The notes under the pieces were generated by a model. That model searched no databases. It saw nothing but the letters and a program-made list of their open reading frames with translations, and was not told where the DNA came from. The position numbers and the translations under genes are program-made. A stretch of DNA of 64,000 bases, from assembly GCA_017534745.1 (NCBI GenBank), contig JAFXVX010000019.1:62001-126000 (forward strand), in the 5' to 3' direction. Positions 1 through 64,000 of the stretch are shown here, piece by piece; positions within the stretch are counted from its first letter, which is position 1; every line of letters starts with the position of its first letter. Origin of the DNA: Bacteroidales bacterium (GTDB taxonomy: Bacteria > Bacteroidota > Bacteroidia > Bacteroidales > UBA932).

Positions 1-479
1 GGGTCCTCGGAGTAATACTCAAAGTTCCTTCCGCAGAGAGGATTGCGCTGGATGTTCACCCCCGGGGCCAGCAGCACGTCCACTCCATATTCCCTGACCT
101 CGTTGCCGATAGCTGCGCCGACCTCCTCCACAAGATCTGCATTCCAGGTCGAGGAAAGGGAGGTGCCGTTGGGAAACCTTGTGCAGGGGCGGTCTTTGAT
201 ACGGACCCCGGCAGGGCCGTCGGCAAGCACTATCGCCGGGATGCCGAGCCGGCTCACCGGGTGAGTCGTCCCTGCGGCGCCGGGGACATACAGCGAAGTG
301 TATCCGACCCCGTCGAACTGCGTGGACCGTGCCCCAACTATGAGCGCGGCCTTCTCCTCCGGAGTGAGGAGCGAAACAATTTCAGGGATATTGTCCTTCG
401 AAAGCCTGACAGGCAGCGACTGGGAAAACAGGCAGTTGCAGATAAAAAGTCCCAGCAGGGGGAGGAGTATTCTTTTCAT
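1..479 (-). CDS. Glycoside hydrolase family 3 (beta-glucosidase-like), 3' part missing
   Basis: Partial gene running off the left edge. Reading the minus strand from ATG at 479 gives about 159 residues: a signal peptide ending near FSQ, then the GH3 N-terminal TIM-barrel start, with LTPEEKAALIVG, LADGPAGVR, FPNGTSLSSTWN and, at the edge, NPLCGRNFEYYSEDP. The last motif is the family's sugar-binding loop. The catalytic Asp and the C-terminal sandwich domain lie outside the window. It would hydrolyse terminal beta-linked sugars in the periplasm. It starts 4 nt after dcuB on the same strand, so it may be co-transcribed with dcuB and read through from the T6SS series. Substrate cannot be told. 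Confidence 0.9.
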   Translation of the reverse strand, partial: MKRILLPLLGLFICNCLFSQSLPVRLSKDNIPEIVSLLTPEEKAALIVGARSTQFDGVGYTSLYVPGAAGTTHPVSRLGIPAIVLADGPAGVRIKDRPCTRFPNGTSLSSTWNADLVEEVGAAIGNEVREYGVDVLLAPGVNIQRNPLCGRNFEYYSED

Positions 480-483
480 CGCT

Positions 484-1857
484 TTACTGGATAAAAGAGG
501 CGAAGTAGCCGGGGAAGAGGATGCAGGTTATCAGGTATCCTATGATTGTAGAGACGGAGATGCTGATGAGCCCCGGCATCATAAAGCTGTGGTTCAGAAG
601 GTATTTTCCGATAACGGTCGTGCCGCTTCGGTCAAAGTTGACCGTGGCGATGTCCGAAGGGTAGTTGGGAATGAAGAAATAGCCATAGACACTCGGCAGT
701 ACGCCCAGAAGGACCGGGCCGGCGATGCCGAGCTGGTAGGCCAGCGGCAGCATCGCCACCACCACTGCGCCCTGTGAGTTGATCAGTACCGACACCAGGA
801 AGAATACGAAGGCGATGCACCAGGGGTAGCTGGCGACGAGACCGGAGAGCATCTGCTCCATCTGGGTCAGATAGTTGCTGAAGTAGGTGTCCGCAAGCCA
901 GGCGATGCCGTAGATCGCTATGACGGCCACCATGCCGGATTTCCACACGGAGCCGGAGACGGCGTTCTTGAGATCGACCTTGCAAAGCATGATGTTGAGC
1001 GCCGCTGCAACCAGCATGATAATCTGGATGCAGATGTTCATCTTCGGGAGATTGATTATATTGGCCAGAGGGACTCCGTCAATCTTAATCATCTGGCAGA
1101 AAGCGAAACAGACGATGACCAGCAGGGCTCCGAGGAAAACATAGACAGAGACCTTCGCGGCTCGGGTGATTTCCTTGTCGAGTGTCGTGGCGGTGCTGCC
1201 GTACATGTATTTGTAGATCTTCGGATCGGCTTTGCGGGCGAGGAACTCGGGATCCTTGTCGAGATCCTTGCCTCTTTTGTAGGACGCCAGGGAAGCGCAG
1301 AACAGCCCGAGGAGGCATGCCGGGATAGTCACCATCAGCACCTGGGGGATTGCAACCATGTAGCCGTTGGCGTTGGAAATGGTCACGAAGGCGACGACGG
1401 CGGCGGCGATAGGCGAGCAGGTGATGCCGACCTGCGACGCTATCGAAGCGACGCCGCAGGGGCGTTCAGGGCGTATGTTCTTCTTCAGGGCGATATCACA
1501 GATGATAGGCATAATGGTATAGACCACGTGGCCGGTGCCCACAAGGACCGTAAGGAAGAACGTCACCAGGGGGCCCAGGAAGGTGATATGGGCAGGATGA
1601 CGGCGGAGTACCTTTTCGGCAAGCTGTATCATCCAGTCCATACCGCCGGACGCCTGCAGCGTGCCGGCGCAGGTGACTGCCGCTATGATGATGTATATGA
1701 CATCCGTCGGAGGTTTCCCGGGTTCGAGTCCGAAGCCGAAAATGAGGATCGCGAGACCGATGCCGCTGATGGCGCCGAGGGCCAGCGAGCCGTACCGGGA
1801 TCCGACATAGAGAGCTGCCAGCACGATCAGCAGCTCAATAATCATTAAAAACGTCAT
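484..1857 (-). CDS. dcuB: Anaerobic C4-dicarboxylate transporter, DcuA/DcuB family
   Basis: 457 residues, almost entirely hydrophobic, full length for the family. It has the Dcu N-terminus (two helices, then GSRYGSLALGAISGIG), the CAGTLQASGGMDWMI segment, the VGTGHVVYTIMPII segment and the ASQVGITCSPIAAAVVAF segment that mark DcuA/DcuB. The family exchanges fumarate, aspartate or malate for succinate across the inner membrane during anaerobic fumarate respiration, which fits a succinate-producing Bacteroidales. It begins 24 nt after the vWA/RING/FHA gene and is followed 4 nt later by a GH3 gene. A link to the T6SS is not implied; it may simply be downstream. Confidence 0.93.
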   Translation of the reverse strand: MTFLMIIELLIVLAALYVGSRYGSLALGAISGIGLAILIFGFGLEPGKPPTDVIYIIIAAVTCAGTLQASGGMDWMIQLAEKVLRRHPAHITFLGPLVTFFLTVLVGTGHVVYTIMPIICDIALKKNIRPERPCGVASIASQVGITCSPIAAAVVAFVTISNANGYMVAIPQVLMVTIPACLLGLFCASLASYKRGKDLDKDPEFLARKADPKIYKYMYGSTATTLDKEITRAAKVSVYVFLGALLVIVCFAFCQMIKIDGVPLANIINLPKMNICIQIIMLVAAALNIMLCKVDLKNAVSGSVWKSGMVAVIAIYGIAWLADTYFSNYLTQMEQMLSGLVASYPWCIAFVFFLVSVLINSQGAVVVAMLPLAYQLGIAGPVLLGVLPSVYGYFFIPNYPSDIATVNFDRSGTTVIGKYLLNHSFMMPGLISISVSTIIGYLITCILFPGYFASFIQ

Positions 1858-1881
1858 GGTCTGTACAGGTTATCAGTGTTC

Positions 1882-4263
1882 TTAGATATCTTTTTCCTCG
1901 TAGGTGAAGGTCGTCTTGCCAATCTGGAAGGTGGTGCCGTGGTAGAGGTTCTGGTATTTGTCAACCTTGAGCGGCTTGCCGCCTACGGTGACGCCCTCCT
2001 CGAGGGCCATGAGGCGAAGAACACCCTTCTTCATGGTGATTTCAGCATGGACGGGGGCTATCTTGCTCTGGAGATCCCATGAGACCTGGAGCGAGCAGTC
2101 CACCGATTTGCCTATGGAAACCACGGCATTGGGATTGGCCCTGAACCATTTATAGATGGCTATATCCATTGTCTTCACCGCGCCCTGGGCGTGGAGGAAA
2201 TAATGTTCCGATCTCGGGGCTGCGGTGGCGATGGCGAGCATTATGCCTATGTCGTAGATCATAATGCTGAAAAGCAGCAGCACACGGAAGTCAATCCCGA
2301 TGAGCATATAGCAGGAATACCACAGGTACATCGAAAGGATCGACACGCCGGCAGCTATAAGGATAATTGTCTTCTTGAGTTTGATACGGGTCCCAAGGGT
2401 CGCAATGACGGCAGTCAGGTAGCCGGAGAGTATCCACGGTATCAGGTTGAGGATGAAGCTGACCGCTTCCAGGTGGAGGGCTATACAGGCCAGGCTGACA
2501 AGTAGATACAGCAGGGACGAGATTGCGCCGGCGACGGTGGATCTCAGCAGAATGTCAAGCCAGGAGAGGAGATGCTTTTTCCTGATGGACATAAGGCAGA
2601 TGCCTGCTGTCAGGAAGAACCCGACTAAAAGTCCGTAGGAAGGCAGCTGGTTGAGGTGGGTGCCGTTCTTGTCTGTTGTGAGATAGTCAACCGGGATGAG
2701 GTATTCCAGGATGTGTTTCGATGTGAAATTGGTCCAGATGGAAAGGGCCACCCAGGCGCAGACGGACATCAGGATGCCCATCAGCAGCCAGTTCATGTAG
2801 AACGGGGCGTTGCGCCTGTCGGAGAGATGCTCCCTGTCGTAGAAATGGGAGCCTTCCTTGCAGTGGCGTCCGTATTCGGGACAGTGGTACTCGTTCTCAT
2901 CCCAACAGGACTTGTGCATTGTGTGGGCGCACTTGACCACCACCTCGTCGCCTTCCTTGAAGGGCTCCTTGCACAGATAGCAGGACTCGGCCACTGCGGT
3001 GTCTCCAATGACCATGTCCCTGCCGGTGTGACGTACGACGTATTTCCGGAGGAACAGCCGGTATTTTACGTACGGCACTATGAACTGGAGAATCAGGTAG
3101 AGCAGCAGCATGATGATGAGCCCGATGCTGACTCCCTGGATAATCACTCCCTTCAGGGAGTCGCCGTTGACGATGATGGGCTTGTAGAGCGAGCCCTCCC
3201 GGATTGAAGCTGTTGCAGAGGCTATCTGCCGTTTTTCCTTCAGGGAGTAGAAGATTAGCTTCAGCTGGTTGTTGTCTCCACGGTACACTTTCCTGTCGGG
3301 GTTGACAAAATCAAAGCGGTTGGAGACAATCATGTCGCCGTGCTCTCCGAGCATAGCCGCCTCAAGTCCTGGCCAGCTGAATGCGGGGAAATACTCACCG
3401 CCGGTGGACTGGCAGACGGAGGTCAGGAGGTTGGTGGCGTCGGAGTCGTCAGCCGCGTCGGCCGCCTTCTTCGCGAAGTTGACATAGCAGATGCTTACGC
3501 TGTCCGGCATCTCTGAGTGGAGCAGGTCGTTCTCAATCTTGAAATGTTCGGCATCAAGAGGGACGTCGCCGTCGCCGTAGAGGCGACCGTCGGAGAAGAC
3601 CACGAGTTTAATCTCGCTGGCGTCCGCCCAGGGCTCCTTTCGTTCGGATATCTCCTGGAGTTTTGTCGATATGGACCGGTAAAGGTACACCTTGGAAGAG
3701 TTGTTCCTGAAGTACTCCTTCAGGATGTAATCCGTGATGCCATGGGTCTTGGAAACCGATTTGTCAGACATGAAGGCGACATATAGATTGCTCCTGTTGA
3801 GGACGGTGAACATTTCCTCGATGGCCGCATGCTCCGCCTCGATCTGCTCGTCGGAGAGCGACAGGTCCACCAGCACGAGCACTTTCATCCCGAGCTCGGC
3901 AATCTGGTCGCTTTCTGTGTTCCAGGCCTTTACAAGGCGCGGGTTGACGCGCCGCGCCGCCAGAACGCCGTCGTCGTATTCCTCGACGTCGATGCGGACG
4001 GAGGTGGAATCGGTGAGTGAGTACGGTCCGATGTCGCCGACTACGCTCGTCCACACGGAGAAGGTCTTGTAGTCGGGGGCGAATTTGACCTCCTTGACGA
4101 CCATCTTCTCCCCGGATCCGCCGTCCTTGCTCCCGGGCAGGCCGGAAGCATCGAACATGGAGGTCGGGTCGCTCACCCCGAGATGTGACATGAAATCGGA
4201 CTGGCACGCCGAGAGAGTCAGCGCGGCAGCGACGGGCAAAATGTATCTGAAGATCCTTTTCAT
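1882..4263 (-). CDS. T6SS-linked lipoprotein: vWA-like, RING-like, seven TM, FHA-like
   Basis: 793 residues with an unusual layout. Residues 1-20 are a lipoprotein signal (LSAC, Cys20). Residues ~125-310 look like a vWA domain, with DLSLS at 133-137 as a DxSxS metal site and VVFSDGR at 221-227. TM1 is ~371-395. Residues 428-468 hold C428-x2-C431-x13-C445-x-H447-x2-H450-x2-C453-x7-C461-x6-C468, a RING-H2-like pattern whose last spacing (x6, not x2) is off. TM2-7 follow at about 488-510, 541-560, 571-597, 600-622, 631-650 and 659-681. Residues ~700-793 resemble FHA (SIGKS, HAEI, a late GTTFQIG strand). Positive-inside charges put RING and FHA in the cytoplasm and vWA in the periplasm. It is last in the T6SS series, 10 nt after its neighbour. 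It may stand in for TssR (periplasmic) plus TssN (multi-TM) of Bacteroidota T6SS and be the E3 of the nearby E1-E2-UBL set. Both roles are inferences. Confidence 0.75.
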   Translation of the reverse strand: MKRIFRYILPVAAALTLSACQSDFMSHLGVSDPTSMFDASGLPGSKDGGSGEKMVVKEVKFAPDYKTFSVWTSVVGDIGPYSLTDSTSVRIDVEEYDDGVLAARRVNPRLVKAWNTESDQIAELGMKVLVLVDLSLSDEQIEAEHAAIEEMFTVLNRSNLYVAFMSDKSVSKTHGITDYILKEYFRNNSSKVYLYRSISTKLQEISERKEPWADASEIKLVVFSDGRLYGDGDVPLDAEHFKIENDLLHSEMPDSVSICYVNFAKKAADAADDSDATNLLTSVCQSTGGEYFPAFSWPGLEAAMLGEHGDMIVSNRFDFVNPDRKVYRGDNNQLKLIFYSLKEKRQIASATASIREGSLYKPIIVNGDSLKGVIIQGVSIGLIIMLLLYLILQFIVPYVKYRLFLRKYVVRHTGRDMVIGDTAVAESCYLCKEPFKEGDEVVVKCAHTMHKSCWDENEYHCPEYGRHCKEGSHFYDREHLSDRRNAPFYMNWLLMGILMSVCAWVALSIWTNFTSKHILEYLIPVDYLTTDKNGTHLNQLPSYGLLVGFFLTAGICLMSIRKKHLLSWLDILLRSTVAGAISSLLYLLVSLACIALHLEAVSFILNLIPWILSGYLTAVIATLGTRIKLKKTIILIAAGVSILSMYLWYSCYMLIGIDFRVLLLFSIMIYDIGIMLAIATAAPRSEHYFLHAQGAVKTMDIAIYKWFRANPNAVVSIGKSVDCSLQVSWDLQSKIAPVHAEITMKKGVLRLMALEEGVTVGGKPLKVDKYQNLYHGTTFQIGKTTFTYEEKDI

Positions 4264-4273
4264 CCTGTTCTTG

Positions 4274-5161
4274 TTATATGGTCGGATATTCGTCCGTACC
4301 GTTCAGTTTCAACGTTTCCTTGTATTTCTTCATGGCCTCCCTCGTGTCCTTGATGGACTTGATGCGGGCTCTCAGCATACTTATGAACATCAGCAGAACC
4401 GCCACGGCGGCAAACGCCAGAAGGTAATCCTTTATCCTCTGTATCAGCGGTTTGTAGGTCATCTGCTGGATGGTGTCGGACTTGTTCTTGAGGGCGGCGT
4501 AGGAATCTTCCAGCGCTGCCATCCTTTCATCGGAGACCAGGCCGTAATCCTTAGCCTTCTTTGCGGCGTCAAATTTCTCCTGGACCGAGGCAAACAGGAG
4601 CTGCTCTTTCTGTTTTTCCTTTTCGAGAAGGGGTGCAGTCTTCTGGGTGAGGGAAAGCTCGAATGCCCGTTTGCCGATGTTGTTGTAGGTGCTGTCCAGC
4701 CCTTCAAACATGGACTGGGCCTCCATGAAGGACTGCAGGGAGAGGAACATCTGCCTGCGGACTTCAAGGGAGTCGCCTGCATCCTGCTTCATCAGCTCGA
4801 GGCGCTCGACGCTCGACATAAGCGTCTCGTCGAGCGCGACGGCCCACTGCTGCGACGGGTAGTAGTTGTTCCACCGGATGTCGAAGGAGCGGAGGCTCGA
4901 CTCGGTCGTCCTGATGCGGCGCTCGAGCACCCTGAGGTAGCCTTCCGTTATCGGGCTGTCTTCCGAGACGGGAAGCCTCGCGATAGCAGCGTCATAGATG
5001 CCCTGAAGGTCGCCGAGGTACTGGTCTATCCTGGCCTGTATTTCAAGGCGGATGGACTCGTCTAGGTGCTCCCCGGCCGGCTTGTCCTGTGCAAGCAGGA
5101 CACCGGAAGCCGCGAGGAACCCAGCCAGGACTGCGATATATGAAATCCTTCTTACGGTCAT
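4274..5161 (-). CDS. Exported helical protein with C-terminal membrane anchor, T6SS-linked
   Basis: 295 residues. A signal peptide (to about residue 25, ending LLAQ) is followed by a largely helical, charged periplasmic region of about 215 residues with coiled-coil character (KEKQKEQLL, FDAAKKAKDYG), one membrane helix at roughly 245-264 (YLLAFAAVAVLLMFISML) and a basic cytoplasmic tail of about 29 residues. I do not recognise the family. It lies 4 nt after the 380-residue exported protein and 10 nt before the vWA/RING/FHA protein, so the three probably form the envelope-spanning part of this T6SS, in place of TssJLM or as divergent TssO/P/Q proteins. That assignment rests on position and topology only. 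Confidence 0.6.
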   Translation of the reverse strand: MTVRRISYIAVLAGFLAASGVLLAQDKPAGEHLDESIRLEIQARIDQYLGDLQGIYDAAIARLPVSEDSPITEGYLRVLERRIRTTESSLRSFDIRWNNYYPSQQWAVALDETLMSSVERLELMKQDAGDSLEVRRQMFLSLQSFMEAQSMFEGLDSTYNNIGKRAFELSLTQKTAPLLEKEKQKEQLLFASVQEKFDAAKKAKDYGLVSDERMAALEDSYAALKNKSDTIQQMTYKPLIQRIKDYLLAFAAVAVLLMFISMLRARIKSIKDTREAMKKYKETLKLNGTDEYPTI

Positions 5162-5165
5162 GCTT

Positions 5166-6308
5166 TTAACGGCAGGTTTTCTTGAAATATTGCTCGGCCT
5201 GTCTGTACACCCGTACAGCGCTCTCTTCCTCCGGGGACATTACATAGGGGTATCTCGCTATGATCCCTGAGACGTCTTTGACAATCTCGTTGCACTGGGA
5301 CACGAGGTCCGACTTCTCCAGTTCGTCCTTGCTGACGAGGTACCGTGCGACGGATTTGTCTATCTGGCGGGCCTGGGCGTAGATCATCTTGGTGTCCAGG
5401 GTCTTGACATCTCCGGGCTCCTCCGGCATTTCTATCCTGCAGAAATGGGTGGAGATGGAGTCAACGTAGCTGTTGTATCCGTCCGTCGCATCCTGGATGT
5501 CGGGACAGGTGGACTGGGACTGCTTCTTTGGGAACTGGGTGAGCAGCACCTGCTTGGTCTCTTTGTAGGTCTCGAGCGCGTCCATGGAAGGGACGGTGCC
5601 GCTTGCGTAAACTTTATTGAAATTCTCGTAGGCGGCCTTGACGGTCTCGACGTTCGCCTTGGCTTCCGCTATCTCATCGTCTCTCCCAAGGCAGGGGTTA
5701 CGCATGATGCGTATCTGGTACCTTACGTTCAGGTCCCGGCCCTGGAGAAGCTGCCAGTTGGACTTTTTCATGGGCTCGAGCAGCAGCAGATCCCTCAGGG
5801 TCACGCTGACCGACGTCCTCTTGTCCTGGATATCGAAGGTCTCGACTATGTAATCATTGACCATCTTGTAGTCGGCCGGGGCAGGCTGGAGTCCTTCATA
5901 TTCAATCCAGCGGTTGAATATGTACTTTTTCTTCGGGGAGGGGATTGATTTGACCAGCCCTTTGGAAAGTTTGAATTTGCTGCCTTTCTCCGAATCGGCC
6001 ACATAGGGCAGTCTGTCCGGGATGAGATGCCCATGGCTGACCACCGCCTTGTAGCGTGACGCCTCCCGGAAAACAAACAGCGTCCTGTAGGACAACGCGC
6101 TCACTGTGAGCTTGTTGTTGTCCTCGTCGAAGGCGAACTTGACCATCACGTCAGTGTCCCTGGAATCTTCGGACAGGGCGATGTGGTCAGTGCAGGACTT
6201 GTCTGCGCTGACGGAAATATTCTTTACTGTCTGGGCCTTCGCCGGGAGTGCCACAAGGCACAGCAGCGGGAGGAGAAGTCTCAGTATATGTGTTCTGCTC
6301 ATAATCAA
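5166..6308 (-). CDS. Exported protein of the T6SS envelope group, TssP/TssQ-like candidate
   Basis: 380 residues with a clear signal peptide (LLLPLLCLVALPAKA, then QTVKN). The first ~190 mature residues look beta-rich with alternating hydrophobics (VMVKFAFDEDNNKLTVSALS); the rest is helical with several Cys (NPCLG, STCPD, FCRIE, SQCNE, KKTCR) that could form periplasmic disulphides. No membrane helix after the signal. Its start overlaps the E2 gene stop by 4 nt, so translation is probably coupled to the E2. Bacteroidota T6SSs use TssN to TssR rather than TssJLM; this could be one of the periplasmic members, but I see no signature that names it. Confidence 0.55.
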   Translation of the reverse strand: MIMSRTHILRLLLPLLCLVALPAKAQTVKNISVSADKSCTDHIALSEDSRDTDVMVKFAFDEDNNKLTVSALSYRTLFVFREASRYKAVVSHGHLIPDRLPYVADSEKGSKFKLSKGLVKSIPSPKKKYIFNRWIEYEGLQPAPADYKMVNDYIVETFDIQDKRTSVSVTLRDLLLLEPMKKSNWQLLQGRDLNVRYQIRIMRNPCLGRDDEIAEAKANVETVKAAYENFNKVYASGTVPSMDALETYKETKQVLLTQFPKKQSQSTCPDIQDATDGYNSYVDSISTHFCRIEMPEEPGDVKTLDTKMIYAQARQIDKSVARYLVSKDELEKSDLVSQCNEIVKDVSGIIARYPYVMSPEEESAVRVYRQAEQYFKKTCR

Positions 6309-6886
6309 TCTTGGTCAAAATAAATCCATTCGTTGGGCTCTCCCTGGCGGATTACCCATGCCGCAACCTGCATGTCTTCCGGATAGGGCGGCTCGCTGAC
6401 GGCGTGGTATCTCTCGTATCTGAGGTACTGGGCAATTCTCTCGACCCCCCATGCGAGCTCGGTGTAAGTGTCGTCCTGGTTCAGGCAGACGCGGCCGGCC
6501 ATTTCGCCGAAATAACGGATGTTCGGATGCCATGGGTGGGGAAACGGGTTGCCATCCCCGTCACTTGTCAGGAAACGGAACACCGGAGCACCGTCCACGC
6601 AGGGGTAGTTTGCCGGGAGCACAAGCTCCATGCGGAAGGCATCGGCGAAAATGGGAGGATTGCTGACACCGGCTTCGCCAAGCCGGTCGAGATGTTCCAC
6701 GCCGCAGATGCTGCGGATGCTGTAGTCCACAATGTATCGCACCGGAAGTCCGTCGGCACCGACAGAGCCCACCGAGACAGTAATGTCGCTCCGCCGGTCG
6801 AAACGGTCTTCCAGGATACGCCATTCGGTGAGCAGGCGCTTTCCGCGTCCGCTCAGCCTTTCCGGTATGAACTCACAGCTTCTCAT
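6305..6886 (-). CDS. E2 ubiquitin-conjugating enzyme-like protein (UBC fold)
   Basis: 193 residues. The E2 hallmark is present in order: LVLPANYPCVDGAPVFRF (the strand-turn with the P-x-x-Y-P type motif) at 88-105, HPNI at 120-123, then GRVCLN at 131-136 with Cys134 as catalytic candidate, and Trp146 a dozen residues later. In eukaryotic E2s these are the HPN motif, the xCL active site and the conserved Trp. Length exceeds the ~150-residue core, with an N-terminal helix (GKRLLTEWRIL) as in E2s. It would take the UBL from the E1 at 11306-12433 as a thioester. It starts 3 nt after the UBL gene and overlaps the next gene by 4 nt. It is a stand-alone E2, not the E1-E2 fusion (Cap2) of type II CBASS. 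Confidence 0.88.
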   Translation of the reverse strand: MRSCEFIPERLSGRGKRLLTEWRILEDRFDRRSDITVSVGSVGADGLPVRYIVDYSIRSICGVEHLDRLGEAGVSNPPIFADAFRMELVLPANYPCVDGAPVFRFLTSDGDGNPFPHPWHPNIRYFGEMAGRVCLNQDDTYTELAWGVERIAQYLRYERYHAVSEPPYPEDMQVAAWVIRQGEPNEWIYFDQD

Positions 6887-6889
6887 CGA

Positions 6890-7207
6890 TTAACCCGGGA
6901 AGGGATCAGGAACGAGAAACAGGGTGTCGCCGTTGTGGACGTTGTAGTCCGCGAGGGTCTGGTCGGTGCGCCCGATGCGGGGACGAAGGACCCTGACTTC
7001 GTGTACGTCCGGATCCTCGACTCCGAAGAAATAATCCATCGGGGCGCCGGTCTCGTCGAGCGACGGGAAGTCGAAGATGAGCCTTCCGTCACTGCCGGTG
7101 GCGTGACGCAGGTTTGTCATCAGCGTGGAAAGGGGCGCGTCCGGATTGATTACCTTGAAGCGGACCTTCTTGTTCTTGTACACTAGATCCAAAAAGAAAT
7201 CTTCCAT
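6890..7207 (-). CDS. Ubiquitin-like protein ending in glycine
   Basis: 105 residues, beta-grasp pattern: an N-terminal hairpin (FLDLVYKNKKVRFKV), a helix (APLSTLMTNLRHAT), and a C-terminal part QTLADYNVHNGDTLFLVP that resembles the ubiquitin segment RTLSDYNIQKESTLHLV. The chain stops at PFPG, so Gly105 is the terminus without processing; ubiquitin ends in GG, so the single Gly is a deviation. Immediately followed by the E2 gene and preceded by tssF (5 nt). It would be adenylated by the ThiF-fold E1 and passed to the E2. A non-conjugated role such as that of YukD/EsaB in type VII secretion is the alternative, but E1 and E2 nearby favour conjugation. Confidence 0.87.
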   Translation of the reverse strand: MEDFFLDLVYKNKKVRFKVINPDAPLSTLMTNLRHATGSDGRLIFDFPSLDETGAPMDYFFGVEDPDVHEVRVLRPRIGRTDQTLADYNVHNGDTLFLVPDPFPG

Positions 7208-7212
7208 ATCTT

Positions 7213-8919
7213 TTATTCCTCTATATTGATATTCACTTTGATGGGGTAAATGCCGGCGCTTCTGGCTTCGGCCATTTTCTGCAGGAGAAGTTCAGTCCCG
7301 CGGAGCTTGTCCGTGAAACTGCGTTTGATGAAGGCGTTTCCGACGAGGACGATATTCACCACGATTTCGTAGCCGAAACCGGTGTCGTCCCGGTCCAGCC
7401 GCCTGCCTGTTTCCAGGCGGCTTATCAGGCTGTCCTCTATGCCGTAGAGCACCATAAGCTGCTTCCTGCAGAAGAATTTGATGTCAGCCATGGTGACGAG
7501 GCGGTCGCCGGTCACCATGAAATAGCGCAGGAGGCTTCCGGTTGCTGCTTCGTCCTTGACCTCGTCCATGCCGGGAGCCGGCGTGGCAATCATTGCGGTC
7601 CCGGCGGGGGAGAAGCCTGAAGGGGCCTCGAACGGGGTGCCGAGGAACGGGTTTATTGCCGCGCCTGCCGTGGTGAGATACCTGACATCCAGGCTGAAGT
7701 CTTTCTTCTGCTGACTGAGCGGGCCGCGAGGCATGAGATAGACTCCGGACACGTTCCGGAGAACATCCTGGGCGCTTTCGCTCTTGAGCTGGGCCATGGC
7801 GGACTCCAGCTGCACGACGGCCTTGCCGGCCACCTCGCTGCTCAGCTGCCGGAAGGCGTAGAAATCGGAACGGTATCTGGTGACTATGCAGTTGAGCAGT
7901 TTGTAGAGGCTTCCCTGGTTGAATCGGTCTCCGGCTACACCCCTGATTTCCAGCGGAGTGTCACCGTAAATCTGGGTCTCCGGAGGACGTATGAGGTGGA
8001 GGAACTGCCGGGACGAAAGATCATCGTCCGGCGAGGCGCTCTGCCCGCCGACAAGGTGTGCGATGGGGTTCTGCGCCGAAATCGTGACCTCTCCGACGCT
8101 GGCGTTGACAAGCAGGATGGCGTTGAGCGCCAGATTCTCCCTGTCGAAGGAAAACTTGTCGGAAATGCCGGTAAACTCGAAGATAAGGTCTATCTGGTCG
8201 GTCTCGGAGGGGATGAACGTCTCCGGGGAATGCTTCTTGACACAGAAGAGCCGGACATTCTGACGGGCGAAAAGGTCCATCGGGAGGAGGGAAGTGTTCC
8301 AGAGCTGTCCGAGGTTATAGGACATCGAGTCGGGGGAGAACAGCGGTGAGAGCGGAAGCTCCGAGTAATGCCAGGGCTTCACCAGGGGAAGAAGCCGGTT
8401 TCTGACGGAAATGTGAACGTCGGCGAAATCGACGCCCTTTATGGCGAAGGTAAACTGCGACAGGTCGGTGACGGGGAACTTGAACCTGAGCGATACTTTC
8501 CATCTGCGGCCGTCAAGGCGTGTCACGGAGTGGATCGTGGCGTTGAGGGCCCTGGATTCGAGCAGTGGAATGAACGGATGGCCTCCCTGAAGGAGAAAAC
8601 GTGTGTTTTCTCCGACGGCGATTTCTTCAACGTCGTCCTGGAGGGCCGTCTCGACAACGGCAGTCGCAGGGACGGCGTGGCCCATTTCATAGGGTACGAG
8701 GAGGCGGGCGAAGTCTTCCAGTACTTCGCTCTTGAGCCTTTCGATCTCGCTGTCGATTTCGTTTGACTGATATGCCAGGGCTGTCATCAGGAGCGAGAAC
8801 ACGGGATCGTCTCCGAGACCTTCAAGGTCTTCGGCCCGGTCGCTCTGATTCCAGACTGCCTGGGCTTCTTTCAGCAGTTCATCGGCCTTCTGGCGTGTTT
8901 CAAATGATATCTGTTTCAT
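7213..8919 (-). CDS. tssF: T6SS baseplate subunit TssF
   Basis: 568 residues, typical TssF length. The N-terminus has the family layout: a helical start, then DPVFSLLMTALAYQSNEIDSEI and LLVPYEMGHAVPATAVVE, followed by beta domains (FPVTDLSQFTFAIKG) and, at the C-terminus, a long region with the receptor-like end (MADIKFFCRKQLMVLYG). TssF works with TssG, TssE and TssK in the wedge that surrounds the VgrG spike in the cytoplasm. It lies 6 nt after tssE and 5 nt before the ubiquitin-like gene, placing the UBL gene inside the baseplate block. I recognise the family with good but not absolute confidence, because the Bacteroidota forms are divergent. Confidence 0.85.
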   Translation of the reverse strand: MKQISFETRQKADELLKEAQAVWNQSDRAEDLEGLGDDPVFSLLMTALAYQSNEIDSEIERLKSEVLEDFARLLVPYEMGHAVPATAVVETALQDDVEEIAVGENTRFLLQGGHPFIPLLESRALNATIHSVTRLDGRRWKVSLRFKFPVTDLSQFTFAIKGVDFADVHISVRNRLLPLVKPWHYSELPLSPLFSPDSMSYNLGQLWNTSLLPMDLFARQNVRLFCVKKHSPETFIPSETDQIDLIFEFTGISDKFSFDRENLALNAILLVNASVGEVTISAQNPIAHLVGGQSASPDDDLSSRQFLHLIRPPETQIYGDTPLEIRGVAGDRFNQGSLYKLLNCIVTRYRSDFYAFRQLSSEVAGKAVVQLESAMAQLKSESAQDVLRNVSGVYLMPRGPLSQQKKDFSLDVRYLTTAGAAINPFLGTPFEAPSGFSPAGTAMIATPAPGMDEVKDEAATGSLLRYFMVTGDRLVTMADIKFFCRKQLMVLYGIEDSLISRLETGRRLDRDDTGFGYEIVVNIVLVGNAFIKRSFTDKLRGTELLLQKMAEARSAGIYPIKVNINIEE

Positions 8920-8925
8920 GGTCTC

Positions 8926-9378
8926 TTACTTCCAGACATTGATAACGGTGGAATACTGGTAGGCCTTTCCGGTGGAGATGATCTTTCCTTTCACGACGAC
9001 GTAGATCTTCCTCTCCTGCCTCGCATAGGTCATGGACACTTTCACATCGGAGAGACGTTTCTCGTAGTTCTCGATTTTTTCCCTGAGCCTGGCGGCAAAG
9101 GTGTTGAGGTTGCTGGACGAACCGCTGAGTTTTTTGCTGTAGATGCCTTCAGGGTCGTCGCTTTCGTCGGCGGAGGAGTTGTACACCACGCCCTCGTTCT
9201 CATTGAAAATCTCAAACCTGAGATTGTTGAAAATAAAACCGTAAACCGGATCGGCGGCGGAGTCTCCGCAGGGCGTGGACATGAGCAGCGAAAGGGCGCT
9301 GTCTATCGCCTTTTTGGAGTTGTCGATACGGGCCAGGCGGCCTTTTTCAATGCGGAGGGGTATGGACAGGTTGCTCAT
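8926..9378 (-). CDS. tssE: T6SS baseplate subunit TssE (gp25-like)
   Basis: 150 residues, the size of phage gp25/TssE. The pattern is an N-terminal basic start, a helix (SKKAIDSALSLLMSTP), a segment corresponding to the gp25 turn (DPVYGFIFNNLRFEIF), then a helix (NTFAARLREKIENYEKRL) and a terminal beta hairpin (KIYVVVKGKII). TssE links the inner tube start to the sheath and wedge. It sits between tssK (7 nt) and tssF (6 nt) in the order expected for a baseplate block. The usual EExR-type signature is not obvious, so the call leans on size, fold pattern and position. Confidence 0.75.
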   Translation of the reverse strand: MSNLSIPLRIEKGRLARIDNSKKAIDSALSLLMSTPCGDSAADPVYGFIFNNLRFEIFNENEGVVYNSSADESDDPEGIYSKKLSGSSSNLNTFAARLREKIENYEKRLSDVKVSMTYARQERKIYVVVKGKIISTGKAYQYSTVINVWK

Positions 9379-9385
9379 ATTCCGA

Positions 9386-10525
9386 TTACATCATGGGGAA
9401 AAACTCTTCTTCTTCCTCTTCGGGCACATAGAGGGCGTTGTAGAGCGCCTCGTAGAGCTCCGGATAGAGTTTGTCGTGGAGGGACGGATCCAGCTCGCCC
9501 GAAAGGGTATCGTGAAGCTCCGGCTTCATCTTTTCGTCGATGAATTTGCGGAGCGTCTCCGACAGCTTCTCGCTGAGCTCGGTGCGAAGTTCTTCCTTGA
9601 TCTGCCGCAGCAGGTCGGCGCGGAGCTCCGGATTGAGTTTCTCGTAGAGCTCGGCCTTAGCCTGGGCCAGAAGGGCTTCGTAATCAATCGAATTGTCCTC
9701 CAGGACCACTGTGTCGAGGATGCTTGCGGCGCCTCCGAGGTAGTCCGAAAGCCACTGGAGCCATTTCTGGAGATCGTACTGCGAGACAGCGGGGATTTCG
9801 ACAGGGTTTTCCGTGTTGGGCTTGACGATGTAATAGTCGATGGCCTGGGCAATCTCCCGAGTGAGCGTGACGAACTCACTGACGCTGCCGTCCCAGCGGT
9901 ATCCCTTCAGGATGAACATATAGCGCAGCAGCGCACGTTTTCCTTCCCCGTCGGCGAGGTTCGCGTGGGAGGAGAGGACCTCCAGCTTTTCAGCGAACGA
10001 GGCCCCGTAAACGGCAAACCTCGGGTCGCTTTCGAGAACAAGGCAGGGCGGGATGAATTCATCGTCGCGGGAGAATATTCCGTCCGACACCTTGAAGCGG
10101 GCTACCGGGAACAGGTCCTCCTTGTCCAGCTCGTCCAGCGAGTGGATGGCAAACTTCTTCTGGGGACGGACGTACGGCACGCCTTCCTTCTCAAACGCGG
10201 TGTCTTCCCCGCCGGGGGCGACGGTAAGATAGTACTCCTGCCCGAACAGCATCGGGATTGCGACGGAGACCGGCTCGTCGGCGCCGATCAGTCTCCCGGA
10301 CGGCAGGACAGCCGAGCACTGGAATCGCGCTATCTCGAATGTGTTCTTCACAAATGCGCCGGCGGCTGAAAACGCCGCTCCGGGCAGAATGCCGAACCGT
10401 TCTCCGCCCAACGCGGCCCGTACGGCCGCCTGCTGGCGGAAATCCAGGTTCCGGTCAAGCTCTTTCAGCGTCTGCGCTGAAAGCTCCATCCCGGGGGCCC
10501 AGTTTATTCTTGCATCAATGTCCAT
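9386..10525 (-). CDS. tssK: T6SS baseplate/membrane-complex connector TssK
   Basis: 379 residues from ATG at 10525, which follows the tssG stop by one base (TAATATG); an ATG 24 nt further upstream would overlap tssG and add eight poorly fitting residues. The N-terminus NWAPGMELSAQTLKELD matches the TssK shoulder start, and LFPVARFKVSDG fits the beta region. The C-terminus is odd: after ~residue 265 it becomes repetitive and acidic-helical (repeats of the type ELYEKLNPEL, KLSETLRKF, ELDPSLHDKLYPELYEAL), ending EEEEEEFFPMM. TssK normally connects the baseplate to the membrane complex through its C-terminal domain, so the helical tail may fit the unusual envelope proteins here. Confidence 0.8.
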   Translation of the reverse strand: MDIDARINWAPGMELSAQTLKELDRNLDFRQQAAVRAALGGERFGILPGAAFSAAGAFVKNTFEIARFQCSAVLPSGRLIGADEPVSVAIPMLFGQEYYLTVAPGGEDTAFEKEGVPYVRPQKKFAIHSLDELDKEDLFPVARFKVSDGIFSRDDEFIPPCLVLESDPRFAVYGASFAEKLEVLSSHANLADGEGKRALLRYMFILKGYRWDGSVSEFVTLTREIAQAIDYYIVKPNTENPVEIPAVSQYDLQKWLQWLSDYLGGAASILDTVVLEDNSIDYEALLAQAKAELYEKLNPELRADLLRQIKEELRTELSEKLSETLRKFIDEKMKPELHDTLSGELDPSLHDKLYPELYEALYNALYVPEEEEEEFFPMM

Positions 10526-10526
10526 A

Positions 10527-11309
10527 TTACAGTTCTGTGTTATAGTCAAGTATCATGTTTTCATCCAGACGGGGGGAGGCGGAGTGGTGCCTGACAAGGA
10601 TGTCGAGGCGCACTTCCGCGGGCATGAACCACTCGGAGAGGAAATCCCTGAGCGGCAGGATATCTGCCTGGAGGGTCCTGAACTCTTCTGCCGTAAGATC
10701 CGGCTTGAGAAGTTCAAAGCGGATATGGGGTATCCACGCCCTGGTGCTGTCTTCTTCGCTGAAGCGTCCGTCGCGGCGGACGACTTCGCAGTCGAAGACG
10801 GAGGAGAGCAGCCGGCGGAGCATCTCCATATCACCCCTCCAGTGGCGGATATAGGGCAGAAGGACGGCGAACTCCCTGATATATGGGTTCTTCTCGGCTT
10901 CGATGTCGTAGCCGAAGAAGGTCCTGAGGATAAAGGAGAGTTTGTCGGAGAGCAGCTCCGAGACGTCCTTCTCCACTTTGAGGCGACGGCGGAACTCCAC
11001 CGAATCAAACGGCAGGAACGCTTCCGAGAGGACCCTGCGCTGCAGGTTCAGCTGCCGGTGCTTTTCCTGGACGTCTCCGCTCTTGAGGTCGTCTTCCATC
11101 GAGAGGAGGCCCTGGGGCAGGAGGTCCAGCAGGCCGTCCCGGGAGAGCCACACCGTGGCCTCCTCGGGGCTTATCTCCATCGCGTCGTGGCTGTAGTTGC
11201 GGTAGAACGTGCCGTCATAACGGACGATCCACTTATCCTCCAGCTCCGGATAGAGGTAGGTGAGCAGCATCTCGGCTCCGATCTCTGTGTTCTGAACAGA
11301 CTTTCTCAT
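10527..11309 (-). CDS. tssG: T6SS baseplate subunit TssG
   Basis: 260 residues. It shows the TssG pattern: a tail-proximal region with PYIREFAVLLPYIRHWRGDMEMLRRLLSSVF-like helices (conserved L..Y......G.....ll...f), then FRTLQADILPLRDFLSEWFMP and a final beta strand. TssG partners with two TssF copies in the wedge. Its start overlaps the E1 gene stop by 4 nt and tssK begins one base after its stop, so E1, TssG and TssK are likely made from one coupled message. The N-terminal ~90 residues are poorly conserved with what I know of the family. Confidence 0.75.
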   Translation of the reverse strand: MRKSVQNTEIGAEMLLTYLYPELEDKWIVRYDGTFYRNYSHDAMEISPEEATVWLSRDGLLDLLPQGLLSMEDDLKSGDVQEKHRQLNLQRRVLSEAFLPFDSVEFRRRLKVEKDVSELLSDKLSFILRTFFGYDIEAEKNPYIREFAVLLPYIRHWRGDMEMLRRLLSSVFDCEVVRRDGRFSEEDSTRAWIPHIRFELLKPDLTAEEFRTLQADILPLRDFLSEWFMPAEVRLDILVRHHSASPRLDENMILDYNTEL

Positions 11310-12433
11310 TGCATTTCCATATATGCTTCCCCTGAAGATGTGCTGACGTGCAGCACTTCTTTTTCGGGGATTCCCAACTGTCCCACCGTGAGGGACTTGT
11401 AGGGAAATCTTTCATCGATTTCCCTGTATTCGTGCTGGTACAGGGCGCTGAAGGGAAAGCCCCTCCAGTCCGGGTCCTGTCCAAGCCTCTCCGCCACTTT
11501 CCTTCCCGGAAGCATCACTGTGAGCGATGCATTATTATCTTTCCTTATCACACGGTCCACGAAGCAGTCTGCGCTGAGGTGGATCGTCACTTTTTCCGCG
11601 CCGAGCTCTTTTCCGAGCATTTCCAGCGCCTGCCCGACCGTGGTCTCTGCCGTCACGGCGGTCTCTTTCACAGGCTCCCACCTGTCGTGGACCGGGCAGT
11701 CGTCGTCCCAGGCGGCGAGCTCGACGACCCTTGTCGTCATGTGCTCTCCCTCGAAGCAGAACATCCGTCCGCAGAGGGAGGTGAGAGCGCCTTCTTCAAG
11801 CAGCTCCGGGTGGAGGAGCTTAAGCGCCTCCTGCACCTGTACCGCTCCCGTCACCGAGGCGATGATCGAGCTTGTCGGGGCCTTCCCGGCCTGCTCGTCC
11901 CGGCGGATGATCTCCGGGCAGGGGATTCTCCTCGCAAGGTCTTTCAGCCCCTCGGGCCCCAGCTGGCAGGCGTAGCAGTTTTTGCCCGGGACAAAAACCC
12001 TCACTGTACCCTCCAGGTAGCTTATACCGCCATCGACCCACGGCACTCCGGCCCTCATGCAGAGCCTGTTGATGCAGTAGCGGGCCCACCGGTTGTCCAC
12101 GCATCCTATCACCACATCCATCTTCCGGATGAGCCCGAGGCCGACATCGAAGGCGACATCGCCACGGACAGTATTTATTTCAATGCGGGGATTCATCCCC
12201 GCGAGGCGTTCTGCCACCACATCCACTTTGAATCTTCCCTTCAGCGCGTCTTCCCTTGAAAAAAGAACGCTCCGGCTCAGGTTCCCCGACTCCACGCGGT
12301 CGAAATCAACCGCCCAGATGTGCTCCGCTCCCATAAGGGCGAGGTTTTTCAGGACCTCGTTGCCCAGGGCGCCGCACCCCACGACCATTATCTTCGCGGC
12401 GGAAATCCTGTCTGCCCTGAAGGGACTATTCAT
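11306..12433 (-). CDS. E1-like ubiquitin-activating enzyme (ThiF/MoeB fold)
   Basis: 375 residues. The adenylation domain is clear: VVGCGALGNE (17-26) nucleotide loop, D44FD-RVESGNLSRSVLF (46-58) with the E1-type Arg, and GCVDNRWAR (110-118). Cys153/Cys156 (YAC) with Cys246 could bind zinc, though only three Cys are obvious. Cys172 in RRIPCPEI occupies the place of the catalytic Cys of E1s. The C-terminal ~120 residues form an extra domain ending SLTVGQLGIPEKEVLHV, a motif I associate with small prokaryotic E1s. It would adenylate Gly105 of the UBL and form a thioester. Overlaps: 8 nt with the upstream gene, 4 nt with tssG. ThiF or MoeB proper is unlikely as no thiamine or molybdopterin gene is near. 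Confidence 0.87.
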   Translation of the reverse strand: MNSPFRADRISAAKIMVVGCGALGNEVLKNLALMGAEHIWAVDFDRVESGNLSRSVLFSREDALKGRFKVDVVAERLAGMNPRIEINTVRGDVAFDVGLGLIRKMDVVIGCVDNRWARYCINRLCMRAGVPWVDGGISYLEGTVRVFVPGKNCYACQLGPEGLKDLARRIPCPEIIRRDEQAGKAPTSSIIASVTGAVQVQEALKLLHPELLEEGALTSLCGRMFCFEGEHMTTRVVELAAWDDDCPVHDRWEPVKETAVTAETTVGQALEMLGKELGAEKVTIHLSADCFVDRVIRKDNNASLTVMLPGRKVAERLGQDPDWRGFPFSALYQHEYREIDERFPYKSLTVGQLGIPEKEVLHVSTSSGEAYMEMQ

Positions 12434-13118
12434 CGCCCGGCGTCATTTTCATCTGTGTCCCGGCCTGGGCCTCCTCGGCTTTCTTCTTGGCCTCTTCCTT
12501 CTTTTTGTCCCGCTCTTCCTTATATATATTGTAGGCCTTTTCAATCTCCTCTTCCTTGGCTGCCTTCATCTTCCCCGCAATGTCGCCGGCATCGTCATGA
12601 ATCTTCTTCAGGGTGTCTTTGGCTTCATCCAGCTCGTCCTTCGGCGCTCCGGCGAGTTTGAGGGCGATCTGCGCCGTGGCCGTGTTGAAGGTAGCATCCA
12701 TCTGGGCTTTGCACACGTCGGAGAGCACTCCCACGGCTTCAGTGAGGAACTTGTAACGCGCATCATCCACGGGGGGAACGGTCGCAAGGATGAACTTCTC
12801 CTCGTCGTCCTCCTCGTCCATGCCTACAAGTTCTATCTTGTATTCCGGATGGACATCGTTGATGGCTTTGACAAGGGGCATAAGCAGGTCCTGGTCGTTG
12901 GGATAGATTTCGAACTGGTCATCCCTTTCGGGAGCGTTCCTTGCTTTGGCGACTTTCTCGATGGCGAACTTGTCCCCGTCAAGATCTACGAACACGCAGA
13001 GCAGCGCTTCCGGCTGCGCCAGGACGCTGAGATTGGAGTAGCGGTAGTTCAGAAGGGCCGCGTAGCCGCTCATCTTGCTCTGGGCATTGTCCAGAATGCC
13101 GACGACACTTTTTTTCAT
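12426..13118 (-). CDS. Unknown 230-residue protein in the T6SS/ubiquitin-like operon
   Basis: Not recognised. No signal peptide or membrane helix, so cytoplasmic. The first ~115 residues look alpha/beta (ALLCVFVDLDGDKFAIEKV, KFILATVPPVDD), then a long charged helical region (roughly 150-220) rich in Lys and Glu (MKAAKEEEIEKAYNIYKEE) that is probably coiled coil, ending in a loose TQMKMTPGDE tail. It overlaps the PEGA gene (4 nt) and the E1 gene (8 nt), so it is made together with the E1. It could be a substrate, adaptor or chaperone of the secretion or conjugation machinery; nothing in the sequence decides. Confidence 0.7.
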   Translation of the reverse strand: MKKSVVGILDNAQSKMSGYAALLNYRYSNLSVLAQPEALLCVFVDLDGDKFAIEKVAKARNAPERDDQFEIYPNDQDLLMPLVKAINDVHPEYKIELVGMDEEDDEEKFILATVPPVDDARYKFLTEAVGVLSDVCKAQMDATFNTATAQIALKLAGAPKDELDEAKDTLKKIHDDAGDIAGKMKAAKEEEIEKAYNIYKEERDKKKEEAKKKAEEAQAGTQMKMTPGDE

Positions 13119-14434
13119 ATTCTTTTTTTCTTTTTCAGTTTCATGTAAACGTCCGTGAGGTTGTTGCCCCTCGGAGGAATCTTCTGGGAGACAGCTTTGT
13201 AGCCGTCCTTGGAGAGGGTTACCCTGTAGTTCCTGGTGGCTTCAAGGCGTACGATTTTAGGGGTCTGTCCGTAATCTTTCCCGTCTATAGTGATGTCCGC
13301 GCCTGCCACGTTGCAGTGGATGTTGACGAGACCGTATCCGGCTCCGGCGGCTTCGAGGGTGATTTCCTTCGGGAAACTGTCCTCGATAAGGAGACGGAGA
13401 GGGGAGGAGGACACTCCTTCCTTCCTGGCTTCAACGAAGTGGATGCCCAGAGAGAGGGAATCTTCCCACTCCCCGACGGCTTTTTTCTCCAGGTCAACCC
13501 AGATCTCAGCCTGCGGGTCGTGGGCTGTGATCTTGACGGGAGTAAGCCGGACGGCCGCGAGCGCGACGGAATCGGGCGGGGCGACAGGCATCGGATCCGT
13601 CAGCTTGAGGGGGAGGGGATGAAGGTCTGCGTCCGCGATGGTGAGAAGTTTCTTTTCCGCCCTTCCGACGAGAAGAAGCGAGTCGTAGCAGCATTTGTCT
13701 TTCCTGAAGACATTGACCCTGTGCCAGCCTTCCTGCATACGGAGGCTTGTCGCTTCTTTTTTGCTTATGCGGGCAAGGTCGATGTAGAGGTCCCGCCGTC
13801 CGCGCCACTCCGGCTTAACGGTAAGGTAGGAATAGAAAGGCTGAAGCCTGACCGGGATGTCCGCCCTGACGCTGTCCGAAAGTTCGAATGAACCTTCTTC
13901 CGCCTCATAGAACGGGGATTCGACCCTGTAACTATGCTTTCCTACAGGAAGATACATCTCGACGATGTCGCTCCGGACCTGCTTTGAGAGCGAATCCACG
14001 GTGAGGAGGGTATTGGCAGGGCTCATCCTGAAGATCACCCACTGCTTAGGCGCCTTGAAATCGACCGTGGGGTCTGATGCGAAGAGCAGAGCCCTATAGT
14101 GAGAGTTGACCTTAAGTGACTTGTTTTTGGCTGATTTCCAGGTGTATTGCCCGAAGGACGGGTGGCGGATTACTATGGCCTTGGTCTTTTTCGGGAACTT
14201 CACGGTTACCATCCCGTCTCCTTCCTGCGCTTCGGCCTGCACTTTCCCGTTTGCAAGGAAGGTGAAGCCTTTTTCTTCAGTGACGAAGTCCACGATGGCG
14301 GAGGCTTTGTCCACTTCAATCGTTTTGTTCCACGGCATGCGACGGACTTTGGCAAACTCCTCCACGCTCATCTGCTGCGCTGCGAGCGGCAGGCAGGCGA
14401 GTACGAGAAGTATGACAAGTCCCGTGCGTTTCAT
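13115..14434 (-). CDS. Exported PEGA-domain protein in the T6SS operon
   Basis: 439 residues. Signal peptide at 1-20 (VILLVLACLPLAAQQ). The mature chain is beta-rich with repeated surface-type segments, including PVGKHSYRVESPFYEAEEG and, at the C-terminus, a PEGA repeat: VNIHCNVAGADITIDGKDYG followed by TPKIVRLEATRNYRVTLSKDGY. PEGA domains are small beta domains found in exported and surface-layer proteins. The end is very basic (KLKKKKRI). It sits 2 nt after the PAAR-like gene and overlaps the 230-residue gene by 4 nt. It may be a periplasmic element of the apparatus that binds peptidoglycan or the envelope complex, but this is only position-based. Confidence 0.75.
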   Translation of the reverse strand: MKRTGLVILLVLACLPLAAQQMSVEEFAKVRRMPWNKTIEVDKASAIVDFVTEEKGFTFLANGKVQAEAQEGDGMVTVKFPKKTKAIVIRHPSFGQYTWKSAKNKSLKVNSHYRALLFASDPTVDFKAPKQWVIFRMSPANTLLTVDSLSKQVRSDIVEMYLPVGKHSYRVESPFYEAEEGSFELSDSVRADIPVRLQPFYSYLTVKPEWRGRRDLYIDLARISKKEATSLRMQEGWHRVNVFRKDKCCYDSLLLVGRAEKKLLTIADADLHPLPLKLTDPMPVAPPDSVALAAVRLTPVKITAHDPQAEIWVDLEKKAVGEWEDSLSLGIHFVEARKEGVSSSPLRLLIEDSFPKEITLEAAGAGYGLVNIHCNVAGADITIDGKDYGQTPKIVRLEATRNYRVTLSKDGYKAVSQKIPPRGNNLTDVYMKLKKKKRI

Positions 14435-14436
14435 CC

Positions 14437-14826
14437 TTACTTTCCTTCGGCCAGGCAGACATTGCCGGGCATTGTTACCTCAATGCAGCCTCCCCAGTTG
14501 CAAATGCATTTGCAGTTGTCCAGAAGGGCGGGCATATTTGAAATCATCTCCTGTCCTCCAGGAGCCCAGGGCGCCGCTATGACAGGGATGCATGGCATCG
14601 GTGTAAGGGTCCCCATCGCCGCCGCGGTCGCCGATGCGACCGTCGGATTTGCCAGCGACTGGCACATGCCGAAGGGCATGATGTTGGCCATCGGCTTGTT
14701 GTCCATGATGTTGGCTATCGGCTTATTCTGGACCTTGGCCCGCATCGGGTCTATCACCATCAATGATGACGGCGCCATACCGAAACTGCATTTTAGCAGT
14801 GCTCCTGCACACACGAACTTGCCCAT
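14437..14826 (-). CDS. PAAR-like spike-tip protein (DUF4280)
   Basis: 129 residues. Starts GKFVCAGALLKCSFGMAPSSL and continues with repeated short turns (NKPIANIMDNKPMANIMPFGMC), CNCK-like cysteines (DNCKCICNWGG) and TMPGNVCL, the pattern of the DUF4280 PAAR-like family. These small proteins cap the VgrG trimer as a metal-stabilised point and can carry effectors. It follows the 596-residue spike partner by 4 nt and belongs to the vgrG, partner, PAAR cassette. The cysteines (at least eight) fit zinc or disulphide stabilisation. Confidence 0.87.
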   Translation of the reverse strand: MGKFVCAGALLKCSFGMAPSSLMVIDPMRAKVQNKPIANIMDNKPMANIMPFGMCQSLANPTVASATAAAMGTLTPMPCIPVIAAPWAPGGQEMISNMPALLDNCKCICNWGGCIEVTMPGNVCLAEGK

Positions 14827-14830
14827 AGCG

Positions 14831-16621
14831 CTACTTCTTTTCAGGTGCGTCCTCGGCCTTGAGCTTGGCGCTCAGGCTGCCGGACGGCGGAGCGGGCGGC
14901 ACGGGGATGCCGTCGCTGATGTTGGAGGATTTGAACGAACTCTTGGCCTCGACGTGGTCCACGGTCGCTTTCGGCGCCTTGAACTCGCCCTTGGCTTCGA
15001 GGGTGTTGTTGACGACAGTCTTGCCATAGACTGCCGTGTCGCTGCCGCCGAGGGCCGCCTTGCCACCGGAAAGCTGCAGGGCCGCTTTGCCGTCGTCCTG
15101 CTGGGCCTCGAAGGTCTTGTCGGCGAACAGGCCGACCTCTTCGCTGACGGCCTGGAGTTTCTTGGACTTGACGTCTTTTTTCTTCGCCCCGAGGAACATC
15201 TTCTCGGAGAGGAGGAGCATCGTGCTGCCTTCGGCGAGCTTGTCGTCGGTCCTTTTCTCCTTGTCCACGTTCATGGAGCGGACGGAGACTTCCTTGGCGT
15301 TGAGCGAGATCTCTCCGGTCGCCTTGCCTTCGGTGTCTGTTGCGGAAACGTCCAGCTTCTCGGCGCGGATGGTGATGGCACTGTCCTTTGTGAGGGCCTT
15401 CTCCTCCAGCTTGTCGTCCTTGAGCTCGGTATCCACAGACTCGACGGATAAGGTCTTGGTCTTCAGGAGGATGTCGCCTTCGGAGGTGTATTTGCCTTCA
15501 GTCAGTTTGCCCTTGTCGTCATACTTGAGGTCAGTGGCGTTGACGGTGGAAACTTCGACCGTCTTTGCATTCACCGTGACCTTGCCTTCTTTCTGGAGGG
15601 CATCGTCGGCGTCTGTCGCAAGGACCTTCACGTCGTTGGCAATGACAGATACGCCGGCTCCTTCGTTGTCCCTCAGGTTGCCGTCGCCGTCCTGGGAAAC
15701 CAGGGCGATGTTTTCCCCGGTGATGGACACTGCGCATCCGGTGGTGTTCTTCTTGAAGTCATCACCGCCCTTGATGGCATTCTTGGCATCCTTGAGGCAG
15801 GTAATCTGCCTGTTGATCTCCGCAAGGCGGGATATGGCCAAGGCCGTCGCCTCATAATTTTTGAACAGGGCCGCCGAATTTATCTGCATGCTTCCGGCGA
15901 GCTCCTCCATGGTATCAAATTCAGTCCTGAGCATCATCGTGTCTTCGATGACACTGTCGTTGTGTTCGTAGATGTCCTTTATCACCTTGGAAAGGTCGCC
16001 GAAGGCCTTGATGCCGCTGTCCACACTACTCTCCAGGGCCTTTTTCTGGTCCTCCAGAACTTTGATTCGGCCGTCAAGACTCTGTTTCAGAACTTCGGCG
16101 GAAGAGCTTGCGTCAAGTGAGATGCAGCCATCCGCATGGATGCGGACACCAGATTCGCCGCCGGTTTTGGGCGCTTCACAGAACATTCCCTCAGCCGAAC
16201 TGCCTTCAAGGACCACCTGATTTGCCTGTGCGACAATTTCCGACAGCGGACCGGCGACTTCTTCAAGTCCGTCGGCCCCGGGATTGACACCGGTGGAGCG
16301 AATGCTTGACGCCCTGGTCCTGACAGTACCGGCATCTCCGACTCCTTCAATGTCAATATTCCCGGAACGAAGGACGACGTGCCCTCCCGAATCCCCGATC
16401 AGAACTCCGCTACGGTCCACATTGCCGATTACTATTTCCGGGGCGGATATGACAATCCGCTTGTCATCCCGGATAAAATAACCTTCGCTTATCGCGCTGT
16501 AGATATCTTCCTTGATCTGCCTGACTTCCTCTTTCTGCCTGCGAATCTCTTCGAGGTCTTTTGTCACGCTTTTCTTGAAATCTTCAAGCGTATTCTTCAG
16601 TGTGTCGAAACTATAGTCCAT
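14831..16621 (-). CDS. VgrG-adjacent spike/effector candidate with beta-helix-like repeats
   Basis: 596 residues, no signal peptide. Residues 1-45 are coiled coil (LEDFKKSVTKDLEEIRRQK). Then come segments of the kind seen in the gp5/VgrG needle (IVISAPEIVIGNVDRSG, HVVLRSGNIDIEG), a second helical stretch (~190-265), and from ~300 a long run of short beta repeats, each with a V/I-x-V-x-A-K-x-V/L-x-V motif (VTVNAKTVEVSTVNA, AITIRAEKLDVSATD, EISLNAKEVSVRSMN). The end is a proline-rich PVPPAPPSG tail. Likely a trimeric fibre or needle extension between VgrG and the PAAR-like protein, or an effector delivered with them. No toxin motif is visible. Confidence 0.6.
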   Translation of the reverse strand: MDYSFDTLKNTLEDFKKSVTKDLEEIRRQKEEVRQIKEDIYSAISEGYFIRDDKRIVISAPEIVIGNVDRSGVLIGDSGGHVVLRSGNIDIEGVGDAGTVRTRASSIRSTGVNPGADGLEEVAGPLSEIVAQANQVVLEGSSAEGMFCEAPKTGGESGVRIHADGCISLDASSSAEVLKQSLDGRIKVLEDQKKALESSVDSGIKAFGDLSKVIKDIYEHNDSVIEDTMMLRTEFDTMEELAGSMQINSAALFKNYEATALAISRLAEINRQITCLKDAKNAIKGGDDFKKNTTGCAVSITGENIALVSQDGDGNLRDNEGAGVSVIANDVKVLATDADDALQKEGKVTVNAKTVEVSTVNATDLKYDDKGKLTEGKYTSEGDILLKTKTLSVESVDTELKDDKLEEKALTKDSAITIRAEKLDVSATDTEGKATGEISLNAKEVSVRSMNVDKEKRTDDKLAEGSTMLLLSEKMFLGAKKKDVKSKKLQAVSEEVGLFADKTFEAQQDDGKAALQLSGGKAALGGSDTAVYGKTVVNNTLEAKGEFKAPKATVDHVEAKSSFKSSNISDGIPVPPAPPSGSLSAKLKAEDAPEKK

Positions 16622-16630
16622 AGGCGAGCA

Positions 16631-19600
16631 TTATAAGTCTTTCATTGAGTCGATAATCTCTTTTTCTATCGCTCCGAACAACCGGTCCGGATTCTTGTAC
16701 TTTTCAGTGGTGCCGTTCTTGAAACGGACAGTCTGCTTCTCTTCGTCGGAAAACAGAATTTTCCCCTCCGATGTAGGCGACCAGACCCACCATTCGAGCG
16801 GAATGATTTTTTTCATGATCGTGAGATCTCCCACTGCGCTTTCAAATCCCTGTTTCAATCCCTTTTTGTAATCACTCATGTTTTCAGGCTTCTCCGTCAC
16901 CTTGATGGCGTTCACGTATTTCGGCCAATCGGTATCGGAGAACGGATTGTTGGGATCGGTGGGGTCAGTGTTGGTTGAAGTCACAATTCCGAGGTCGTCT
17001 ATGGTCCTGACATCGCCGTAAACCGCGGCCGGAAATTCGCAACCGCTTACAGGATTCTGCGCACCGCGACACTTCTCGATGACTTTGTGGAGAAGTCTTC
17101 TGCAGGTGTATTTTTGCCAGTCCGCAAAATCTGCAACATCAATTTCATTATTGAAGAGTGCGAGATTGGGATGATTGACGTAATCTCTAATCTTTGTTAC
17201 GTAGTATGAAAACAGTTCGTGAGGATTTGACGCCCCGACAGGCGCTCCTCCTCCTCCTCCAAGAATTGCCTGCGTGGCTTCAAGTATGGCCGGAGCATCT
17301 GCGGCCAGATTGAAATCGTCGAACTTGGGGTCCAGATCATTAAAATATTGGCCGAAATTCGCCGAAAGTTGTTTGAGGGCAACAACTTTTTTCATCAGTA
17401 CAAGAGAAGCCCTGTTTAAAGTCCGGAGATCATTGTTCAGGGCTGTGCGCTTGAATGAGAACTTATTCGAGTCAGATACGTAACCAAGCATAGCGTGGGG
17501 GGCAGACGCGACATCCTGCGGAGCGTTCTCGAAAATATTCTTGACAAAAGTATCTTTGGTGGTTGGTTTTTCTATGGTTTTCCCATTCCCGAAAATATTG
17601 ACGGCGAATGCGTCGCATGCGTCCTTGACATCATTGAACGCAGTTACATAATCTGAAACCAAAGTATCGAGACGTCGGGTGATTTCTTCCGTAAGATCAA
17701 CGACGATTTTCGCATTATTTGCAGGGGACCGGGAATCCAATGGCCGGCTGGCGTATTTTGCGGGCTCTTCGGCCGTGCTTCCTTTGCCGGCTTCGAGTTG
17801 CATGTACCTGTTGGATTTGAAGGCCATCGTGCCGTCTATCGGACGGACGAAAATCTCGAGGAAGGAGCGGATCAGCGAGAAGTCGAAGAACTTCATGACT
17901 GTCATGTCCATAAGCGACTTGCCCAGCTGGCTGCCGACGGTCTTTCCTTCAGTAAACGCCGACAGGTAGCCCCAGAGGCTTTTTCCGCCTCCCAGCTTGA
18001 TGTTTTTGCCTGAGGTCACAGAGACTTTGTTGTAGGCCACGAGGTTGATATTCTTTCCTGTGATGCTTACGTCACCGTTGGGAGCGTCGATGGAAATCCC
18101 GGTCAGGGCGTCAACCTTAATATCTCCAAGCGGACTGGAGATTTTGATCTGGCGGTCGTGCGAGGACATCTTGATGCTGTATAGACCTGGCTTGTCCGTG
18201 ATCTCAATCCCGCCGAGGGCGGACGTCGCCTCTCCCTCAAGGCTGGGACAGTTGACCCCGAAGGAGTTGAGGAATTTGACTCCGGGGACAGTGCTGTTAA
18301 GGATGAGGGTCGCGTCGGAAGGGTCGTCCATCTTGATGGTGTGGCCGTTCTTTGACATGATCACCCTCTTACCCCTCAGGGGAGCCGGAACGTTTTTGGA
18401 GTAGAGCGCTCCGGTCACGTAGGGCCTCTCAATGTTGCCGTTTTCGAAATCCACCATCACTTCGTCTCCCTTTTCGGGCCGAAAGTACATGCCGCCTCCG
18501 GGGGTGGCGGAAGGGGTGGCCATACGGATCCACGGGGTGGCGGCTTCTGCAATCATAAGGGTATTCTTGGCCTTGAGCCATGTTGACTTCTTGGTGGCAT
18601 CGTTGGAGTCTTTTTCATAATCATTCCTGGCCGTTTTCTCTGATTTGGCTTCAGTGGAGACAGACTGCTGCCATGGGTAACGGATGCGTACGCGTCCCTG
18701 GCCGGAAGGATCATCGGCGTCGATGACAAAGGCCGGCTGGGGACCGCTGCTGAGGAACTGCTTGCCAGGAAGGACCGGGGGATAGAACACATCGGTACTG
18801 CCCTCCTTGACCATGGGGATGGCGTAGATAATCTGCGACTGGCTGCTGGAGTCCAGGTCGATCTCCACGACTACGTATGTCGTCCCGCTGTCCTGGGAAA
18901 TGGTGATTTTGTCACCGAGTTTAACGTTTCTGAAGCCCTCTCCCATATCGATGCGGACTGTCTTGCGCGCCTGCTCCTCTTCCTTTTTACGAATGGTCTC
19001 GTAGTGGCTAACTGTGAGCCAGTGATCAGTGTCACTGTCCACCTGGGAGAAGAGTACTGCATAATCGGGACTGCTGCCGATGCCCTGTTCATCGATCAGA
19101 TCATTTCCTTTCTTCGTGGTTTTCTCGGCTTTTGCCGCCAGGGCAAGTCCGGCTTCAATCTCTTTCTGGCCCCACTTTGCAATTAACTCCAGCAGCGAAG
19201 TCGAATTGAGGATCTGTGAGACCCAGCCCACCCATCTGGCCTCCATGTCACCCAACCACAGTTCGGTGCTGTTGTCGTGGGCGAACTTATTCTTGAAAAG
19301 AATCATATAGTGGTCTTCCGACGCTATCTCCGAATTGTAGGTGAATTTGTTGCTGGGGAATGCTCCAGTTGGGAAGCCATTGTCGGCTCTGCCAATCGGG
19401 TCTGTGATTACATCGCCGTCTTTCGGCTCATAGGTGTCGTAAGTGACTTTCTTCCCGTCAACGGTCTCTGTCTTTTTTCTGGTCTCTTTCCCGGGATCAA
19501 GGGAGAAATCGCTTGTCGGGAACTCGCTCGTGGAGAAGGGGCCTTTCGAGACGCTCTGGAAACTGACTCGCCGGGCGTTGTCGATTTTGTAGGCCGTGGC

Positions 19601-20311
19601 GTTGGAATCGAGTCCGAAGCATAACTGTCCGCCTTCGAAATAGAAGGCTTCGCCGCAGCGGTTGGTGACTCTCCTGAGGAAAGAGAGGAAGCTTTCGTTG
19701 TACTGCACCAGATAAGGGTGGATGAACTCAACCTGATTGCTGTTGCTGTCGAGGTATGCAAGCTTCTGGAGCGTACTTTCGCTAAGCGGTTTCAACGTTA
19801 CGTCAGCCGCTGTAGTATAGGTCGGGACAATGTCCGTTATAAGTTTCCGCCCCAGGTGAGCCTTGCTGAACCTGTTGAATTCCAGGAGGACATCCTTGCT
19901 GAAAATCTCCAGGGTGACGTAGATGAACTTGACATTTCCCGCGCCGTTCTCAAAACGGGGGGATATCTCGTTGATGAAATAATTCGTCGCGACGGAGTCG
20001 TCTCCGACTTTGAGAATAACTCCGCGGCCATTCAGCATTTCGGAAAGGGTTGAAATGGACAGGTCAGTGTCGGACTGGATAAGGATTTCGGCATTGATGT
20101 GGCCGGACTCGTAGATTTTCCTGTGGAATTTTACGCTTCGAAGCGACAGGTAAAGCTCCGTACTGCTATATTTTACCCTAGCCCTCGAACCGGCGACTAT
20201 CGGAGGACATCCCTTGGCGTCATCGCCATTTTCATCTTTGTGGGTGAAACCGTCTCCGAGAAGATACAGCTTGTAAACGAGAATATTGGGATTGTGGGTG
20301 GACTCGCTCAT
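16631..20311 (-). CDS. tssI: T6SS spike VgrG with large C-terminal extension
   Basis: 1226 residues, about twice the usual VgrG. Residues 1-510 carry the gp27-like tail-hub part. The gp5 OB fold is about 520-635 (DADDPSGQGRVRIRYPW, PEKGDEVMVDFENGNIERPY). A beta-helix needle follows to ~785 (IKISSPLGDIKVDALTG, SIDAPNGDVSITGKN). The last ~440 residues are not VgrG core: mostly helical (TRRLDTLVSDYVTAFNDVKDACD), a Gly run (LGGGGGAP), and a Trp-rich end (PLEWWVWSPTSEG). This end is visibly more A/T-rich than its neighbours, which may mean a separately acquired effector domain. It caps the tube and pierces the target. Gap to the next gene 9 nt. Confidence 0.92.
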   Translation of the reverse strand: MSESTHNPNILVYKLYLLGDGFTHKDENGDDAKGCPPIVAGSRARVKYSSTELYLSLRSVKFHRKIYESGHINAEILIQSDTDLSISTLSEMLNGRGVILKVGDDSVATNYFINEISPRFENGAGNVKFIYVTLEIFSKDVLLEFNRFSKAHLGRKLITDIVPTYTTAADVTLKPLSESTLQKLAYLDSNSNQVEFIHPYLVQYNESFLSFLRRVTNRCGEAFYFEGGQLCFGLDSNATAYKIDNARRVSFQSVSKGPFSTSEFPTSDFSLDPGKETRKKTETVDGKKVTYDTYEPKDGDVITDPIGRADNGFPTGAFPSNKFTYNSEIASEDHYMILFKNKFAHDNSTELWLGDMEARWVGWVSQILNSTSLLELIAKWGQKEIEAGLALAAKAEKTTKKGNDLIDEQGIGSSPDYAVLFSQVDSDTDHWLTVSHYETIRKKEEEQARKTVRIDMGEGFRNVKLGDKITISQDSGTTYVVVEIDLDSSSQSQIIYAIPMVKEGSTDVFYPPVLPGKQFLSSGPQPAFVIDADDPSGQGRVRIRYPWQQSVSTEAKSEKTARNDYEKDSNDATKKSTWLKAKNTLMIAEAATPWIRMATPSATPGGGMYFRPEKGDEVMVDFENGNIERPYVTGALYSKNVPAPLRGKRVIMSKNGHTIKMDDPSDATLILNSTVPGVKFLNSFGVNCPSLEGEATSALGGIEITDKPGLYSIKMSSHDRQIKISSPLGDIKVDALTGISIDAPNGDVSITGKNINLVAYNKVSVTSGKNIKLGGGKSLWGYLSAFTEGKTVGSQLGKSLMDMTVMKFFDFSLIRSFLEIFVRPIDGTMAFKSNRYMQLEAGKGSTAEEPAKYASRPLDSRSPANNAKIVVDLTEEITRRLDTLVSDYVTAFNDVKDACDAFAVNIFGNGKTIEKPTTKDTFVKNIFENAPQDVASAPHAMLGYVSDSNKFSFKRTALNNDLRTLNRASLVLMKKVVALKQLSANFGQYFNDLDPKFDDFNLAADAPAILEATQAILGGGGGAPVGASNPHELFSYYVTKIRDYVNHPNLALFNNEIDVADFADWQKYTCRRLLHKVIEKCRGAQNPVSGCEFPAAVYGDVRTIDDLGIVTSTNTDPTDPNNPFSDTDWPKYVNAIKVTEKPENMSDYKKGLKQGFESAVGDLTIMKKIIPLEWWVWSPTSEGKILFSDEEKQTVRFKNGTTEKYKNPDRLFGAIEKEIIDSMKDL

Positions 20312-20321
20312 AGGACGCGTA

Positions 20322-20837
20322 TTAATCGTTCGTTATAATCAAGTTGAGATTTTTGCTGTCCTTGCTCTTGATGACAAGGTTGCTCAGCATGACCTTGACG
20401 GTGAGGTGAAGCTGCTCGTCGTCTTTGGGGACTTCCGTTTTCTTGCCGTCTTTATCGGTCACCTGCTCAATGATGGTCACGGTCCTGGTGGATTCCTCCA
20501 GGCCGACCGTGTAGCCGGAAGCTACGATGATGCTGTTCTCCTCCACGGCCCCGGTCCCGGACTTCGAGTAGAAGAGGAAACTGTACTGGAAGGTCTCCGG
20601 CTGGTGCATTTGCTCGAAGAACTCTTTGGCATCGTCTTTTTTGCCAAGTCTGACGGTGAATTCAAGGAATGACGGCATGGTAGGGCCGTAGGGATTGCCG
20701 GCGGCGGTGCGGCGCTTGCTGCAGGCGTAACTGAAGTGCTGCACCGTCATCGCTTTGTCCAAATTGATCTTGGCGCCGGGGGCCAGGACGTCGCCCATTT
20801 GCAGCAGGGCTGTTATTCCGATTCCGATTTCTGACAT
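20322..20837 (-). CDS. Tube-type (Hcp/TssD-related) protein, fourth copy
   Basis: 171 residues, predicted beta-rich, no signal peptide. Features that fit an Hcp-like barrel: KAMTVQHFSYACSKRRTAAGNPYGPTM-type loop, FLEFTVRLGKKDDAKEFFEQM and a beta hairpin end (LHLTVKVMLSNLVIKS). It is larger and more divergent than the three TssD copies upstream, with an insertion near 125-145 (TDKDGKKTEVPKDDE). It overlaps the third tssD by 25 nt and precedes vgrG by 10 nt, the place where a specialised tube cap, adaptor or effector carrier might sit. An internal start at 20798 is possible. Confidence 0.6.
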   Translation of the reverse strand: MSEIGIGITALLQMGDVLAPGAKINLDKAMTVQHFSYACSKRRTAAGNPYGPTMPSFLEFTVRLGKKDDAKEFFEQMHQPETFQYSFLFYSKSGTGAVEENSIIVASGYTVGLEESTRTVTIIEQVTDKDGKKTEVPKDDEQLHLTVKVMLSNLVIKSKDSKNLNLIITND

Positions 20838-21241
20838 ATCAGGTCTGATTTAACGGAGATGTTTTCAATGGTCAATGCGCCCGTGACGACACTCAGGTGC
20901 AGGGTCCTGCGCTGTTTGAGGTCGATGTGGTATTCCTCCGACATCGCGAAACAGACTGCGTCTTCGAATTCCACCGTCTTGGTGTTTTTGAAGCCTGAAG
21001 CGCCAGGCAGTGTGAAAAGGACATAGCCCGACATGCATGACTGGCTTTCGAACCACTCGTAGAGGGTAAGGTCGTTCTCGTCGGGAGCGACGACGGTCAG
21101 CTCAAGGCTGTCACACAGCGGATTGCCGTCAGGCCGTTCATCGTTGTGGGGCCTGCCCACACGGCACTTGAAATCCGTAAGCTGGTAGGTTTTGCTGCTG
21201 TTCTGGTCGTTCCCGAAGACCAGATTTGCGGTAAGTGACAT
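20813..21241 (-). CDS. tssD: T6SS tube protein TssD (Hcp), third copy
   Basis: 142 residues, matching Bacteroidota TssD. It has the early F-x-C-R-V-x-R-P-H-N-D-E segment and GNPLCDSLELTVVAPDEND-type loop, then L-x-x-W-F and a closing set of beta strands. TssD subunits stack as hexameric rings to form the inner tube that is pushed out with bound effectors. It lies after the hairpin at 21261-21287, apart from copies one and two, so it is probably made at a lower level. It differs from them in sequence and may form the tube end near VgrG. Confidence 0.8.
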   Translation of the reverse strand: MSLTANLVFGNDQNSSKTYQLTDFKCRVGRPHNDERPDGNPLCDSLELTVVAPDENDLTLYEWFESQSCMSGYVLFTLPGASGFKNTKTVEFEDAVCFAMSEEYHIDLKQRRTLHLSVVTGALTIENISVKSDLICQKSESE

Positions 21242-21260
21242 CGGCTTTTTTTTAACAGGG

Positions 21261-21287
21261 AAGTCAGCCGGCTCGGCCGGCTGACTT
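21261..21287 (-). terminator. Perfect 12-bp intra-operon hairpin after the first tube genes
   Basis: Plus-strand AAGTCAGCCGGC, loop TCG, GCCGGCTGACTT: twelve perfect base pairs with a three-base loop, flanked by GGG/CCC that could lengthen the stem. It sits in the 69-nt gap between the second and third tube genes. On the transcribed strand no U-run follows, so it is more likely an RNA-end protector or partial terminator than a full stop. That would keep sheath and tube transcripts abundant relative to spike, baseplate and conjugation genes. Confidence 0.7.
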
Positions 21288-21310
21288 GTATTCCCTTGAT
21301 TGATAAATGA

Positions 21311-21709
21311 TTATTTCCAGGGGTTCTCGTACGAGACGGGACCGTTCTCCAGCTTCTGGCAAGCGATCTCTATCTCTTCGTAGTGCTCCTGGCCGTCTTC
21401 CCACTTCTCGATGTAGTGGATGCAGTAGCAGCCGGTGCCCTTGAGCTCCTTCATCGTGGACCCGTCAACGGTGTTGTAGAAGGTCACGGTGAAGTCGCGG
21501 GGGTCGGTCGGGGCCAGCATCCACTGGAGGAGCTGGTTGTTTCCGTCGTTCATGGCCTTGACACGGATGACAACGATGCCGCCGCGGGGAATGCCGGAAA
21601 TCTGGCCTTCGCGGTCGGTGGCCTGGTTGAACTTGTAGTCGATCATCATCACTTCCCTTTCCTCGAAATCCTTGACTGCAAGTACTACGGGGGTTACGTT
21701 TTCTGCCAT
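21311..21709 (-). CDS. tssD: T6SS tube protein TssD (Hcp), second copy
   Basis: 132 residues, tandem paralogue of the gene at 21741-22133: both share KDFEEREV/KDREV, Y-F-N/DQATD-EGQ, GIPRGG and a WM-containing LL segment. Predicted Hcp beta barrel. A canonical Shine-Dalgarno (AAGGAGG on the minus strand, 21719-21725) lies 9 nt before the start, uncommon for Bacteroidota genes and consistent with high expression. The strong hairpin at 21261-21287 follows its stop. Confidence 0.85.
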   Translation of the reverse strand: MAENVTPVVLAVKDFEEREVMMIDYKFNQATDREGQISGIPRGGIVVIRVKAMNDGNNQLLQWMLAPTDPRDFTVTFYNTVDGSTMKELKGTGCYCIHYIEKWEDGQEHYEEIEIACQKLENGPVSYENPWK

Positions 21710-21740
21710 AATATGTTTCCTCCTTAATTATTGTTCAACA

Positions 21741-22133
21741 TTATGCCCAGTCGTTCTCGTATTTGACCGAGCCGAACTCGATAGCCTTGCAGGTGATGGT
21801 GATGAGCTCGTAGTGGCCGAGCTTGTCTTCCCACCTTTCCTCGAAATCGACGCAGTAGCCGTTGGTGAACTTGATCTCCTTCATGACCTTGCCGGTCTTG
21901 GTCTCGAGGAACTCGATGGAACCGTTCTTCGGGAGGCTGCGTTCGCACATCCAGGCCAGGAGGTCCGGGGTGCCGTCGTTGAGAGCTTTGAGGCGGACGG
22001 TGATCTTGCCGCCGCGCGGGATGCCGGCCATCTGTCCTTCGACATCGGTGGCCTGGTCGAACTCGTAGGTTACCATAAGGACTTCCCTGTCCTTGTAACC
22101 GTCGATCTTCATTGATACGGGAGTTTTTGCCAT
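21741..22133 (-). CDS. tssD: T6SS tube protein TssD (Hcp), first copy
   Basis: 130 residues. Shows the shared core with the next gene: VSMKIDGYKDREVLMVTYEF, QATDVEGQMAGIPRGG, VRLKALNDGTPDLLAWM, and a closing YELITITCKAIEF strand. No signal peptide, as expected for a cytoplasmically assembled tube. It follows tssC by 39 nt, so sheath and tube genes are neighbours and likely expressed together at high level. Which of the two paralogues is the main tube subunit cannot be told. Confidence 0.85.
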   Translation of the reverse strand: MAKTPVSMKIDGYKDREVLMVTYEFDQATDVEGQMAGIPRGGKITVRLKALNDGTPDLLAWMCERSLPKNGSIEFLETKTGKVMKEIKFTNGYCVDFEERWEDKLGHYELITITCKAIEFGSVKYENDWA

Positions 22134-22172
22134 AATTTTTAGGGTTTAAATGGTGTTTTGCTTTCCTGAAGA

Positions 22173-23537
22173 TTAGGCGCCTGCCATCGTCGCTTCCTTG
22201 CTCTTCTTGTCGGCGGCCACCTTGATGACGAAGTTCTTGGCGGCGTAGAATGGAGTGAGGGTTATGTCGCAGGTGATCTGCTTTGTGACGGGATCCTGGC
22301 GGGGCTCGCCGATCTCGTAGTTCTGGAAGAGGTTTCCGTAGCCCTTGTACATGTTGAGGAACTCCTGGATCTTGGCCTTGAGGTTCTTCGGGGAGTTGTA
22401 CGGATCCCAGTTTTCGAGGGCGACCTCGTGGACGTAGTTCATGAGCACCTTCTTGACCCAGTCGAAGACGCGGACGATGGGGTATTCCTTCATCGCGTCG
22501 AGGTCTCCGTTGTAGAGGGTCGTGTTGTTGAACGCCATCACGCGGCCTTCACTGTAGACCATCGGGATGACCTGATTGTCCATAAGGGAGGCGATTTCGG
22601 ACTTGAGAAGGTCGCTCTTGACGCCCTTGACGCCGTCGAGGGTGCCGTACTTCTTGCCGCCGGCGCCCTGCGCCATGTTGGCGGTCTCGTCGTAGAGCTT
22701 GCCGCAGAGGGCTGCGGAAGGGGCGATGAAGAATGCCTTGGCGTCTTCCTCGTCGGCGGACATCTTCTCGGCTTCGCGGCCGACGATCCAGTTGGCGCAC
22801 ATTACGACGTTCATGAGCTCCTGGTCGCTGTCGCGGTAGCCCTCGGTGTTGGCCTGGAGGTCGTCGAAGGAGTACTCGTCTGCGTGGTCCGTGAGGAGGA
22901 GCACTTTGTACTTGAAGGCCATCTTGGCCCACTTGAGGAGGTCCACCTTGTCGTTGAGTACGGCGCCGGGGACGCAGACGAGGCTGTAGGCGTCCTTGAG
23001 GCTCAGGCGGTCGAAGCCGTTGCGGAGAAGGTTCTCCACTTCCTCGGCGAAGCCGGAGTCGGGATCGGCGATGTCTTCCTTGACGACGTTGATGATCTTG
23101 AGGTTCTTGACCTTGTCGGTCCCGCAGGTCTTGAAGAAGGAGTCGAGCTCGCGGTAGCTGCGCTCGAGGTCCTGGGTGGCGTAGAGAGCGTCGGTGATGC
23201 CCTGCTTGAGGACTTTGGTCGCGCTTTCTTCCTTCTGCTTGCAGGCGTCGGCGAAAGCCGTCGCGCTGTCAAGCTCCGGCTGGTCGAGGAGTGCGAGCCA
23301 GCCCTTGATGTCGCGGGCGAGGGTCTCCCTCTTTTCCTCAAAGCGTTTGTCGGTGAGGAACACATTCTTCTGGGCCTTGCGGGCGGGGTTCATGTTGTCG
23401 GCGTCGGGCATGAAGCCGCGGACGGCGTTGAATCCTCCGAATGAGGAAAGAAGTTCTTTCTTGGCGGCTTCTTTCTCCTGCAGTCCGGCTGCCGACTGCT
23501 CGACGGCCTGGGCTTTTTTCATTTCAGTTTCTGCCAT
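22173..23537 (-). CDS. tssC: T6SS sheath large subunit TssC
   Basis: 454 residues, typical size. Recognisable segments: MPDADNMNPARKAQK near the start, the RSYRELDSFFKTCGTDKVKNL region, AKMAFKYKVLLLTDHADEYSFDD, FFIAPSAALCGKL, and YEIGEPRQDPVTKQITCDITL-type C-terminal strands in the sheath handshake region. With TssB it forms the contractile sheath around the TssD tube in the cytoplasm; contraction ejects the tube and ClpV recycles it. It begins 24 nt after tssB, the usual pairing. Confidence 0.92.
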   Translation of the reverse strand: MAETEMKKAQAVEQSAAGLQEKEAAKKELLSSFGGFNAVRGFMPDADNMNPARKAQKNVFLTDKRFEEKRETLARDIKGWLALLDQPELDSATAFADACKQKEESATKVLKQGITDALYATQDLERSYRELDSFFKTCGTDKVKNLKIINVVKEDIADPDSGFAEEVENLLRNGFDRLSLKDAYSLVCVPGAVLNDKVDLLKWAKMAFKYKVLLLTDHADEYSFDDLQANTEGYRDSDQELMNVVMCANWIVGREAEKMSADEEDAKAFFIAPSAALCGKLYDETANMAQGAGGKKYGTLDGVKGVKSDLLKSEIASLMDNQVIPMVYSEGRVMAFNNTTLYNGDLDAMKEYPIVRVFDWVKKVLMNYVHEVALENWDPYNSPKNLKAKIQEFLNMYKGYGNLFQNYEIGEPRQDPVTKQITCDITLTPFYAAKNFVIKVAADKKSKEATMAGA

Positions 23538-23561
23538 AGCTGTATTTGTTTCTTTTGATTA

Positions 23562-24023
23562 CTACTTGGATTCGAGTTCGTCGAGCATGCCCTGGAGCAT
23601 CTGCTTGAGCTCTTCACGGGAACCGGCGTCCTTGAGGATTTCGCGGAGCTTGCGGTTCTGCTCGATGCTTTTGCGGATCTTGGCGTTGGTGTCGATTTCT
23701 TCCTTTACGCCGGAGAGGAACTTGCTGTTCTGGACTAGCTTGCCCTTGCCGCCCTGCGCCTCGAAGTCGCGCAGCTCCCCGAACTTGAGGGTCTCCTCAA
23801 CAGCGCCTCCTTCGGCGTCGGTGAAGGTCACGTCAACTTTCGGTTTGAAGTGGGCGAAGGCGTCGCCGATGTTCTGGATGTCTTCCACGAATTCGGGGGA
23901 TCCGGCTTCGACGTCGCTGGTGTACTGATCGATCATCAGGGTCTTGTTCTGGTCGATCAGGCTGACTTTCGCATTGGACTCCTCATCCGGAGCCATCGAG
24001 ATAAAGTTCTCTTTCATTGCCAT
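23562..24023 (-). CDS. tssB: T6SS sheath small subunit TssB
   Basis: 153 residues, normal for TssB. It shows the N-terminal strand (KVSLIDQNKTLMIDQY), the region SPEFVEDIQNIGDAFAHFKPKVDVTFTD, a KFGELRDFEAQGG stretch and a C-terminal helical part (RKLREILKDAGSREELKQML) that carries the ClpV-contacting or handshake helices in other T6SSs. Located between clpV (27 nt) and tssC (24 nt). Confidence 0.9.
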   Translation of the reverse strand: MAMKENFISMAPDEESNAKVSLIDQNKTLMIDQYTSDVEAGSPEFVEDIQNIGDAFAHFKPKVDVTFTDAEGGAVEETLKFGELRDFEAQGGKGKLVQNSKFLSGVKEEIDTNAKIRKSIEQNRKLREILKDAGSREELKQMLQGMLDELESK

Positions 24024-24050
24024 AACTGTAAAATTTTAAATGATTATTGA

Positions 24051-26285
24051 TTATTCTTTTCCATTTATTACGAAAACCGGGTTGCCTTCGGCGTCCACCC
24101 TGACTTCGATGCTGTCGCCGGGCTTTACCTTGCCGGAGATGAGCATCTTCGAGATGGGGTGGCGCAGTTCCTTGCGGATTATGCCGAGGATGGGGCGTGC
24201 GCCGTACTGCTGGTTGTAGCCGCGGAGCGAGATGGTCTCCCTGGCTTCCGGGGTGAGGGTCAGCGAAATGTTCTGCTCGGCGAGGAGCTTGAGCAGGCCC
24301 TTCATGTGGATATCGAAGATGAGGGAGACGGTCTTGTCCGTGATAGGGGAGAACGGGACGATCTCGGTCAGGCGGGCTAGGAATTCCGGACGGAAATAGC
24401 CCTGCATGATGTCCATCAGCTCGTTGTTCTGCGGGATGACGCCGCTGTTGAATTTCTCCACGATCGCCTGGGCTCCGATGTTGGAGGTGAAAAGGATCAG
24501 GGCGTTGGAGAAATCGCCGACACGGCCGAGACGGTCGTGGAGCTTGCCTTCGTCGAGGATCTGGAGGAAGAGGTCGAAGACGCTCTTGTGGGCCTTTTCG
24601 ATCTCGTCGAAGAGGACGACGCTGTAGGGCTTCTGGCGGATCTTGTTGACAAGGAGACCGCCTTCTTCGTAGCCGACGTATCCGGGAGGCGCGCCGTAGA
24701 GGAGCGCCACGGAGTGCTCTTCCTTGAACTCGGACATGTCGAAACGCAGGAGGGCCGCCTCTTCGCCGAAGAGGAACTCGGCGAGGGCCTTCGAGAGCTC
24801 GGTCTTACCGGTACCGGTCGGTCCGAGGAAGAAGAAGGAGCCCATGGGCTGGCCTTTCTTGTTGAGCCCGGAGCGGGCTTCGAACACGGCGTCGAGGACT
24901 TTCTTCACCGCATGATCCTGGCCGACGACCCTCTTTTTGAGGATCTCCTCGCCGCCGAGAAGGCGCTCGCGCTCTTCGGTCTGGACCTTGCCGAGCGGAA
25001 TGCCGGTCTGCTTTGCGACGACTGCGCTGAGGTCGGCGCTGGTCAGCTCCGTGTGATGGAGCTCTTCCGCTCCGAGGTCGTTATCGACCTTGACGTGGGA
25101 GAAGGTCCTGTCTATGAGGTCGATGGCCGAGGCGGGGAGCGACTTTTCGGTCAGGTAGCGCTTGGCCAGCTTGATGGAATCCTGCATCACGGCTTCGTCT
25201 ATCTTGAGGCCGTGGTACTCCTCATAGGCGGGCATGATACCCTTGAGGATTTCCATTGTCTGATCCGCCGTCGGCTCGTCAACTGAAATCTTTTCGAGGT
25301 TCGAGACCATTTCCTTGTCGGTCTCTATGTTTTTGGTGTAACCGTCGATGCTTGCGGTCGCGATGAGCTGGAGGCTGCCCTTCGAGAGCTCATTCTTGAG
25401 AATCGCGGAGGTCCCGTACAGGGAACCCTGCTTGTCGAATAGCTTGTCTATGGCCTCTATGATTAGAACGGCGTTGGGAAGGGCCTCCACTTCGGTGATG
25501 ATGCTCTTGAAGCGGTCTTCGACTTCGCCCTTGTACTGGGCGTCACTTCCGAGGGCCGCGACATCGAGCTCCCAGGCGACCGCGTCGCTGAGGAAGCCGG
25601 GCACCTTGCCGGCGGCGACTTCCCGGATGAATCCGTTGACGAGGGAAGTCTTGCCGACGCCGGACTCTCCGGTAATCAGCAGGTTCGCCTTGGTCTTGCG
25701 GCCGAGGATCTCGTAGATGATGCCGATTTCCTTCTCAAAGCCGACGACGTTGTCAAGGTTGCCGGCGCGGGCGACCGCGGTCTTGTCGGTGCAGTATTTC
25801 GCGAGGTTGCCCTTGCCGGAGGCGGGGGTGCTCTTCTTGAGCTCGTCTCCGCCCATGTACGGCGCTTCCACGGAAGCACCGCCGCCCATCTTGGCGCTGA
25901 TGTCCGACGGGGTGAGGGGGAGGGTCTTGAGCTGGTCGAAGGTGAAACCGACGCCCGGGGTCACGAGGGCGGCGAGGACGCAGACGTCCGTGCACTCGTC
26001 GAGGCCGAACTTGACCTGGTAGTTCTGCGCTTCGTCAATGACGGCTTCGGCTTCCGGGCTGTACTCGAGGTCCCTCATCGGGCGGACGGCGCGGGGCGAA
26101 AGCTGCATCTGGACGTCGGCCCAGTCCTGGAGGTAGTAGTAATCTTTGTCTAGGTCCTTTTCAAGGAAACTGACGAGGCCTATCTCCTTGTGGAGTACGG
26201 CTTTGAAAAGATGCGAGGGGTAGATGGCATCGCTGCAGTATTCTTCTGCGAAGGAATTGGCGATGGCCTTGAGCTTCTCGTTCAT
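24051..26285 (-). CDS. tssH: T6SS sheath-recycling AAA+ ATPase ClpV/TssH
   Basis: 744 residues, shorter than proteobacterial ClpV (~870). The N domain (1-~150) precedes two AAA+ modules. D1 has Walker A GESGVGKTSL, but its Walker B reads VLIIEAIDKL where hhhhDE is expected, so the catalytic Glu seems replaced (DE to EA). D2 has intact Walker A GPTGTGKTEL, Walker B VVLFDEIEKAH and pore loop GYVGYEEGG. The middle coiled-coil domain seems short. It unfolds contracted TssBC sheath. First gene of the series, under the promoter at 26319-26326. D1 may bind but not hydrolyse ATP. Confidence 0.92.
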   Translation of the reverse strand: MNEKLKAIANSFAEEYCSDAIYPSHLFKAVLHKEIGLVSFLEKDLDKDYYYLQDWADVQMQLSPRAVRPMRDLEYSPEAEAVIDEAQNYQVKFGLDECTDVCVLAALVTPGVGFTFDQLKTLPLTPSDISAKMGGGASVEAPYMGGDELKKSTPASGKGNLAKYCTDKTAVARAGNLDNVVGFEKEIGIIYEILGRKTKANLLITGESGVGKTSLVNGFIREVAAGKVPGFLSDAVAWELDVAALGSDAQYKGEVEDRFKSIITEVEALPNAVLIIEAIDKLFDKQGSLYGTSAILKNELSKGSLQLIATASIDGYTKNIETDKEMVSNLEKISVDEPTADQTMEILKGIMPAYEEYHGLKIDEAVMQDSIKLAKRYLTEKSLPASAIDLIDRTFSHVKVDNDLGAEELHHTELTSADLSAVVAKQTGIPLGKVQTEERERLLGGEEILKKRVVGQDHAVKKVLDAVFEARSGLNKKGQPMGSFFFLGPTGTGKTELSKALAEFLFGEEAALLRFDMSEFKEEHSVALLYGAPPGYVGYEEGGLLVNKIRQKPYSVVLFDEIEKAHKSVFDLFLQILDEGKLHDRLGRVGDFSNALILFTSNIGAQAIVEKFNSGVIPQNNELMDIMQGYFRPEFLARLTEIVPFSPITDKTVSLIFDIHMKGLLKLLAEQNISLTLTPEARETISLRGYNQQYGARPILGIIRKELRHPISKMLISGKVKPGDSIEVRVDAEGNPVFVINGKE

Positions 26286-26318
26286 ATCCGTTCAGATTTG
26301 TGCTAACATTTAAACCTT

Positions 26319-26326
26319 CAAATATA
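26319..26326 (-). promoter_or_regulatory. Promoter -7 box for the T6SS operon
   Basis: The minus strand reads TATATTTG, a full match to the Bacteroidota TAnnTTTG element, 33 nt before the clpV start. A TTG at the usual distance upstream is not seen. It lies 12 bp from the oppositely oriented box of the lipoprotein array, so the two promoters share one short A/T-rich region. Confidence 0.65.
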
Positions 26327-26338
26327 TAAAAAAAATTG

Positions 26339-26346
26339 TATATTTG
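26339..26346 (+). promoter_or_regulatory. Promoter -7 box for the lipoprotein array
   Basis: TATATTTG, a full match to TAnnTTTG, about 50 nt before the first lipoprotein start. No TTG at 19-21 bp upstream is visible. Divergent partner of the T6SS promoter. Confidence 0.6.
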
Positions 26347-26395
26347 CACGTTGCCCTGTGCAATTTTGTGTTGACAATCGAAAATTAGTTTCCAT

Positions 26396-26737
26396 ATGAA
26401 GAAAAAAGCACTGTTTGCAGCCCTTTTTCTGCTGATTCTCGGTGTGCTGGCAAGCTCCTGCGGAAAGGCCGACTTTCTGGAGGGGACGGTCTGGACCGGA
26501 AAGGTCGAGGCACTGGGAGACGCTCCGGTAAAGGTATTCTTTGTCTCGGGGACAAAATGTTCCCTGTCTGTCAGCGATGGCTTGAAAACTGATGAGGGAC
26601 TGTATTCCGGTAAAGGAAAAAACATTATCATGGACTGGAGAAATATCGGCACCGTCAACGGCACAATTGACGGTGACAAGATGAAAGTCTATGTCGGTAT
26701 CATTGGGGAGGACCTCGTCCTTAAAAAACAGAAATGA
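26396..26737 (+). CDS. Small lipoprotein of a tandem GTxW family, copy 1
   Basis: 113 residues. Lipoprotein signal with Cys in LASSCGK, then the family start ADFLEGTVWTG. The mature chain is ~90 residues of predicted beta strands, with the family's GTxW after the lipid-anchored Cys (the lipocalin-type G-x-W) and a late NGTIDGDKMKVY turn. Periplasmic or OM-anchored. First of six paralogues, each starting at or just overlapping the stop of the one before. Divergent from the T6SS. Function unknown; T6SS immunity is one speculation. Confidence 0.7.
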   Translation: MKKKALFAALFLLILGVLASSCGKADFLEGTVWTGKVEALGDAPVKVFFVSGTKCSLSVSDGLKTDEGLYSGKGKNIIMDWRNIGTVNGTIDGDKMKVYVGIIGEDLVLKKQK

Positions 26738-27081
26738 CCATGAAAAGGAAGATATTTTACCTTGTGCTTGCAGTGCTCGCACTTGGCCTTTTTGCATCCT
26801 CCTGCAATAAGGTTGACCTTCTCGAAGGCACCGTCTGGGTTCATCATCCCGATGAAAATAATCCTGACCTGACCTGGACCCTTTCATTTGTCAACAAGGT
26901 GGAGGTTTCTTATACCGTCACCGGAGGCGCTGTTACTGTACGTGGGGAATATTACGGTGAAAAAGATAAAATCACCCTGCTTTTCTATGGAACTTCCGAA
27001 TTTACAGGGACGATCAAGGATGACAAGATGACCATCCGCAACCCCCATGGGGACACATATATTTTTAAGAAAAAGAAATGA
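26734..27081 (+). CDS. Small lipoprotein of a tandem GTxW family, copy 2
   Basis: 115 residues. Signal ends FASSCNK; mature start VDLLEGTVWVH; later GTIKDDKMTIR and a basic KKKK end. Overlaps copy 1 by the 4-nt ATGA junction, so translation is coupled. Same beta-rich layout as the other copies but a different strand region (VEVSYTVTGGAVTVRGEY). Confidence 0.7.
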   Translation: MTMKRKIFYLVLAVLALGLFASSCNKVDLLEGTVWVHHPDENNPDLTWTLSFVNKVEVSYTVTGGAVTVRGEYYGEKDKITLLFYGTSEFTGTIKDDKMTIRNPHGDTYIFKKKK

Positions 27082-27434
27082 TTATGAAGGCCAGGATTTT
27101 ATTTTTTGCAGTAATGCTCCTGACGGCTGCACTTTTTGCGAGTTCATGCAACAAGGTGGATCTTCTCAAAGGGACGGAATGGACCCATAGTCTCGACACC
27201 GGGGAGAAATACGTAATAAAATTCACCTCCGAGGAGACCTGCACGATCTCTGTCCGTAACCAGGAGGGCATCGTGACGGACTACGATCGCGGTGAGTACT
27301 ACGGAGAGTACAAGATTATAGCCATTGACTGGAGAAGCTGGGGAAAGATGACCGGCACAGTTTCCGGTAAAACCATGACAGTCAACTGGGTGTCGAACGA
27401 TCCTGAGAACGTTTACACATTCAAGAAGAACTAG
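27078..27434 (+). CDS. Small lipoprotein of a tandem GTxW family, copy 3
   Basis: 118 residues. Signal ends FASSCNK, mature start VDLLKGTEWTH, late GTVSGKTMTVN turn, TFKKN end. ATGA junction with copy 2. The region between the two conserved motifs has diverged (EETCTISVRNQEGIVTDY). Confidence 0.7.
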   Translation: MIMKARILFFAVMLLTAALFASSCNKVDLLKGTEWTHSLDTGEKYVIKFTSEETCTISVRNQEGIVTDYDRGEYYGEYKIIAIDWRSWGKMTGTVSGKTMTVNWVSNDPENVYTFKKN

Positions 27435-27436
27435 TG

Positions 27437-27781
27437 ATGCTTATGAAAAGGAAAATATCTCTCTCTGCCGCCGGGATAATCCTCGCCGGACTCCTCGCCG
27501 TTTCCTGCGGAAAGGTGGATTTCCTGCAGGGTTCGGTCTGGACGGGAAATTTGGATGATGAGAATGCTGTGGAACTCTATTTCCTCTCATCTGACGAGTG
27601 CCGGCTGGTATATCACCTGGGCACCTTGGACGGGACCTACAACGGGCAGGGCAACAATATCTACATGGAGTTCGGCAACTTCGCCGATCTATACGCAATA
27701 GGAGTCTTCGACGGCTTTGACAGGATGAAGACCGAGTGGGGCGCCGCCGGGACCAAGTGTACTTTCAGAAAGAAGAAATGA
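27437..27781 (+). CDS. Small lipoprotein of a tandem GTxW family, copy 4
   Basis: 114 residues if translation begins at ATG 27437 (27443 is an alternative). Signal ends LAVSCGK, mature start VDFLQGSVWTG. Most divergent copy: the late G-T-x-x-G turn is replaced by AIGVFDGFDRMKTEWG, but the TFRKKK end is kept. Confidence 0.65.
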   Translation: MLMKRKISLSAAGIILAGLLAVSCGKVDFLQGSVWTGNLDDENAVELYFLSSDECRLVYHLGTLDGTYNGQGNNIYMEFGNFADLYAIGVFDGFDRMKTEWGAAGTKCTFRKKK

Positions 27782-28116
27782 TGAAAACCAGGATTTTGCT
27801 TATAGCCCTCGCCCTGATCGGGGCAGCGCTTTTCACGACCTCCTGCACCAAGGCCGATTTCCTTGAAGGGACGATCTGGACTTACCATGAGGAGGGCGAT
27901 TTGGATATGACCCTTGTCTTTGTCAATAAACTGGAATGCCGCATGTTCATCCCATCGGAGGGCATAACCATCCTGGGGGATTACACGGTAAAAGGGAACA
28001 GGATAAATATCAGATGCTATAACGGCGGTGATACTACTGGGACTATCTCCGGCAACACAATGAAGCTCCGTCTGGTTGATTCTACGACGATCGGGACCTT
28101 TAAAAAGAAGATATGA
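27778..28116 (+). CDS. Small lipoprotein of a tandem GTxW family, copy 5
   Basis: 112 residues from ATG 27778, which overlaps the copy 4 stop (ATGA). Signal ends FTTSCTK, mature start ADFLEGTIWTY, late GTISGNTMKLR turn, TFKKKI end. I prefer this start to an upstream one inside copy 4, because the lipoprotein signal begins here. Confidence 0.7.
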   Translation: MMKTRILLIALALIGAALFTTSCTKADFLEGTIWTYHEEGDLDMTLVFVNKLECRMFIPSEGITILGDYTVKGNRINIRCYNGGDTTGTISGNTMKLRLVDSTTIGTFKKKI

Positions 28117-28484
28117 ATATGAAAACGAGAATATTGCTCCTGGCCCTTGCCGTTCTTTCGCTGGGTTTCTTTGCGACCTCCTGCAACAAGGCGGACTTTC
28201 TCGAGGGTACCAAATGGCGCCATACTTTTGTAGAAGACGTCCAGTCTTATGCCGCTGGCTCCAGCATTGAACTCATTTTTTCTTCGAAGTCCAGGTTCTA
28301 CATGCTTGCCCTGAGTGAGGACGATGAACCATATGAGGGTTACGACGGCAAATACTCCGGCAAGAAGAACCTTGTTTATCTTGATTTCGGAAGCGGAGAC
28401 GGATTGATCGGCGTCATTGACGGCAACCAAATGAAAATCGATTTCCTCGGCAAGGAAATAACCTTAAAGAAAAAGAGTAAATAA
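28113..28484 (+). CDS. Small lipoprotein of a tandem GTxW family, copy 6
   Basis: 123 residues. Signal ends FATSCNK, mature start ADFLEGTKWRH, longer middle (SKSRFYMLALSEDDEPYEG), late GVIDGNQMKID turn, LKKKSK end. Overlaps copy 5 by 4 nt. Last of the array; a convergent gene follows 23 nt downstream. Confidence 0.7.
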   Translation: MNMKTRILLLALAVLSLGFFATSCNKADFLEGTKWRHTFVEDVQSYAAGSSIELIFSSKSRFYMLALSEDDEPYEGYDGKYSGKKNLVYLDFGSGDGLIGVIDGNQMKIDFLGKEITLKKKSK

Positions 28485-28507
28485 CCCCCGCAGGAGGCCG
28501 CTTGGGC

Positions 28508-28891
28508 CTACTGCAGCCGTGTAAATTCGATCGTCTCGCCGGAGAGTGTTCTCCGCAGCGAGACGATTTTTCCGTCTGTGTAGTTGTACACTTCCTCCGT
28601 TCCGTCCTCGAAGGCGATGGTGAGCACTTTACGGCGGAGGGACCAGGTGCCTTTCCGTTCGGTGACGCTATGACTCCCGGGGATGCGGTCTATGGTCCCG
28701 TCGGGGTTGACATACATCGCCGGATAGGACGGCATGTGTGACTCGACTGTAAGGGTCACTTCCTTGTCGCCGGTAAACGACAGGGTGTTGGTAATCGTCA
28801 TCGTGCCGGCGTCGGCGACGAAGATTTTTTCAACGAACTGCCACTGCGTCCCCGCGAGCAGCAACATCCCTGATATCAAAGCCTTTATCAT
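28508..28891 (-). CDS. Small exported beta-rich protein, lipocalin-like
   Basis: 127 residues from ATG 28891. I prefer this to the more upstream start because it opens directly with a signal-like stretch (MIKALISGMLLLAG). The start GTQWQF resembles the GTxW of the divergent lipoprotein array but without the lipid Cys, so it could be a distant relative. The rest is alternating beta (FTGDKEVTLTVESHM, GTWSLRRKVLTIAFEDG). Follows the OM barrel gene on the same strand. No function known. Confidence 0.55.
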   Translation of the reverse strand: MIKALISGMLLLAGTQWQFVEKIFVADAGTMTITNTLSFTGDKEVTLTVESHMPSYPAMYVNPDGTIDRIPGSHSVTERKGTWSLRRKVLTIAFEDGTEEVYNYTDGKIVSLRRTLSGETIEFTRLQ

Positions 28892-28907
28892 AGTCGTCCG
28901 ATATTTT

Positions 28908-29546
28908 TCAGTGTGAGAAAATGAAGCCAAAGTAAAGGCGTGGACCATGGGGCAGCATCTCGAAACCGGAGGTGACGGGAAGGAGATAGTCAGCTTTCAG
29001 GGTGATGTGCATCGGCCCGATGACCGCGATGTCGAATCCGATGAAAGGGTCGACCGCGAGGAATCCCTGTTTGTGGTAATAGGTGCCGTTAATCTGCGCC
29101 CAGTCGTTCTGTGGCTGTTCTGTCATCAGGAGGGTCGTCATCGCGCCGCCGCCGACGGTGACTCCGATGTAGGGCCGCATGCGGCCGAGGTTCATATACG
29201 CGTCGGCCAGCAGTCCGCCCCAGCCGTATTTTAGCTTGCTGCCGTTCTTGAGCTGGCCGAGGTTGGAGACATACCCTTCGCCGCCGATGCGGAAGTGCTT
29301 TCCGAGGTGGAGGCGAATGACTCCGCCGAGGCCCACCGGGACGCCCTTGGCGTCGTAGCCTATCTGCTCCAGGGTCCCCCTGAGATAGCCTGCGTGGACC
29401 ATCATGCCCCCGTCAAAGCCTTGAAGGACTTTCCTTTTCTGCTTCTGATCCTGCTCATTCCCGAGATCCTGCCGCACCTTTGCAGGCGCCTGGGTTCCTG
29501 CAAGAAGAAGCAGGAAAATAAGGAGGTATGCGGTAATGTTTTTCAA
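28908..29546 (-). CDS. Outer-membrane beta-barrel protein, intact copy
   Basis: About 212 residues when started at TTG 29546, giving MKNITAYLLIFLLLLAG, a proper signal peptide. An ATG at 29582 is upstream in frame, but the -7 box at 29584-29591 would leave it at or before the transcript start. Mature part: a short linker, then strands with alternating aromatics (HFRIGGEGYVSNLGQL, MHITLKADYLLP) and a C-terminal LYFGFIFSH, typical of small OM barrels. It contains LADAYMNLGRMRPYIGVTVG, whose relative survives as a fragment at 37752-37934. Function unknown. Confidence 0.65.
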   Translation of the reverse strand: MKNITAYLLIFLLLLAGTQAPAKVRQDLGNEQDQKQKRKVLQGFDGGMMVHAGYLRGTLEQIGYDAKGVPVGLGGVIRLHLGKHFRIGGEGYVSNLGQLKNGSKLKYGWGGLLADAYMNLGRMRPYIGVTVGGGAMTTLLMTEQPQNDWAQINGTYYHKQGFLAVDPFIGFDIAVIGPMHITLKADYLLPVTSGFEMLPHGPRLYFGFIFSH

Positions 29547-29583
29547 ACCAGTCGGGTGGTGCCGGTTATTGCGGCCCGGCACA

Positions 29584-29591
29584 CAAAAATA
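29584..29591 (-). promoter_or_regulatory. -7 box for the OM barrel gene
   Basis: The minus strand reads TATTTTTG (TAnnTTTG). Its place directly before the first possible ATG argues for the downstream TTG start. Confidence 0.5.
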
Positions 29592-29644
29592 TGAATTTTT
29601 GTCAAAAAAATCGTCGCGGACTGGAAAATCAGGGATAAATGCGT

Positions 29645-29652
29645 TATATTTG
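29645..29652 (+). promoter_or_regulatory. -7 box for the phosphodiesterase gene
   Basis: TATATTTG, full match to TAnnTTTG, 7 nt before the ATG at 29660. This gives a very short leader and rules out the in-frame ATG at 29639, which precedes the box. Confidence 0.6.
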
Positions 29653-29659
29653 CCTCATT

Positions 29660-31363
29660 ATGAAAACTCCATCAGCCTTCATTTTTGCATCATTGCTGTG
29701 CATCCTTTTCTCCTGCGCCTCCAAGGAGACCACGGACAATAATGGTAACCAGGAACCCGGCCCGTCGCCTGAGCCGCCGGATCCCCCGGTCCCCGAAGTA
29801 GTGGTATCGAAAGGTGCCTATAAGCACGTCGTTATCATCGGTGCCGACGGCGCCGGAGCGTTCTTCCGGGAGACTGACACTCCCCGTTGCGACGAAATCT
29901 TCGGTGGCCAGGCCACGACGTACACGTGCCGGGTCGGAATGCCTTCCATGAGTGCACAGGGCTGGGGCTCCATCCTTCACGGAGTCCTTCCGGAGTACCA
30001 CGGACTGACCAACGACATTATAAAGAACACCCCTTATCCGGCAAGCAGCCCCTATCCTTCCGTTTTCAAGGTGGTAAGGAACGCTATGCCGGACGCGGTG
30101 CTCGCTTCTTTCGTTGAGTGGAATCCCATCAATGTCGGTATCGTCGAGGACGGTCTGGACGTTGAAAAGGGGACCGGAGCCGATGACGCTGAAGTGACAG
30201 GTAAGATACTGGCATACCTCAAGGACAATACCCCGACGCTGATGTTCGTCCAGTTCTCCTCCCCGGATGACATCGGCGAATCTTCCGGATTCGGGACCGA
30301 TATCTATCTGGCTACGATCAGCACGGTCGATGCACTCATCGGAAGTATCTACGACAAACTGAAGGCGAAGGACCTGCTTGACGAGACGCTGTTTATCGTC
30401 ACAGCGGACCACGGCGGGATCAACAAGGGCCACGGCGGGGACACCGACGTGGAAAGGAATGTCTTCCTCGGGGTTTCCGGCAAGACCGTCGCAGACGACA
30501 CCATTGTGGAAGCAGAGGCCCGCGACGTTGCGGCAATCGCCGCCTATGCGCTCGGGGTCGAGTGCCCCGCCGCCTGGACGGGCCGCGTCCCTGCCGGCGT
30601 CTTCAAGGATGTCAAGGAGGCCGCCCCTCATATGGATCCGGGTGAAGAGTACCGTGGCCACGAGACGGAGCCCACTCCCGCCCTCAGCGAGATTCAGGCT
30701 CTTCTTGCCGGTCACAACGTGGTCGCCTACCTCCCGTTCGACGGGAACTTCAGCGATGCTTTTAACAATGTGACGACCACTTATTCAGGGAACCTGAAAT
30801 TCTCCGATGCCTACTATGGAGATGGTGTTGAGCTCAATAACGGCTACGTGACGTTGAAGGATGTTAAGGTGAACGCCAACTCTTTTTCCGTCGCCTTCTG
30901 GCTCAAAGGTTCTCCAGTTACTCCGGAGGCTGCCGATCCGGGCATCATTTCCAATAAGGACTGGCAGGAAGGGAAATATAAGGGCTTCATACTTGCGTAC
31001 AGAGGCACCCGTGATCTCAAGTTCAATGTCGGCAAAGGTGAAAGCGATAACAAATATAGGATGGATTACGTACGCTACCTGCCGACCAATTTCGATACAG
31101 GCTGGATGCACGTCATCCTGACGGTCGACCGTCCTAACCGTAAGGTCCACATCTACATCGATTTCATCCCTGATGGAGAAGGTGGTGAACTCCAGACTTT
31201 TTTCGACAACGTCTCGTTCGACTCCCTGGACCTCAATATAGGTCAGGACGGCACCGGTAGTCTGGAATATAAACTTCCGGCCCAGATGGACGAGTTCATC
31301 ATGACCTCCGATGTGCTGACTGAGGCAGATGTCGCGGCTCTCAAAGCCTACTATGAGCGTTGA
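29660..31363 (+). CDS. Alkaline-phosphatase-superfamily lipoprotein with LamG-like C-terminus
   Basis: 567 residues from ATG 29660. Lipoprotein signal with Cys19 (ILFSC), then a Pro-rich linker (GPSPEPPDPPVPE). The catalytic domain starts VVIIGADGAGAFF and contains GMPSMSAQGWGSILHG and VTADHGGINKGHGG, the metal-binding Asp/His pattern of type I phosphodiesterase or sulfatase-like enzymes. After ~residue 350 a jelly-roll of the LamG/concanavalin type follows (VVAYLPFDGNFSDAFNN, SFSVAFWLKG, LTVDRPNRKVHIYIDF), which usually binds glycans. Probably an OM-anchored phosphodiesterase or phosphatase acting on a glycan or nucleotide; substrate not decidable. The hydE start lies inside its last codons. 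Confidence 0.8.
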   Translation: MKTPSAFIFASLLCILFSCASKETTDNNGNQEPGPSPEPPDPPVPEVVVSKGAYKHVVIIGADGAGAFFRETDTPRCDEIFGGQATTYTCRVGMPSMSAQGWGSILHGVLPEYHGLTNDIIKNTPYPASSPYPSVFKVVRNAMPDAVLASFVEWNPINVGIVEDGLDVEKGTGADDAEVTGKILAYLKDNTPTLMFVQFSSPDDIGESSGFGTDIYLATISTVDALIGSIYDKLKAKDLLDETLFIVTADHGGINKGHGGDTDVERNVFLGVSGKTVADDTIVEAEARDVAAIAAYALGVECPAAWTGRVPAGVFKDVKEAAPHMDPGEEYRGHETEPTPALSEIQALLAGHNVVAYLPFDGNFSDAFNNVTTTYSGNLKFSDAYYGDGVELNNGYVTLKDVKVNANSFSVAFWLKGSPVTPEAADPGIISNKDWQEGKYKGFILAYRGTRDLKFNVGKGESDNKYRMDYVRYLPTNFDTGWMHVILTVDRPNRKVHIYIDFIPDGEGGELQTFFDNVSFDSLDLNIGQDGTGSLEYKLPAQMDEFIMTSDVLTEADVAALKAYYER

Positions 31364-32435
31364 GTTTGACGACATCCTTTTAAGACAGGACCTTGATGCG
31401 GACGACATCAAGGTCCTTCTTTCAGCTAAAGGGCCCCGGATGGAGGCCCTCCTTCGCCGCAGTCTGGATGTAAAGCTCTCTCATTTGGACAATTACGTCC
31501 ATCTGAGGGGGCTGATAGAATTTGGGAACGACTGTGAGAAAAACTGCCTCTACTGCGGTCTCCGCAGCGGCAATGCGAAGGTAAGGCGCTACTGCCTTTC
31601 CGACGAGGAAGTCCTCTCCTGCGCCCGTCTGGCCCACGAGTTCGGATATGGATCCGTGGCCCTTCAGGCCGGGGAGCGCTCTGATTCGGAGTTTATTACC
31701 AGAATTGAGCGCCTTGTTCGCGAGATAAAGAAAATCGATGGCGGCAGCCTCGGCGTCACCCTGTCGCTGGGGGAGCAGCAGGAGGAGACCTACAGGCGCT
31801 GGTTTGAGGCGGGAGCCCATCGCTATCTGCTGAGGATCGAGTCTTCGGACGAGGACCTGTATTACAAAATCCATCCTCACAACGACCGGCATAGTTTCCG
31901 TAGAAGGGTAGATTGCCTGGAAATACTGAAGCGCATCGGCTACCAGACCGGTACCGGGGTGATGGTCGGCCTGCCTTTTCAGACGCTTGATCATCTGGCA
32001 GCCGACCTGCTGTTTTTCAAGAGGATGGATGTCGCGATGCTCGGCCTGGGGCCTTATGTCCCCCATCCGGATACGCCGTTATATCAGTTTAAAGAAATCA
32101 TCCCTTCGCCGGCGGAGCGCATGGAATTGACGCTGAAGATGATAGCCGTAGCCCGCCTGATGATGCCGGAGATCAATATGGTGGCTGCTACAGCCAACCA
32201 GACGATTGACCCGCAGGGGAGGGAGAAAGCCATCGCCGCAGGAGCCAATGTTATTATGCCGAACCTCACCCCTGGGGAGTACCGCGAAAGCTATTTCATC
32301 TACCCGGACAAGGCCTGCGTAAAGGATGAGCCTGACCAATGCGGCAGATGCCTGGATATACGCCTCGCCGCCATCGGCCACAAAATCCTCTACAACGCCT
32401 GGGGCGACTCCCTCGCTTTCCTGAAGAAGTCCTAA
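31353..32435 (+). CDS. hydE: [FeFe]-hydrogenase maturase HydE, radical SAM
   Basis: 360 residues from ATG 31353, which overlaps the upstream stop; an in-frame ATG at 31329 would lie deeper in that gene. The radical-SAM cluster motif is C61-x3-C65-x2-C68 followed by GLR, as in HydE and relatives (PylB, biotin synthase). Other HydE-like segments are ALQAGERSD, RIESSDEDLY, GVMVGLPFQTLDHLA, YVPHPDTPL and NLTPGEYRESYFIYPDKAC. Cys near the end (DQCGRCL) may bind a second cluster. HydE, with HydF and HydG, builds the hydrogenase H-cluster. No other hydrogenase or maturation gene is in the window, so the partners must be elsewhere. Confidence 0.88.
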   Translation: MSVEFDDILLRQDLDADDIKVLLSAKGPRMEALLRRSLDVKLSHLDNYVHLRGLIEFGNDCEKNCLYCGLRSGNAKVRRYCLSDEEVLSCARLAHEFGYGSVALQAGERSDSEFITRIERLVREIKKIDGGSLGVTLSLGEQQEETYRRWFEAGAHRYLLRIESSDEDLYYKIHPHNDRHSFRRRVDCLEILKRIGYQTGTGVMVGLPFQTLDHLAADLLFFKRMDVAMLGLGPYVPHPDTPLYQFKEIIPSPAERMELTLKMIAVARLMMPEINMVAATANQTIDPQGREKAIAAGANVIMPNLTPGEYRESYFIYPDKACVKDEPDQCGRCLDIRLAAIGHKILYNAWGDSLAFLKKS

Positions 32436-32495
32436 CCTTTCTTTCCCCTGAAACACCTTTTGCGCCGTGGCGCCTAACTGGTTGTGATTTAGCTT

Positions 32496-32543
32496 ATTAC
32501 ATAAAACCCTATGCTCTTTTTTGCGCATAGGGTTTAGTGTAAT
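32496..32543. terminator. Long inverted repeat between convergent genes
   Basis: ATTACATAAAACCCTATGC pairs with GCATAGGGTTTAGTGTAAT: a perfect 11-bp inner stem (32504-32514 with 32525-32535) around a T-rich loop, then imperfect outer pairing. Lies between hydE (plus) and a minus-strand lipoprotein, so it likely ends both transcripts. Confidence 0.65.
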
Positions 32544-32561
32544 CGCTTGTGTTTTAGGCGT

Positions 32562-32906
32562 TTATCCGCCACACTGGATTTCTGCGTCGAAGATTGCAAC
32601 GAATAAGACATCATTGATGGAGAAAATATTATCGATAATCCACTGTTTGCTCATATTGTGATAACCAATTCCTTCAGCCAGAGTACCGGTTTGTCCCGGT
32701 GCTATATGCTGAAGGTACAGTTTATCGTGAAGTTCATCGAGGTCTGGAGCATCTTCCATTGACAAATAGCTCATCCCTCCTTTTGGGGAATAAATGTAAA
32801 TGGCCTTGTCTGAATCGTTGTCAAACCCAACTGAGTACCAGTACTCGCAGGACCACAATGAAATAAGGCATATGAATACCAAAACAATATTTCTCAATTG
32901 TCTCAT
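32562..32906 (-). CDS. Small lipoprotein of unknown function
   Basis: 114 residues. Lipoprotein signal ends LWSC; the mature start is EYWYSVGF. Short alternating beta stretches (AIYIYSPKGG, HIAPGQTGTL) suggest a small beta domain. Its start overlaps the LytTR gene stop by 4 nt, so it is probably co-transcribed with that regulator. Not recognised. Confidence 0.65.
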   Translation of the reverse strand: MRQLRNIVLVFICLISLWSCEYWYSVGFDNDSDKAIYIYSPKGGMSYLSMEDAPDLDELHDKLYLQHIAPGQTGTLAEGIGYHNMSKQWIIDNIFSINDVLFVAIFDAEIQCGG

Positions 32907-33643
32907 ATTTGTTCCGGGAAAATGAAGGTTGCGGGAAGAATTGATTTAACTGTGTCCTTGTATTTGCGGGATACGGGGATGGACTGGCCGGCGACGGTGA
33001 TGACGTCGGGGGCGGTGAGGGTGGCGTCGGTGAGGTTCACGAGGAAGGCGCGGTGGACGCGGAGGAAACCGGGGCCGAGGAGGTTCTCCCACTGGCTGAT
33101 CCCGGTCTTGTTGCGGTAAGACTGCCCGTCACGGGCAAATATCCAGACCTCGGAATCGCGGGATTCCACATATAGGATGTCCTCCTTTTTAAGGGTAATT
33201 TTCTTGTAATCAGAGGTGAAGGTGACGGGGTAATCCGTCGGGTACTTCCTGTCTAGCCATTTAACCAGCAGATAGTTGCCATAAGCCAGGATGGCTAGAA
33301 TGGCGGCGACGAAGACAGGATTGCCCAGCATGGCGGGCAATGTCCATTTGGAATAATCTTCCCCGTAAATAAAGGTGATGAAGATGAACTGCCACAGATA
33401 GATGAGCAGGAAGGTCATCATCATGACGCCGAGGATAATACATATCGTGTCTGCCAACTGCTTCTTCTTATTCTTGGTCTGTTCGACTTTGGGAAGAAGG
33501 AATGCCAGGGCCATCGCCGCCGGGAGGAATGAGAGGCTCATCAGGATTGCCTGCCCTAGGTCATAGTCTAAGCTTGTGAGCAGGACGCCCGTCAGAAAAA
33601 TGGCGACCAGCCAGTAGGCGACTATGATGAAAACTTTCTTCAT
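32903..33643 (-). CDS. Membrane-bound LytTR-type transcription regulator
   Basis: 246 residues from ATG 33643. The longer in-frame start at 33685 lies upstream of the -7 box at 33652-33659 and is unlikely. Four membrane helices (to about residue 145) come first, then a LytTR DNA-binding domain: KKITLKKEDILYVESRDSEVWIF, YRNKTGISQWENLL, FLRVHRAFLVNL and IPVSRKYKDTVK. Bacteroidota carry many such membrane LytTR proteins without a receiver domain; they sense an unknown signal in or near the membrane. Confidence 0.85.
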   Translation of the reverse strand: MKKVFIIVAYWLVAIFLTGVLLTSLDYDLGQAILMSLSFLPAAMALAFLLPKVEQTKNKKKQLADTICIILGVMMMTFLLIYLWQFIFITFIYGEDYSKWTLPAMLGNPVFVAAILAILAYGNYLLVKWLDRKYPTDYPVTFTSDYKKITLKKEDILYVESRDSEVWIFARDGQSYRNKTGISQWENLLGPGFLRVHRAFLVNLTDATLTAPDVITVAGQSIPVSRKYKDTVKSILPATFIFPEQI

Positions 33644-33651
33644 TCCGGAAA

Positions 33652-33659
33652 CAAAAATA
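33652..33659 (-). promoter_or_regulatory. -7 box for the LytTR gene
   Basis: The minus strand reads TATTTTTG, 9 nt before the ATG at 33643. Confidence 0.5.
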
Positions 33660-33732
33660 CGTAATATTTCGTGAAAATACCGCAAAACATTGAGGTTGGG
33701 GGGATTTGACAGAAGGTCGGGGGGATTCTGTT

Positions 33733-33764
33733 TTGGAGAATAATTTCACTTGTGCGTACCTTTG
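33733..33764 (+). promoter_or_regulatory. Promoter of the small membrane protein gene
   Basis: TTG (33733-33735), 21 bp, then TACCTTTG (33757-33764): a full Bacteroidota -33/-7 pair, about 48 nt before the ATG at 33813. Confidence 0.7.
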
Positions 33765-33812
33765 CAGCAAGGAATTCCGAACCAGATGTTCAACCCTGAA
33801 AAATCTTGAGCC

Positions 33813-34142
33813 ATGTTACCTTTAACAAATCTCTTCTCCCTTTTCGTTTCCGGCGGTCCGGTCGGAATGATTATCATCACCCTTCTTTTCATCGGCCTGT
33901 TCTTCGCCGCGTGGAAAGCCCCCGCGTGGGTAAAGGAAATCGGTATTGCCGCCCTTGTGGTCGGCATCTTCTGGACTCTCCTCGGTCAGCTTCAAATCGC
34001 AGACTTCCTGGCCGGTCACGACGATGTCGCTTTCAACATCATCGCCGGCGGCTTCAAGGTAAGCTTAATCCCTGTCCTTTACGGCCTTATCGTGTACTTC
34101 GTTTCCCTTATCCTCCGCGTGATTCACAAGCCAAGAATCTGA
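33813..34142 (+). CDS. Small three-helix membrane protein, ExbB/MotA-like
   Basis: 109 residues, three membrane helices (VGMIIITLLFIGLFFAAWKAP, GIAALVVGIFWTLLGQL and VLYGLIVYFVSLIL). The helix order and the short FLAGHDDVAFN loop recall the ion-channel half of ExbB/TolQ/MotA-type proteins, but the chain is short and no partner gene is adjacent. Role unknown; the convergent GreA-like gene starts 12 nt downstream. Confidence 0.6.
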   Translation: MLPLTNLFSLFVSGGPVGMIIITLLFIGLFFAAWKAPAWVKEIGIAALVVGIFWTLLGQLQIADFLAGHDDVAFNIIAGGFKVSLIPVLYGLIVYFVSLILRVIHKPRI

Positions 34143-34154
34143 AGAATAAAGTCT

Positions 34155-34622
34155 TCAGGCGGGCGTAATGCTTTCAATTCTCAGGCGCAGGACTCCGGAG
34201 GGGACCTGCGCCTCGACTGTTTCCCCGACCTTCCCGCCCATCAGGGCGGCGCCGATCGGGGATTTCAGCGAAATCTTGCCGGCCTCGAGATCCATCTCGT
34301 GAGGACTGACTATCTGGAAAACCATACGGGTATTGGTCGAAAGATTCGAGAATTCGACTTTGCTCAGAAGGCAAACCCTGTCTGTGGGCAGGATATCGGG
34401 ATTTATCACGCGAGAATTCTCCAGGACCTTCTGCAGGAAACGGATACGGCTGATGGTCTTCCCCTGAATGCGCCTCGCCTCACGGTATCCCGCATTATCG
34501 CTCCGATCCCCCTGGGCGCTAGCCTCCGCAAGGTCGTCCGTTACCTTGGGATAAACCACATTGATAAGATGCTTCAGCTCGGCCGCAATCTCGTCGTATC
34601 GTTGCTTTGACAGGTATTCCAT
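34155..34622 (-). CDS. GreA/GreB-family transcript cleavage factor
   Basis: 155 residues, normal size. The N-terminal coiled coil carries the acidic tip region DRSDNAGYREARR, corresponding to the GreA/B loop with the Asp/Glu pair that inserts into RNA polymerase and triggers cleavage of backtracked RNA. The C-terminal domain ends VSPHEMDLEAGKISLKSPIGAAL-type, the FKBP-like fold. The A-to-G swap and spacing (GDRSDN) look nearer to GreB. A Gre factor is commonly monocistronic; here it converges with the small membrane protein. Confidence 0.88.
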   Translation of the reverse strand: MEYLSKQRYDEIAAELKHLINVVYPKVTDDLAEASAQGDRSDNAGYREARRIQGKTISRIRFLQKVLENSRVINPDILPTDRVCLLSKVEFSNLSTNTRMVFQIVSPHEMDLEAGKISLKSPIGAALMGGKVGETVEAQVPSGVLRLRIESITPA

Positions 34623-34676
34623 GGCATAAAGATACTTAATTTCGGCGAAATTTACTCATTTTCCTTGAAATATCGC

Positions 34677-34706
34677 TTGCGATATAAAAATAAAATTGTA
34701 TATTTG
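34677..34706 (+). promoter_or_regulatory. Promoter of the gpx-ohrR pair
   Basis: TTG at 34677-34679, 19 bp, then TATATTTG at 34699-34706: a clean Bacteroidota consensus. The ATG of gpx is 30 nt further on. Confidence 0.75.
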
Positions 34707-34736
34707 CATCGTGAACGATATAAATAACATCTAAAT

Positions 34737-35279
34737 ATGACAAAAATTTATGACTTCAAGGCTCTTAACAACAGGAGCCTCGAATTTGATTTCGCACAGT
34801 TCGAAGGCAAAGTGCTTCTGATTGTGAACACCGCGTCCAAGTGCGGTTTTACCCCTCAGTACGACGGCCTGGAGGCCCTTTATCAGAAATATAAAGATAG
34901 GGGACTGGTCATCGTCGGTTTCCCTTGCGACCAGTTTGCCCATCAGGAGCCCGGCTCCGACGAGGAGATTGCCGAGTTCTGCCGCATTAACCACGGTGTA
35001 ACCTTCCCGCTGATGAAAAAGATTGAAGTAAACGGTCCGGGCGAGGCCCCGATCTATGCTTATCTTAAATCGGTAGCCCCCACCGAGGAGTATAAGGGCC
35101 TCAAGGCCAAGGCAACGCACAAACTGCTGAAAGGTCTGAGCAAGAGCGTGGAAAAGGAAAGCGACATCCTTTGGAACTTCACCAAATTCCTAATCAATCG
35201 CGACGGTACCATTGTCAAACGTTTTGCACCTGTTGCCGAGCCCGCTTCTTTTGAGAAGGATATTGAGCAAATGTTATAA
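34737..35279 (+). CDS. Glutathione-peroxidase-family thiol peroxidase
   Basis: 180 residues, full length. Peroxidatic Cys36 sits in NTASKCGFTPQY; a second Cys64 is in GFPCDQF; the family WNFTKFL motif is near the end. Cys rather than selenocysteine. Bacterial members are usually thioredoxin-dependent peroxidases of H2O2 or lipid peroxides, in the cytoplasm here (no signal peptide). Its TAA overlaps the ATG of the MarR gene by one base, so the two are co-expressed. A truncated relative follows at 36085. Confidence 0.92.
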   Translation: MTKIYDFKALNNRSLEFDFAQFEGKVLLIVNTASKCGFTPQYDGLEALYQKYKDRGLVIVGFPCDQFAHQEPGSDEEIAEFCRINHGVTFPLMKKIEVNGPGEAPIYAYLKSVAPTEEYKGLKAKATHKLLKGLSKSVEKESDILWNFTKFLINRDGTIVKRFAPVAEPASFEKDIEQML

Positions 35280-35716
35280 TGGACGATAAGTTCAAATTGG
35301 AGAACCAGCTCTGTTTCAGGCTATATACCGCTTCCCGGCTTCTTACCCAGGCGTATCATCCGCTGCTGGGTGAGCATGGTCTTACTTACCCGCAGTACCT
35401 GGTACTGCTGGTGCTGTGGGAGAAGGACGAACAGCCGGTAAACGACATCGCCAAGCGCCTGCTGCTGGAGACCAACACCGTCACGCCACTTCTGAAAAGG
35501 ATGGAGGCAGAGGATATTGTAACCCGCAGTAAGGGTCAGGAGGATGCGCGCCAGATGATTGTGAAACTTACGAAAAAGGGGCGTGGCCTTCAGAAGAAGC
35601 TGACCGATGTCCCCGAGACCGTCGGCAACGCCGTCATCTGCGAGAGTGTAACTCCGGAAACCGTCCCCGGCCTCTTCGTAATGCTGGACGATATCATCAA
35701 ACAACTCAAACAATAA
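35279..35716 (+). CDS. ohrR: MarR-family redox regulator, OhrR-like
   Basis: 145 residues. Winged-helix MarR layout: LTYPQYLVLLVLW, NDIAKRLLLETNTVTPLLKRM recognition helix, DARQMIVKLTKKG wing. Cys12 in NQLCFRLYTASR corresponds to the N-terminal Cys that senses organic peroxide in OhrR. It overlaps the gpx stop, a natural arrangement where peroxide oxidises the repressor and raises gpx expression. Direct autoregulation of the promoter at 34677-34706 is inferred. Confidence 0.85.
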   Translation: MDDKFKLENQLCFRLYTASRLLTQAYHPLLGEHGLTYPQYLVLLVLWEKDEQPVNDIAKRLLLETNTVTPLLKRMEAEDIVTRSKGQEDARQMIVKLTKKGRGLQKKLTDVPETVGNAVICESVTPETVPGLFVMLDDIIKQLKQ

Positions 35717-35754
35717 CCCAATCCCCATCATCGTTAACAAATTTCTAACCAATT

Positions 35755-36042
35755 TTGACGATTGTAGAGCCGTGTATTTATTGGGTATTCAGGCGGATAC
35801 AGAATCATAAAATCTGCAATGGAACTACCAGTTTGAAGGTCACATTCCGTCCCATATTGGCTATACCGATATACTTGAGGCGACTAAGATGGGGCCTGGA
35901 CTTTGGCGGTGTCCCTGCTGAAGGAGAGATTCTGGACATCGGCTGTGGCGGCGGAGCCAATCTACAACGTATGATGCAACGCAGCCCTAAGGCCTGCTTT
36001 CATGGACAGCATCGCAAGGCGACAGGGGGGTGTACTCAATAA
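35755..36042 (+). pseudogene. SAM-methyltransferase remnant in a degenerate intergenic stretch
   Basis: The 368-nt region 35717-36084 has no intact gene. In one frame it gives LRRLRWGLDFGGVPAEG followed by EILDIGCGGGANLQRMM, the motif I of a class I methyltransferase with its usual preceding WGL segment; the remaining ~150 residues of such an enzyme are absent. A second frame from ~35823 (NYQFEGHIPSHIGYTDI) has a stop soon after. Looks like a stub left by deletion. Confidence 0.5.
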
Positions 36043-36084
36043 AAGGACTTGATAAAACAGTATATTTTGCGTAACTTCGCATCT

Positions 36085-36534
36085 ATGAACAAGATACTTA
36101 CCATCCTGGCCACCATTTGCGCCATTGCATGCACCAGCAGCAAGACCACTAAGGGTTTCGTCGTCATCGGCTTCCCCTGCGATCAGTTCGGCCACCAGGA
36201 GCCCGGGACCAATGCGGAAATCGAAGAATTCTGTCGCCTCAATCACGGCGTCACCTTCCCCCTGATGGCTAAGTCCGACGTGAACGGCGAGAATGCCAAT
36301 GAGGTGTTCAAGTGGCTGTATTCTGAGAAGCCCTTCACCGGATTCGGCGACAGCGAAACCGGGAAATTCATGGACGGAATGCTTTCCAAGGCCAATCCTG
36401 ATTACGCCTCCAACCCGGATATCAAGTGGAATTTCACCAAGTTCCTCATTGACCGCAATGGGCGCGTCGTGGCCCGTTATGAACCTGTCGTTACTCCGGA
36501 GCAGATAGTGACCGAAATCGAGGCCTTGTTGTAA
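36085..36534 (+). pseudogene. Glutathione peroxidase paralogue lacking its N-terminal half
   Basis: 149 residues from ATG 36085. A lipoprotein-type signal (ILATICAIACTSS) is followed directly, after TTK, by GFVVIGFPCDQFGHQEPG, which aligns with residues ~56-73 of the intact copy at 34737. The N-terminal ~55 residues with the peroxidatic Cys and NTASKCGFT are missing, while the C-terminal half continues to WNFTKFLID. An in-frame deletion between the signal and the middle is the simplest explanation. The open frame is intact, but peroxidase activity is not expected. Confidence 0.7.
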
Positions 36535-36552
36535 AAGGCGTCTCCCGCTCAA

Positions 36553-37353
36553 ATGCACCCGAAAGCTCACTGGAGTCCGGAAGCGGATTACTCATCTACA
36601 TCCTTCTTCATTCGCAGGATGGATACTTCGGGTTATGTCAAACCCGCCGAAGCACCCGAGGCGCGTCTTCCACTCATCGGCTTCATCTATGTGACATCGG
36701 GAGAAGTTCTCGTAGAAGTTGACGGAACGCCCTTTCTCTGTCAACCGGGGCAGATTCTGCTAATACCGCAGCAAAGCCCATTTGCTATCCGCTTCTACCG
36801 GAATGCCGTGGGTTACACGGGCGGTTTTGCTCCGTCCATCCTGTCCGATACAAAGCCTCTTAGATTCCTCTCCGAGCCGCTTCACCAGGGGTTCTGGTTT
36901 GATGAGGGAGCCTTTATAGGCGAACTCTTCAATATGCTGGAGACATCTTTTGAGAAAGGCGACCGGGCGTTCGTAGAGAAAGGCCTGGACCTTCTTTTGT
37001 CGCGCATCAAACCTGCTCAGGAAGCCGCATTCCCAACCGCCGTCAGCCAATTTCTGGAGTCGGTTTTCAACCCTAAGCAGATGCCGGGAACCATCGCATC
37101 CTATGCATCTGGAATAGGAATCAGCGAGAACTACTTGAGCCGTCTCGTAAAGAAATCCACCGGCCGCAGCGTGGGTGCCTGGATAGATATCGTCCGCATC
37201 CAGCGGGCCAAGCGCCTGCTGGCTGAAACCAGGGAGCCGATCATCGACATCGCCGCCGCTGTGGGTATAGAAGATCAGTCCTATTTTTCGCGCCTTTTCA
37301 AGAAAGAGACTGGTCTGACACCATCTGCTTTCCGAAAGAAGATGCAAGGATAA
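36553..37353 (+). CDS. AraC-family transcription regulator
   Basis: 266 residues. N-terminal cupin-like sensor half (YVTSGEVLVEVDGTPFLCQPGQILLIPQQSPF), then two AraC helix-turn-helix motifs at the C-terminus (ISENYLSRLVKKSTGRSVGAWI and DQSYFSRLFKKETGLTPSAFR). Cytoplasmic DNA-binding activator. It starts 18 nt after the truncated gpx, and its targets may include neighbouring genes; the ligand is unknown. Confidence 0.9.
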   Translation: MHPKAHWSPEADYSSTSFFIRRMDTSGYVKPAEAPEARLPLIGFIYVTSGEVLVEVDGTPFLCQPGQILLIPQQSPFAIRFYRNAVGYTGGFAPSILSDTKPLRFLSEPLHQGFWFDEGAFIGELFNMLETSFEKGDRAFVEKGLDLLLSRIKPAQEAAFPTAVSQFLESVFNPKQMPGTIASYASGIGISENYLSRLVKKSTGRSVGAWIDIVRIQRAKRLLAETREPIIDIAAAVGIEDQSYFSRLFKKETGLTPSAFRKKMQG

Positions 37354-37428
37354 TCCTAATTCCTTTCCATCCCAGCCTAAAATATCCCAACTCTTATAAC
37401 GAACTTTGCATCGGTGTAAAAGTATTGT

Positions 37429-37755
37429 ATGAATATCAACGGAATCATCATAGGGGCAGCCGTGTTCCTGAGTATCGGCATCTGCCACCCACTTGTCATC
37501 AAGATGGAATATCACTGGGGCAAGCAGAGCTGGTGGATCTGGCTGGTGGCCGGCCTGGCATTCTGCGTGCTGTCTCTCTTCGTTAAGAATGATATATTAT
37601 CAATCATCATCGGTGGCTTTGCCTTCTGCTGCCTATGGGGTATCGGCGAAATGTTCCTGCAAGAGAAACGAGTTTTGCGTGGCTGGTTTCCGGAGAATCC
37701 CAATAGACACGAATATTACCAAACGCGCCGTAAAGAAATGGAGGGTAAGTTATGA
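37429..37755 (+). CDS. DUF4491 membrane protein
   Basis: 108 residues, three to four membrane helices. Recognised by the order NINGIIIGAAVFLSIGICHPLVI, a KMEYHWGK loop, a GGFAFCCLWGIGE helix and a C-terminal soluble RGWFPENPNRHEYY tail. The family is common in Bacteroidota and has no known role. Intact. Confidence 0.8.
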   Translation: MNINGIIIGAAVFLSIGICHPLVIKMEYHWGKQSWWIWLVAGLAFCVLSLFVKNDILSIIIGGFAFCCLWGIGEMFLQEKRVLRGWFPENPNRHEYYQTRRKEMEGKL

Positions 37756-37934
37756 AGCGACTGATTATCACGATACTCTGCCTGCTATTGGCCACCATGG
37801 CAGTAGCTCAGGAAAAGAAACTCCTGGCAGATTTCTATACGGTCCTGGGCCGATTCCAGCCCTATGCCGGCATCACATTGGGTGGCGGTGCAATGACGAC
37901 ACTCCTGATGATGGAAGAACCGGCATTACCCTAG
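37752..37934 (+). pseudogene. Deleted remnant of the OM barrel gene at 28908
   Basis: A signal peptide (MKRLIITILCLLLATMAVAQ, residues 1-20) runs, after EKKL, into LADFYTVLGRFQPYAGITLG and then GGAMTTLLMMEEP, and stops after 60 residues. This segment matches LADAYMNLGRMRPYIGVTVG plus GGAMTTLLMTEQP of the intact protein at 28908-29546: 23 of 33 positions are the same. The regions before and after are missing. The first ATG overlaps the DUF4491 stop by 4 nt. Not expected to make a functional barrel. Confidence 0.65.
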
Positions 37935-38007
37935 GCCCCGATATCGCATTTCGTCCACAAAAAACGCTAAAATCTTGGAGAGGACGGAGTCCGACATCCA
38001 GGCATGC

Positions 38008-38040
38008 GAAAGCCCGGCCATAAAAGCCGGGCTCTTTTCG
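38008..38040 (-). terminator. Hairpin downstream of tRNA-Leu
   Basis: AGCCCGGC (38011-38018) pairs with GCCGGGCT (38026-38033), loop CATAAAA-type. It lies just after the 3' end of the minus-strand tRNA, as a rho-independent terminator would. The tract after the stem is weak (TTTCG). Confidence 0.5.
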
Positions 38041-38042
38041 CG

Positions 38043-38124
38043 TGCGGATGGGGGGACTCGAACCCCCACGCCGTGAGGCACCAGATCCTAAGTCTGGGTT
38101 GTCTACCAATTTCAACACATCCGC
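38043..38124 (-). tRNA. tRNA-Leu, anticodon TAG
   Basis: The minus strand folds as a class II tRNA: acceptor GCGGATG pairs with CATCCGC, anticodon stem CCAGA/TCTGG around loop CTTAGGA (anticodon TAG), a long variable arm (TGCCTCACGGCGT) and T arm GGGGG-TTCGAGT-CCCCC. The discriminator base is A, as for Leu. No CCA end is encoded, so it is added after transcription. It reads CUA codons. Confidence 0.9.
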
Positions 38125-38208
38125 GGGGCGGGGGATCCGGCGGCATTTGCGCCGGATCGCGGCGCGAAGATACTGCTTTTTCCTGAAAACACAACCTTTG
38201 CCGGCAAA

Positions 38209-39876
38209 TTACTCTTCGGCAGGTTGCTCTGCTCCCGGGAGTCCGATGATGCCCTTGACGTGTTTAGCGTAGGTGTAGCCGGTGAGGTCAAAGACGGCGA
38301 ACGAGTGGTCGAGGGAGAGAAGGAAGCGCTCGTAGTCTTTGGTCTCCGGGGCGCACCACTGGACCTCGGAGACGGCGCAGAGGCGGGGGAGGAGCATATA
38401 TTCGAGATGCTCCGGAGTCGCGATGTATTCGGTCCAGAGGTTGGCCTGGACGCCGAGGATGTGGCTCTCGGTCCCGGGCTCGAAGCCGTCGGTGGGTTCC
38501 AGGGCATAGACCTTTTCGACGGGGAGGTAATTGCCGATGGCCAGGGGCTCCTTGTCCTGCTCTTCACTCTGGTAGTAGTCGAAGTAGCAGTTGGAGTTGG
38601 GCGACATGATGACGTCGAAGCCCTTGGACGCGGCTTCGATGCCGGCGGCGGCGCCCCTCCAGGACATTATGGTCGCGCCTTCCTGGAGGTCTCCCTTGAG
38701 GATTTCGCCCCAGCCGATTATCCTGCGGCCTTTGTCCGCGAGGATATCCTGGGCCCTTGCGGTCACGTAGTTCTGGAGGAAGTGCCTTGCGTCAGGGCCG
38801 GGCTTGATGTGAAGTTCACGCATCCTGGCGCGGCACTTAGGGCATGAGTCCCAGGGGACTGGCTTGCCGACTTCGCGCCTGCCGCCGAAACACTCGTCGC
38901 CGCCGATGTGGATGTACTCGGCGGGGAAGATGTCGGCGAGCTCTGTCATAACATCATCTATAAATGTGTAAATCCGGTCGTTACCGGCGCAGAGAATGTC
39001 CTTGGAAATACCCCAGATGGTGCGGACTTCGTAGGGGCCGCCGGAGCAGCCGAGTTCGGGGTAGGCGGCCATCGCGGCGTTCATGTGGCCGGGAAGGTCG
39101 ATCTCGGGGATGACCGAGATGCCCTTCGCAGCGGCATAGGCGACGATCTCGCGGAGCTCGTCCTGGGTGTAGAAGCCGCCGTAGCGGATGCCGTCGTTGG
39201 AGTCCCAGTCCTTGGCCACCATTGTGCCGTTACGCCAGGCGCCGACCTCGGTGAGGCGCGGGTATTTCTTGATTTCAACCCTCCAGCCCTGGTCGTCGGT
39301 GAGGTGCCAGTGGAGGATGTTGAGCTTGTACATCGCCATCACGTCGATAATCCTCTTCATTTCGTCCGTCTCCCAGAAATGGCGGGCGGAGTCAATCATA
39401 AGACCCCTGTGGGCGAATCTCGGGGCGTCTGTGATGCGGCCGCAGGGAAGCACCCAGTCGGCTTTAGCTTTCTGCGAGCCGTAAACGGCCGGCGGAAGCA
39501 TCTGCTTCAGGGTCTCGATGGCGTAGAGGAAGCCGTTCGGCGAGGAGGCGCCTACAAGGACGCTGTCCTTTGATAAATTGATCGTGTATGCCTCTGGGGC
39601 AAGGGCTTTGTCCTCGGAGAACAGGATAGTCCCTCTGCCTCTGCCGGCGGCTTTGCCGGTCACGGTCGCGAGCCTGTCGGAAAAAGCGTTGATGGCTGCG
39701 GATGCCACGTCAGCGATGCCTTCGCCCTGGACGACGGCGGCGCCTTTCACGCAGAAAACTCCTTCCGAAAGTTCCACTTCGGCCGGCATCGGGATCACAC
39801 TGAAAGTCTCGGGAACGGGAGCCGCACAGGCGCAGAGGAGCGCAGCCGCGGCAGTAAAAACAAACTCTCTTGTCAT
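38209..39876 (-). CDS. Beta-N-acetylhexosaminidase, GH20
   Basis: 555 residues with a lipoprotein signal (LLCAC). N-terminal GH20b domain (FSVIPMPAEVELSEGVF), then the GH20 catalytic barrel: YKLNILHWHLTDDQGWRVEIK, PEIDLPGHMNAAMAAYPELG, and the catalytic Asp-Glu pair in HIGGDECFGG. It removes terminal GlcNAc or GalNAc from glycans such as mucin or chitin oligomers, probably at the cell surface or periplasm. Single gene with its own -7 box at 39895-39902; the tRNA lies downstream. Confidence 0.93.
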   Translation of the reverse strand: MTREFVFTAAAALLCACAAPVPETFSVIPMPAEVELSEGVFCVKGAAVVQGEGIADVASAAINAFSDRLATVTGKAAGRGRGTILFSEDKALAPEAYTINLSKDSVLVGASSPNGFLYAIETLKQMLPPAVYGSQKAKADWVLPCGRITDAPRFAHRGLMIDSARHFWETDEMKRIIDVMAMYKLNILHWHLTDDQGWRVEIKKYPRLTEVGAWRNGTMVAKDWDSNDGIRYGGFYTQDELREIVAYAAAKGISVIPEIDLPGHMNAAMAAYPELGCSGGPYEVRTIWGISKDILCAGNDRIYTFIDDVMTELADIFPAEYIHIGGDECFGGRREVGKPVPWDSCPKCRARMRELHIKPGPDARHFLQNYVTARAQDILADKGRRIIGWGEILKGDLQEGATIMSWRGAAAGIEAASKGFDVIMSPNSNCYFDYYQSEEQDKEPLAIGNYLPVEKVYALEPTDGFEPGTESHILGVQANLWTEYIATPEHLEYMLLPRLCAVSEVQWCAPETKDYERFLLSLDHSFAVFDLTGYTYAKHVKGIIGLPGAEQPAEE

Positions 39877-39894
39877 TGGTTATTACAGTTTGTG

Positions 39895-39902
39895 CAAAAA
39901 TA
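39895..39902 (-). promoter_or_regulatory. -7 box for the GH20 gene
   Basis: The minus strand reads TATTTTTG, 18 nt before the ATG at 39876. Confidence 0.5.
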
Positions 39903-39927
39903 ACTATATTTATTGAAATTTTGCGAA

Positions 39928-40860
39928 ATGAAAATCGTATTTCTTGACAGCGCGACCATGGGGAACACCCCTCTTTCGCCGATATCCGCCCTTGGAGAGC
40001 TTGAGTGCTACGAGCGTTCCACCAGAGAGGAGGCTCTTGCAAGAGTAGGGGAGTGTGAGGTGCTGATAGTTAATAAGGTAAAAGTGGACCGCGACCTTTT
40101 GGACGCGGCGCCTAAGCTACGGCTCGTCTGCGAGGCCGCGACCGGTGTCAACAATATCGACACCGCTCTCTGCGCCTCCCGCGGCATCGCTGTGCGCAAT
40201 GTGGCGGCCTACTCCACCGAATCCGTCGTCCAGACGACATTTATGCACATCCTCTCCCTGCTCGGATGTGCGCCGTATCTGGACTCAGTCGTCAAGCGTG
40301 GCAGCTATTCGGTCTCGGGTCTGTTTACGGACGTGTCCAGGCGGATAGTCGAAGCTGACGGCAAGACCATCGGGATTGTCGGCATGGGGACGATAGGCCG
40401 CCGCGTGGCCTCCGTCGCGGAAGCTTTCGGTATGAAGGTAATCTATTTCTCCACTTCGGGGACGAACCACTGCACCGATTATCCGGCCGTCACGCTGGAC
40501 GAACTGCTCTCGCGCTCGGACGTCGTGACTGTCCATGCGCCGCTCAACGAGCGGACGAATGGGCTGATAGGGGCTGCGGAGCTCCGTAAGATGAAGCCTA
40601 CTGCGTTCATCGTCAATATGGGCCGTGGCGGCATAGTCGAGGAGAAGGCTCTGGCCGAGGCGGTCGATGAGGGCGTCATCGCCGGTGCCGCCCTCGATGT
40701 ATTCACATCGGAGCCCCTCCCGGCGGGCAGCCCGCTGCTCGCCGTGAAGCACCCGGAGCGCTTCCGCTTCACCCCTCACACCGCCTGGGCTTCCGATGAA
40801 GCCCGCCGCCGCCTCGTCGCCGGCATCGCTTCAAACATTTCTGCATTCTACGGAAAATAA
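39928..40860 (+). CDS. D-2-hydroxyacid dehydrogenase, NAD(P)-dependent
   Basis: 310 residues from ATG 39928 (an in-frame ATG at 39913 is less likely). Two-domain fold: ALEECLING-type catalytic half, Rossmann half with GKTIGIVGMGTIGRRVA, conserved NMGRGGIVEEKAL and the active-site His in FTPHTAWASDEA. The family reduces 2-oxoacids such as hydroxypyruvate, glyoxylate or pyruvate, or the reverse. The C-terminus is short, giving a length near the family's low end. The exact substrate is not visible; the neighbours do not help. Confidence 0.85.
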   Translation: MKIVFLDSATMGNTPLSPISALGELECYERSTREEALARVGECEVLIVNKVKVDRDLLDAAPKLRLVCEAATGVNNIDTALCASRGIAVRNVAAYSTESVVQTTFMHILSLLGCAPYLDSVVKRGSYSVSGLFTDVSRRIVEADGKTIGIVGMGTIGRRVASVAEAFGMKVIYFSTSGTNHCTDYPAVTLDELLSRSDVVTVHAPLNERTNGLIGAAELRKMKPTAFIVNMGRGGIVEEKALAEAVDEGVIAGAALDVFTSEPLPAGSPLLAVKHPERFRFTPHTAWASDEARRRLVAGIASNISAFYGK

Positions 40861-40876
40861 ACTGAAAATTTTATTG

Positions 40877-40884
40877 TAGATTTG
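40877..40884 (+). promoter_or_regulatory. -7 box for the AsmA-like gene
   Basis: TAGATTTG (TAnnTTTG) just before the ATG at 40889, giving a near-leaderless transcript. Confidence 0.5.
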
Positions 40885-40888
40885 CGGT

Positions 40889-43800
40889 ATGGCTGGGAAA
40901 AGGCATACAGTGAGGAACCTGCTGCTTGGAGTGGTGGGTTTCTTTGCCGTTGTGCTGATTGCCCTGCAAATAGCTCTGAGCCCCAAGGTGTTGGCGAAGA
41001 TAGTGAAGAGGGTTGCTGCCGAGCTGGTGCCGGAAGGGGAGGTTGAGTTCTCCGGTATAAGGGCTTCCGTGCTGCGGAATTTCCCCCGTATCGGGGTCAC
41101 GATTGACGATTTTTCCCTGACATATCCCCACGAGCGGTACGCTGCCTACGATAGCCTCTACAGCGAAGGCGATATGGCCGAGAGGCATTTCTCCCTGCTG
41201 GATGCCGGCCGCGGCGAGGAGAAGGACACCCTTGCCTCCTGCCGGCGCGCCCACGCTTCGATCAATCTCCTGAAGGCCCTTCGCGGAGAGTACCACATCC
41301 GCCGCGCCGAACTTTCCAGGCCCCGTATTTTTGCCCACTATTTCGATTCTACCGCCGCCAACTGGGATATCCTTCCGCTCGGTTCTTCCGAGGAAAAGGA
41401 TACCACTTCCGGCAAGACTGTCGTCACAGTCAGAAGAGTCCTGCTGGATGACTCTCCGTTTGTGGTGTTCACGGATCCGGCCGACACGCTGTATGGGCTT
41501 GTCACAATGAAGCAGATGTCCTACAAGGGCGCCCTTTCGACGGCGGACCTGACAGCCTCCCTCGCGGATCTTTCCGTGGACAGTCTCTTCGTCGCCGGCC
41601 GTCTTCCGTCCGACACCCTTGCCGTCGGCCTTGACCACCTCGGCCTCAAGGGCAACAAAAACGGCTTTGACCTCGACGCCGCTGCGACAGCGAGGATTAT
41701 GAACTCCTCCCTCGGCAGGCTCAGCGTCCCGGTCAACCTCGAGACGAGGTTCTCCCTGCCTTCGACCGAAGAGGGATTCGCCGTCAGCGTCGAGAGTCTG
41801 GACCTCAAGGTCGCGCCTGTTCACCTGACGGGCTGCGGCGACGCCGTATTCTATTCCGACAGCACATATCTTCGTGCCGAAGCCCTCATAGACGACCTTC
41901 CGCTGAAGGATGTTCTGGAGTTCGTTTCCGATGTTTTCCCCACTGCAAAGCGAATCAAGACTGACGGAAAGCTTTCCCTGACGGCACTTTGCGACGGGGT
42001 CTATTCGAAGGAGTCCGGGACTATCCCGGAGGTGCTTGCGGAGCTCATAGTGCCGCCTGCCGCCGTTTCGTTCTCAGGGCTGCCGTACAAGGGGACCGTG
42101 AGCCTCGACGTCAACGCCGAGACCGATTCCCGGCTCTGCCTGGATGCGACCCTTGACGAACTGATGCTCGATATCAAGGGCGCCGAGCTCCTCTTCGAGG
42201 GCAGCGCCTCCGACCTTCTCGGCGAGGACCCTGACCTCAGTCTCGAAGGCTTCCTCGACGCCGACATTGCGGCGCTTACGGAAATGTTCCTCTCCGATTC
42301 CGATATCTACGGCAAGGGCTCGCTCAGCGCCGATATGGCCCTGAAAGCGAGGATGTCTCAGCTGTCCATGGCGAAAATCAGCGGCGCATCGGTCAAGGCG
42401 GACCTCACTGCGTCGGGCGTCAGCATCGACGACCGGGCCGACACGCTGGAGGCCGGCTTCAACTCCGCCAGGGTCAAGGTCGGCATCGGAGGTAACAAGA
42501 TAGACGACAGCCTACGGAAGGGCGCCCGCGTCCTCTCCCTCGACGGATCAATCGACACCCTCTGGTGCGATTACAAGGGCGATGTCTCCGCTTCCGGCAA
42601 AGATATCAAGGTTCTCGCCCAGAACTCCGCCGCGATCCTTTCCGGCGGGAAAGGGCTGCAGCCGTTCATGGGGCTATTCAAGGCTTCTTCCGTCGCCCTT
42701 CGCGACAGGGAGGGGACGGCGGTCGATATAGAGAAATCCACGGAGACTTTCCGTATCATCCCTCCCCGCGGGGAGACGGGCGCGACCCTGAACCTTTCGG
42801 GGCGCAATGCTTCCGTGAACCTTATCAGCGGAATGGACAGGGTTGCGCTTGACTCACTGTCCTTCAAACTTTCGGCGACCCAGTCGGTACGTAAGCGCAG
42901 GGCTTCTGCGAGATACACCCATATGCTCGATTCCCTGCAGCGGCTCTATCCCGGAGTGCCGAGGGACACCATAGCACGTCGCTATCGCAGGGCTATGAGG
43001 AGCACCCATGCCGACGACCTTTCTTCCGGAGACATCAAGATAAGCCTCGGGAGCGGCGTCAAGCAGTACTACCGCGACTGGAACCTCTCCGGCAACCTGT
43101 CGCTCCACTCCGCCCTCCTCAGGACGCCGAGCTACCCGATAAAGCTTTCCGCCGAAAGGGTCAAGGGCTCTTTCACCAACGACGAGATCAAACTTGACAA
43201 CATCACTCTCAGGGCAGGGCGGACCGACGTCTCGGCCAGGGGCCGTGTTCACGGCCTCAAGAGGGCCATCCTCGGCCACGGCATCATCTATCTTGATGCC
43301 ACGGTGGATTCGGATTACATCGATGCCAACGAACTGCTCCGTACCTACGCCTACTCGACGACGCACAAGCCGTCGTCCGAGTTCTCCTCCTCGCAGAGCG
43401 AGTCGGCTTACGACAGCGCCCTCGAGGATGCGATCAGCGAAGCTGACGCCTCCTCCGAGCCCGACCTTATCATTGTACCGAAGAACCTCAACGCCAATAT
43501 CTCCCTCAATGCCAACAGGATAAAGTACGACAGCCTCCTCGTGACCTGGGCCGCGTCCGACATCTCGATGCGCGACCGCTGCCTCCAGGTGACGAACACC
43601 GTCGCGACTTCCAATATGGGCGATATCTATTTCGAGGGGTTCTATTCCACTCAGTCGAAAAAGGACGTAAAGGCCGGATTCGACCTCAACCTGGTGGACA
43701 TCACGGCGGAGAAAGTGATCACCCTGATTCCCGCCGTTGACACTCTCATGCCTATCCTCAAGTCCTTCTCCGGCCTTCTCGACCTTGAGATGGTTGCCAC

Positions 43801-44605
43801 GGCGGATATGGACGAGCACATGAATATTAAACTGCCTTCCATCGACGGGATCATCAAGATTTCCGGCAAGAACCTGACCCTGCAGGACAGCGAGCAGTTT
43901 ACGAAGATTGCCAAGATCCTGGTATTCAAGAACAAAAAGAAGGCGGTTGTCGATAAGATGAGCGTGGACGGCATGGTGCGGGACAACAACATCGAGATCT
44001 TCCCGTTCGTGCTTAAGGTTGACCGTTACACCCTTGCCGCTTCAGGCATCCAGAGTCTTGACGAATCGTATAAATACCACATCAGCGTCATCCGTTCGCC
44101 GCTGATCATCCGATTCGGCGTCAATGTGTTCGGCGAAAACTTCGACCAGATGAAATTCCGCCTCGGAAGGGCCAAGTACAAGAACACCCGTGTCCCTGTA
44201 TTCACTAAGCAACTCGACACGGTCCAGCTCAATCTGGTCAACTCCATCCACAATATCTTTGAGCTGGGTGTCGAAAAAGCCATCCGCGAGAACCGTGACC
44301 AGAACCTCATCCGCGAGAAGATGGCCCTGGAGAACTACTCTGTCAACGCCGAGGTCGATACCCTGACCCGTGCGCAGCTCGACTCCCTCACCTTTATGCA
44401 GGATTCTCTTTCAATCCCTGAGGAAGAGCGCCTTAAGGAAAAACTTGACACCCTCGACGCCCAGGTCAAGGACTCCTCGGCACTTGAGGGCGAGGTCTCC
44501 CGCAGTTCGATGCTCAAGGACGCCCGCAAAGGCCGCAAGGCCGAGCGCGAGGTCGCCCGCGCCGCCCGCCGCCGCGAGCGCGCCGCCAAAAAAGCCGCTA
44601 AGTAG
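40889..44605 (+). CDS. Large AsmA-family protein
   Basis: 1238 residues. An N-terminal membrane helix (LLLGVVGFFAVVLIALQIAL) is followed by the AsmA start (FSGIRASVLRNFPRIGVTI) and a very long periplasmic repeat of beta segments. Near the C-terminus, SGLLDLEMVATADMDEHMN, KISGKNLTLQDSEQFTKIA and MVRDNNIEIFPFVL match the AsmA C-terminal domain. The last ~60 residues are highly basic (GRKAEREVARAARRRERAAKK). AsmA-like proteins form long hydrophobic grooves thought to move lipids between inner and outer membranes. Monocistronic with its own -7 box. Confidence 0.85.
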   Translation: MAGKRHTVRNLLLGVVGFFAVVLIALQIALSPKVLAKIVKRVAAELVPEGEVEFSGIRASVLRNFPRIGVTIDDFSLTYPHERYAAYDSLYSEGDMAERHFSLLDAGRGEEKDTLASCRRAHASINLLKALRGEYHIRRAELSRPRIFAHYFDSTAANWDILPLGSSEEKDTTSGKTVVTVRRVLLDDSPFVVFTDPADTLYGLVTMKQMSYKGALSTADLTASLADLSVDSLFVAGRLPSDTLAVGLDHLGLKGNKNGFDLDAAATARIMNSSLGRLSVPVNLETRFSLPSTEEGFAVSVESLDLKVAPVHLTGCGDAVFYSDSTYLRAEALIDDLPLKDVLEFVSDVFPTAKRIKTDGKLSLTALCDGVYSKESGTIPEVLAELIVPPAAVSFSGLPYKGTVSLDVNAETDSRLCLDATLDELMLDIKGAELLFEGSASDLLGEDPDLSLEGFLDADIAALTEMFLSDSDIYGKGSLSADMALKARMSQLSMAKISGASVKADLTASGVSIDDRADTLEAGFNSARVKVGIGGNKIDDSLRKGARVLSLDGSIDTLWCDYKGDVSASGKDIKVLAQNSAAILSGGKGLQPFMGLFKASSVALRDREGTAVDIEKSTETFRIIPPRGETGATLNLSGRNASVNLISGMDRVALDSLSFKLSATQSVRKRRASARYTHMLDSLQRLYPGVPRDTIARRYRRAMRSTHADDLSSGDIKISLGSGVKQYYRDWNLSGNLSLHSALLRTPSYPIKLSAERVKGSFTNDEIKLDNITLRAGRTDVSARGRVHGLKRAILGHGIIYLDATVDSDYIDANELLRTYAYSTTHKPSSEFSSSQSESAYDSALEDAISEADASSEPDLIIVPKNLNANISLNANRIKYDSLLVTWAASDISMRDRCLQVTNTVATSNMGDIYFEGFYSTQSKKDVKAGFDLNLVDITAEKVITLIPAVDTLMPILKSFSGLLDLEMVATADMDEHMNIKLPSIDGIIKISGKNLTLQDSEQFTKIAKILVFKNKKKAVVDKMSVDGMVRDNNIEIFPFVLKVDRYTLAASGIQSLDESYKYHISVIRSPLIIRFGVNVFGENFDQMKFRLGRAKYKNTRVPVFTKQLDTVQLNLVNSIHNIFELGVEKAIRENRDQNLIREKMALENYSVNAEVDTLTRAQLDSLTFMQDSLSIPEEERLKEKLDTLDAQVKDSSALEGEVSRSSMLKDARKGRKAEREVARAARRRERAAKKAAK

Positions 44606-44625
44606 GTTTTGTAAAACAAAAATGT

Positions 44626-44633
44626 TATATTTG
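44626..44633 (+). promoter_or_regulatory. -7 box for the AAA ATPase-sir2 pair
   Basis: TATATTTG, full match, 25 nt before ATG 44658. Confidence 0.6.
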
Positions 44634-44657
44634 CGGAGATAAACAAACCTGTTTTTG

Positions 44658-45818
44658 ATGGATTCTCCGTTTATTTTCGACCGCCCCGTTACGGGGAAAA
44701 ATTTCATAGGACGCAAAAAGGATTCGCAGATTCTGCAGAACCTGATCCTCCAGAATGAGAACGTGGTGATTTCCGCTCCGCCGAAGTCCGGAAAGATGTC
44801 GCTGCTGGAGCACACGCTGTTTTCGATGCGCATGACCGGGACGCAGTTCCTCGTAGGGCAGATGTCCGCCCTCACGGCAAGGACCCTTTCCGATTTCATC
44901 TCGAAATACGGTTCGGCCGTGATGAGGATGGTAGCCTCGACTCCGACGGAGTATGCGGAGATTGTCGCCCGTTACCTCCAGGGCACCCACATAGTCTTTG
45001 ACCAGGATGCTTTCACCGATAGCGGTGAGCCCGTGTCCTTCAACTGGGAGCCGGATGAGAACGATCTCGTTTCCATCCTTAAAATGCCTTACACTATCGC
45101 CCGGGACAGGGGAGAGGCTATGATCATGGTCATCACCGAATTCCAGAACATTGCCCTCATCGAAGGTGATGACATGATTTTCGGCGCTATGGAAAGGGTG
45201 ATGAAGGAGGCGGCCGAGGAGAGCCGGAACATGTTCTCAAGCGTGTTCCTGGGTTCCGGAGTCAATGCGATGAAGGAGATATTCCGACACAGGCGCTATT
45301 TCTACCGCCTGACCGAACAGATAGACCTGTCCCTTGTCGATGAGAAGGAGATTGCCGAGCATCTTTCCAAAGGGTTCCTTTCCGGCGGAAAGGTTATCGA
45401 CAGGGAACTTCTCACGAGCACTTGCCGCCTGTTCAGGAGCAACCTCTATTACCTGAACATGTTCGTTTCGATAGTGGATGCCCGTGCCAAGGGCTTTATC
45501 ACCGAGGCGATGCTCATGGAGGCGCTAGCAAGCATTATCGCCATCCACGAGGCAAGGTTCGCCGCCATTATGAATTCCCTTACGACCCACCAGGTCAACC
45601 TCCTGAAAGCCATCATCGAAGGATGCACCCGCTTCAGCGGGAGCGAGGTCGTAAGGCGCTACAGCCTCAACTCTTCGGCCAATGTCAAGAGAGTCAAGGA
45701 CGCCCTTATGAAAAAAGAAATCGTCACCTTCGCCGATGACGACACACCTGAAATCCTGGATCCCCTCTTTGAGTACTGGGTCCGCACTGTCTATTTCGGT
45801 AAAACTGTTGAAAAATGA
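44658..45818 (+). CDS. AAA-type ATPase (archaeal-ATPase-like)
   Basis: 386 residues from ATG 44658. The start FDRPVTGKNFIGRKKDSQIL is a typical opening of archaeal-type ATPases, followed by Walker A SAPPKSGKMS and the acidic VITEFQNIAL for the Walker B area. The C-terminal half is a winged-helix-like region (HQVNLLKAIIEG, GSEVVRRYSLNSSANVKRVKDAL). Members act as regulatory or partner-linked ATPases with unknown partner. Its last bases overlap the start of the sir2 gene (4 nt). Related genes are common in Bacteroidota. Confidence 0.75.
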   Translation: MDSPFIFDRPVTGKNFIGRKKDSQILQNLILQNENVVISAPPKSGKMSLLEHTLFSMRMTGTQFLVGQMSALTARTLSDFISKYGSAVMRMVASTPTEYAEIVARYLQGTHIVFDQDAFTDSGEPVSFNWEPDENDLVSILKMPYTIARDRGEAMIMVITEFQNIALIEGDDMIFGAMERVMKEAAEESRNMFSSVFLGSGVNAMKEIFRHRRYFYRLTEQIDLSLVDEKEIAEHLSKGFLSGGKVIDRELLTSTCRLFRSNLYYLNMFVSIVDARAKGFITEAMLMEALASIIAIHEARFAAIMNSLTTHQVNLLKAIIEGCTRFSGSEVVRRYSLNSSANVKRVKDALMKKEIVTFADDDTPEILDPLFEYWVRTVYFGKTVEK

Positions 45819-46516
45819 AAAAGAAAATTGCAGTCCTCACCGGCGCGGGAGTGAGCGCCGAAAGCGGTTTCGCCACTTTCCGCGACAGCGGCGGCCTCTG
45901 GGAGCAGTACAATGTCGAAGACGTCGCCTCCATCGAAGGCTGGTATCGCAACAGGAAGCTGGTGCTCGATTTTTACAACGAGCGCAGGGCCCAGCTCAAG
46001 GACGCCGCCCCCAATGCGGCGCATCTTGCAATCGCTTCACTTGAAAAGGATTACGACGTCTGCGTGATAACCCAGAATGTCGATAATCTTCACGAGAGGG
46101 CGGGTTCCACGCGAATTATCCATCTTCACGGCGAACTGACCAAAGTCCGTCCGGAACACGGCATCTACGACGACACGGGAAGCGAGCGCGAGGTCATCGA
46201 CATCGGCTACGATAAGGTCGTTCTCGGAGACAAGGCCCCGAACGGTGTCCAGCTCCGCCCCCATATAGTGTTCTTCGGCGAAGCTGTCCCCAAGATTGAG
46301 GCGGCGATCGATGTCGTGGGCGAGGCCGACATCCTCCTGATTGTCGGCACCTCGCTGCAGGTCTATCCGGCAGCCGGCCTCTACCGCTACGCCCGCCCCG
46401 ACATCCCCATCTATATCATCGACCCTAAGGACGTTCCCGTTCACGACGCCCGTATCACCCACATCCGTGACGTCGCGACCAAAGGTATGGAAACCTTCAT
46501 CTCCGGGCTGAAATGA
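45815..46516 (+). CDS. cobB: NAD-dependent protein deacylase, Sir2 family
   Basis: 233 residues, full length for the small bacterial Sir2. Motifs: LTGAGVSAESGFATFRD (NAD loop), TQNVDNLHERAGS, catalytic His in HLHGEL, and GTSLQVYPAAGLYRY. It removes acetyl or succinyl groups from lysines using NAD. No zinc Cys pair is evident in the middle, as in other Sir2 proteins lacking zinc. Overlaps the ATPase gene stop, so co-expressed with it. Confidence 0.93.
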   Translation: MKKKIAVLTGAGVSAESGFATFRDSGGLWEQYNVEDVASIEGWYRNRKLVLDFYNERRAQLKDAAPNAAHLAIASLEKDYDVCVITQNVDNLHERAGSTRIIHLHGELTKVRPEHGIYDDTGSEREVIDIGYDKVVLGDKAPNGVQLRPHIVFFGEAVPKIEAAIDVVGEADILLIVGTSLQVYPAAGLYRYARPDIPIYIIDPKDVPVHDARITHIRDVATKGMETFISGLK

Positions 46517-46523
46517 AATTTTT

Positions 46524-46553
46524 TTGCAAGTCCGGAAAAAGTTTCTATCTTTG
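46524..46553 (+). promoter_or_regulatory. Promoter of rpsU
   Basis: TTG (46524-46526), 19 bp, TATCTTTG (46546-46553): consensus Bacteroidota promoter, 30 nt before the rpsU start. Confidence 0.75.
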
Positions 46554-46565
46554 CGGTCCCAAATA

Positions 46566-46574
46566 AAAGGAGGT
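46566..46574 (+). promoter_or_regulatory. Strong Shine-Dalgarno site of rpsU
   Basis: AAAGGAGGT ends 9 nt before the ATG at 46584, a near-perfect match to the anti-SD. Most genes here lack such a site. In Flavobacterium the anti-SD is known to be hidden by ribosomal proteins including S21, and rpsU carries a strong SD that is thought to give self-regulation. The same may hold here. Confidence 0.8.
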
Positions 46575-46583
46575 GTAAGCGAA

Positions 46584-46778
46584 ATGATTATAGTACCTGT
46601 TAAAGAGGGTGAGAACATAGAGAGGGCCCTGAAGAAATTCAAGAGGAAGTTCGAGAAGACCGGAGCCGTCCGCGAGATGCGTTCCCGCAAGAACTTTGAG
46701 AAGCCGTCTGTCAAGAAGAGAATGGCTATGCAGAAGGCTATCTATGTCCAGCACATGAAGCTTATGGACGAGCAGTAA
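46584..46778 (+). CDS. rpsU: 30S ribosomal protein S21
   Basis: 64 residues from ATG 46584, right after the SD. Starts MIIVPVKEGENIERALKKF and stays basic throughout (KKRMAMQKAIYVQHMK). S21 sits at the mRNA exit area of the 30S subunit, near the 16S rRNA 3' end. Own promoter. A 9-bp hairpin follows before rplU. Confidence 0.95.
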   Translation: MIIVPVKEGENIERALKKFKRKFEKTGAVREMRSRKNFEKPSVKKRMAMQKAIYVQHMKLMDEQ

Positions 46779-46793
46779 TGCCGCCTCCAGGGG

Positions 46794-46819
46794 TTCGGAC
46801 GGCCCTTTTTCCGTCCGGA
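46794..46819 (+). terminator. Hairpin between rpsU and rplU
   Basis: TTCGGACGG pairs with CCGTCCGGA around a CCCTTTTT loop, about nine pairs with one G-U. No T-run follows, so it may be a weak terminator or an rplU leader element. Confidence 0.4.
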
Positions 46820-46901
46820 GATATTATGGTCTACGGGCCTGTAAAGATCCTTCCGGAGAGAAGGGCGCCCGCCGCCGGAAACTGAAAAAGTTTTATTCAA
46901 G

Positions 46902-47213
46902 ATGTACGCAATCGTTGATATTGCAAGCCAGCAGTTCAAAGTAGAGGCTGGAATGGAAATCTTCGTCAACCGCCTTCAGGCGAAAAACGGCGAAGAAGTC
47001 GTGTTCGACAAAGTGCTCCTCGTCCAGGACGGCGACGCCGTCAAGGTCGGTACCCCTTATGTCGAGGGCGCAGCCGTCAAGGCAACCGTCGTCGATGACG
47101 ATGCCAAGGCAAAGAAAGTCCTCGTTTTCAAGAAAATCCGTCGCAAAGGATTCCAGACTCTGAACGGTCACCGTCAGAAGCTCACCAAGATCCGCATCGA
47201 CGCTATCGCTTAA
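46902..47213 (+). CDS. rplU: 50S ribosomal protein L21
   Basis: 103 residues, full length. Begins [17 protein letters not shown] and ends [21 protein letters not shown], the L21 C-terminal signature. rpmA follows 19 nt on, the standard L21-L27 pair. Confidence 0.96.
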
Positions 47214-47232
47214 TCTCCAGGAGGAAAGTATT

Positions 47233-47493
47233 ATGGCACATAAAAAAGGTCAGTCAAGCTCCAAGAACGGTCGTGAGTCGCAGAGCAAGCGTCTCGGCCT
47301 CAAGAAGTTCGGTGGAGAGGTCGTGAAGGCCGGAAACATCATCGTCCGCCAGAGGGGCACCGTCCACAACCCTTCGACCAACGTCGGCATGGGCAAGGAC
47401 CACACCCTTTACGCGCTCGTTGACGGCACCGTCAAGTTCACGAAGAAGAGAGACGACAAATCCTTTGTTTCCGTCATTCCGTTCGAGAACTAA
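47233..47493 (+). CDS. rpmA: 50S ribosomal protein L27
   Basis: 86 residues. Starts [20 protein letters not shown]; the AHKKGQGS-type N-terminus reaches the peptidyl transferase centre, and it needs no leader cleavage here. Contains [20 protein letters not shown] Shine-Dalgarno-like AGGAGG precedes it, and the hairpin at 47518 follows. Confidence 0.96.
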
Positions 47494-47517
47494 GGGATTT
47501 GCAGTGAAAACAGGGAT

Positions 47518-47563
47518 CAGGGGACTTGCATTTGAGAAAAGTGCAAAGTCCCCTGTCCTTCTT
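47518..47563 (+). terminator. Terminator after rplU-rpmA
   Basis: CAGGGGACTTGCA (47518-47530) pairs with TGCAAAGTCCCCTG (47542-47555, one bulged base), then TCCTTCTTT. It ends 17 nt before the serS start. Confidence 0.75.
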
Positions 47564-47579
47564 TGAAAAACCATCAGTT

Positions 47580-48851
47580 ATGCTCACACTGAAGACTATA
47601 CGCGATGAAAAGGAAAGAGTAATCGCGAAGCTCGCGGTCAAGAATTTTGACGCGCGCGAGACTGTCGAAAAGATCATCGCCCTCGACGACGAGAGGAAAT
47701 CCCTCCAGACCGAGTCCGACGCCCTTCTCGGCGAACAGAAAAAGAAGGCGGCCCTCATCGGCGGCCTTATGAAGGAAGGCCGCAGGGATGAGGCTGAGGC
47801 CGCGAAGGCGGAAGTCGCCGCCCTCAAGGCCCGCAGCGCCGAGCTCCTTGCAAAGGCCGACGAGAACGCGAAAGTCCTTCAGGACACTCTCGTCCTCCTG
47901 CCTAACCTTCCGTGCGACCTCGTGAAGCCCGGCAAGGGCGCCGAGGACAACGAGATCGTGAAGATGGGCGGCCCGGAGCCTAATCTCCCGGCCGACGCCC
48001 TCCCTCACTGGGAACTCGCCCGCAAGTACGATCTCATCGACTTCGACCTTGGAGTCAAGATTACGGGAGCCGGTTTCCCCGTTTATAAAGACAAGGGTGC
48101 GAAGCTCCAGAGGGCTCTCATCAATTACTTCCTCGACCGCAACACGGCGGCCGGCTACAAGGAGGTCGAGCCTCCGGTGGTGGTCAACGCCGCCTCCGGT
48201 TTCGGCACCGGCCAGCTTCCCGACAAAGAAGCCCAGATGTACTATGTCGGTCTCGACGATTTCTATCTCGTCCCGACCGCCGAGGTCCCTGTGACCAATA
48301 TCTTCCGTGACGTTATCCTTCAGGAAGGCCAGTTCCCGCAGAAGCTGACGGCCTACACGCCGTGCTTCCGCCGCGAGGCCGGCTCTTACGGCAAGGACGT
48401 CCGCGGCCTCAACCGTCTCCACCAGTTCGACAAGGTCGAAATCGTCCGTATCGAGAAACCGGAGGACAGCTACGCCGCTCTCGACGAGATGGTCGCCCAT
48501 GTGGAGAGCCTCGTGAAAGAACTTGGGCTCAAGTACAGGATCCTCCGTCTCTGCGGCGGTGACATGAGTTTCACTTCCGCAATTACCTATGACTTCGAGC
48601 TCTACAGCGCAGCCCAGGGCCGCTGGCTCGAAATCTCTTCGGTGTCCAACTTTGAGAGCTACCAGGCCAACCGCCTCCACTGCCGCTACAAGGATGCCGC
48701 CGGGAAGACCCAGCTCTGCCACACCCTCAACGGCTCCTCCCTCGCTCTTCCGAGGGTCGTCGCCGCCCTTCTCGAAGACAACCAGACTCCCGACGGGATC
48801 GTCATCCCCGAGGTGCTCAGGCCTTACACCGGATTCGACGTGATCCGCTAA
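47580..48851 (+). CDS. serS: Seryl-tRNA synthetase
   Basis: 423 residues from ATG 47580. An N-terminal tRNA-binding coiled coil (to ~110, rich in Lys/Glu/Ala) is followed by the class II core: motif 2 FRREAGSYGKDVRGLNRLHQ, and motif 3 in SSVSNFESYQANR plus the R at the end of the core. Charges tRNA-Ser with serine. Full length. The in-frame ATG at 47526 is inside the terminator region and less likely. Confidence 0.96.
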   Translation: MLTLKTIRDEKERVIAKLAVKNFDARETVEKIIALDDERKSLQTESDALLGEQKKKAALIGGLMKEGRRDEAEAAKAEVAALKARSAELLAKADENAKVLQDTLVLLPNLPCDLVKPGKGAEDNEIVKMGGPEPNLPADALPHWELARKYDLIDFDLGVKITGAGFPVYKDKGAKLQRALINYFLDRNTAAGYKEVEPPVVVNAASGFGTGQLPDKEAQMYYVGLDDFYLVPTAEVPVTNIFRDVILQEGQFPQKLTAYTPCFRREAGSYGKDVRGLNRLHQFDKVEIVRIEKPEDSYAALDEMVAHVESLVKELGLKYRILRLCGGDMSFTSAITYDFELYSAAQGRWLEISSVSNFESYQANRLHCRYKDAAGKTQLCHTLNGSSLALPRVVAALLEDNQTPDGIVIPEVLRPYTGFDVIR

Positions 48852-48852
48852 T

Positions 48853-49410
48853 ATGGCCCCCGACAGGACCATACTCGGTATTGACCCCGGAACCAACCTG
48901 CTTGGTTTCGGGGTAATCCGTACCAGCGGCAAGAAAGCCGCATTCGTTGACATGGGCATTCTGGATCTCCGGAAGGATAAGGACAACCTCCAGAAACTCA
49001 AGGCGATATATGACTGCATAAGCGAGGTCTGCAAGACCTACAGGCCGGACTGTCTCGCCATCGAGTCGCCGTTCTACGGAAAGAATGCACAGGTCATTCT
49101 CAAGCTCGGCCGAGCCCAGGGGGCGGCGATGATTGCCGCTATGGAGTTCGGCATCCCGGTGTTCGAATATGCACCGAGGAAAGCCAAGATGTCTATCGTC
49201 GGCAACGGCGCCGCTTCCAAGGAGCAGGTCGCCGTGATGCTCGAAAAGACCCTCGGGATGAAACTCGACGCCGCCCATCTTGATGCGACTGACGCCCTTG
49301 CAATCGCCCTTTGCCACCACTATGAGAGCATAAATCCTGTTTCCTCTGCCGCCTCCGGAAAGGGAGGCTGGGAGAAATTTATCAAGGATAATCCAGGCAG
49401 GGTAAAATAA
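48853..49410 (+). CDS. ruvC: Holliday-junction resolvase RuvC
   Basis: 185 residues. Catalytic acidic residues in GIDPGTN (Asp11), AIESPFYGKN and LDATDALAIALCHH, in the RuvC RNase H fold. Cuts four-way junctions with RuvAB. Directly after serS, two nt apart, so likely co-transcribed. Confidence 0.95.
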   Translation: MAPDRTILGIDPGTNLLGFGVIRTSGKKAAFVDMGILDLRKDKDNLQKLKAIYDCISEVCKTYRPDCLAIESPFYGKNAQVILKLGRAQGAAMIAAMEFGIPVFEYAPRKAKMSIVGNGAASKEQVAVMLEKTLGMKLDAAHLDATDALAIALCHHYESINPVSSAASGKGGWEKFIKDNPGRVK

Positions 49411-49425
49411 TTTCAAATTTTCCAT

Positions 49426-49433
49426 TAACTTTG
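49426..49433 (+). promoter_or_regulatory. -7 box for the OM receptor gene
   Basis: TAACTTTG, full match to TAnnTTTG, 50 nt before the ATG at 49484. Confidence 0.55.
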
Positions 49434-49483
49434 TAAGGTCAGCCCGTTCATTATTAAACGGTACTGTATTTAGTAGTAGTGTT

Positions 49484-52400
49484 ATGTCCTTGAAGAAATC
49501 AGTCTCAATTCTGGTCCTGCTGCTGGCAGCTTTTGTCGCCGCCGCGCAGAACATTACCGTCAAAGCCATCCTTCAGGATTCCGATTCCGGCGACCCCGTC
49601 GGTTTTGCGACGGTTTCGTTAACCCCCCAGGGCTCCTCCAAGGCCTCTAAGTACACTCTGTCCGACGGAGAAGGCCATGTCGCAATCGAAAAGGTCCACC
49701 CCGGCAAGTACACGGTCAAGGCCGAACTTCTCGGCTATCAGACCTGGACCAGCGAAATGGATCTCCACAAGGACAATGCGGATCTCGGAGTGATCAAGCT
49801 CGCCCTTGACTCCCAGGTTCTCGACGCCGCCGGCGTGACCGCGGTCGGAAACCCCATCGAAATAAAGAAGGACACCATAGTCTATAACGCTTCTTCCTTC
49901 AAGACGACAGAGAACGACATGCTCGTGGACCTTCTCAAGAAGCTCCCCGGCATCGAGGTCTCCGAGGATGGATCCATTACCTCCAACGGCGAGACTATCA
50001 ACAAGATAACCATCGACGGCAAGACCTTCTTCCTCGACGACCCGCAGCTCGCTTCCAACAACCTTCCCGCAAAGATCATCGAAAAGGTCAAGGTCGTGAA
50101 GAAAAAGTCGGAGCAGGCGGAGTTTACCGGCATCGACGATGGTGAAGAAGAGACAGTCATCGACCTCAACGTCAAGAAGGGCATGATGAAGGGCGTCTTC
50201 GGCAACGTGATGGCCGGCGCCGGCCACGACCTTCCTTCCACCATGAAGCAGAAGGAGTACGGCGACTGGAGGTGGCAGGGCGCGGCTATGGTGGGGCGTT
50301 TCACCGACAAGAGCCAGCTCAGCTTCATTGCCAACGGAAACAACACCAACAACCGCGGTTTCAACGACCTCTCCCGCAGCATGATGACTTCGATGAGGGG
50401 CGGCTCCGGCGGCGGTGGCGGCGGTATGGGCCGTGGCCAGGGCGGTTGGGGCACCGGAAACGGCATCTCCACGACCTGGATGGGCGGTCTGAACGGCGCC
50501 TGGGACCTTCTTGACAAGAAGATGGAGCTCTCCGGCAACTACCTCTATAACGGCTCCCGCAAGGTCGTCGAGGAGAACAGCCTCAAGGACACCTATCTCC
50601 CTGACGGCTCCACTCTCCGCAGCGTCAACGGCCAGTTTTCCGAGGATGATCCCAACAGCATAAGCTTTTCCCACGGTCATCGTTTCGGCATCCGCCTGGA
50701 TCACAAGTTCTCGGACAAGACCTCTCTCCTTATCCAGCCTCAGCTCAACTTCGGCAACGGCACGTTCAACGAGCGCAGCAGTTTCTCTACCTTGTCTCTG
50801 GCTGACGGCGAGACCGACTGGGAAAATGCCAAATTGAAAAACGAAGGTTTCTCCAGTTCGCTTGGAAGCAATAAGAACCTCTCTACCAACGGTTTCATGC
50901 TCCTCCGCCAGAAGCTCGGCATCCCCGGCAGGACCCTGTCATTCTTCGGCCGCTGGTCTTATTCGCAGAACAGCATCAACGGCCTCAACCAGTCATTGAC
51001 TAAGACCTTTGACAACGACGGCAATGAGACCGGCAGCGAAGTTGTCAACCAGCGCTATGACCAGAGCGCGCAGAACCGCAGCCTTCGCGGCCGTCTCGTC
51101 TATACGGAGCCTCTCGGCAAGAACTTCTACATAGAAGGCAACTATTCCTTCGGCTGGAGCCTCAACACTTCCGAGAAGAAGACCTACGACAGCGGTGCAA
51201 TCGGCGGCGACCTGGCTCCCGGCTGGGACAGCTACAGCAGGGAAGGGGAGACCGGCAACGTCACCTATTCGAACAGCATCCGCAACAGGGCCCTCACGCA
51301 GACCGGCGGTATCAATCTGGCCTACCAGAGGGAAAAGCTCCGTGCCCAGATAGGTTTCTCCGTCCATCCGACCAGGACGACAAACACGACGGTTGACGGT
51401 GGCAAGACGACTTCCTACGATTCCGGATGGGACATCAAGTACGCCCCTCAGGCGATGCTCTTCTACGACATCAACGACAATACGGATATCCGTCTCTTCT
51501 ACCGCGGTTCCTCGTCGCAGCCATCGACAAGCCAGCTGCTCGCAGTCGCCGACAATTCGAACCCCCTCTCGGTCACTTTCGGTAACCCGACCCTTGGTTC
51601 CTACTTCTCCCACAGGATATTCGGCGACCTCGGCCACACAAACAAGAAGACTTTCTTCTCCGTCAGGCTTCACGCCGAGGGCAACATCACCCAGAACCCG
51701 ATCACCAGGGCTTCCTGGTACGATGAGAGCGGCGTCCAGTATTCGCTGCCCGTCAACGGCAATCCTTCCTTCGACGCCAACGTCAGGATGTTCCTCAACT
51801 CGCCTATAGCGAAGTCCAATTTCTCGGTTTCCTGGATGAATCGCATTGCCTACTCCAAGTCCAACAGCTATGTCGGGCAGTCCGGTTTCGATATGACCCC
51901 GTTCCTCAACGAGGATGGTTCAATGATTTACCACAACGACGCCGGTACAGGCTTCTTCGACGTCCACAATAATCTGGACCACGACGACTATTTCATCAAC
52001 AGTATTATCCGCAACCTGACCCTCGTGGAGCGCCTCCGCTTCACTTACCGCAACGACAATATTGAGGCCACCGTCAGTGCCCGTACGAGAATGTCCAAGC
52101 CGTGGAACACCATCAAGACCGCATCGACAAACGCCACCTGGAACAACCAGGCCGAGGCTACCGTCAACTGGACCATCGGCCGAAGCGGCGTTATCCTCAA
52201 GGCCGACTTCGATTTCAACTGGTACAACGGCTACACGACAAAGCAGCCCAATGAATACATCCTCAACGCCGAGGTCTCCAAGCTTCTCTTCAAGAAGCAG
52301 GCGACCCTCGCCCTCAAGTGCTACGACATTTTCAACCAGGCGAAGAACCTGACCGTGACCGACGCCTCCAACTATCACCAGGAGGTCCGCAACAACACCC

Positions 52401-52528
52401 TCGGCCGCTACATCATCCTCTCCTTCACCTGGCGCTTCGGCAACTTCGGCAAAGCCGGCCAGCAGCTGCAGCAGCGCTACGGCGGCGGCCCCGGTGGCTT
52501 CGGCGGTCCTCGCGGAGGTTTCAGATAA
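49484..52528 (+). CDS. Outer-membrane receptor-like protein with carboxypeptidase-regulatory domain
   Basis: 1014 residues. Signal peptide (VLLLAAFVAAAQ), carboxypeptidase-regulatory-like domain (AILQDSDSGDPVGFATVSL through QTWTSEM), then a plug-like part (FKTTENDMLVDLLKKLPGIEV, GKTFFLDDPQLASN) and a long barrel with many aromatic strands. C-terminus is Gly-rich (RYGGGPGGFGGPRGG), unlike a TonB-dependent receptor, which usually ends in F. This is the TonB-family outer-membrane group without an obvious TonB box. Possibly part of glycan or iron uptake; no SusD neighbour. Confidence 0.8.
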   Translation: MSLKKSVSILVLLLAAFVAAAQNITVKAILQDSDSGDPVGFATVSLTPQGSSKASKYTLSDGEGHVAIEKVHPGKYTVKAELLGYQTWTSEMDLHKDNADLGVIKLALDSQVLDAAGVTAVGNPIEIKKDTIVYNASSFKTTENDMLVDLLKKLPGIEVSEDGSITSNGETINKITIDGKTFFLDDPQLASNNLPAKIIEKVKVVKKKSEQAEFTGIDDGEEETVIDLNVKKGMMKGVFGNVMAGAGHDLPSTMKQKEYGDWRWQGAAMVGRFTDKSQLSFIANGNNTNNRGFNDLSRSMMTSMRGGSGGGGGGMGRGQGGWGTGNGISTTWMGGLNGAWDLLDKKMELSGNYLYNGSRKVVEENSLKDTYLPDGSTLRSVNGQFSEDDPNSISFSHGHRFGIRLDHKFSDKTSLLIQPQLNFGNGTFNERSSFSTLSLADGETDWENAKLKNEGFSSSLGSNKNLSTNGFMLLRQKLGIPGRTLSFFGRWSYSQNSINGLNQSLTKTFDNDGNETGSEVVNQRYDQSAQNRSLRGRLVYTEPLGKNFYIEGNYSFGWSLNTSEKKTYDSGAIGGDLAPGWDSYSREGETGNVTYSNSIRNRALTQTGGINLAYQREKLRAQIGFSVHPTRTTNTTVDGGKTTSYDSGWDIKYAPQAMLFYDINDNTDIRLFYRGSSSQPSTSQLLAVADNSNPLSVTFGNPTLGSYFSHRIFGDLGHTNKKTFFSVRLHAEGNITQNPITRASWYDESGVQYSLPVNGNPSFDANVRMFLNSPIAKSNFSVSWMNRIAYSKSNSYVGQSGFDMTPFLNEDGSMIYHNDAGTGFFDVHNNLDHDDYFINSIIRNLTLVERLRFTYRNDNIEATVSARTRMSKPWNTIKTASTNATWNNQAEATVNWTIGRSGVILKADFDFNWYNGYTTKQPNEYILNAEVSKLLFKKQATLALKCYDIFNQAKNLTVTDASNYHQEVRNNTLGRYIILSFTWRFGNFGKAGQQLQQRYGGGPGGFGGPRGGFR

Positions 52529-52560
52529 AAAAATGGCGACCGGTAAGGCCGCCATTTTTG
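52527..52560 (+). terminator. Terminator after the OM receptor gene
   Basis: AAAATGGCG (52530-52538) pairs with CGCCATTTTT-type (ending 52559), loop ACCGGTAAGG-like, followed by TTTTTG. Also usable from the convergent gdhA side, giving bidirectional termination. Confidence 0.7.
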
Positions 52561-52576
52561 TTGGGTATTATCTCTT

Positions 52577-53920
52577 CTAGATAACTCCCTTCTCCAGCAT
52601 CGCGTGGGCGACTTTCATGAAGCCCGCGATGTTGGCGCCCTTGACGTAATCGACGGAGCCGTCGGGCTTCGTGCCGTAGCGGACGCACTGCTCGTGGATA
52701 CTCTTCATGATGTAGTGGAGCTTGGCGTCAACCTCTTCGGCGGACCAGCTGATGTGGCTCGCGTTCTGGGTCATCTCGAGGCCGGAGGTCGCGACGCCAC
52801 CGGCGTTGACGGCCTTTCCGGGAGCGAAGAGCACTCCGTTGTGCTGGAAGAAGTGGATGGCGTCCGGCTGGCAGCCCATGTTGGACACCTCGCAGCAGCA
52901 CCAGCAGCCGTTCTTCTTAAGCTCCTCAGCGTCAGCGAGTGAGAGCTCATTCTGGAAGGCGCAGGGGAGGGCGATGTCGCAGGGAATGCTCCAGGCCTTC
53001 TTGCCGGCGGTGAAGATGGCCTTGCCGGGGAACTTCGTCGCGAGGTCTTCCACCATATTGCGGTTGGAGGCCCTCATCACGAGCATGTACTCGTTCATCT
53101 CGGGGGTGAGACCGTCGGGAATCTCGCAGACGCCGTCGGGGCCGGAGATGGCCACTACCTTGGCGCCGAGCTGGGCAGCCTTCTTGGCTGCTCCCCAGGC
53201 CACGTTGCCGAAGCCGGAGATGGCGATCTTCTTGCCCTCGATGCTCTTGCCGGCCTTCGCGAGAAGGTGCTGGGTGAAGTAGAGGGCGCCGAAGCCGGTG
53301 GCTTCAGGACGGAGGATGGAACCGCCCCAGGTCATACCCTTTCCGGTGAGGACGCCGGTGTTGTACTGGCGCGCAAGCTTGCAGTACATGCCGTCGAGGA
53401 AGCCGATTTCGCGGCCGCCGACGCCGACGTCGCCTGCGGGGATATCCTGGTCGGGGCCGATGCAGTTCCAGAGCTCAAGCATGAAGGCCTGGCAGAAACG
53501 CATGATCTCGGCGTCGGACTTTCCGACGGGGTCGAAGTCCGAGCCGCCCTTTGCTCCGCCCATCGGAAGGGTCGTGAGGGCGTTCTTGAAGGTCTGCTCG
53601 AAGCCCAGGAATTTCAGCATCGAGGGGTTGACGGCCCTGTGGAAACGAAGACCTCCCTTGTAGGGGCCGATGGCGGAGTTGAACTGGATGCGGTAACCGG
53701 TGTTGGTCTGGATTTCGCCGCGGTCGTCCACCCAGGTGACCCTGAAGGAGAAAATGCGGTCCGGCTCGACAAGCCTTTCCACAATCTTCGCTTCCTCAAA
53801 CTCGGGGTGCTCGTTGTAAACGTCCTCGATGGATTCGAGAACTTCCCTGACAGCCTGCAGATACTCTTTCTCTGTAGGATACTTGGCCTCAAGGCGGGCC
53901 ATGATGTCATTGGTTTTCAT
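52577..53920 (-). CDS. gdhA: NADP-type glutamate dehydrogenase
   Basis: 447 residues, hexameric class I size. Conserved active-site region KGGLRFHRAVNPSMLKFLGFEQ, PMGGAKGGSDFDP (substrate Lys in GGAKGG), PAGDVGVGGREIGFLDG, and Rossmann ISGFGNVAWGAAKKA. It interconverts 2-oxoglutarate plus ammonia and glutamate. It begins 27 nt after korB on the same strand, linking it to 2-oxoglutarate metabolism encoded upstream. Confidence 0.95.
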   Translation of the reverse strand: MKTNDIMARLEAKYPTEKEYLQAVREVLESIEDVYNEHPEFEEAKIVERLVEPDRIFSFRVTWVDDRGEIQTNTGYRIQFNSAIGPYKGGLRFHRAVNPSMLKFLGFEQTFKNALTTLPMGGAKGGSDFDPVGKSDAEIMRFCQAFMLELWNCIGPDQDIPAGDVGVGGREIGFLDGMYCKLARQYNTGVLTGKGMTWGGSILRPEATGFGALYFTQHLLAKAGKSIEGKKIAISGFGNVAWGAAKKAAQLGAKVVAISGPDGVCEIPDGLTPEMNEYMLVMRASNRNMVEDLATKFPGKAIFTAGKKAWSIPCDIALPCAFQNELSLADAEELKKNGCWCCCEVSNMGCQPDAIHFFQHNGVLFAPGKAVNAGGVATSGLEMTQNASHISWSAEEVDAKLHYIMKSIHEQCVRYGTKPDGSVDYVKGANIAGFMKVAHAMLEKGVI

Positions 53921-53947
53921 GTAGTATAGTGTTAGTATTTGGTGTTT

Positions 53948-54958
53948 TTATTTAACTTCCCAGGTCGCTCCGCTGTGGAGGAGTTCGTCCAGGGAATGAA
54001 TCTTGGATTTTGCGGCAACTTCCCGGACCTGGGTATCGACCCTTTCGTCGTAGGTGCCGTCTTCGACGCGGCGGATGACGCCGAGCGCGACCGGGAATTC
54101 CGGCCACCTCATGTCGGCGAGCTGCATCTGAAGGCCGAGATTGTCGGAGTGGGAGTCGTGGACAAGGATGTCTTCCTCGCTCACCTCGCTCCTGAGCGCC
54201 GTCTTGAGGCGCCAGCCGTCGAGCACAAGGCACTTGTCGGAGTCTTTTCCATAGATCATCTTCTCCCCGTCGCGGAGGACGATGGTGCGGTCTGCGCGCG
54301 TCTCCTTGTCGGTCACGTCGGAGTGGATGCCGTTGTTGAAAATCACACAGTTGGTAAGAAATTCCATCACTGCGGCGCCCTTGTGGCGCGAGGCCTCCAG
54401 CATAATCTCCTCACTTAGCGCGAGATCCACATCAAGGCTGCGGGCGAAGAAGGTGCCCTTTGAGCCCAGCACGAGGCTTCCGGGATTGAACGGGTTCTCG
54501 ACCGTGCCGTAGGGCGAGGTCTTGGTGACCGCTCCGAGTTTCGAGGTGGGGGAGTACTGGCCCTTCGTCATACCATAGATGCGGTTGTTGAAGAGCATGA
54601 TGTTGAGGTCCACATTGCGCCTGATGGAGTGGATGAAGTGGTTTCCGCCGATGGCGAGGGCGTCGCCGTCGCCGCTGGCCTGCCAGACGCAGAGCTCGGG
54701 GTTCGCAACCTTCACGCCGGTCGCGACTGCGGTCGCGCGCCCGTGGATGCTGTGGAAACCGTAGGTATTCATATAATAAGGAAGACGGGAGGAGCATCCG
54801 ATGCCGGACACCACTACGACCTTTTCCTTGTCTATTCCTTTCTCCTCACAGACTTTGGGGAGAACCCTCTGCAGGGCGGCGAGTACTGCGTAGTCGCCGC
54901 AGCCGGGGCACCAGCGCACTTCCTGGTCGCTCTTGAAATCTTTCTGCGTGTATTTCAT
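53948..54958 (-). CDS. korB: 2-oxoacid:ferredoxin oxidoreductase beta subunit, KorB-like
   Basis: 336 residues. TPP-binding side: WCPGCGDYAVLAALQ, GIGCSSRLPYYMNTYG, HSIHGRATAVATGVK, and the Mg-TPP motif SGDGDALAIGGNH followed by NNRIYGMTKGQ. This subunit pairs with KorA for CoA- and ferredoxin-dependent oxidation of 2-oxoglutarate, or reverse carboxylation of succinyl-CoA. Begins 3 nt after korA. Specificity for 2-oxoglutarate is inferred from the gdhA neighbour. Confidence 0.9.
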   Translation of the reverse strand: MKYTQKDFKSDQEVRWCPGCGDYAVLAALQRVLPKVCEEKGIDKEKVVVVSGIGCSSRLPYYMNTYGFHSIHGRATAVATGVKVANPELCVWQASGDGDALAIGGNHFIHSIRRNVDLNIMLFNNRIYGMTKGQYSPTSKLGAVTKTSPYGTVENPFNPGSLVLGSKGTFFARSLDVDLALSEEIMLEASRHKGAAVMEFLTNCVIFNNGIHSDVTDKETRADRTIVLRDGEKMIYGKDSDKCLVLDGWRLKTALRSEVSEEDILVHDSHSDNLGLQMQLADMRWPEFPVALGVIRRVEDGTYDERVDTQVREVAAKSKIHSLDELLHSGATWEVK

Positions 54959-54961
54959 ACC

Positions 54962-56797
54962 CTACAAAGCTTTTTTGATTGAAGAGAGAATCTCGTGGAC
55001 AAGGAAGGTCTGTCCCTGGACCTTGTTGCACTGCAGATACTCGTGGGCGGGATGGGTGCTCCTTAGGTAGGAGGCGAACTGCCCGGAGTTGAGTTCACAG
55101 ACGAGTATGCGTTCGAAACCGGAAAGGACTTCCCCGGTGTTGGAGGGAAGGGGATTGAGGAAGTCGAAATGGGCGAAGCTCACTTCGAGACCTTCCTCCC
55201 TCGCCTTTTCCACTGCGCTGAGGATGTGGCCGAAAGTGCCGCCCCAGCCGACGACAAGAAGCCTGCCCTTCGACGGACCGTCTATCTCGAGCGGCGGGAC
55301 CATGTCGGAAATTCTGGCGACTTTTTCAGCCCTTTCGGCAACCATCAGAGCGTGGTTCTCCGGGTCAGTGGAGAGCGCCCCGGAATGCTGCTTCTCCAGG
55401 CCGCCGACTCTGTGCTCAAGGCCAGGGGTGCCGGGAACGGCCCAGGAGCGGGCGAGAGTCTCCGCATCCCTTTCGAAGGGGCGGAACGGCTCGTCCGAGG
55501 CCTTTGCATAACGGGGCTTGATCTCAGGATACGAGTCCATCGAAGGAATCTTCCACGGCTCGGAACCGTTGCCGAGGAAGCCTTCGGAGAGAAGGAGCAC
55601 CGGGGTCATCCTTTCGAGCGCAATCTTCGCTGCCGTGAATGCTGCATCGAAGCAGTGGGCCGGAGAATGGGCGGCGATGACGGGAATCGGGCACTCGCCG
55701 TTACGGCCGTAGATGGCCGTGCCGAGGTCCGTCTGCTCCGTCTTTGTAGGCATGCCCGTGCAGGGGCCGGCGCGCTGGACGTCCACTACAACGAGCGGAA
55801 GCTCGGTCATCACGGCAAGTCCGAGAGCCTCTCCCTTGAGGGCGAGGCCGGGGCCGGAGGTCGTCGTGACGGCGAGCCTGCCGGCGAAGGACGCGCCTAT
55901 CGCCGTGCAGATGCCGGCGATCTCGTCCTCGGTCTGCATTGTCTTGACACCCAGGCTCTTGTGAAGAGCAAGTTCTTCGAGTATTGCCGTGGCAGGGGTT
56001 ATGGGATAAGAGCCGCAGAAAAGCTTCAGGCCGCTTTTCTGTGCGGCTGCGATAAGGCCCCACGCAAGGGCCTGGTTTCCGGTTATATTCCTGTAGGTGC
56101 CTTTCTCAAGCGGAGCCGGGTCGATCTTATAGACGTTCGGCACCGCCTGGATGGCGGCGGCGTAGTTGAAACCGTCGGAGACCACTTTGCGGTTGGGCTC
56201 CACCATCTCGGGGTGCTTCTTCGAGAACTTCGAGGCGATGTAGCCATAGACATAGTCGAGAGGGCGGCTGTAGATGTAGCACGCCATCCCGAGGGTAAAC
56301 ATGTTCTTGCACTTGAGGACGGACTGCTGGTCGAGCCCGCTGCCGGCGAGGCTCTCCTTGGTCAGCTCCGTGATCGGGGCCACTATGATGTTCCTGTCGG
56401 AAACGCCTGCTTCGGCGAACGGGTCATCCGTCGAGAAGCCGGCTTTTCTGAGGGAAGCCTCGTCGAAGGCGTCGGAGTTGACAAGTACGAGCCCGGTGCG
56501 GCTCACCCATTTGGCGTTGGCCTTGAGGGCCGCCGGGTTCATCGCTACCAGCATGTCGCAGTAGTCGCCCGGAGTGTTGACCTTGCGGCTGCCTATATGG
56601 ACCTGGAAACCGGATACTCCGGAAACAGTGCCTTTCGGGGCACGTATTTCTGCCGGATAGTCCGGGAAGGTTGAAAGTGAATTGCCGAAGACCGCGGAGG
56701 TGTTTGCAAACAGGGTCCCTGTGAGCTGCATCCCATCGCCGGAGTCTCCGGCGAAACGTATCACGACGTCTTCAGCGTCAATGACTTTATGCTGCAT
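54962..56797 (-). CDS. korA: 2-oxoacid:ferredoxin oxidoreductase alpha subunit, KorA-like
   Basis: 611 residues, gamma and alpha domains fused. The N-terminal gamma-type domain (IRFAGDSGDGMQLTGTLFAN, FPDYPAEIRAPKGTVSGVSG) is followed by the alpha pyrimidine-binding part (GNQALAWGLIAAAQKSGLKLFCG, YPITPATAILEELA, TTSGPGLALKGEALG). Works with KorB. Starts 2 nt after the porin gene, so porin-korA-korB-gdhA appear to be one transcript. Confidence 0.92.
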   Translation of the reverse strand: MQHKVIDAEDVVIRFAGDSGDGMQLTGTLFANTSAVFGNSLSTFPDYPAEIRAPKGTVSGVSGFQVHIGSRKVNTPGDYCDMLVAMNPAALKANAKWVSRTGLVLVNSDAFDEASLRKAGFSTDDPFAEAGVSDRNIIVAPITELTKESLAGSGLDQQSVLKCKNMFTLGMACYIYSRPLDYVYGYIASKFSKKHPEMVEPNRKVVSDGFNYAAAIQAVPNVYKIDPAPLEKGTYRNITGNQALAWGLIAAAQKSGLKLFCGSYPITPATAILEELALHKSLGVKTMQTEDEIAGICTAIGASFAGRLAVTTTSGPGLALKGEALGLAVMTELPLVVVDVQRAGPCTGMPTKTEQTDLGTAIYGRNGECPIPVIAAHSPAHCFDAAFTAAKIALERMTPVLLLSEGFLGNGSEPWKIPSMDSYPEIKPRYAKASDEPFRPFERDAETLARSWAVPGTPGLEHRVGGLEKQHSGALSTDPENHALMVAERAEKVARISDMVPPLEIDGPSKGRLLVVGWGGTFGHILSAVEKAREEGLEVSFAHFDFLNPLPSNTGEVLSGFERILVCELNSGQFASYLRSTHPAHEYLQCNKVQGQTFLVHEILSSIKKAL

Positions 56798-56799
56798 AT

Positions 56800-58167
56800 C
56801 TAAAAACTGAATTTTGCCATTGCGAGGACACGGTGGTTGCCGACCCAGTGGAGGTCCTTTGTCACAGTGCCGTTCTTGTTGAAATCAACATCGACGGCAA
56901 CCTTGCCGTCCGAGTTGCCGCCGTACTGGGCCATTGTGTAGTCATATTCTACGGCGAAGGTGAATTTGCCAAGGTTGTAGGCGAGAGTCGGGCTGAAGCG
57001 CATCATTTGGTTAACATTCTTGAAGCTATTGCCGCTGAAATAGTAGAGGGAAGCGTCAAGCATCTCCTTGCCGCCGACAAGACCAAGGTTCTTCTGGTAG
57101 CCGACCATGCCGATAAACTGGAATTTCTTTCCTACCTGACCGGAAAGGAAAGTCACGACCGACTGGGTCGGGGTGTATTCATACGAAAGGTCGTCCTTCG
57201 CCTTTGTGGCTGCGTAGCCGCCGCTCAGCTGCATGTGCTCTCCGCTCTGTACATAGATGGCTTTGGCCTTTATCTGCCAGATCTTTCCGGTGTACTGGAG
57301 GAACATGAAGGCGTTGACTGTTGAGAGCCACTCGTTGTATTTCCTTCCGTTGAGCGGATCGGTGTCGTCTTCCTTATTGTTGTAGAAGCCATAGTGGGGC
57401 CTGATGCTGAGTACGGAGACACCGGCGCGGCCGAGGAAGCCGCCCGCCTTGACGGAAATCCCGGCGTACGCCTCCGGAACAATGGCGTGGCGCTGGTATT
57501 TGTTGGTGCTTCCGTCAGGGCCACTGGAGCGGTACTGCAACTGCTCTATGAAACCGGCGGCGAAGGTAACCGGACCGACGGTCGCGTTGTACATTATCTG
57601 CGCGCTGCGGTTGAACGCAGAGAACGGCGCGCCGGTCTCAAGGGCAATCGTGTTGGCAAGGTCTGCGGCGATTGGATGCCATGTCTGGCCGATCAACAGG
57701 CTGTGGGAGAACTTCTCCGAGGGCTCCCAAAAGAGTTTCGCATAGGCCTGGCGCATACGGAAAGTGCCGATGTTGCCGCTGGAGTTGAGGCAGTAGAAGT
57801 CCGCCTCAATCTTGGCTTCGATGTTGGTGTTTCCTATCTTGTAGCCCTTGATGTCGAGTCCGAGCCTCGTCGAGATGGCCTGGAATCCGAATTTGCCGAC
57901 AGCATTGATGTCGGCGCCGTTTACCATTTCCCTGTCGAGAGGCATGAAGTAGAACATGTCTTCGGAGCCGCATTTGTTATTACGGGAATCGTAGAAGGCG
58001 TAGGAGCGGATAAATCCGTAGGGCTTGAAGTGGGCCTCGAGGTGCTCCTTGACGGCTTCCTTCCTGGCCGCCTTTTTAGCGGCCTTGTCAGTCTGCTCCT
58101 GCGCGTAAACGACGGAGGAGGCGAGAATTGAAGCGCCCAGGGCGATAATTGTCAGTATTCTTTTCAT
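56800..58167 (-). CDS. Outer-membrane porin, DcaP-like
   Basis: 455 residues. Signal peptide, then a charged stretch rich in Lys/Ala/Glu (KAAKKAARKEAVKEHLEAHF) that may be a short coiled coil as in DcaP trimer porins, followed by a beta barrel with FIRSYAFYDSRN, ARLYLKID-type strands, RQAYAKLFWEPSEKF and a C-terminal LAMAKFSF ending in F. It would let small carboxylates or other solutes cross the OM. First gene of the kor-gdhA series and divergent from the DASS transporter at 58282. Confidence 0.8.
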   Translation of the reverse strand: MKRILTIIALGASILASSVVYAQEQTDKAAKKAARKEAVKEHLEAHFKPYGFIRSYAFYDSRNNKCGSEDMFYFMPLDREMVNGADINAVGKFGFQAISTRLGLDIKGYKIGNTNIEAKIEADFYCLNSSGNIGTFRMRQAYAKLFWEPSEKFSHSLLIGQTWHPIAADLANTIALETGAPFSAFNRSAQIMYNATVGPVTFAAGFIEQLQYRSSGPDGSTNKYQRHAIVPEAYAGISVKAGGFLGRAGVSVLSIRPHYGFYNNKEDDTDPLNGRKYNEWLSTVNAFMFLQYTGKIWQIKAKAIYVQSGEHMQLSGGYAATKAKDDLSYEYTPTQSVVTFLSGQVGKKFQFIGMVGYQKNLGLVGGKEMLDASLYYFSGNSFKNVNQMMRFSPTLAYNLGKFTFAVEYDYTMAQYGGNSDGKVAVDVDFNKNGTVTKDLHWVGNHRVLAMAKFSF

Positions 58168-58195
58168 GTAAAAGCGTTTGTCTTTTTCAAGACTA

Positions 58196-58203
58196 CAAAT
58201 TTA
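58196..58203 (-). promoter_or_regulatory. -7 box for the porin-kor-gdhA series
   Basis: The minus strand reads TAAATTTG, 29 nt before ATG 58167. Confidence 0.55.
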
Positions 58204-58237
58204 ACGGATTTTCTTAAATTTATTAAATAAAATTAAG

Positions 58238-58245
58238 TAAATTTG
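58238..58245 (+). promoter_or_regulatory. -7 box for the DASS transporter
   Basis: TAAATTTG, 37 nt before ATG 58282. With the box at 58196-58203 it forms a divergent pair 34 bp apart. Confidence 0.6.
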
Positions 58246-58281
58246 CGGCCGCAAAAAAGATAATCTTAAACCTTACTTATA

Positions 58282-59742
58282 ATGTCTTCAGACAAAGGCA
58301 AATTCAATGTGAAGTATTGTGTCTTCCTGCCGATAGTGCTCATCGTCACAATCTTCCTCTGGGCCGTCCCGACATCGTTCTTCGGCATCGAAGCCCTTAC
58401 CGTTGTACAGCAGAGGGTTATCGCCCTGTTCGTGTTCGCCGCCCTTATGTGGATTTTCGAAATCATCCCCAACTGGACGACCTCGCTGCTGGTTATCGTT
58501 TTCTCCCTGCTCACGGTGTCCAACAAGGGAATCGGCTTCTTCTGCGACCCTGAAGCCGGCCAGCTGGTCAACTACAAGGACCTGATGGCGGCTTTCGCCG
58601 ATCCGGTCGTCATGCTTTTCCTCGGCGGTTTCGTCCTTGCGATTATGGCCGAGAAATACGGCCTTGACGTGACCCTGGCCAAAGGACTCCTTTCATTTTT
58701 CGGCACCAAGCCCAGAATGGTTCTACTCGGTTTTCTGCTGATTATCGCCATCTTCTCGATGTTCATGTCCAACACGGCTACGGCTGCGATGATGCTGGCC
58801 TTCCTGGCCCCGGTGCTCGCGAAGCTGCCGTCTGACGACAAGGGCAGGATAGCCCTCGCCCTCGCCATCCCGGTGGCGGCGAACCTCGGCGGCATCGGCA
58901 CCCCCATCGGAACCCCGCCCAACGCCACGGCGGTCAAATTCCTCGCCGAGGCCGGTTACGACGTGACCTTCGGCGAGTGGGCTCTCCGTATGATTCCGTT
59001 CGTTATCATCATGATACTCCTCGCCTGGGTGCTCCTTCAGGTGCTTTTCCCCTTCAAGAGCAAGGAGATCAAACTTGAAATCCCGGAGAGCAATCGCAAG
59101 GCCGACTGGAAGACCTATGTTGTGTGGGTTACCTTCATCGGGACCATCCTCCTCTGGGCGACCGAGCAGTGGACCAAGATCAACTCCAACGTGGTGGCCC
59201 TCATCCCGCTCGGCGTTTTCACGGCAACAGGTATCTTCACAAAGGATGACATCAAGGAGATCAACTGGAGCGTCCTGTGGTTGGTAGCCGGAGGTTTCGC
59301 CCTCGGCACCTGCCTGCAGGGGACCGGCCTTGCCAAGGTCCTCATCAATGCGATTCCTTTCGGCACGATGTCAGTCATTCTCGTACTCATCATCGCGGGT
59401 CTCGTGTGCTACTTCCTTTCCAACTTCATCTCCAACAGCGCTACTGCAGCCCTGCTCATCCCTATCCTCATTGTGGTAGCAGGGGGCATGGCTGATCCCG
59501 AGGCCGCCAACAACGCCCAGTTCCTCTCCCTCGGCGGCACCAAGGCTATGATCAGCTTCATCGCGATGTGCGCCTCCATCGCCATGCTCTTCCCGATTTC
59601 CACGCCTCCGAACGCTATCGCGTCCTCGACAGGCCTCGTGGAGACCAAAGACATGGCCAAGATCGGCATCATCGTCGGTGTCGTCGGTTTTATCCTCGGC
59701 TACTTCTGGCTCACGAAGATTTTCCCCTTCGCCATGGCGTAG
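58282..59742 (+). CDS. SLC13/DASS-family sodium:dicarboxylate (or related) symporter
   Basis: 486 residues, eleven or so membrane helices. The two family Na/substrate loops are present: MSNTATAAMMLAF and ISNSATAALLIPIL, plus GGIGTPIGTPPNATAVKF and PISTPPNAIASSTGLV. DASS members carry succinate, malate, 2-oxoglutarate, citrate or sulfate, inward, with sodium. Divergent from the porin-kor-gdhA series, which suggests 2-oxoglutarate, succinate or similar as substrate; that is an inference from context. Confidence 0.9.
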   Translation: MSSDKGKFNVKYCVFLPIVLIVTIFLWAVPTSFFGIEALTVVQQRVIALFVFAALMWIFEIIPNWTTSLLVIVFSLLTVSNKGIGFFCDPEAGQLVNYKDLMAAFADPVVMLFLGGFVLAIMAEKYGLDVTLAKGLLSFFGTKPRMVLLGFLLIIAIFSMFMSNTATAAMMLAFLAPVLAKLPSDDKGRIALALAIPVAANLGGIGTPIGTPPNATAVKFLAEAGYDVTFGEWALRMIPFVIIMILLAWVLLQVLFPFKSKEIKLEIPESNRKADWKTYVVWVTFIGTILLWATEQWTKINSNVVALIPLGVFTATGIFTKDDIKEINWSVLWLVAGGFALGTCLQGTGLAKVLINAIPFGTMSVILVLIIAGLVCYFLSNFISNSATAALLIPILIVVAGGMADPEAANNAQFLSLGGTKAMISFIAMCASIAMLFPISTPPNAIASSTGLVETKDMAKIGIIVGVVGFILGYFWLTKIFPFAMA

Positions 59743-59760
59743 GGGGATTTCCCTATACTG

Positions 59761-59799
59761 AAAAAGAGACTGGCTCTGCTTTGAGTCAGTCTCTTTTTT
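59761..59799. terminator. Bidirectional terminator, copy A of a repeated hairpin
   Basis: AAAAAGAGACTGGCTC pairs with GAGTCAGTCTCTTTTTT around TGCTTT. A/T-runs on both sides serve both convergent genes. It is an inverted near-copy of the hairpin at 63843-63882. Confidence 0.85.
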
Positions 59800-59819
59800 G
59801 TGTTGGGTGTTAATGAGGC

Positions 59820-60317
59820 TTACTTCTTCCCGAATCCGGGGCCGGGGCCGCCGCCGCGGTTCATTTGTTCGCGCTTCATGCCATGCCCCTGGTTTTTCTC
59901 CTGATCGTAGATCTTCTGGATCTGGCGGGGAGAGAGGAATGCGCGGAACTTTTTGTAGTAGCCCTCGCGGACGTCGATAATCTCGCGGCTCTGGGCGAAA
60001 CGGTTGAGAATCATCTGCTCAATCTCAGCATCGGTCTTACGGGAGGGCTCGGCACCGGGTTCGACTTCCTTCTTTGCGGGCTGATATTTCTGCTTCACGG
60101 CGAAAATATCATTCTTGTAGGCCTTGAAAACGGGGATGAAACGATCTGCTGTCGCATCGTCGAGGGCAAGCTCTTCAACGAGTTTCATGCACTGGAATTC
60201 GACCATCTGCTCCCTTGAGGGACGGGGCTGGTCGGGGCCGCCTTTTTTGGGTTGCGCGTTAAGCGCGATTCCTGCCGAAATGGCTGCAACGGCGAGGAAA
60301 ACAATCATTTTTTTCAT
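59820..60317 (-). CDS. Small exported Spy/CpxP-like helical protein
   Basis: 165 residues. Signal peptide (FLAVAAISAGIALNA), then an all-helical charged mature part: QMVEFQCMKLVEELALDDATADRF and REGYYKKFRAFLSPRQIQKIYD, the LTPxQ-like segment of Spy/CpxP proteins, and a disordered Gly/Met-rich tail (NRGGGPGPGFGKK). Such proteins act as periplasmic chaperones or sensors. It follows the sigma-antisigma pair by 27 nt on the same strand and is likely its downstream target or modulator. Confidence 0.65.
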   Translation of the reverse strand: MKKMIVFLAVAAISAGIALNAQPKKGGPDQPRPSREQMVEFQCMKLVEELALDDATADRFIPVFKAYKNDIFAVKQKYQPAKKEVEPGAEPSRKTDAEIEQMILNRFAQSREIIDVREGYYKKFRAFLSPRQIQKIYDQEKNQGHGMKREQMNRGGGPGPGFGKK

Positions 60318-60344
60318 GGTTCTTTTCTTTTGGAGGGTTATACA

Positions 60345-60659
60345 CTATTCATCCATCAAATCGAGGAATATATCGTTTTCGGAAAACTCGACCCAGGAGT
60401 CGAGTTCCTCGTCGGAGAGGGACTGCTCGTACTGAAGCATAATGTCCGAAAGGAGGGTTTCCTGTGGTCTGGGACGGAGCGTGAAAAATGCCACTGAAGC
60501 AACGAGTACTATGGCTGCCGCCGCGGAGACCCAGCGGATGACAAGGCTCCTTCTCTGCCTCCCGGGGATTGCGGCCAGTTTCTCATGCATCGCATCGAAA
60601 TATCCGTCCGGTACGGTGTAGGGCATCTTTTTGCCGATATTGTTAAATTCCTTTTCCAT
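60345..60659 (-). CDS. Probable anti-sigma factor, small membrane protein
   Basis: 104 residues. N-terminal acidic segment (MEKEFNNIGKKMPYTVPDG), one membrane helix (SAAAAIVLVASVAFFTL) and a short C-terminal helical part (DELDSWVEFSENDIFLDLMDE). Size, single TM and the place 3 nt after an ECF sigma gene fit an anti-sigma factor with a small N-terminal binding domain, as is usual in Bacteroidota. No zinc-binding HxxxCxxC motif is seen. Confidence 0.7.
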   Translation of the reverse strand: MEKEFNNIGKKMPYTVPDGYFDAMHEKLAAIPGRQRRSLVIRWVSAAAAIVLVASVAFFTLRPRPQETLLSDIMLQYEQSLSDEELDSWVEFSENDIFLDLMDE

Positions 60660-60662
60660 ATC

Positions 60663-61175
60663 TTAAGAGATAATTGCGTTCTTGATTTTTTCTTTTGCGT
60701 AGTGGTAGGCCACCTTGAGTGTCTGGACGCTGCTTCCTGTCACCTCCGCAATCTCCTCGTAACTGAGATCATCGTAGTAGCGGAGGGTGAAAACCGTGCG
60801 CTGCTGGGGGCTCAGGGCAAGGAGGGCCTTCTGGAAGCGAAGAGCCGCTCCGTCGGAGAGATCCACTCCCGGCGAGCTCTCCAGCTGGTCCGCAAGGAAG
60901 GAGTTCTCCTCCGTGAGAGAGATCTCCTTCCTGCGGGAGAGGAATCGCAGGCACTCGTTGGTGGCTATCCTGTAAACCCAGCTGCGGAGCGCGGCTTTTT
61001 CGCGGAGGGAGCCGAGTCCTTTATATATATGGATGAACGTCTCCTGCAGGATGTCCGAGGCGTCGTCGTGGGAGGCGACCATCCTGCGGATGTGCCAGTA
61101 GAGGGGCTGTTCGAATTCTTTCAGAACCTCTTCGAATGTGACTCCCGGAGTCCGTTTATGCAGAAAAATGTTCAT
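60663..61175 (-). CDS. ECF RNA polymerase sigma factor
   Basis: 170 residues. Sigma-2 region DDASDILQETFIHIYKGLGS and WVYRIATNECLRFL; sigma-4 region LLALSPQQRTVFTLRYYDDLSYEEIA with helix-turn-helix EIAEVTGSSVQTLKVAYHYAK. Upstream of the probable anti-sigma gene. Directs a small regulon, probably including itself and the Spy-like gene. Confidence 0.93.
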   Translation of the reverse strand: MNIFLHKRTPGVTFEEVLKEFEQPLYWHIRRMVASHDDASDILQETFIHIYKGLGSLREKAALRSWVYRIATNECLRFLSRRKEISLTEENSFLADQLESSPGVDLSDGAALRFQKALLALSPQQRTVFTLRYYDDLSYEEIAEVTGSSVQTLKVAYHYAKEKIKNAIIS

Positions 61176-61233
61176 TCCGTAAAAACACTCTGCAATAAAG
61201 AAACCAACCGCGGCAAAAAGTTAACGCGGGGGG

Positions 61234-62274
61234 TTAAAAAATTTCTTTGTTGGAGTTTACGTAGCCTCTCCACTTCTCTATCAGGGCGGTCATGTCGGCC
61301 GGGACTGGAGAAACGAAAGACATGCGTTTCCCCGTGGAGGGATGGGCGAAGCCGAGCGTGCGGGCGTGAAGCGCCTGGCGCGGGCAAAGTTCAAAGCAGT
61401 TTGCTATGAACTGACGGTATTTGGCGTAGATGGTGCCGCTGCGGATTTCCGAGCCGCCATAGCGGGCGTCATTGAAAAGCGGGTGCCCGATGGAGCTCAT
61501 GTGGACCCTGATCTGGTGGGTCCTGCCTGTCTCCAGCTGGCATTCGACGACCGTGATGAAGCCGAAACGCTCGAGAACGCGGTAATGCGTCACGGCGTGC
61601 TTGCCCTTCTCCGGGTCATCGACGTTACGGAAGCGGAGACGGTCGTTGGGGTCACGGCCGATGTAGCTTTCGACAGTGCCCTCATTCTCTTTGATATTGC
61701 CCCAGACGACTGCGGTGTAGAGCCTGTCCGTCGAGTGGTCGAAAAACTGCTTTGCGAGGGACATCTGGGCCTCGTCGGTCTTCGCGACGACGAGGAGACC
61801 GGAGGTGTCCTTGTCTATGCGGTGGACAAGGATGCCCATCCTCTCGTCGCTGCCTTTTTCAAGGCCAAGGTGGAACGCCAGGGCGTTGACGAGGGTACCG
61901 GAGAAATTGCCGTGGCCCGGGTGGACGACCATCCCGGCCGGCTTGTTGACAACAAGCAGGGCATCGTCTTCATAGACTATATCAAGAGGAATATTCTCCG
62001 GAAGGATCTCGACACCCCTTCTCTGATAGGGCATTACGAAGCGAATAATGTCTCCGGGACGGACGATAAGGCTCGCCTTGGCCGGGACGTCGTTCACAAG
62101 GACGAAGCCCGCCTTGATGGCGAGCTGCACCCTGTGCCGCGATGTATCTTCCTGGTGGGTAGCGATGTAACGGTCAATCCTGTCCGGTTCCTGACCCTTG
62201 TCCACGACAAGGCGGAAATGCTCGAACATCTCCTGCTGCTCCTCTTCCGGAAGGATCTCGCCCGGAGGAATCAT
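61234..62274 (-). CDS. RluA/RluD-family pseudouridine synthase
   Basis: 346 residues. N-terminal S4 RNA-binding domain (RIDRYIATHQ, AIKAGFVLVNDVPAKASLIV), then the catalytic core with VHRIDKDTSGLLVVAKT, where Asp acts in catalysis, and the ETGRTHQIRVHMSSIGHPL motif. RluD-type enzymes modify 23S rRNA. Its start overlaps the PASTA gene stop by 4 nt, a common Bacteroidota neighbourhood. Confidence 0.93.
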   Translation of the reverse strand: MIPPGEILPEEEQQEMFEHFRLVVDKGQEPDRIDRYIATHQEDTSRHRVQLAIKAGFVLVNDVPAKASLIVRPGDIIRFVMPYQRRGVEILPENIPLDIVYEDDALLVVNKPAGMVVHPGHGNFSGTLVNALAFHLGLEKGSDERMGILVHRIDKDTSGLLVVAKTDEAQMSLAKQFFDHSTDRLYTAVVWGNIKENEGTVESYIGRDPNDRLRFRNVDDPEKGKHAVTHYRVLERFGFITVVECQLETGRTHQIRVHMSSIGHPLFNDARYGGSEIRSGTIYAKYRQFIANCFELCPRQALHARTLGFAHPSTGKRMSFVSPVPADMTALIEKWRGYVNSNKEIF

Positions 62275-63065
62275 TTGGTCGGGACCTTGGAAAGGTCGTT
62301 AGTGAGCCAAATTGCGACGGCGGTGCCCATCGTGCGCGAAGCGCGCGGCGGGCCGTCCTGCCTGTAAACGACAGCGTCGAGCGAGTCGGCGTAGGTCCTT
62401 ATGCCTTCGTCAAAACGGACGCGGCCGACATTGAGGTAGCTGTCGTGGATGGCGTCCATGGCGCTGATGTATTTCATGCCGGAAAGATACGGGATCGTCG
62501 TCCTGCTGTCCGAGGGGTTGAGGCCGACGGTCAGGTCTATCTCAGAACCGGCGATGACTTTCTTGCCGGGAGCTATCACTTTACCGCCGCATTTCTGGCC
62601 GAGGACATTGTTGGTCGCCATGTCGGAGACGTAGTCGAGGCGGCCCAGCGAAAGGCCGTGATTGACTATCTCGGCCTTGGCCTGGACGAGGGAATAGCCG
62701 ATGAGGTTCGGCATCGTCGTCGTGCGCGGAACCACGGAGTTGATGGTGAGGAACACCATACGGCCCTTTTTGACACGGGAACCGGCCTTGGGGTTCTGGC
62801 GGAAGACCGCGCCGGCGGAGAGGCGCCTGACAAACACGGAGTCCGCCACTTTGATCTCGACCCCGCCTTTTGAAGCCGCAACCTCCGCTTCGGCCGGCGT
62901 CATATTGATGAAATCCGGCACCTCGACGGTCTTGCCGTGACGCGTGGCTATGTGGAGGAAAATGGACGCCACCACTATCAGTACCGTCACGAACAGCGCC
63001 CCGAGCAGGACGTTTCGGACTATCCAATTGGAGAATATCTCCTTCCAGTCTATTTTCTTTGCCAT
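62271..63065 (-). CDS. PASTA-domain membrane protein
   Basis: 264 residues from ATG 63065. The longer start at 63089 overlaps the -7 box at 63087-63094 and is unlikely. One N-terminal membrane helix (VRNVLLGALFVTVLIVVASIFL), then three PASTA repeats (VEVPDFINMTPAEAEVAASKG, TTMPNLIGYSLVQAKAEIVNHG, TTIPYLSGMKYISAMDAI). PASTA domains bind peptidoglycan stems or beta-lactam-like groups. Overlaps rluD at its stop. Confidence 0.85.
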   Translation of the reverse strand: MAKKIDWKEIFSNWIVRNVLLGALFVTVLIVVASIFLHIATRHGKTVEVPDFINMTPAEAEVAASKGGVEIKVADSVFVRRLSAGAVFRQNPKAGSRVKKGRMVFLTINSVVPRTTTMPNLIGYSLVQAKAEIVNHGLSLGRLDYVSDMATNNVLGQKCGGKVIAPGKKVIAGSEIDLTVGLNPSDSRTTIPYLSGMKYISAMDAIHDSYLNVGRVRFDEGIRTYADSLDAVVYRQDGPPRASRTMGTAVAIWLTNDLSKVPTK

Positions 63066-63086
63066 TGGTTCGCTTTGATTCTCTTG

Positions 63087-63118
63087 CAAAGATAATCAAT
63101 TCGGCGTGAATATTGCAA
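63087..63118 (-). promoter_or_regulatory. Promoter of the PASTA-rluD unit
   Basis: On the minus strand, TTG (63116-63118), 21 bp, TATCTTTG (63087-63094): consensus Bacteroidota promoter, 22 nt before the ATG at 63065. Confidence 0.7.
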
Positions 63119-63154
63119 AGAAGGGCGCCGGAAATCAAAACTGATAAGAATATT

Positions 63155-63829
63155 ATGAAAAAACTTCTGTTTGTCCTTGTAGCCGCGCTTCCGCTTTCGC
63201 TCGCGGCGCAGAACCTTACCACGGTAGCCTCCGGCAGCCTTGAAGGTGTCTCTGAAGTCAATCGTATAAGTGTTAAATTCGCCTGGGGTGGTGCTACTGT
63301 GGCAGGCATGAGTGAAGAAGCCTACTCTCTCACCGACAAAGCCTGGGAAGACGGAAAGGCCGAGGCTGAGCGGCGCTTCATAGTGGAGCTCAACAACTCG
63401 CTCCGCCGCGCCGCCATCGAGGCCGCCCCCTTTGAGAATACCAAATACACCCTTCTTTTCTCCGTCCTCGGAGTCTCCAAAAACGGCGATGTGACCGGCC
63501 TTGCCCAAATCCTCGATTCTTCCGGCGCTGAGGTTGCCGTGATCGAAAGCATTCACGGCAAGGGCGGCAAGGTCGGCAGCCTCTCGAACCTCGCCGGCGA
63601 CGGTATGGAAAACGCCGCCCGAAGCCTCGGACGCTGCTTCCTCCGCGCCTTCGGTATCATCTACACCCCGACCGAGCAGGAGACCGAATCCATCAAGCAG
63701 CTCCAGGTAGAGATCGACTCCCTCGAAAAAGGCGTGCGTGACGCGACCGGCGCCCTCTACCAGAGCGCCAAGCGCGCAACCCTCGAGCAGTACAAGCGCT
63801 TCCTCGAAAGCCTGCCGTTTGTGAAGTAA
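63155..63829 (+). CDS. Exported protein of unknown function
   Basis: 224 residues from ATG 63155, which opens a signal peptide (LLFVLVAALPLSLAAQ). The mature part starts with a beta stretch (EVNRISVKFAWGGATVAG), then helices with FIVELNNSLRRA, FSVLGVSKNGDVTG and a C-terminal coiled coil (ESIKQLQVEIDSLEKGVRDAT). Reminiscent of exported DUF proteins of Bacteroidota but not identified. Divergent from the PASTA gene and convergent with the OM protein at the right edge. Confidence 0.65.
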   Translation: MKKLLFVLVAALPLSLAAQNLTTVASGSLEGVSEVNRISVKFAWGGATVAGMSEEAYSLTDKAWEDGKAEAERRFIVELNNSLRRAAIEAAPFENTKYTLLFSVLGVSKNGDVTGLAQILDSSGAEVAVIESIHGKGGKVGSLSNLAGDGMENAARSLGRCFLRAFGIIYTPTEQETESIKQLQVEIDSLEKGVRDATGALYQSAKRATLEQYKRFLESLPFVK

Positions 63830-63842
63830 GCCTTTAGCAATG

Positions 63843-63882
63843 AAAAAAGAGACTGACTCAATGACGAGCCAGTCTCTTTTTT
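63843..63882. terminator. Bidirectional terminator, copy B of a repeated hairpin
   Basis: AAAAAAGAGACTGACTC pairs with GAGCCAGTCTCTTTTTT around AATGAC. Read on the minus strand it nearly equals copy A (59761-59799): identical stem arms, different six-base loops. Confidence 0.85.
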
Positions 63883-63898
63883 GATGTGTGCGTGGTCT

Positions 63899-64000
63899 TT
63901 AGAACCTCAGGGCTAAGCCGAGGCCGTTGCGGCCGGAGACGACGTTGAAGGACATCTGGTTCCGCTGGTTGTAGCTGTCCGCCGCCCAGTTGAGGCGCGC
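63899..64000 (-). CDS. Outer-membrane protein, C-terminal fragment
   Basis: Only the last 33 codons are in the window. They read ARLNWAADSYNQRNQ...MSFNVV...GLGLALRF then stop: alternating polar and hydrophobic residues and a final Phe, the normal end of an OM beta-barrel strand. The rest lies to the right of the window. Could be a porin or a receptor; family unknown. Confidence 0.55.
   Translation of the reverse strand, partial: ARLNWAADSYNQRNQMSFNVVSGRNGLGLALRF

Follow-up and report, generated by a model that had tools for sequence, protein, structure and literature searches.

An E1–UBL–E2 set and a membrane vWA–RING–FHA protein encoded within a type VI secretion operon of Bacteroidales

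Bil systems play an anti-phage role, and in type II CBASS (Cap2/Cap3) the E1 and the E2 form one protein, Cap2. More generally, the bacterial E1/E2/UBL (ubiquitin-like protein) pathways treated in the portions of the literature that we searched are antiphage defence or predicted conflict systems, and a link between a UBL pathway and a type VI secretion system (T6SS) was not found reported in the open-licence papers covered by that search. According to excerpts of PMC11354881, Bil (BilABCD) combines a BilA with two UBL domains, a BilD with two adenylation domains and a BilB with a CEHH motif, and passages of PMC7159879 describe FtsH-ternary UBL tri-ligase operons with an E1, an E2, a UBL, a RING-type E3 and a JAB protein, where the UBL forms part of fusions with E2 and with EAD1 and the partners are MoxR, vWA and FtsH. 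From a secretion perspective, the excerpted text of PMC10781749 gives the T6SS subtype iii of Bacteroidota a TssC (PF17541), an Hcp (PF17642), TssK, TssE, TssF, TssG, ClpV and a TssNQOPR membrane complex, in which the lipoprotein-type vWA protein is TssR, and in which, in ordinary Bacteroidota T6SSs, the proposed dock for TssK is a ubiquitin-like domain that TssN bears in cis. Finally, the PpkA–Fha–PppA threonine phosphorylation pathway involves, in sections of PMC3224232 and PMC6657622, a vWA membrane protein, an FHA domain and a likely post-translational control of the baseplate.

Here, we analyzed a window of 64,000 nucleotides from a Bacteroidales bacterium, in which a compact single T6SS operon (widest intergenic gap, 69 nt) holds an E1, a UBL, an E2 and a RING protein, each with an open reading frame present in the sequence at the coordinates below:

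1882..4263, minus strand: membrane protein "RF", 793 aa, candidate E3 (FHA 2.9e-8, over cut-off; zf-RING_2 1.8e-4, below cut-off)
4274..5161, minus strand: exported protein, 295 aa, C-terminal hydrophobic segment (no Pfam match; kept in 6/6 named loci)
5166..6308, minus strand: exported protein, 380 aa, N-terminal hydrophobic segment (no Pfam match; kept in 6/6 named loci)
6305..6886, minus strand: E2-like conjugating enzyme, 193 aa (UQ_con 0.0026, below cut-off; UBE2K 6.6e-5)
6890..7207, minus strand: ubiquitin-like modifier, 105 aa, ending in DPFPG (AlphaFold2 and Foldseek)
7213..8919, minus strand: TssF-like baseplate protein (labelled by place and relatives; no NCBIfam match)
8926..9378, minus strand: TssE, gp25-like (PF04965 1.6e-7)
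9386..10549, minus strand: TssK (weak match, TIGR03353 2e-8, below cut-off)
10527..11309, minus strand: TssG-like baseplate protein (labelled by order and relatives; no family match of its own)
11306..12433, minus strand: E1-like activating enzyme, 375 aa (Pfam ThiF 1e-48; UBA7 3.3e-32)
12426..13118, minus strand: protein weakly like ribosome recycling factor (PF01765 2.8e-6, below cut-off)
13115..14434, minus strand: PEGA-domain exported protein (PF08308 1.1e-15)
14437..14826, minus strand: PAAR-like spike tip protein (labelled by look; conserved in six named loci)
16631..20311, minus strand: VgrG (PF04717 4.2e-18)
20813..22133, minus strand: three Hcp (TssD) genes (PF17642)
22173..23537, minus strand: TssC sheath (PF17541 1.6e-101)
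23562..24023, minus strand: TssB-like protein (labelled by its position beside TssC; no family match over cut-off)
24051..26285, minus strand: ClpV (TssH)-like ATPase (AAA_2 2.7e-57, ClpB_D2-small 1.8e-18)

The machine itself resembles subtype iii, with a TssC of PF17541 accompanied by Hcp, VgrG, TssK, TssE and ClpV as well as TssF- and TssG-like proteins, but it has no match to TssN, TssO or TssR at cut-off, has instead the E1–UBL–E2–RING set and two unassigned exported proteins, and its lipoprotein-type vWA protein is RF rather than TssR. With Bil, the locus shares a UBL, an E1, an E2 and, in relatives, a JAB protein; it differs by a single UBL domain, a single adenylation domain, an HPN motif in place of CEHH, the lack of a JAB match in the window genome and the presence of a RING–vWA–FHA protein and a T6SS, and we do not class it as Bil. 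Nor is it a type II CBASS, with which it has the E1 adenylation domain in common, as its E1 and E2 are separate genes with their own UBL and RING protein, or an FtsH-ternary system, with which it shares an E1, an E2, a UBL and a RING-type protein in one operon (JAB being found here in relatives only), as its UBL and E2 come from two distinct genes, spaced by 3 nt, that have T6SS genes as their partners. Where PpkA–Fha–PppA relies on a kinase and a phosphatase, this locus has a RING protein and a UBL cascade; no membrane Ser/Thr kinase domain was found in 20 operon proteins scanned with Pfam (a scan that left out 7213-8919, 14437-14826 and 14831-16621), which sets it apart from that class.

The first-pass annotation had described a ubiquitin-like conjugation set and a RING-like protein inside a T6SS operon, and this holds: the order E1–TssG–TssK–TssE–TssF–UBL–E2–two exported proteins–RING/FHA protein is kept in six named ruminant-gut loci, with the same four baseplate genes between E1 and UBL. 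The overlap of E1 with tssG (4 nt) and the 5-nt spacing from tssF to UBL were likewise recovered. The RING gene, said to lie four genes further, is in fact the third after E2, two exported-protein genes lying in between. E1 followed by TssG–TssK–TssE–TssF was found in the window, the six loci and genomes G178 and G046, as well as in G388, where TssG is matched weakly, and in all of these no gene lies between TssG and TssK, the usual tssN site.

At a larger scale, E2 was detected in 6/393 genomes of the order, with TssC on the same contig in five of the six. Conversely, 13/18 TssC-positive genomes of the order sample and 24/25 of the phylum sample have no detectable E2, although such "E2-negative" genomes may hide divergent copies because the order scan used a narrow E2 profile (A1). 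The E1, UBL, E2 and RF profiles gave zero matches in 14 TssC stretches from 12 E2-negative T6SS genomes. It had been anticipated that related T6SS loci lacking these genes would speak for a chance insertion: most related T6SS genomes indeed have no detectable E2, but the carriers retain the same gene surroundings and form deep branches of a TssC tree, and the E1–UBL–E2–RING set is conserved together with the T6SS operon, so that it is no such insertion. Three genomes, G016, G456 and G550, carry the cassette with no TssC detected, so its association with T6SS is not exclusive; the copy of G456, a related genome, shares a contig with an extracellular contractile injection system (eCIS).

As regards the enzymes, the check for unrelated folds did not refute the first-pass annotation, as the two profiles find genuine E1 and genuine E2 chains in the PDB. 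The best match of E1 is UBA7 (3.3e-32); the protein has one adenylation domain (a single ThiF match) and a conserved C-terminal region of ~110 aa. Its Cys172, invariant in 11/11 aligned loci (L044 and L045 being outside the alignment), is by position a candidate catalytic residue, and C153/C156/C246/H249 a candidate zinc site. E2, with 941 relatives, best matches UBE2K across the catalytic core (6.6e-5), and its WHPN motif and Cys134 are invariant in 12/12 aligned loci (again without L044 and L045). The UBL matches Rad60-SLD in Pfam below cut-off (1.4e-4), and its profile matches ubiquitin chains of the PDB, with best E-values inflated by tandem repeats. Its AlphaFold2 model (pLDDT 91) has as top Foldseek match the ubiquitin-like domain of EccD5 (E 3.3e-3), ubiquitins being matched as well. 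Gly105 is the last residue in the window protein, and this glycine is kept in 14/14 aligned rows (terminal in 12, followed by a short tail in 2), so that the UBL has the make-up of a beta-grasp modifier with a free or processable C-terminal glycine. Among the operon proteins compared, it is the best conserved in L004, L006, L007 and L008; in L003 PAAR is, and in L005 PAAR and PEGA are.

RF carries, in order, a lipoprotein-type signal, a vWA domain (117-312), a transmembrane segment, a RING, a transmembrane bundle (~490-681) and a C-terminal FHA domain (715-782); the vWA and FHA domains were absent from the first-pass annotation, as were the JAB protein of relatives, the missing TssN, TssO and TssR matches and the TssC-less copies of the cassette. 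Its RING ligands are C428, C431, C445, H447, H450, C453, C461 and C468, the best PDB-chain match of this segment is RNF165 (0.0086), and the pLDDT of the RF model is only 71. All eight ligands are present in 10/13 loci with RF, window included; one is shifted in L019, and most are lost in L044 and L045; it is the RING segment of genomes G456 and G550 that shows this loss of most ligands. RF is a candidate RING E3 ligase.

With regard to the membrane complex, TssN, TssO and TssR have no match in the window genome, and none of the five cassette-bearing T6SS genomes reaches the cut-off of these models (G388 has one TssN match below it, 0.0016, on another contig). Among the 12 E2-negative T6SS genomes, TssN is over cut-off in seven, TssO in eight and TssR in four. 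Matches to all three are also missing in four of these 12 (G247, G258, G270 and G331), so the absence does not strictly track the cassette, and the missing matches may reflect divergence escaping detection.

What can be read from the sequence comprises the enzyme families, conserved catalytic-type residues, an operon, its conservation and the lack of TssN/TssO/TssR matches at cut-off. We see about an even chance that a conjugation pathway run by the membrane vWA–RING–FHA protein takes the place of a membrane complex of the TssN type and licenses the docking of the baseplate. E1, UBL, E2 and RF would together attach UBL, via Gly105, to a protein of the T6SS, at the inner membrane: E1 Cys172 and E2 Cys134 would carry UBL as thioesters, the vWA domain of RF would sense a periplasmic event, its RING would recruit E2~UBL, and its FHA domain would read a phospho-threonine or hold a partner. 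The substrate would be TssK or RF itself, and the tag would most likely license docking of the TssK–TssF–TssG–TssE baseplate. The ubiquitin-like domain would then come in trans, as a separate protein bonded when needed, in contrast to its position in cis in TssN; the EccD ubiquitin-like domain, the top structural match of the UBL, has the fold that, in the proposal found in the excerpts of PMC10781749, TssN uses to dock TssK.

An alternative that we consider rather unlikely is a PpkA–Fha–PppA-like switch, in which the vWA domain would sense contact and UBL placed on a regulator or machine part would turn firing on, the canonical membrane complex being present but too diverged for detection. 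The combination of vWA and FHA in RF fits such a switch, as do, in the consulted parts of the sources, the extracellular sensor region of PpkA with its one vWA domain (PMC3224232) and the fact that P. aeruginosa needs PpkA activity to assemble TssK (PMC6657622); in addition, E2-negative G258, which branches beside cassette-bearing G388, has kinase-, FHA- and phosphatase-like ORFs near its T6SS, as judged by eye. However, the empty tssG–tssK junction of the cassette loci and the lack of a kinase domain in the 20 scanned proteins speak against it. It is improbable that UBL marks T6SS parts, such as contracted sheaths or old baseplates, so that ClpV or a protease takes them apart: the operon does encode a ClpV-like ATPase and the JAB proteins of relatives would permit reversal, but ClpV matched 43 families, of which the 25 listed include no UBL-reading domain, and disassembly in ordinary T6SSs requires no tag of this kind.

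A pathway merely located in the T6SS locus, be it an anti-phage system of the Bil, Bub or CBASS type or a sulfur-carrier pair, seems highly improbable. E1 does resemble the adenylation part of CBASS-type E1–E2 models (PADLOC 2.8e-17) as well as ThiF/MoeB, and three genomes carry the cassette without TssC; yet UBL, E2 and RF have no match to any PADLOC model, E1 directly precedes the baseplate genes in several lineages, and sulfur transfer needs neither an E2 nor a RING. The least probable reading is that UBL, or E2 with UBL, is an injected effector or tags effectors or target-cell proteins: UBL is highly conserved within the group, which typical effectors are not, E1 would need co-injection or action before injection, and RF is a membrane protein. 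The VgrG, PAAR and Hcp genes of the operon, and a ubiquitin-like antagonist secreted by B. fragilis (excerpts of PMC5705921), lend this reading some footing.

If the docking role proposed above were genuine, a bacterial UBL pathway that tags a syringe part and controls the assembly of the syringe at the cell membrane would have a new type of task. Built into a machine for secretion, a complete cascade that includes a membrane RING protein would lend these pathways a mechanical function and would shed light on the anchoring or switching-on of a T6SS that has no recognisable TssN-type membrane complex, in a small testable protein set from rumen commensals. Possible, on the doubtful side, is a wider scheme in which contractile injection machines (deep-branching Bacteroidales T6SSs and perhaps some eCIS) are assembled by UBL conjugation, a periplasm-sensing RF bonding UBL either onto the baseplate or onto itself in replacement of the TssN complex and a membrane JAB protease resetting the system. 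Such a bacterial cascade would serve a structural and not an immune purpose, and may represent the earlier condition of the T6SS iii line. In the docking reading, the removal of UBL would fall to a JAB protein in lineages other than that of the window. The lack of a JAB match in the window genome, and of any detectable JAB in its lineage, counts against the docking reading, as reversal would need another explanation there. A JAB (JAMM) protein is an additional component in seven related genomes, with the JAMM motif in 6/6 of those examined. Next to E1, the ribosome-recycling-factor-like gene, whose product has no match in L007 and L008, overlaps it by 8 nt.

From the perspective of genome organization, the ubiquitin-like conjugation genes of the window lie within a type VI secretion system (T6SS) unit that occupies the minus strand between about 26.9 kb and 1.9 kb and that is compact, its largest gap being 69 nt and several of its genes overlapping. 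E1 comes first in this layout, followed by the baseplate genes, then by UBL and E2, two exported proteins, and the RING protein. When the open reading frames were checked, the gene coordinates of the first-pass annotation proved correct. E1 and tssG overlap by 4 nt, and tssF is followed after 5 nt by UBL, itself 3 nt from E2.

Genes of the T6SS unit in the window
11306-12433, minus strand, E1-like enzyme (E1)
6890-7207, minus strand, ubiquitin-like protein (UBL)
6305-6886, minus strand, E2-like enzyme (E2)
5166-6308, minus strand, exported protein
4274-5161, minus strand, exported protein
1882-4263, minus strand, membrane RING protein with vWA, RING and FHA domains and a transmembrane bundle
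minus strand, ClpV-like ATPase (family scan)
minus strand, TssC (PF17541, 1.6e-101)
minus strand, three Hcp (PF17642)
minus strand, VgrG (family scan)
minus strand, PEGA protein (family scan)
minus strand, TssE (gp25 family)
minus strand, TssK (weak match)

The gene at 12426-13118, which overlaps E1 by 8 nt, encodes a 230-aa protein with a weak likeness to ribosome recycling factor (PF01765, 2.8e-6, below the cut-off); a counterpart is present in L003-L006 of the six named relative loci, with no match in L007 and L008. Within E1 itself, the C-terminal part (residues ~260-375, about 110 in length) is conserved, and in eukaryotic E1s the same place is occupied by the E2-binding UFD domain.

The six named loci come from ruminant-gut Bacteroidales metagenome assemblies, an uncultured Prevotella, and Xylanibacter ruminicola D31d, and all six keep the order PAAR, PEGA, E1, TssG, TssK, TssE, TssF, UBL, E2, two exported proteins, RING protein. 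Across them, UBL is 79-93 percent identical to that of the window; in L008, where UBL stands at 79 percent, TssF and TssG each reach 46 percent and the RING protein 37 percent. With up to 15 proteins compared, in a ranking that leaves out TssB, TssC, and Hcp, UBL is the most conserved protein relative to L004, L006, L007, and L008, and is surpassed by PAAR in L003 and by PAAR and PEGA in L005. Since the order is kept in these six loci, and since E1 also adjoins baseplate genes in three further T6SS lineages, a chance insertion of the cassette was rejected. The cassette forms an uninterrupted block in G178, G388, and G046, in the order UBL, E2, exported proteins, JAB-domain protein, RING protein, E1; downstream of E1 are found TssG, TssK, TssE, and TssF in G178 and G046, and TssK, TssE, and TssF in G388, the one lineage with only a weak TssG match (0.007). 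Among seven candidate exported proteins of other lineages, hmmsearch returned a sole match, which pairs a G242 protein with the 5166-6308 family (2.5e-8); 4274-5161 had no match, so that the G178 equivalents of the two exported proteins are candidates assigned by position and look.

Across the order sample, E2 (narrow profile A1) was found in 6 of 393 genomes and TssC in 18, and five of the six E2 genomes also carry TssC, on the same contig and about 5 to 15 kb from E2. The TssC scores of the cassette genomes are among the lowest found, together with those of G258 and of a fragment in G273. In the phylum sample (395 genomes), E2 (wider profile A6) was found in 3 genomes and TssC in 25, the two co-occurring only in the window genome. 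In the 18-row TssC tree, the cassette-bearing rows lie deep, on either side of the midpoint root and on branches flagged as long; they form no single clade, two changes being needed, and on this account an ancestral presence of the cassette with later loss is offered as a suggestion only. As for individual loci, E1 and the RING protein of G242 were sought up to the contig end, and L044 and L045, whose E1 and E2 were detected by profile, are left out of the E1 and E2 alignments. The T6SS of G258 (L020, L021) is divergent and lacks the cassette, and the open reading frames on its flanks, read by eye, resemble Ser/Thr kinases, FHA proteins, and a PP2C phosphatase.

Cassettes other than those of the window-type group also encode a large JAB-domain protein (PF01398, the two best matches at 2.8e-8 and 1.7e-8), with a hydrophobic segment in 5/5 proteins tested and the conserved JAMM motif HxHPGxxxFxSxxD in 6/6 read, a seventh lying on a separate contig in G242. 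Neither the window genome nor the five named-locus genomes searched (all but that of L004) gave a match to the JAB profile, and a JAB domain hidden in the window was ruled out, 4274-5161 and 5166-6308 giving no JAB match. The UBLs at L045 11853-12137 and L019 2783-3067 extend 2 and 4 residues beyond the conserved glycine and may need trimming, perhaps by the neighboring JAB protein.

In the ordinary T6SS of Bacteroidota, the membrane complex is described as TssNQOPR, with tssN systematically between tssK and tssG. Of its members, TssN is similar to EccD and, as proposed, uses its ubiquitin-like domain to dock the baseplate via TssK, and the lipoprotein TssR contains a vWA-like domain (PMC10781749). 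At the Pfam cut-off, TssN, TssO, and TssR are matched in none of the five cassette-bearing T6SS genomes, G388 having a single TssN match below it, and in 7, 8, and 4, respectively, of 12 E2-negative TssC genomes. These 12 are drawn from the 13 of the order sample, G273 (TssC fragment, contig edge) being omitted; of the 24 in the phylum sample, the test took in G258 alone. However, G247, G258, G270, and G331 lack all three matches even though they have no cassette, which, like the TssN match of G388, counts against a simple reading.

Beyond the components, their residues, the operon, its conservation, and the missing TssN, TssO, and TssR matches, all directly observed, we propose that E1 would charge UBL at Gly105 and hand it to E2, and that the membrane RING protein, responding to its periplasmic vWA domain, would steer UBL to a substrate within the T6SS, with TssK and the RING protein itself as the likeliest candidates; a ubiquitin-like surface would thereby be put where TssN would carry one, and the FHA domain may contribute a phosphorylation input. 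In this regard, the kinase PpkA is reported to have an extracellular vWA domain (PMC3224232), and TssK assembly is reported to need PpkA activity (PMC6657622). By analogy, this likeness supports a sensing role for the RING protein, and it is equally the basis of the main rival to conjugation-licensed docking, a switch of the PpkA-Fha-PppA type. The fold search with the whole RING protein returned a list filled by vWA domains, with one FHA (Ki67, Foldseek E 0.029); the transmembrane bundle and RING were covered as parts of that whole-protein query, and the absence of TssN and EccD from the list is uninformative.

Bacterial UBL conjugation systems with E1, E2, JAB, and RING components are known or predicted (PMC7159879, PMC11354881). 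A filing of the present set as anti-phage was rejected, UBL, E2, and the RING protein matching no PADLOC model and E1 matching in its adenylation part only. Among the matches listed from open-licence literature, a scope outside which the 2011 RING survey falls, no report links a UBL conjugation set to a T6SS or an extracellular contractile injection system (eCIS). If RING operons of this kind were mentioned before, it was most likely in that survey, by Burroughs et al.

Cassettes also occur in three genomes in which TssC was not found. In G456 and G550, which belong to one genus, the order is NTPase, E1, UBL, E2, JAB, vWA-FHA protein, and in G016 the cassette adjoins SrfB- and SrfC-like genes. 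Next to the G456 cassette, on the opposite strand, are a PAAR gene and an eCIS_core protein. The contig also carries eCIS genes for sheath, tube, gp25, spike, and tape measure at about 22 to 39 kb from E2, and G456 is the only one of the three genomes in which sheath, tube, and spike genes were confirmed on the cassette contig. A CIS tape-measure gene is present in all three genomes, and this co-occurrence gives weak evidence of a link between cassette and eCIS, because the family occurs in 66 of 326 phylum genomes, two of the carriers are of one genus, and outside G456 the gene is distant (about 60 kb off in G550, on another contig in G016). A TssR-domain protein (PF17643, about 1e-17) is encoded at G456 C65:128628-128870 and G550 C11:654917-655156, about 21 and 26 kb from E2, in genomes where no TssC was found. 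Near the G016 cassette (L034), three longer proteins (9782-10528, 11540-12394, and 12412-13485) start, by eye, with UBL-like segments and are possible UBL fusions; Rad60-SLD matches one of them weakly (0.029), and their neighbors are SrfB/SrfC-like and subtilase genes. Finally, the RING segments of L044 15347-17728 and L045 15325-17673 have lost most zinc ligands and kept a similar frame (DPITQDAFEEGD...), which we take to be reminiscent of a U-box.
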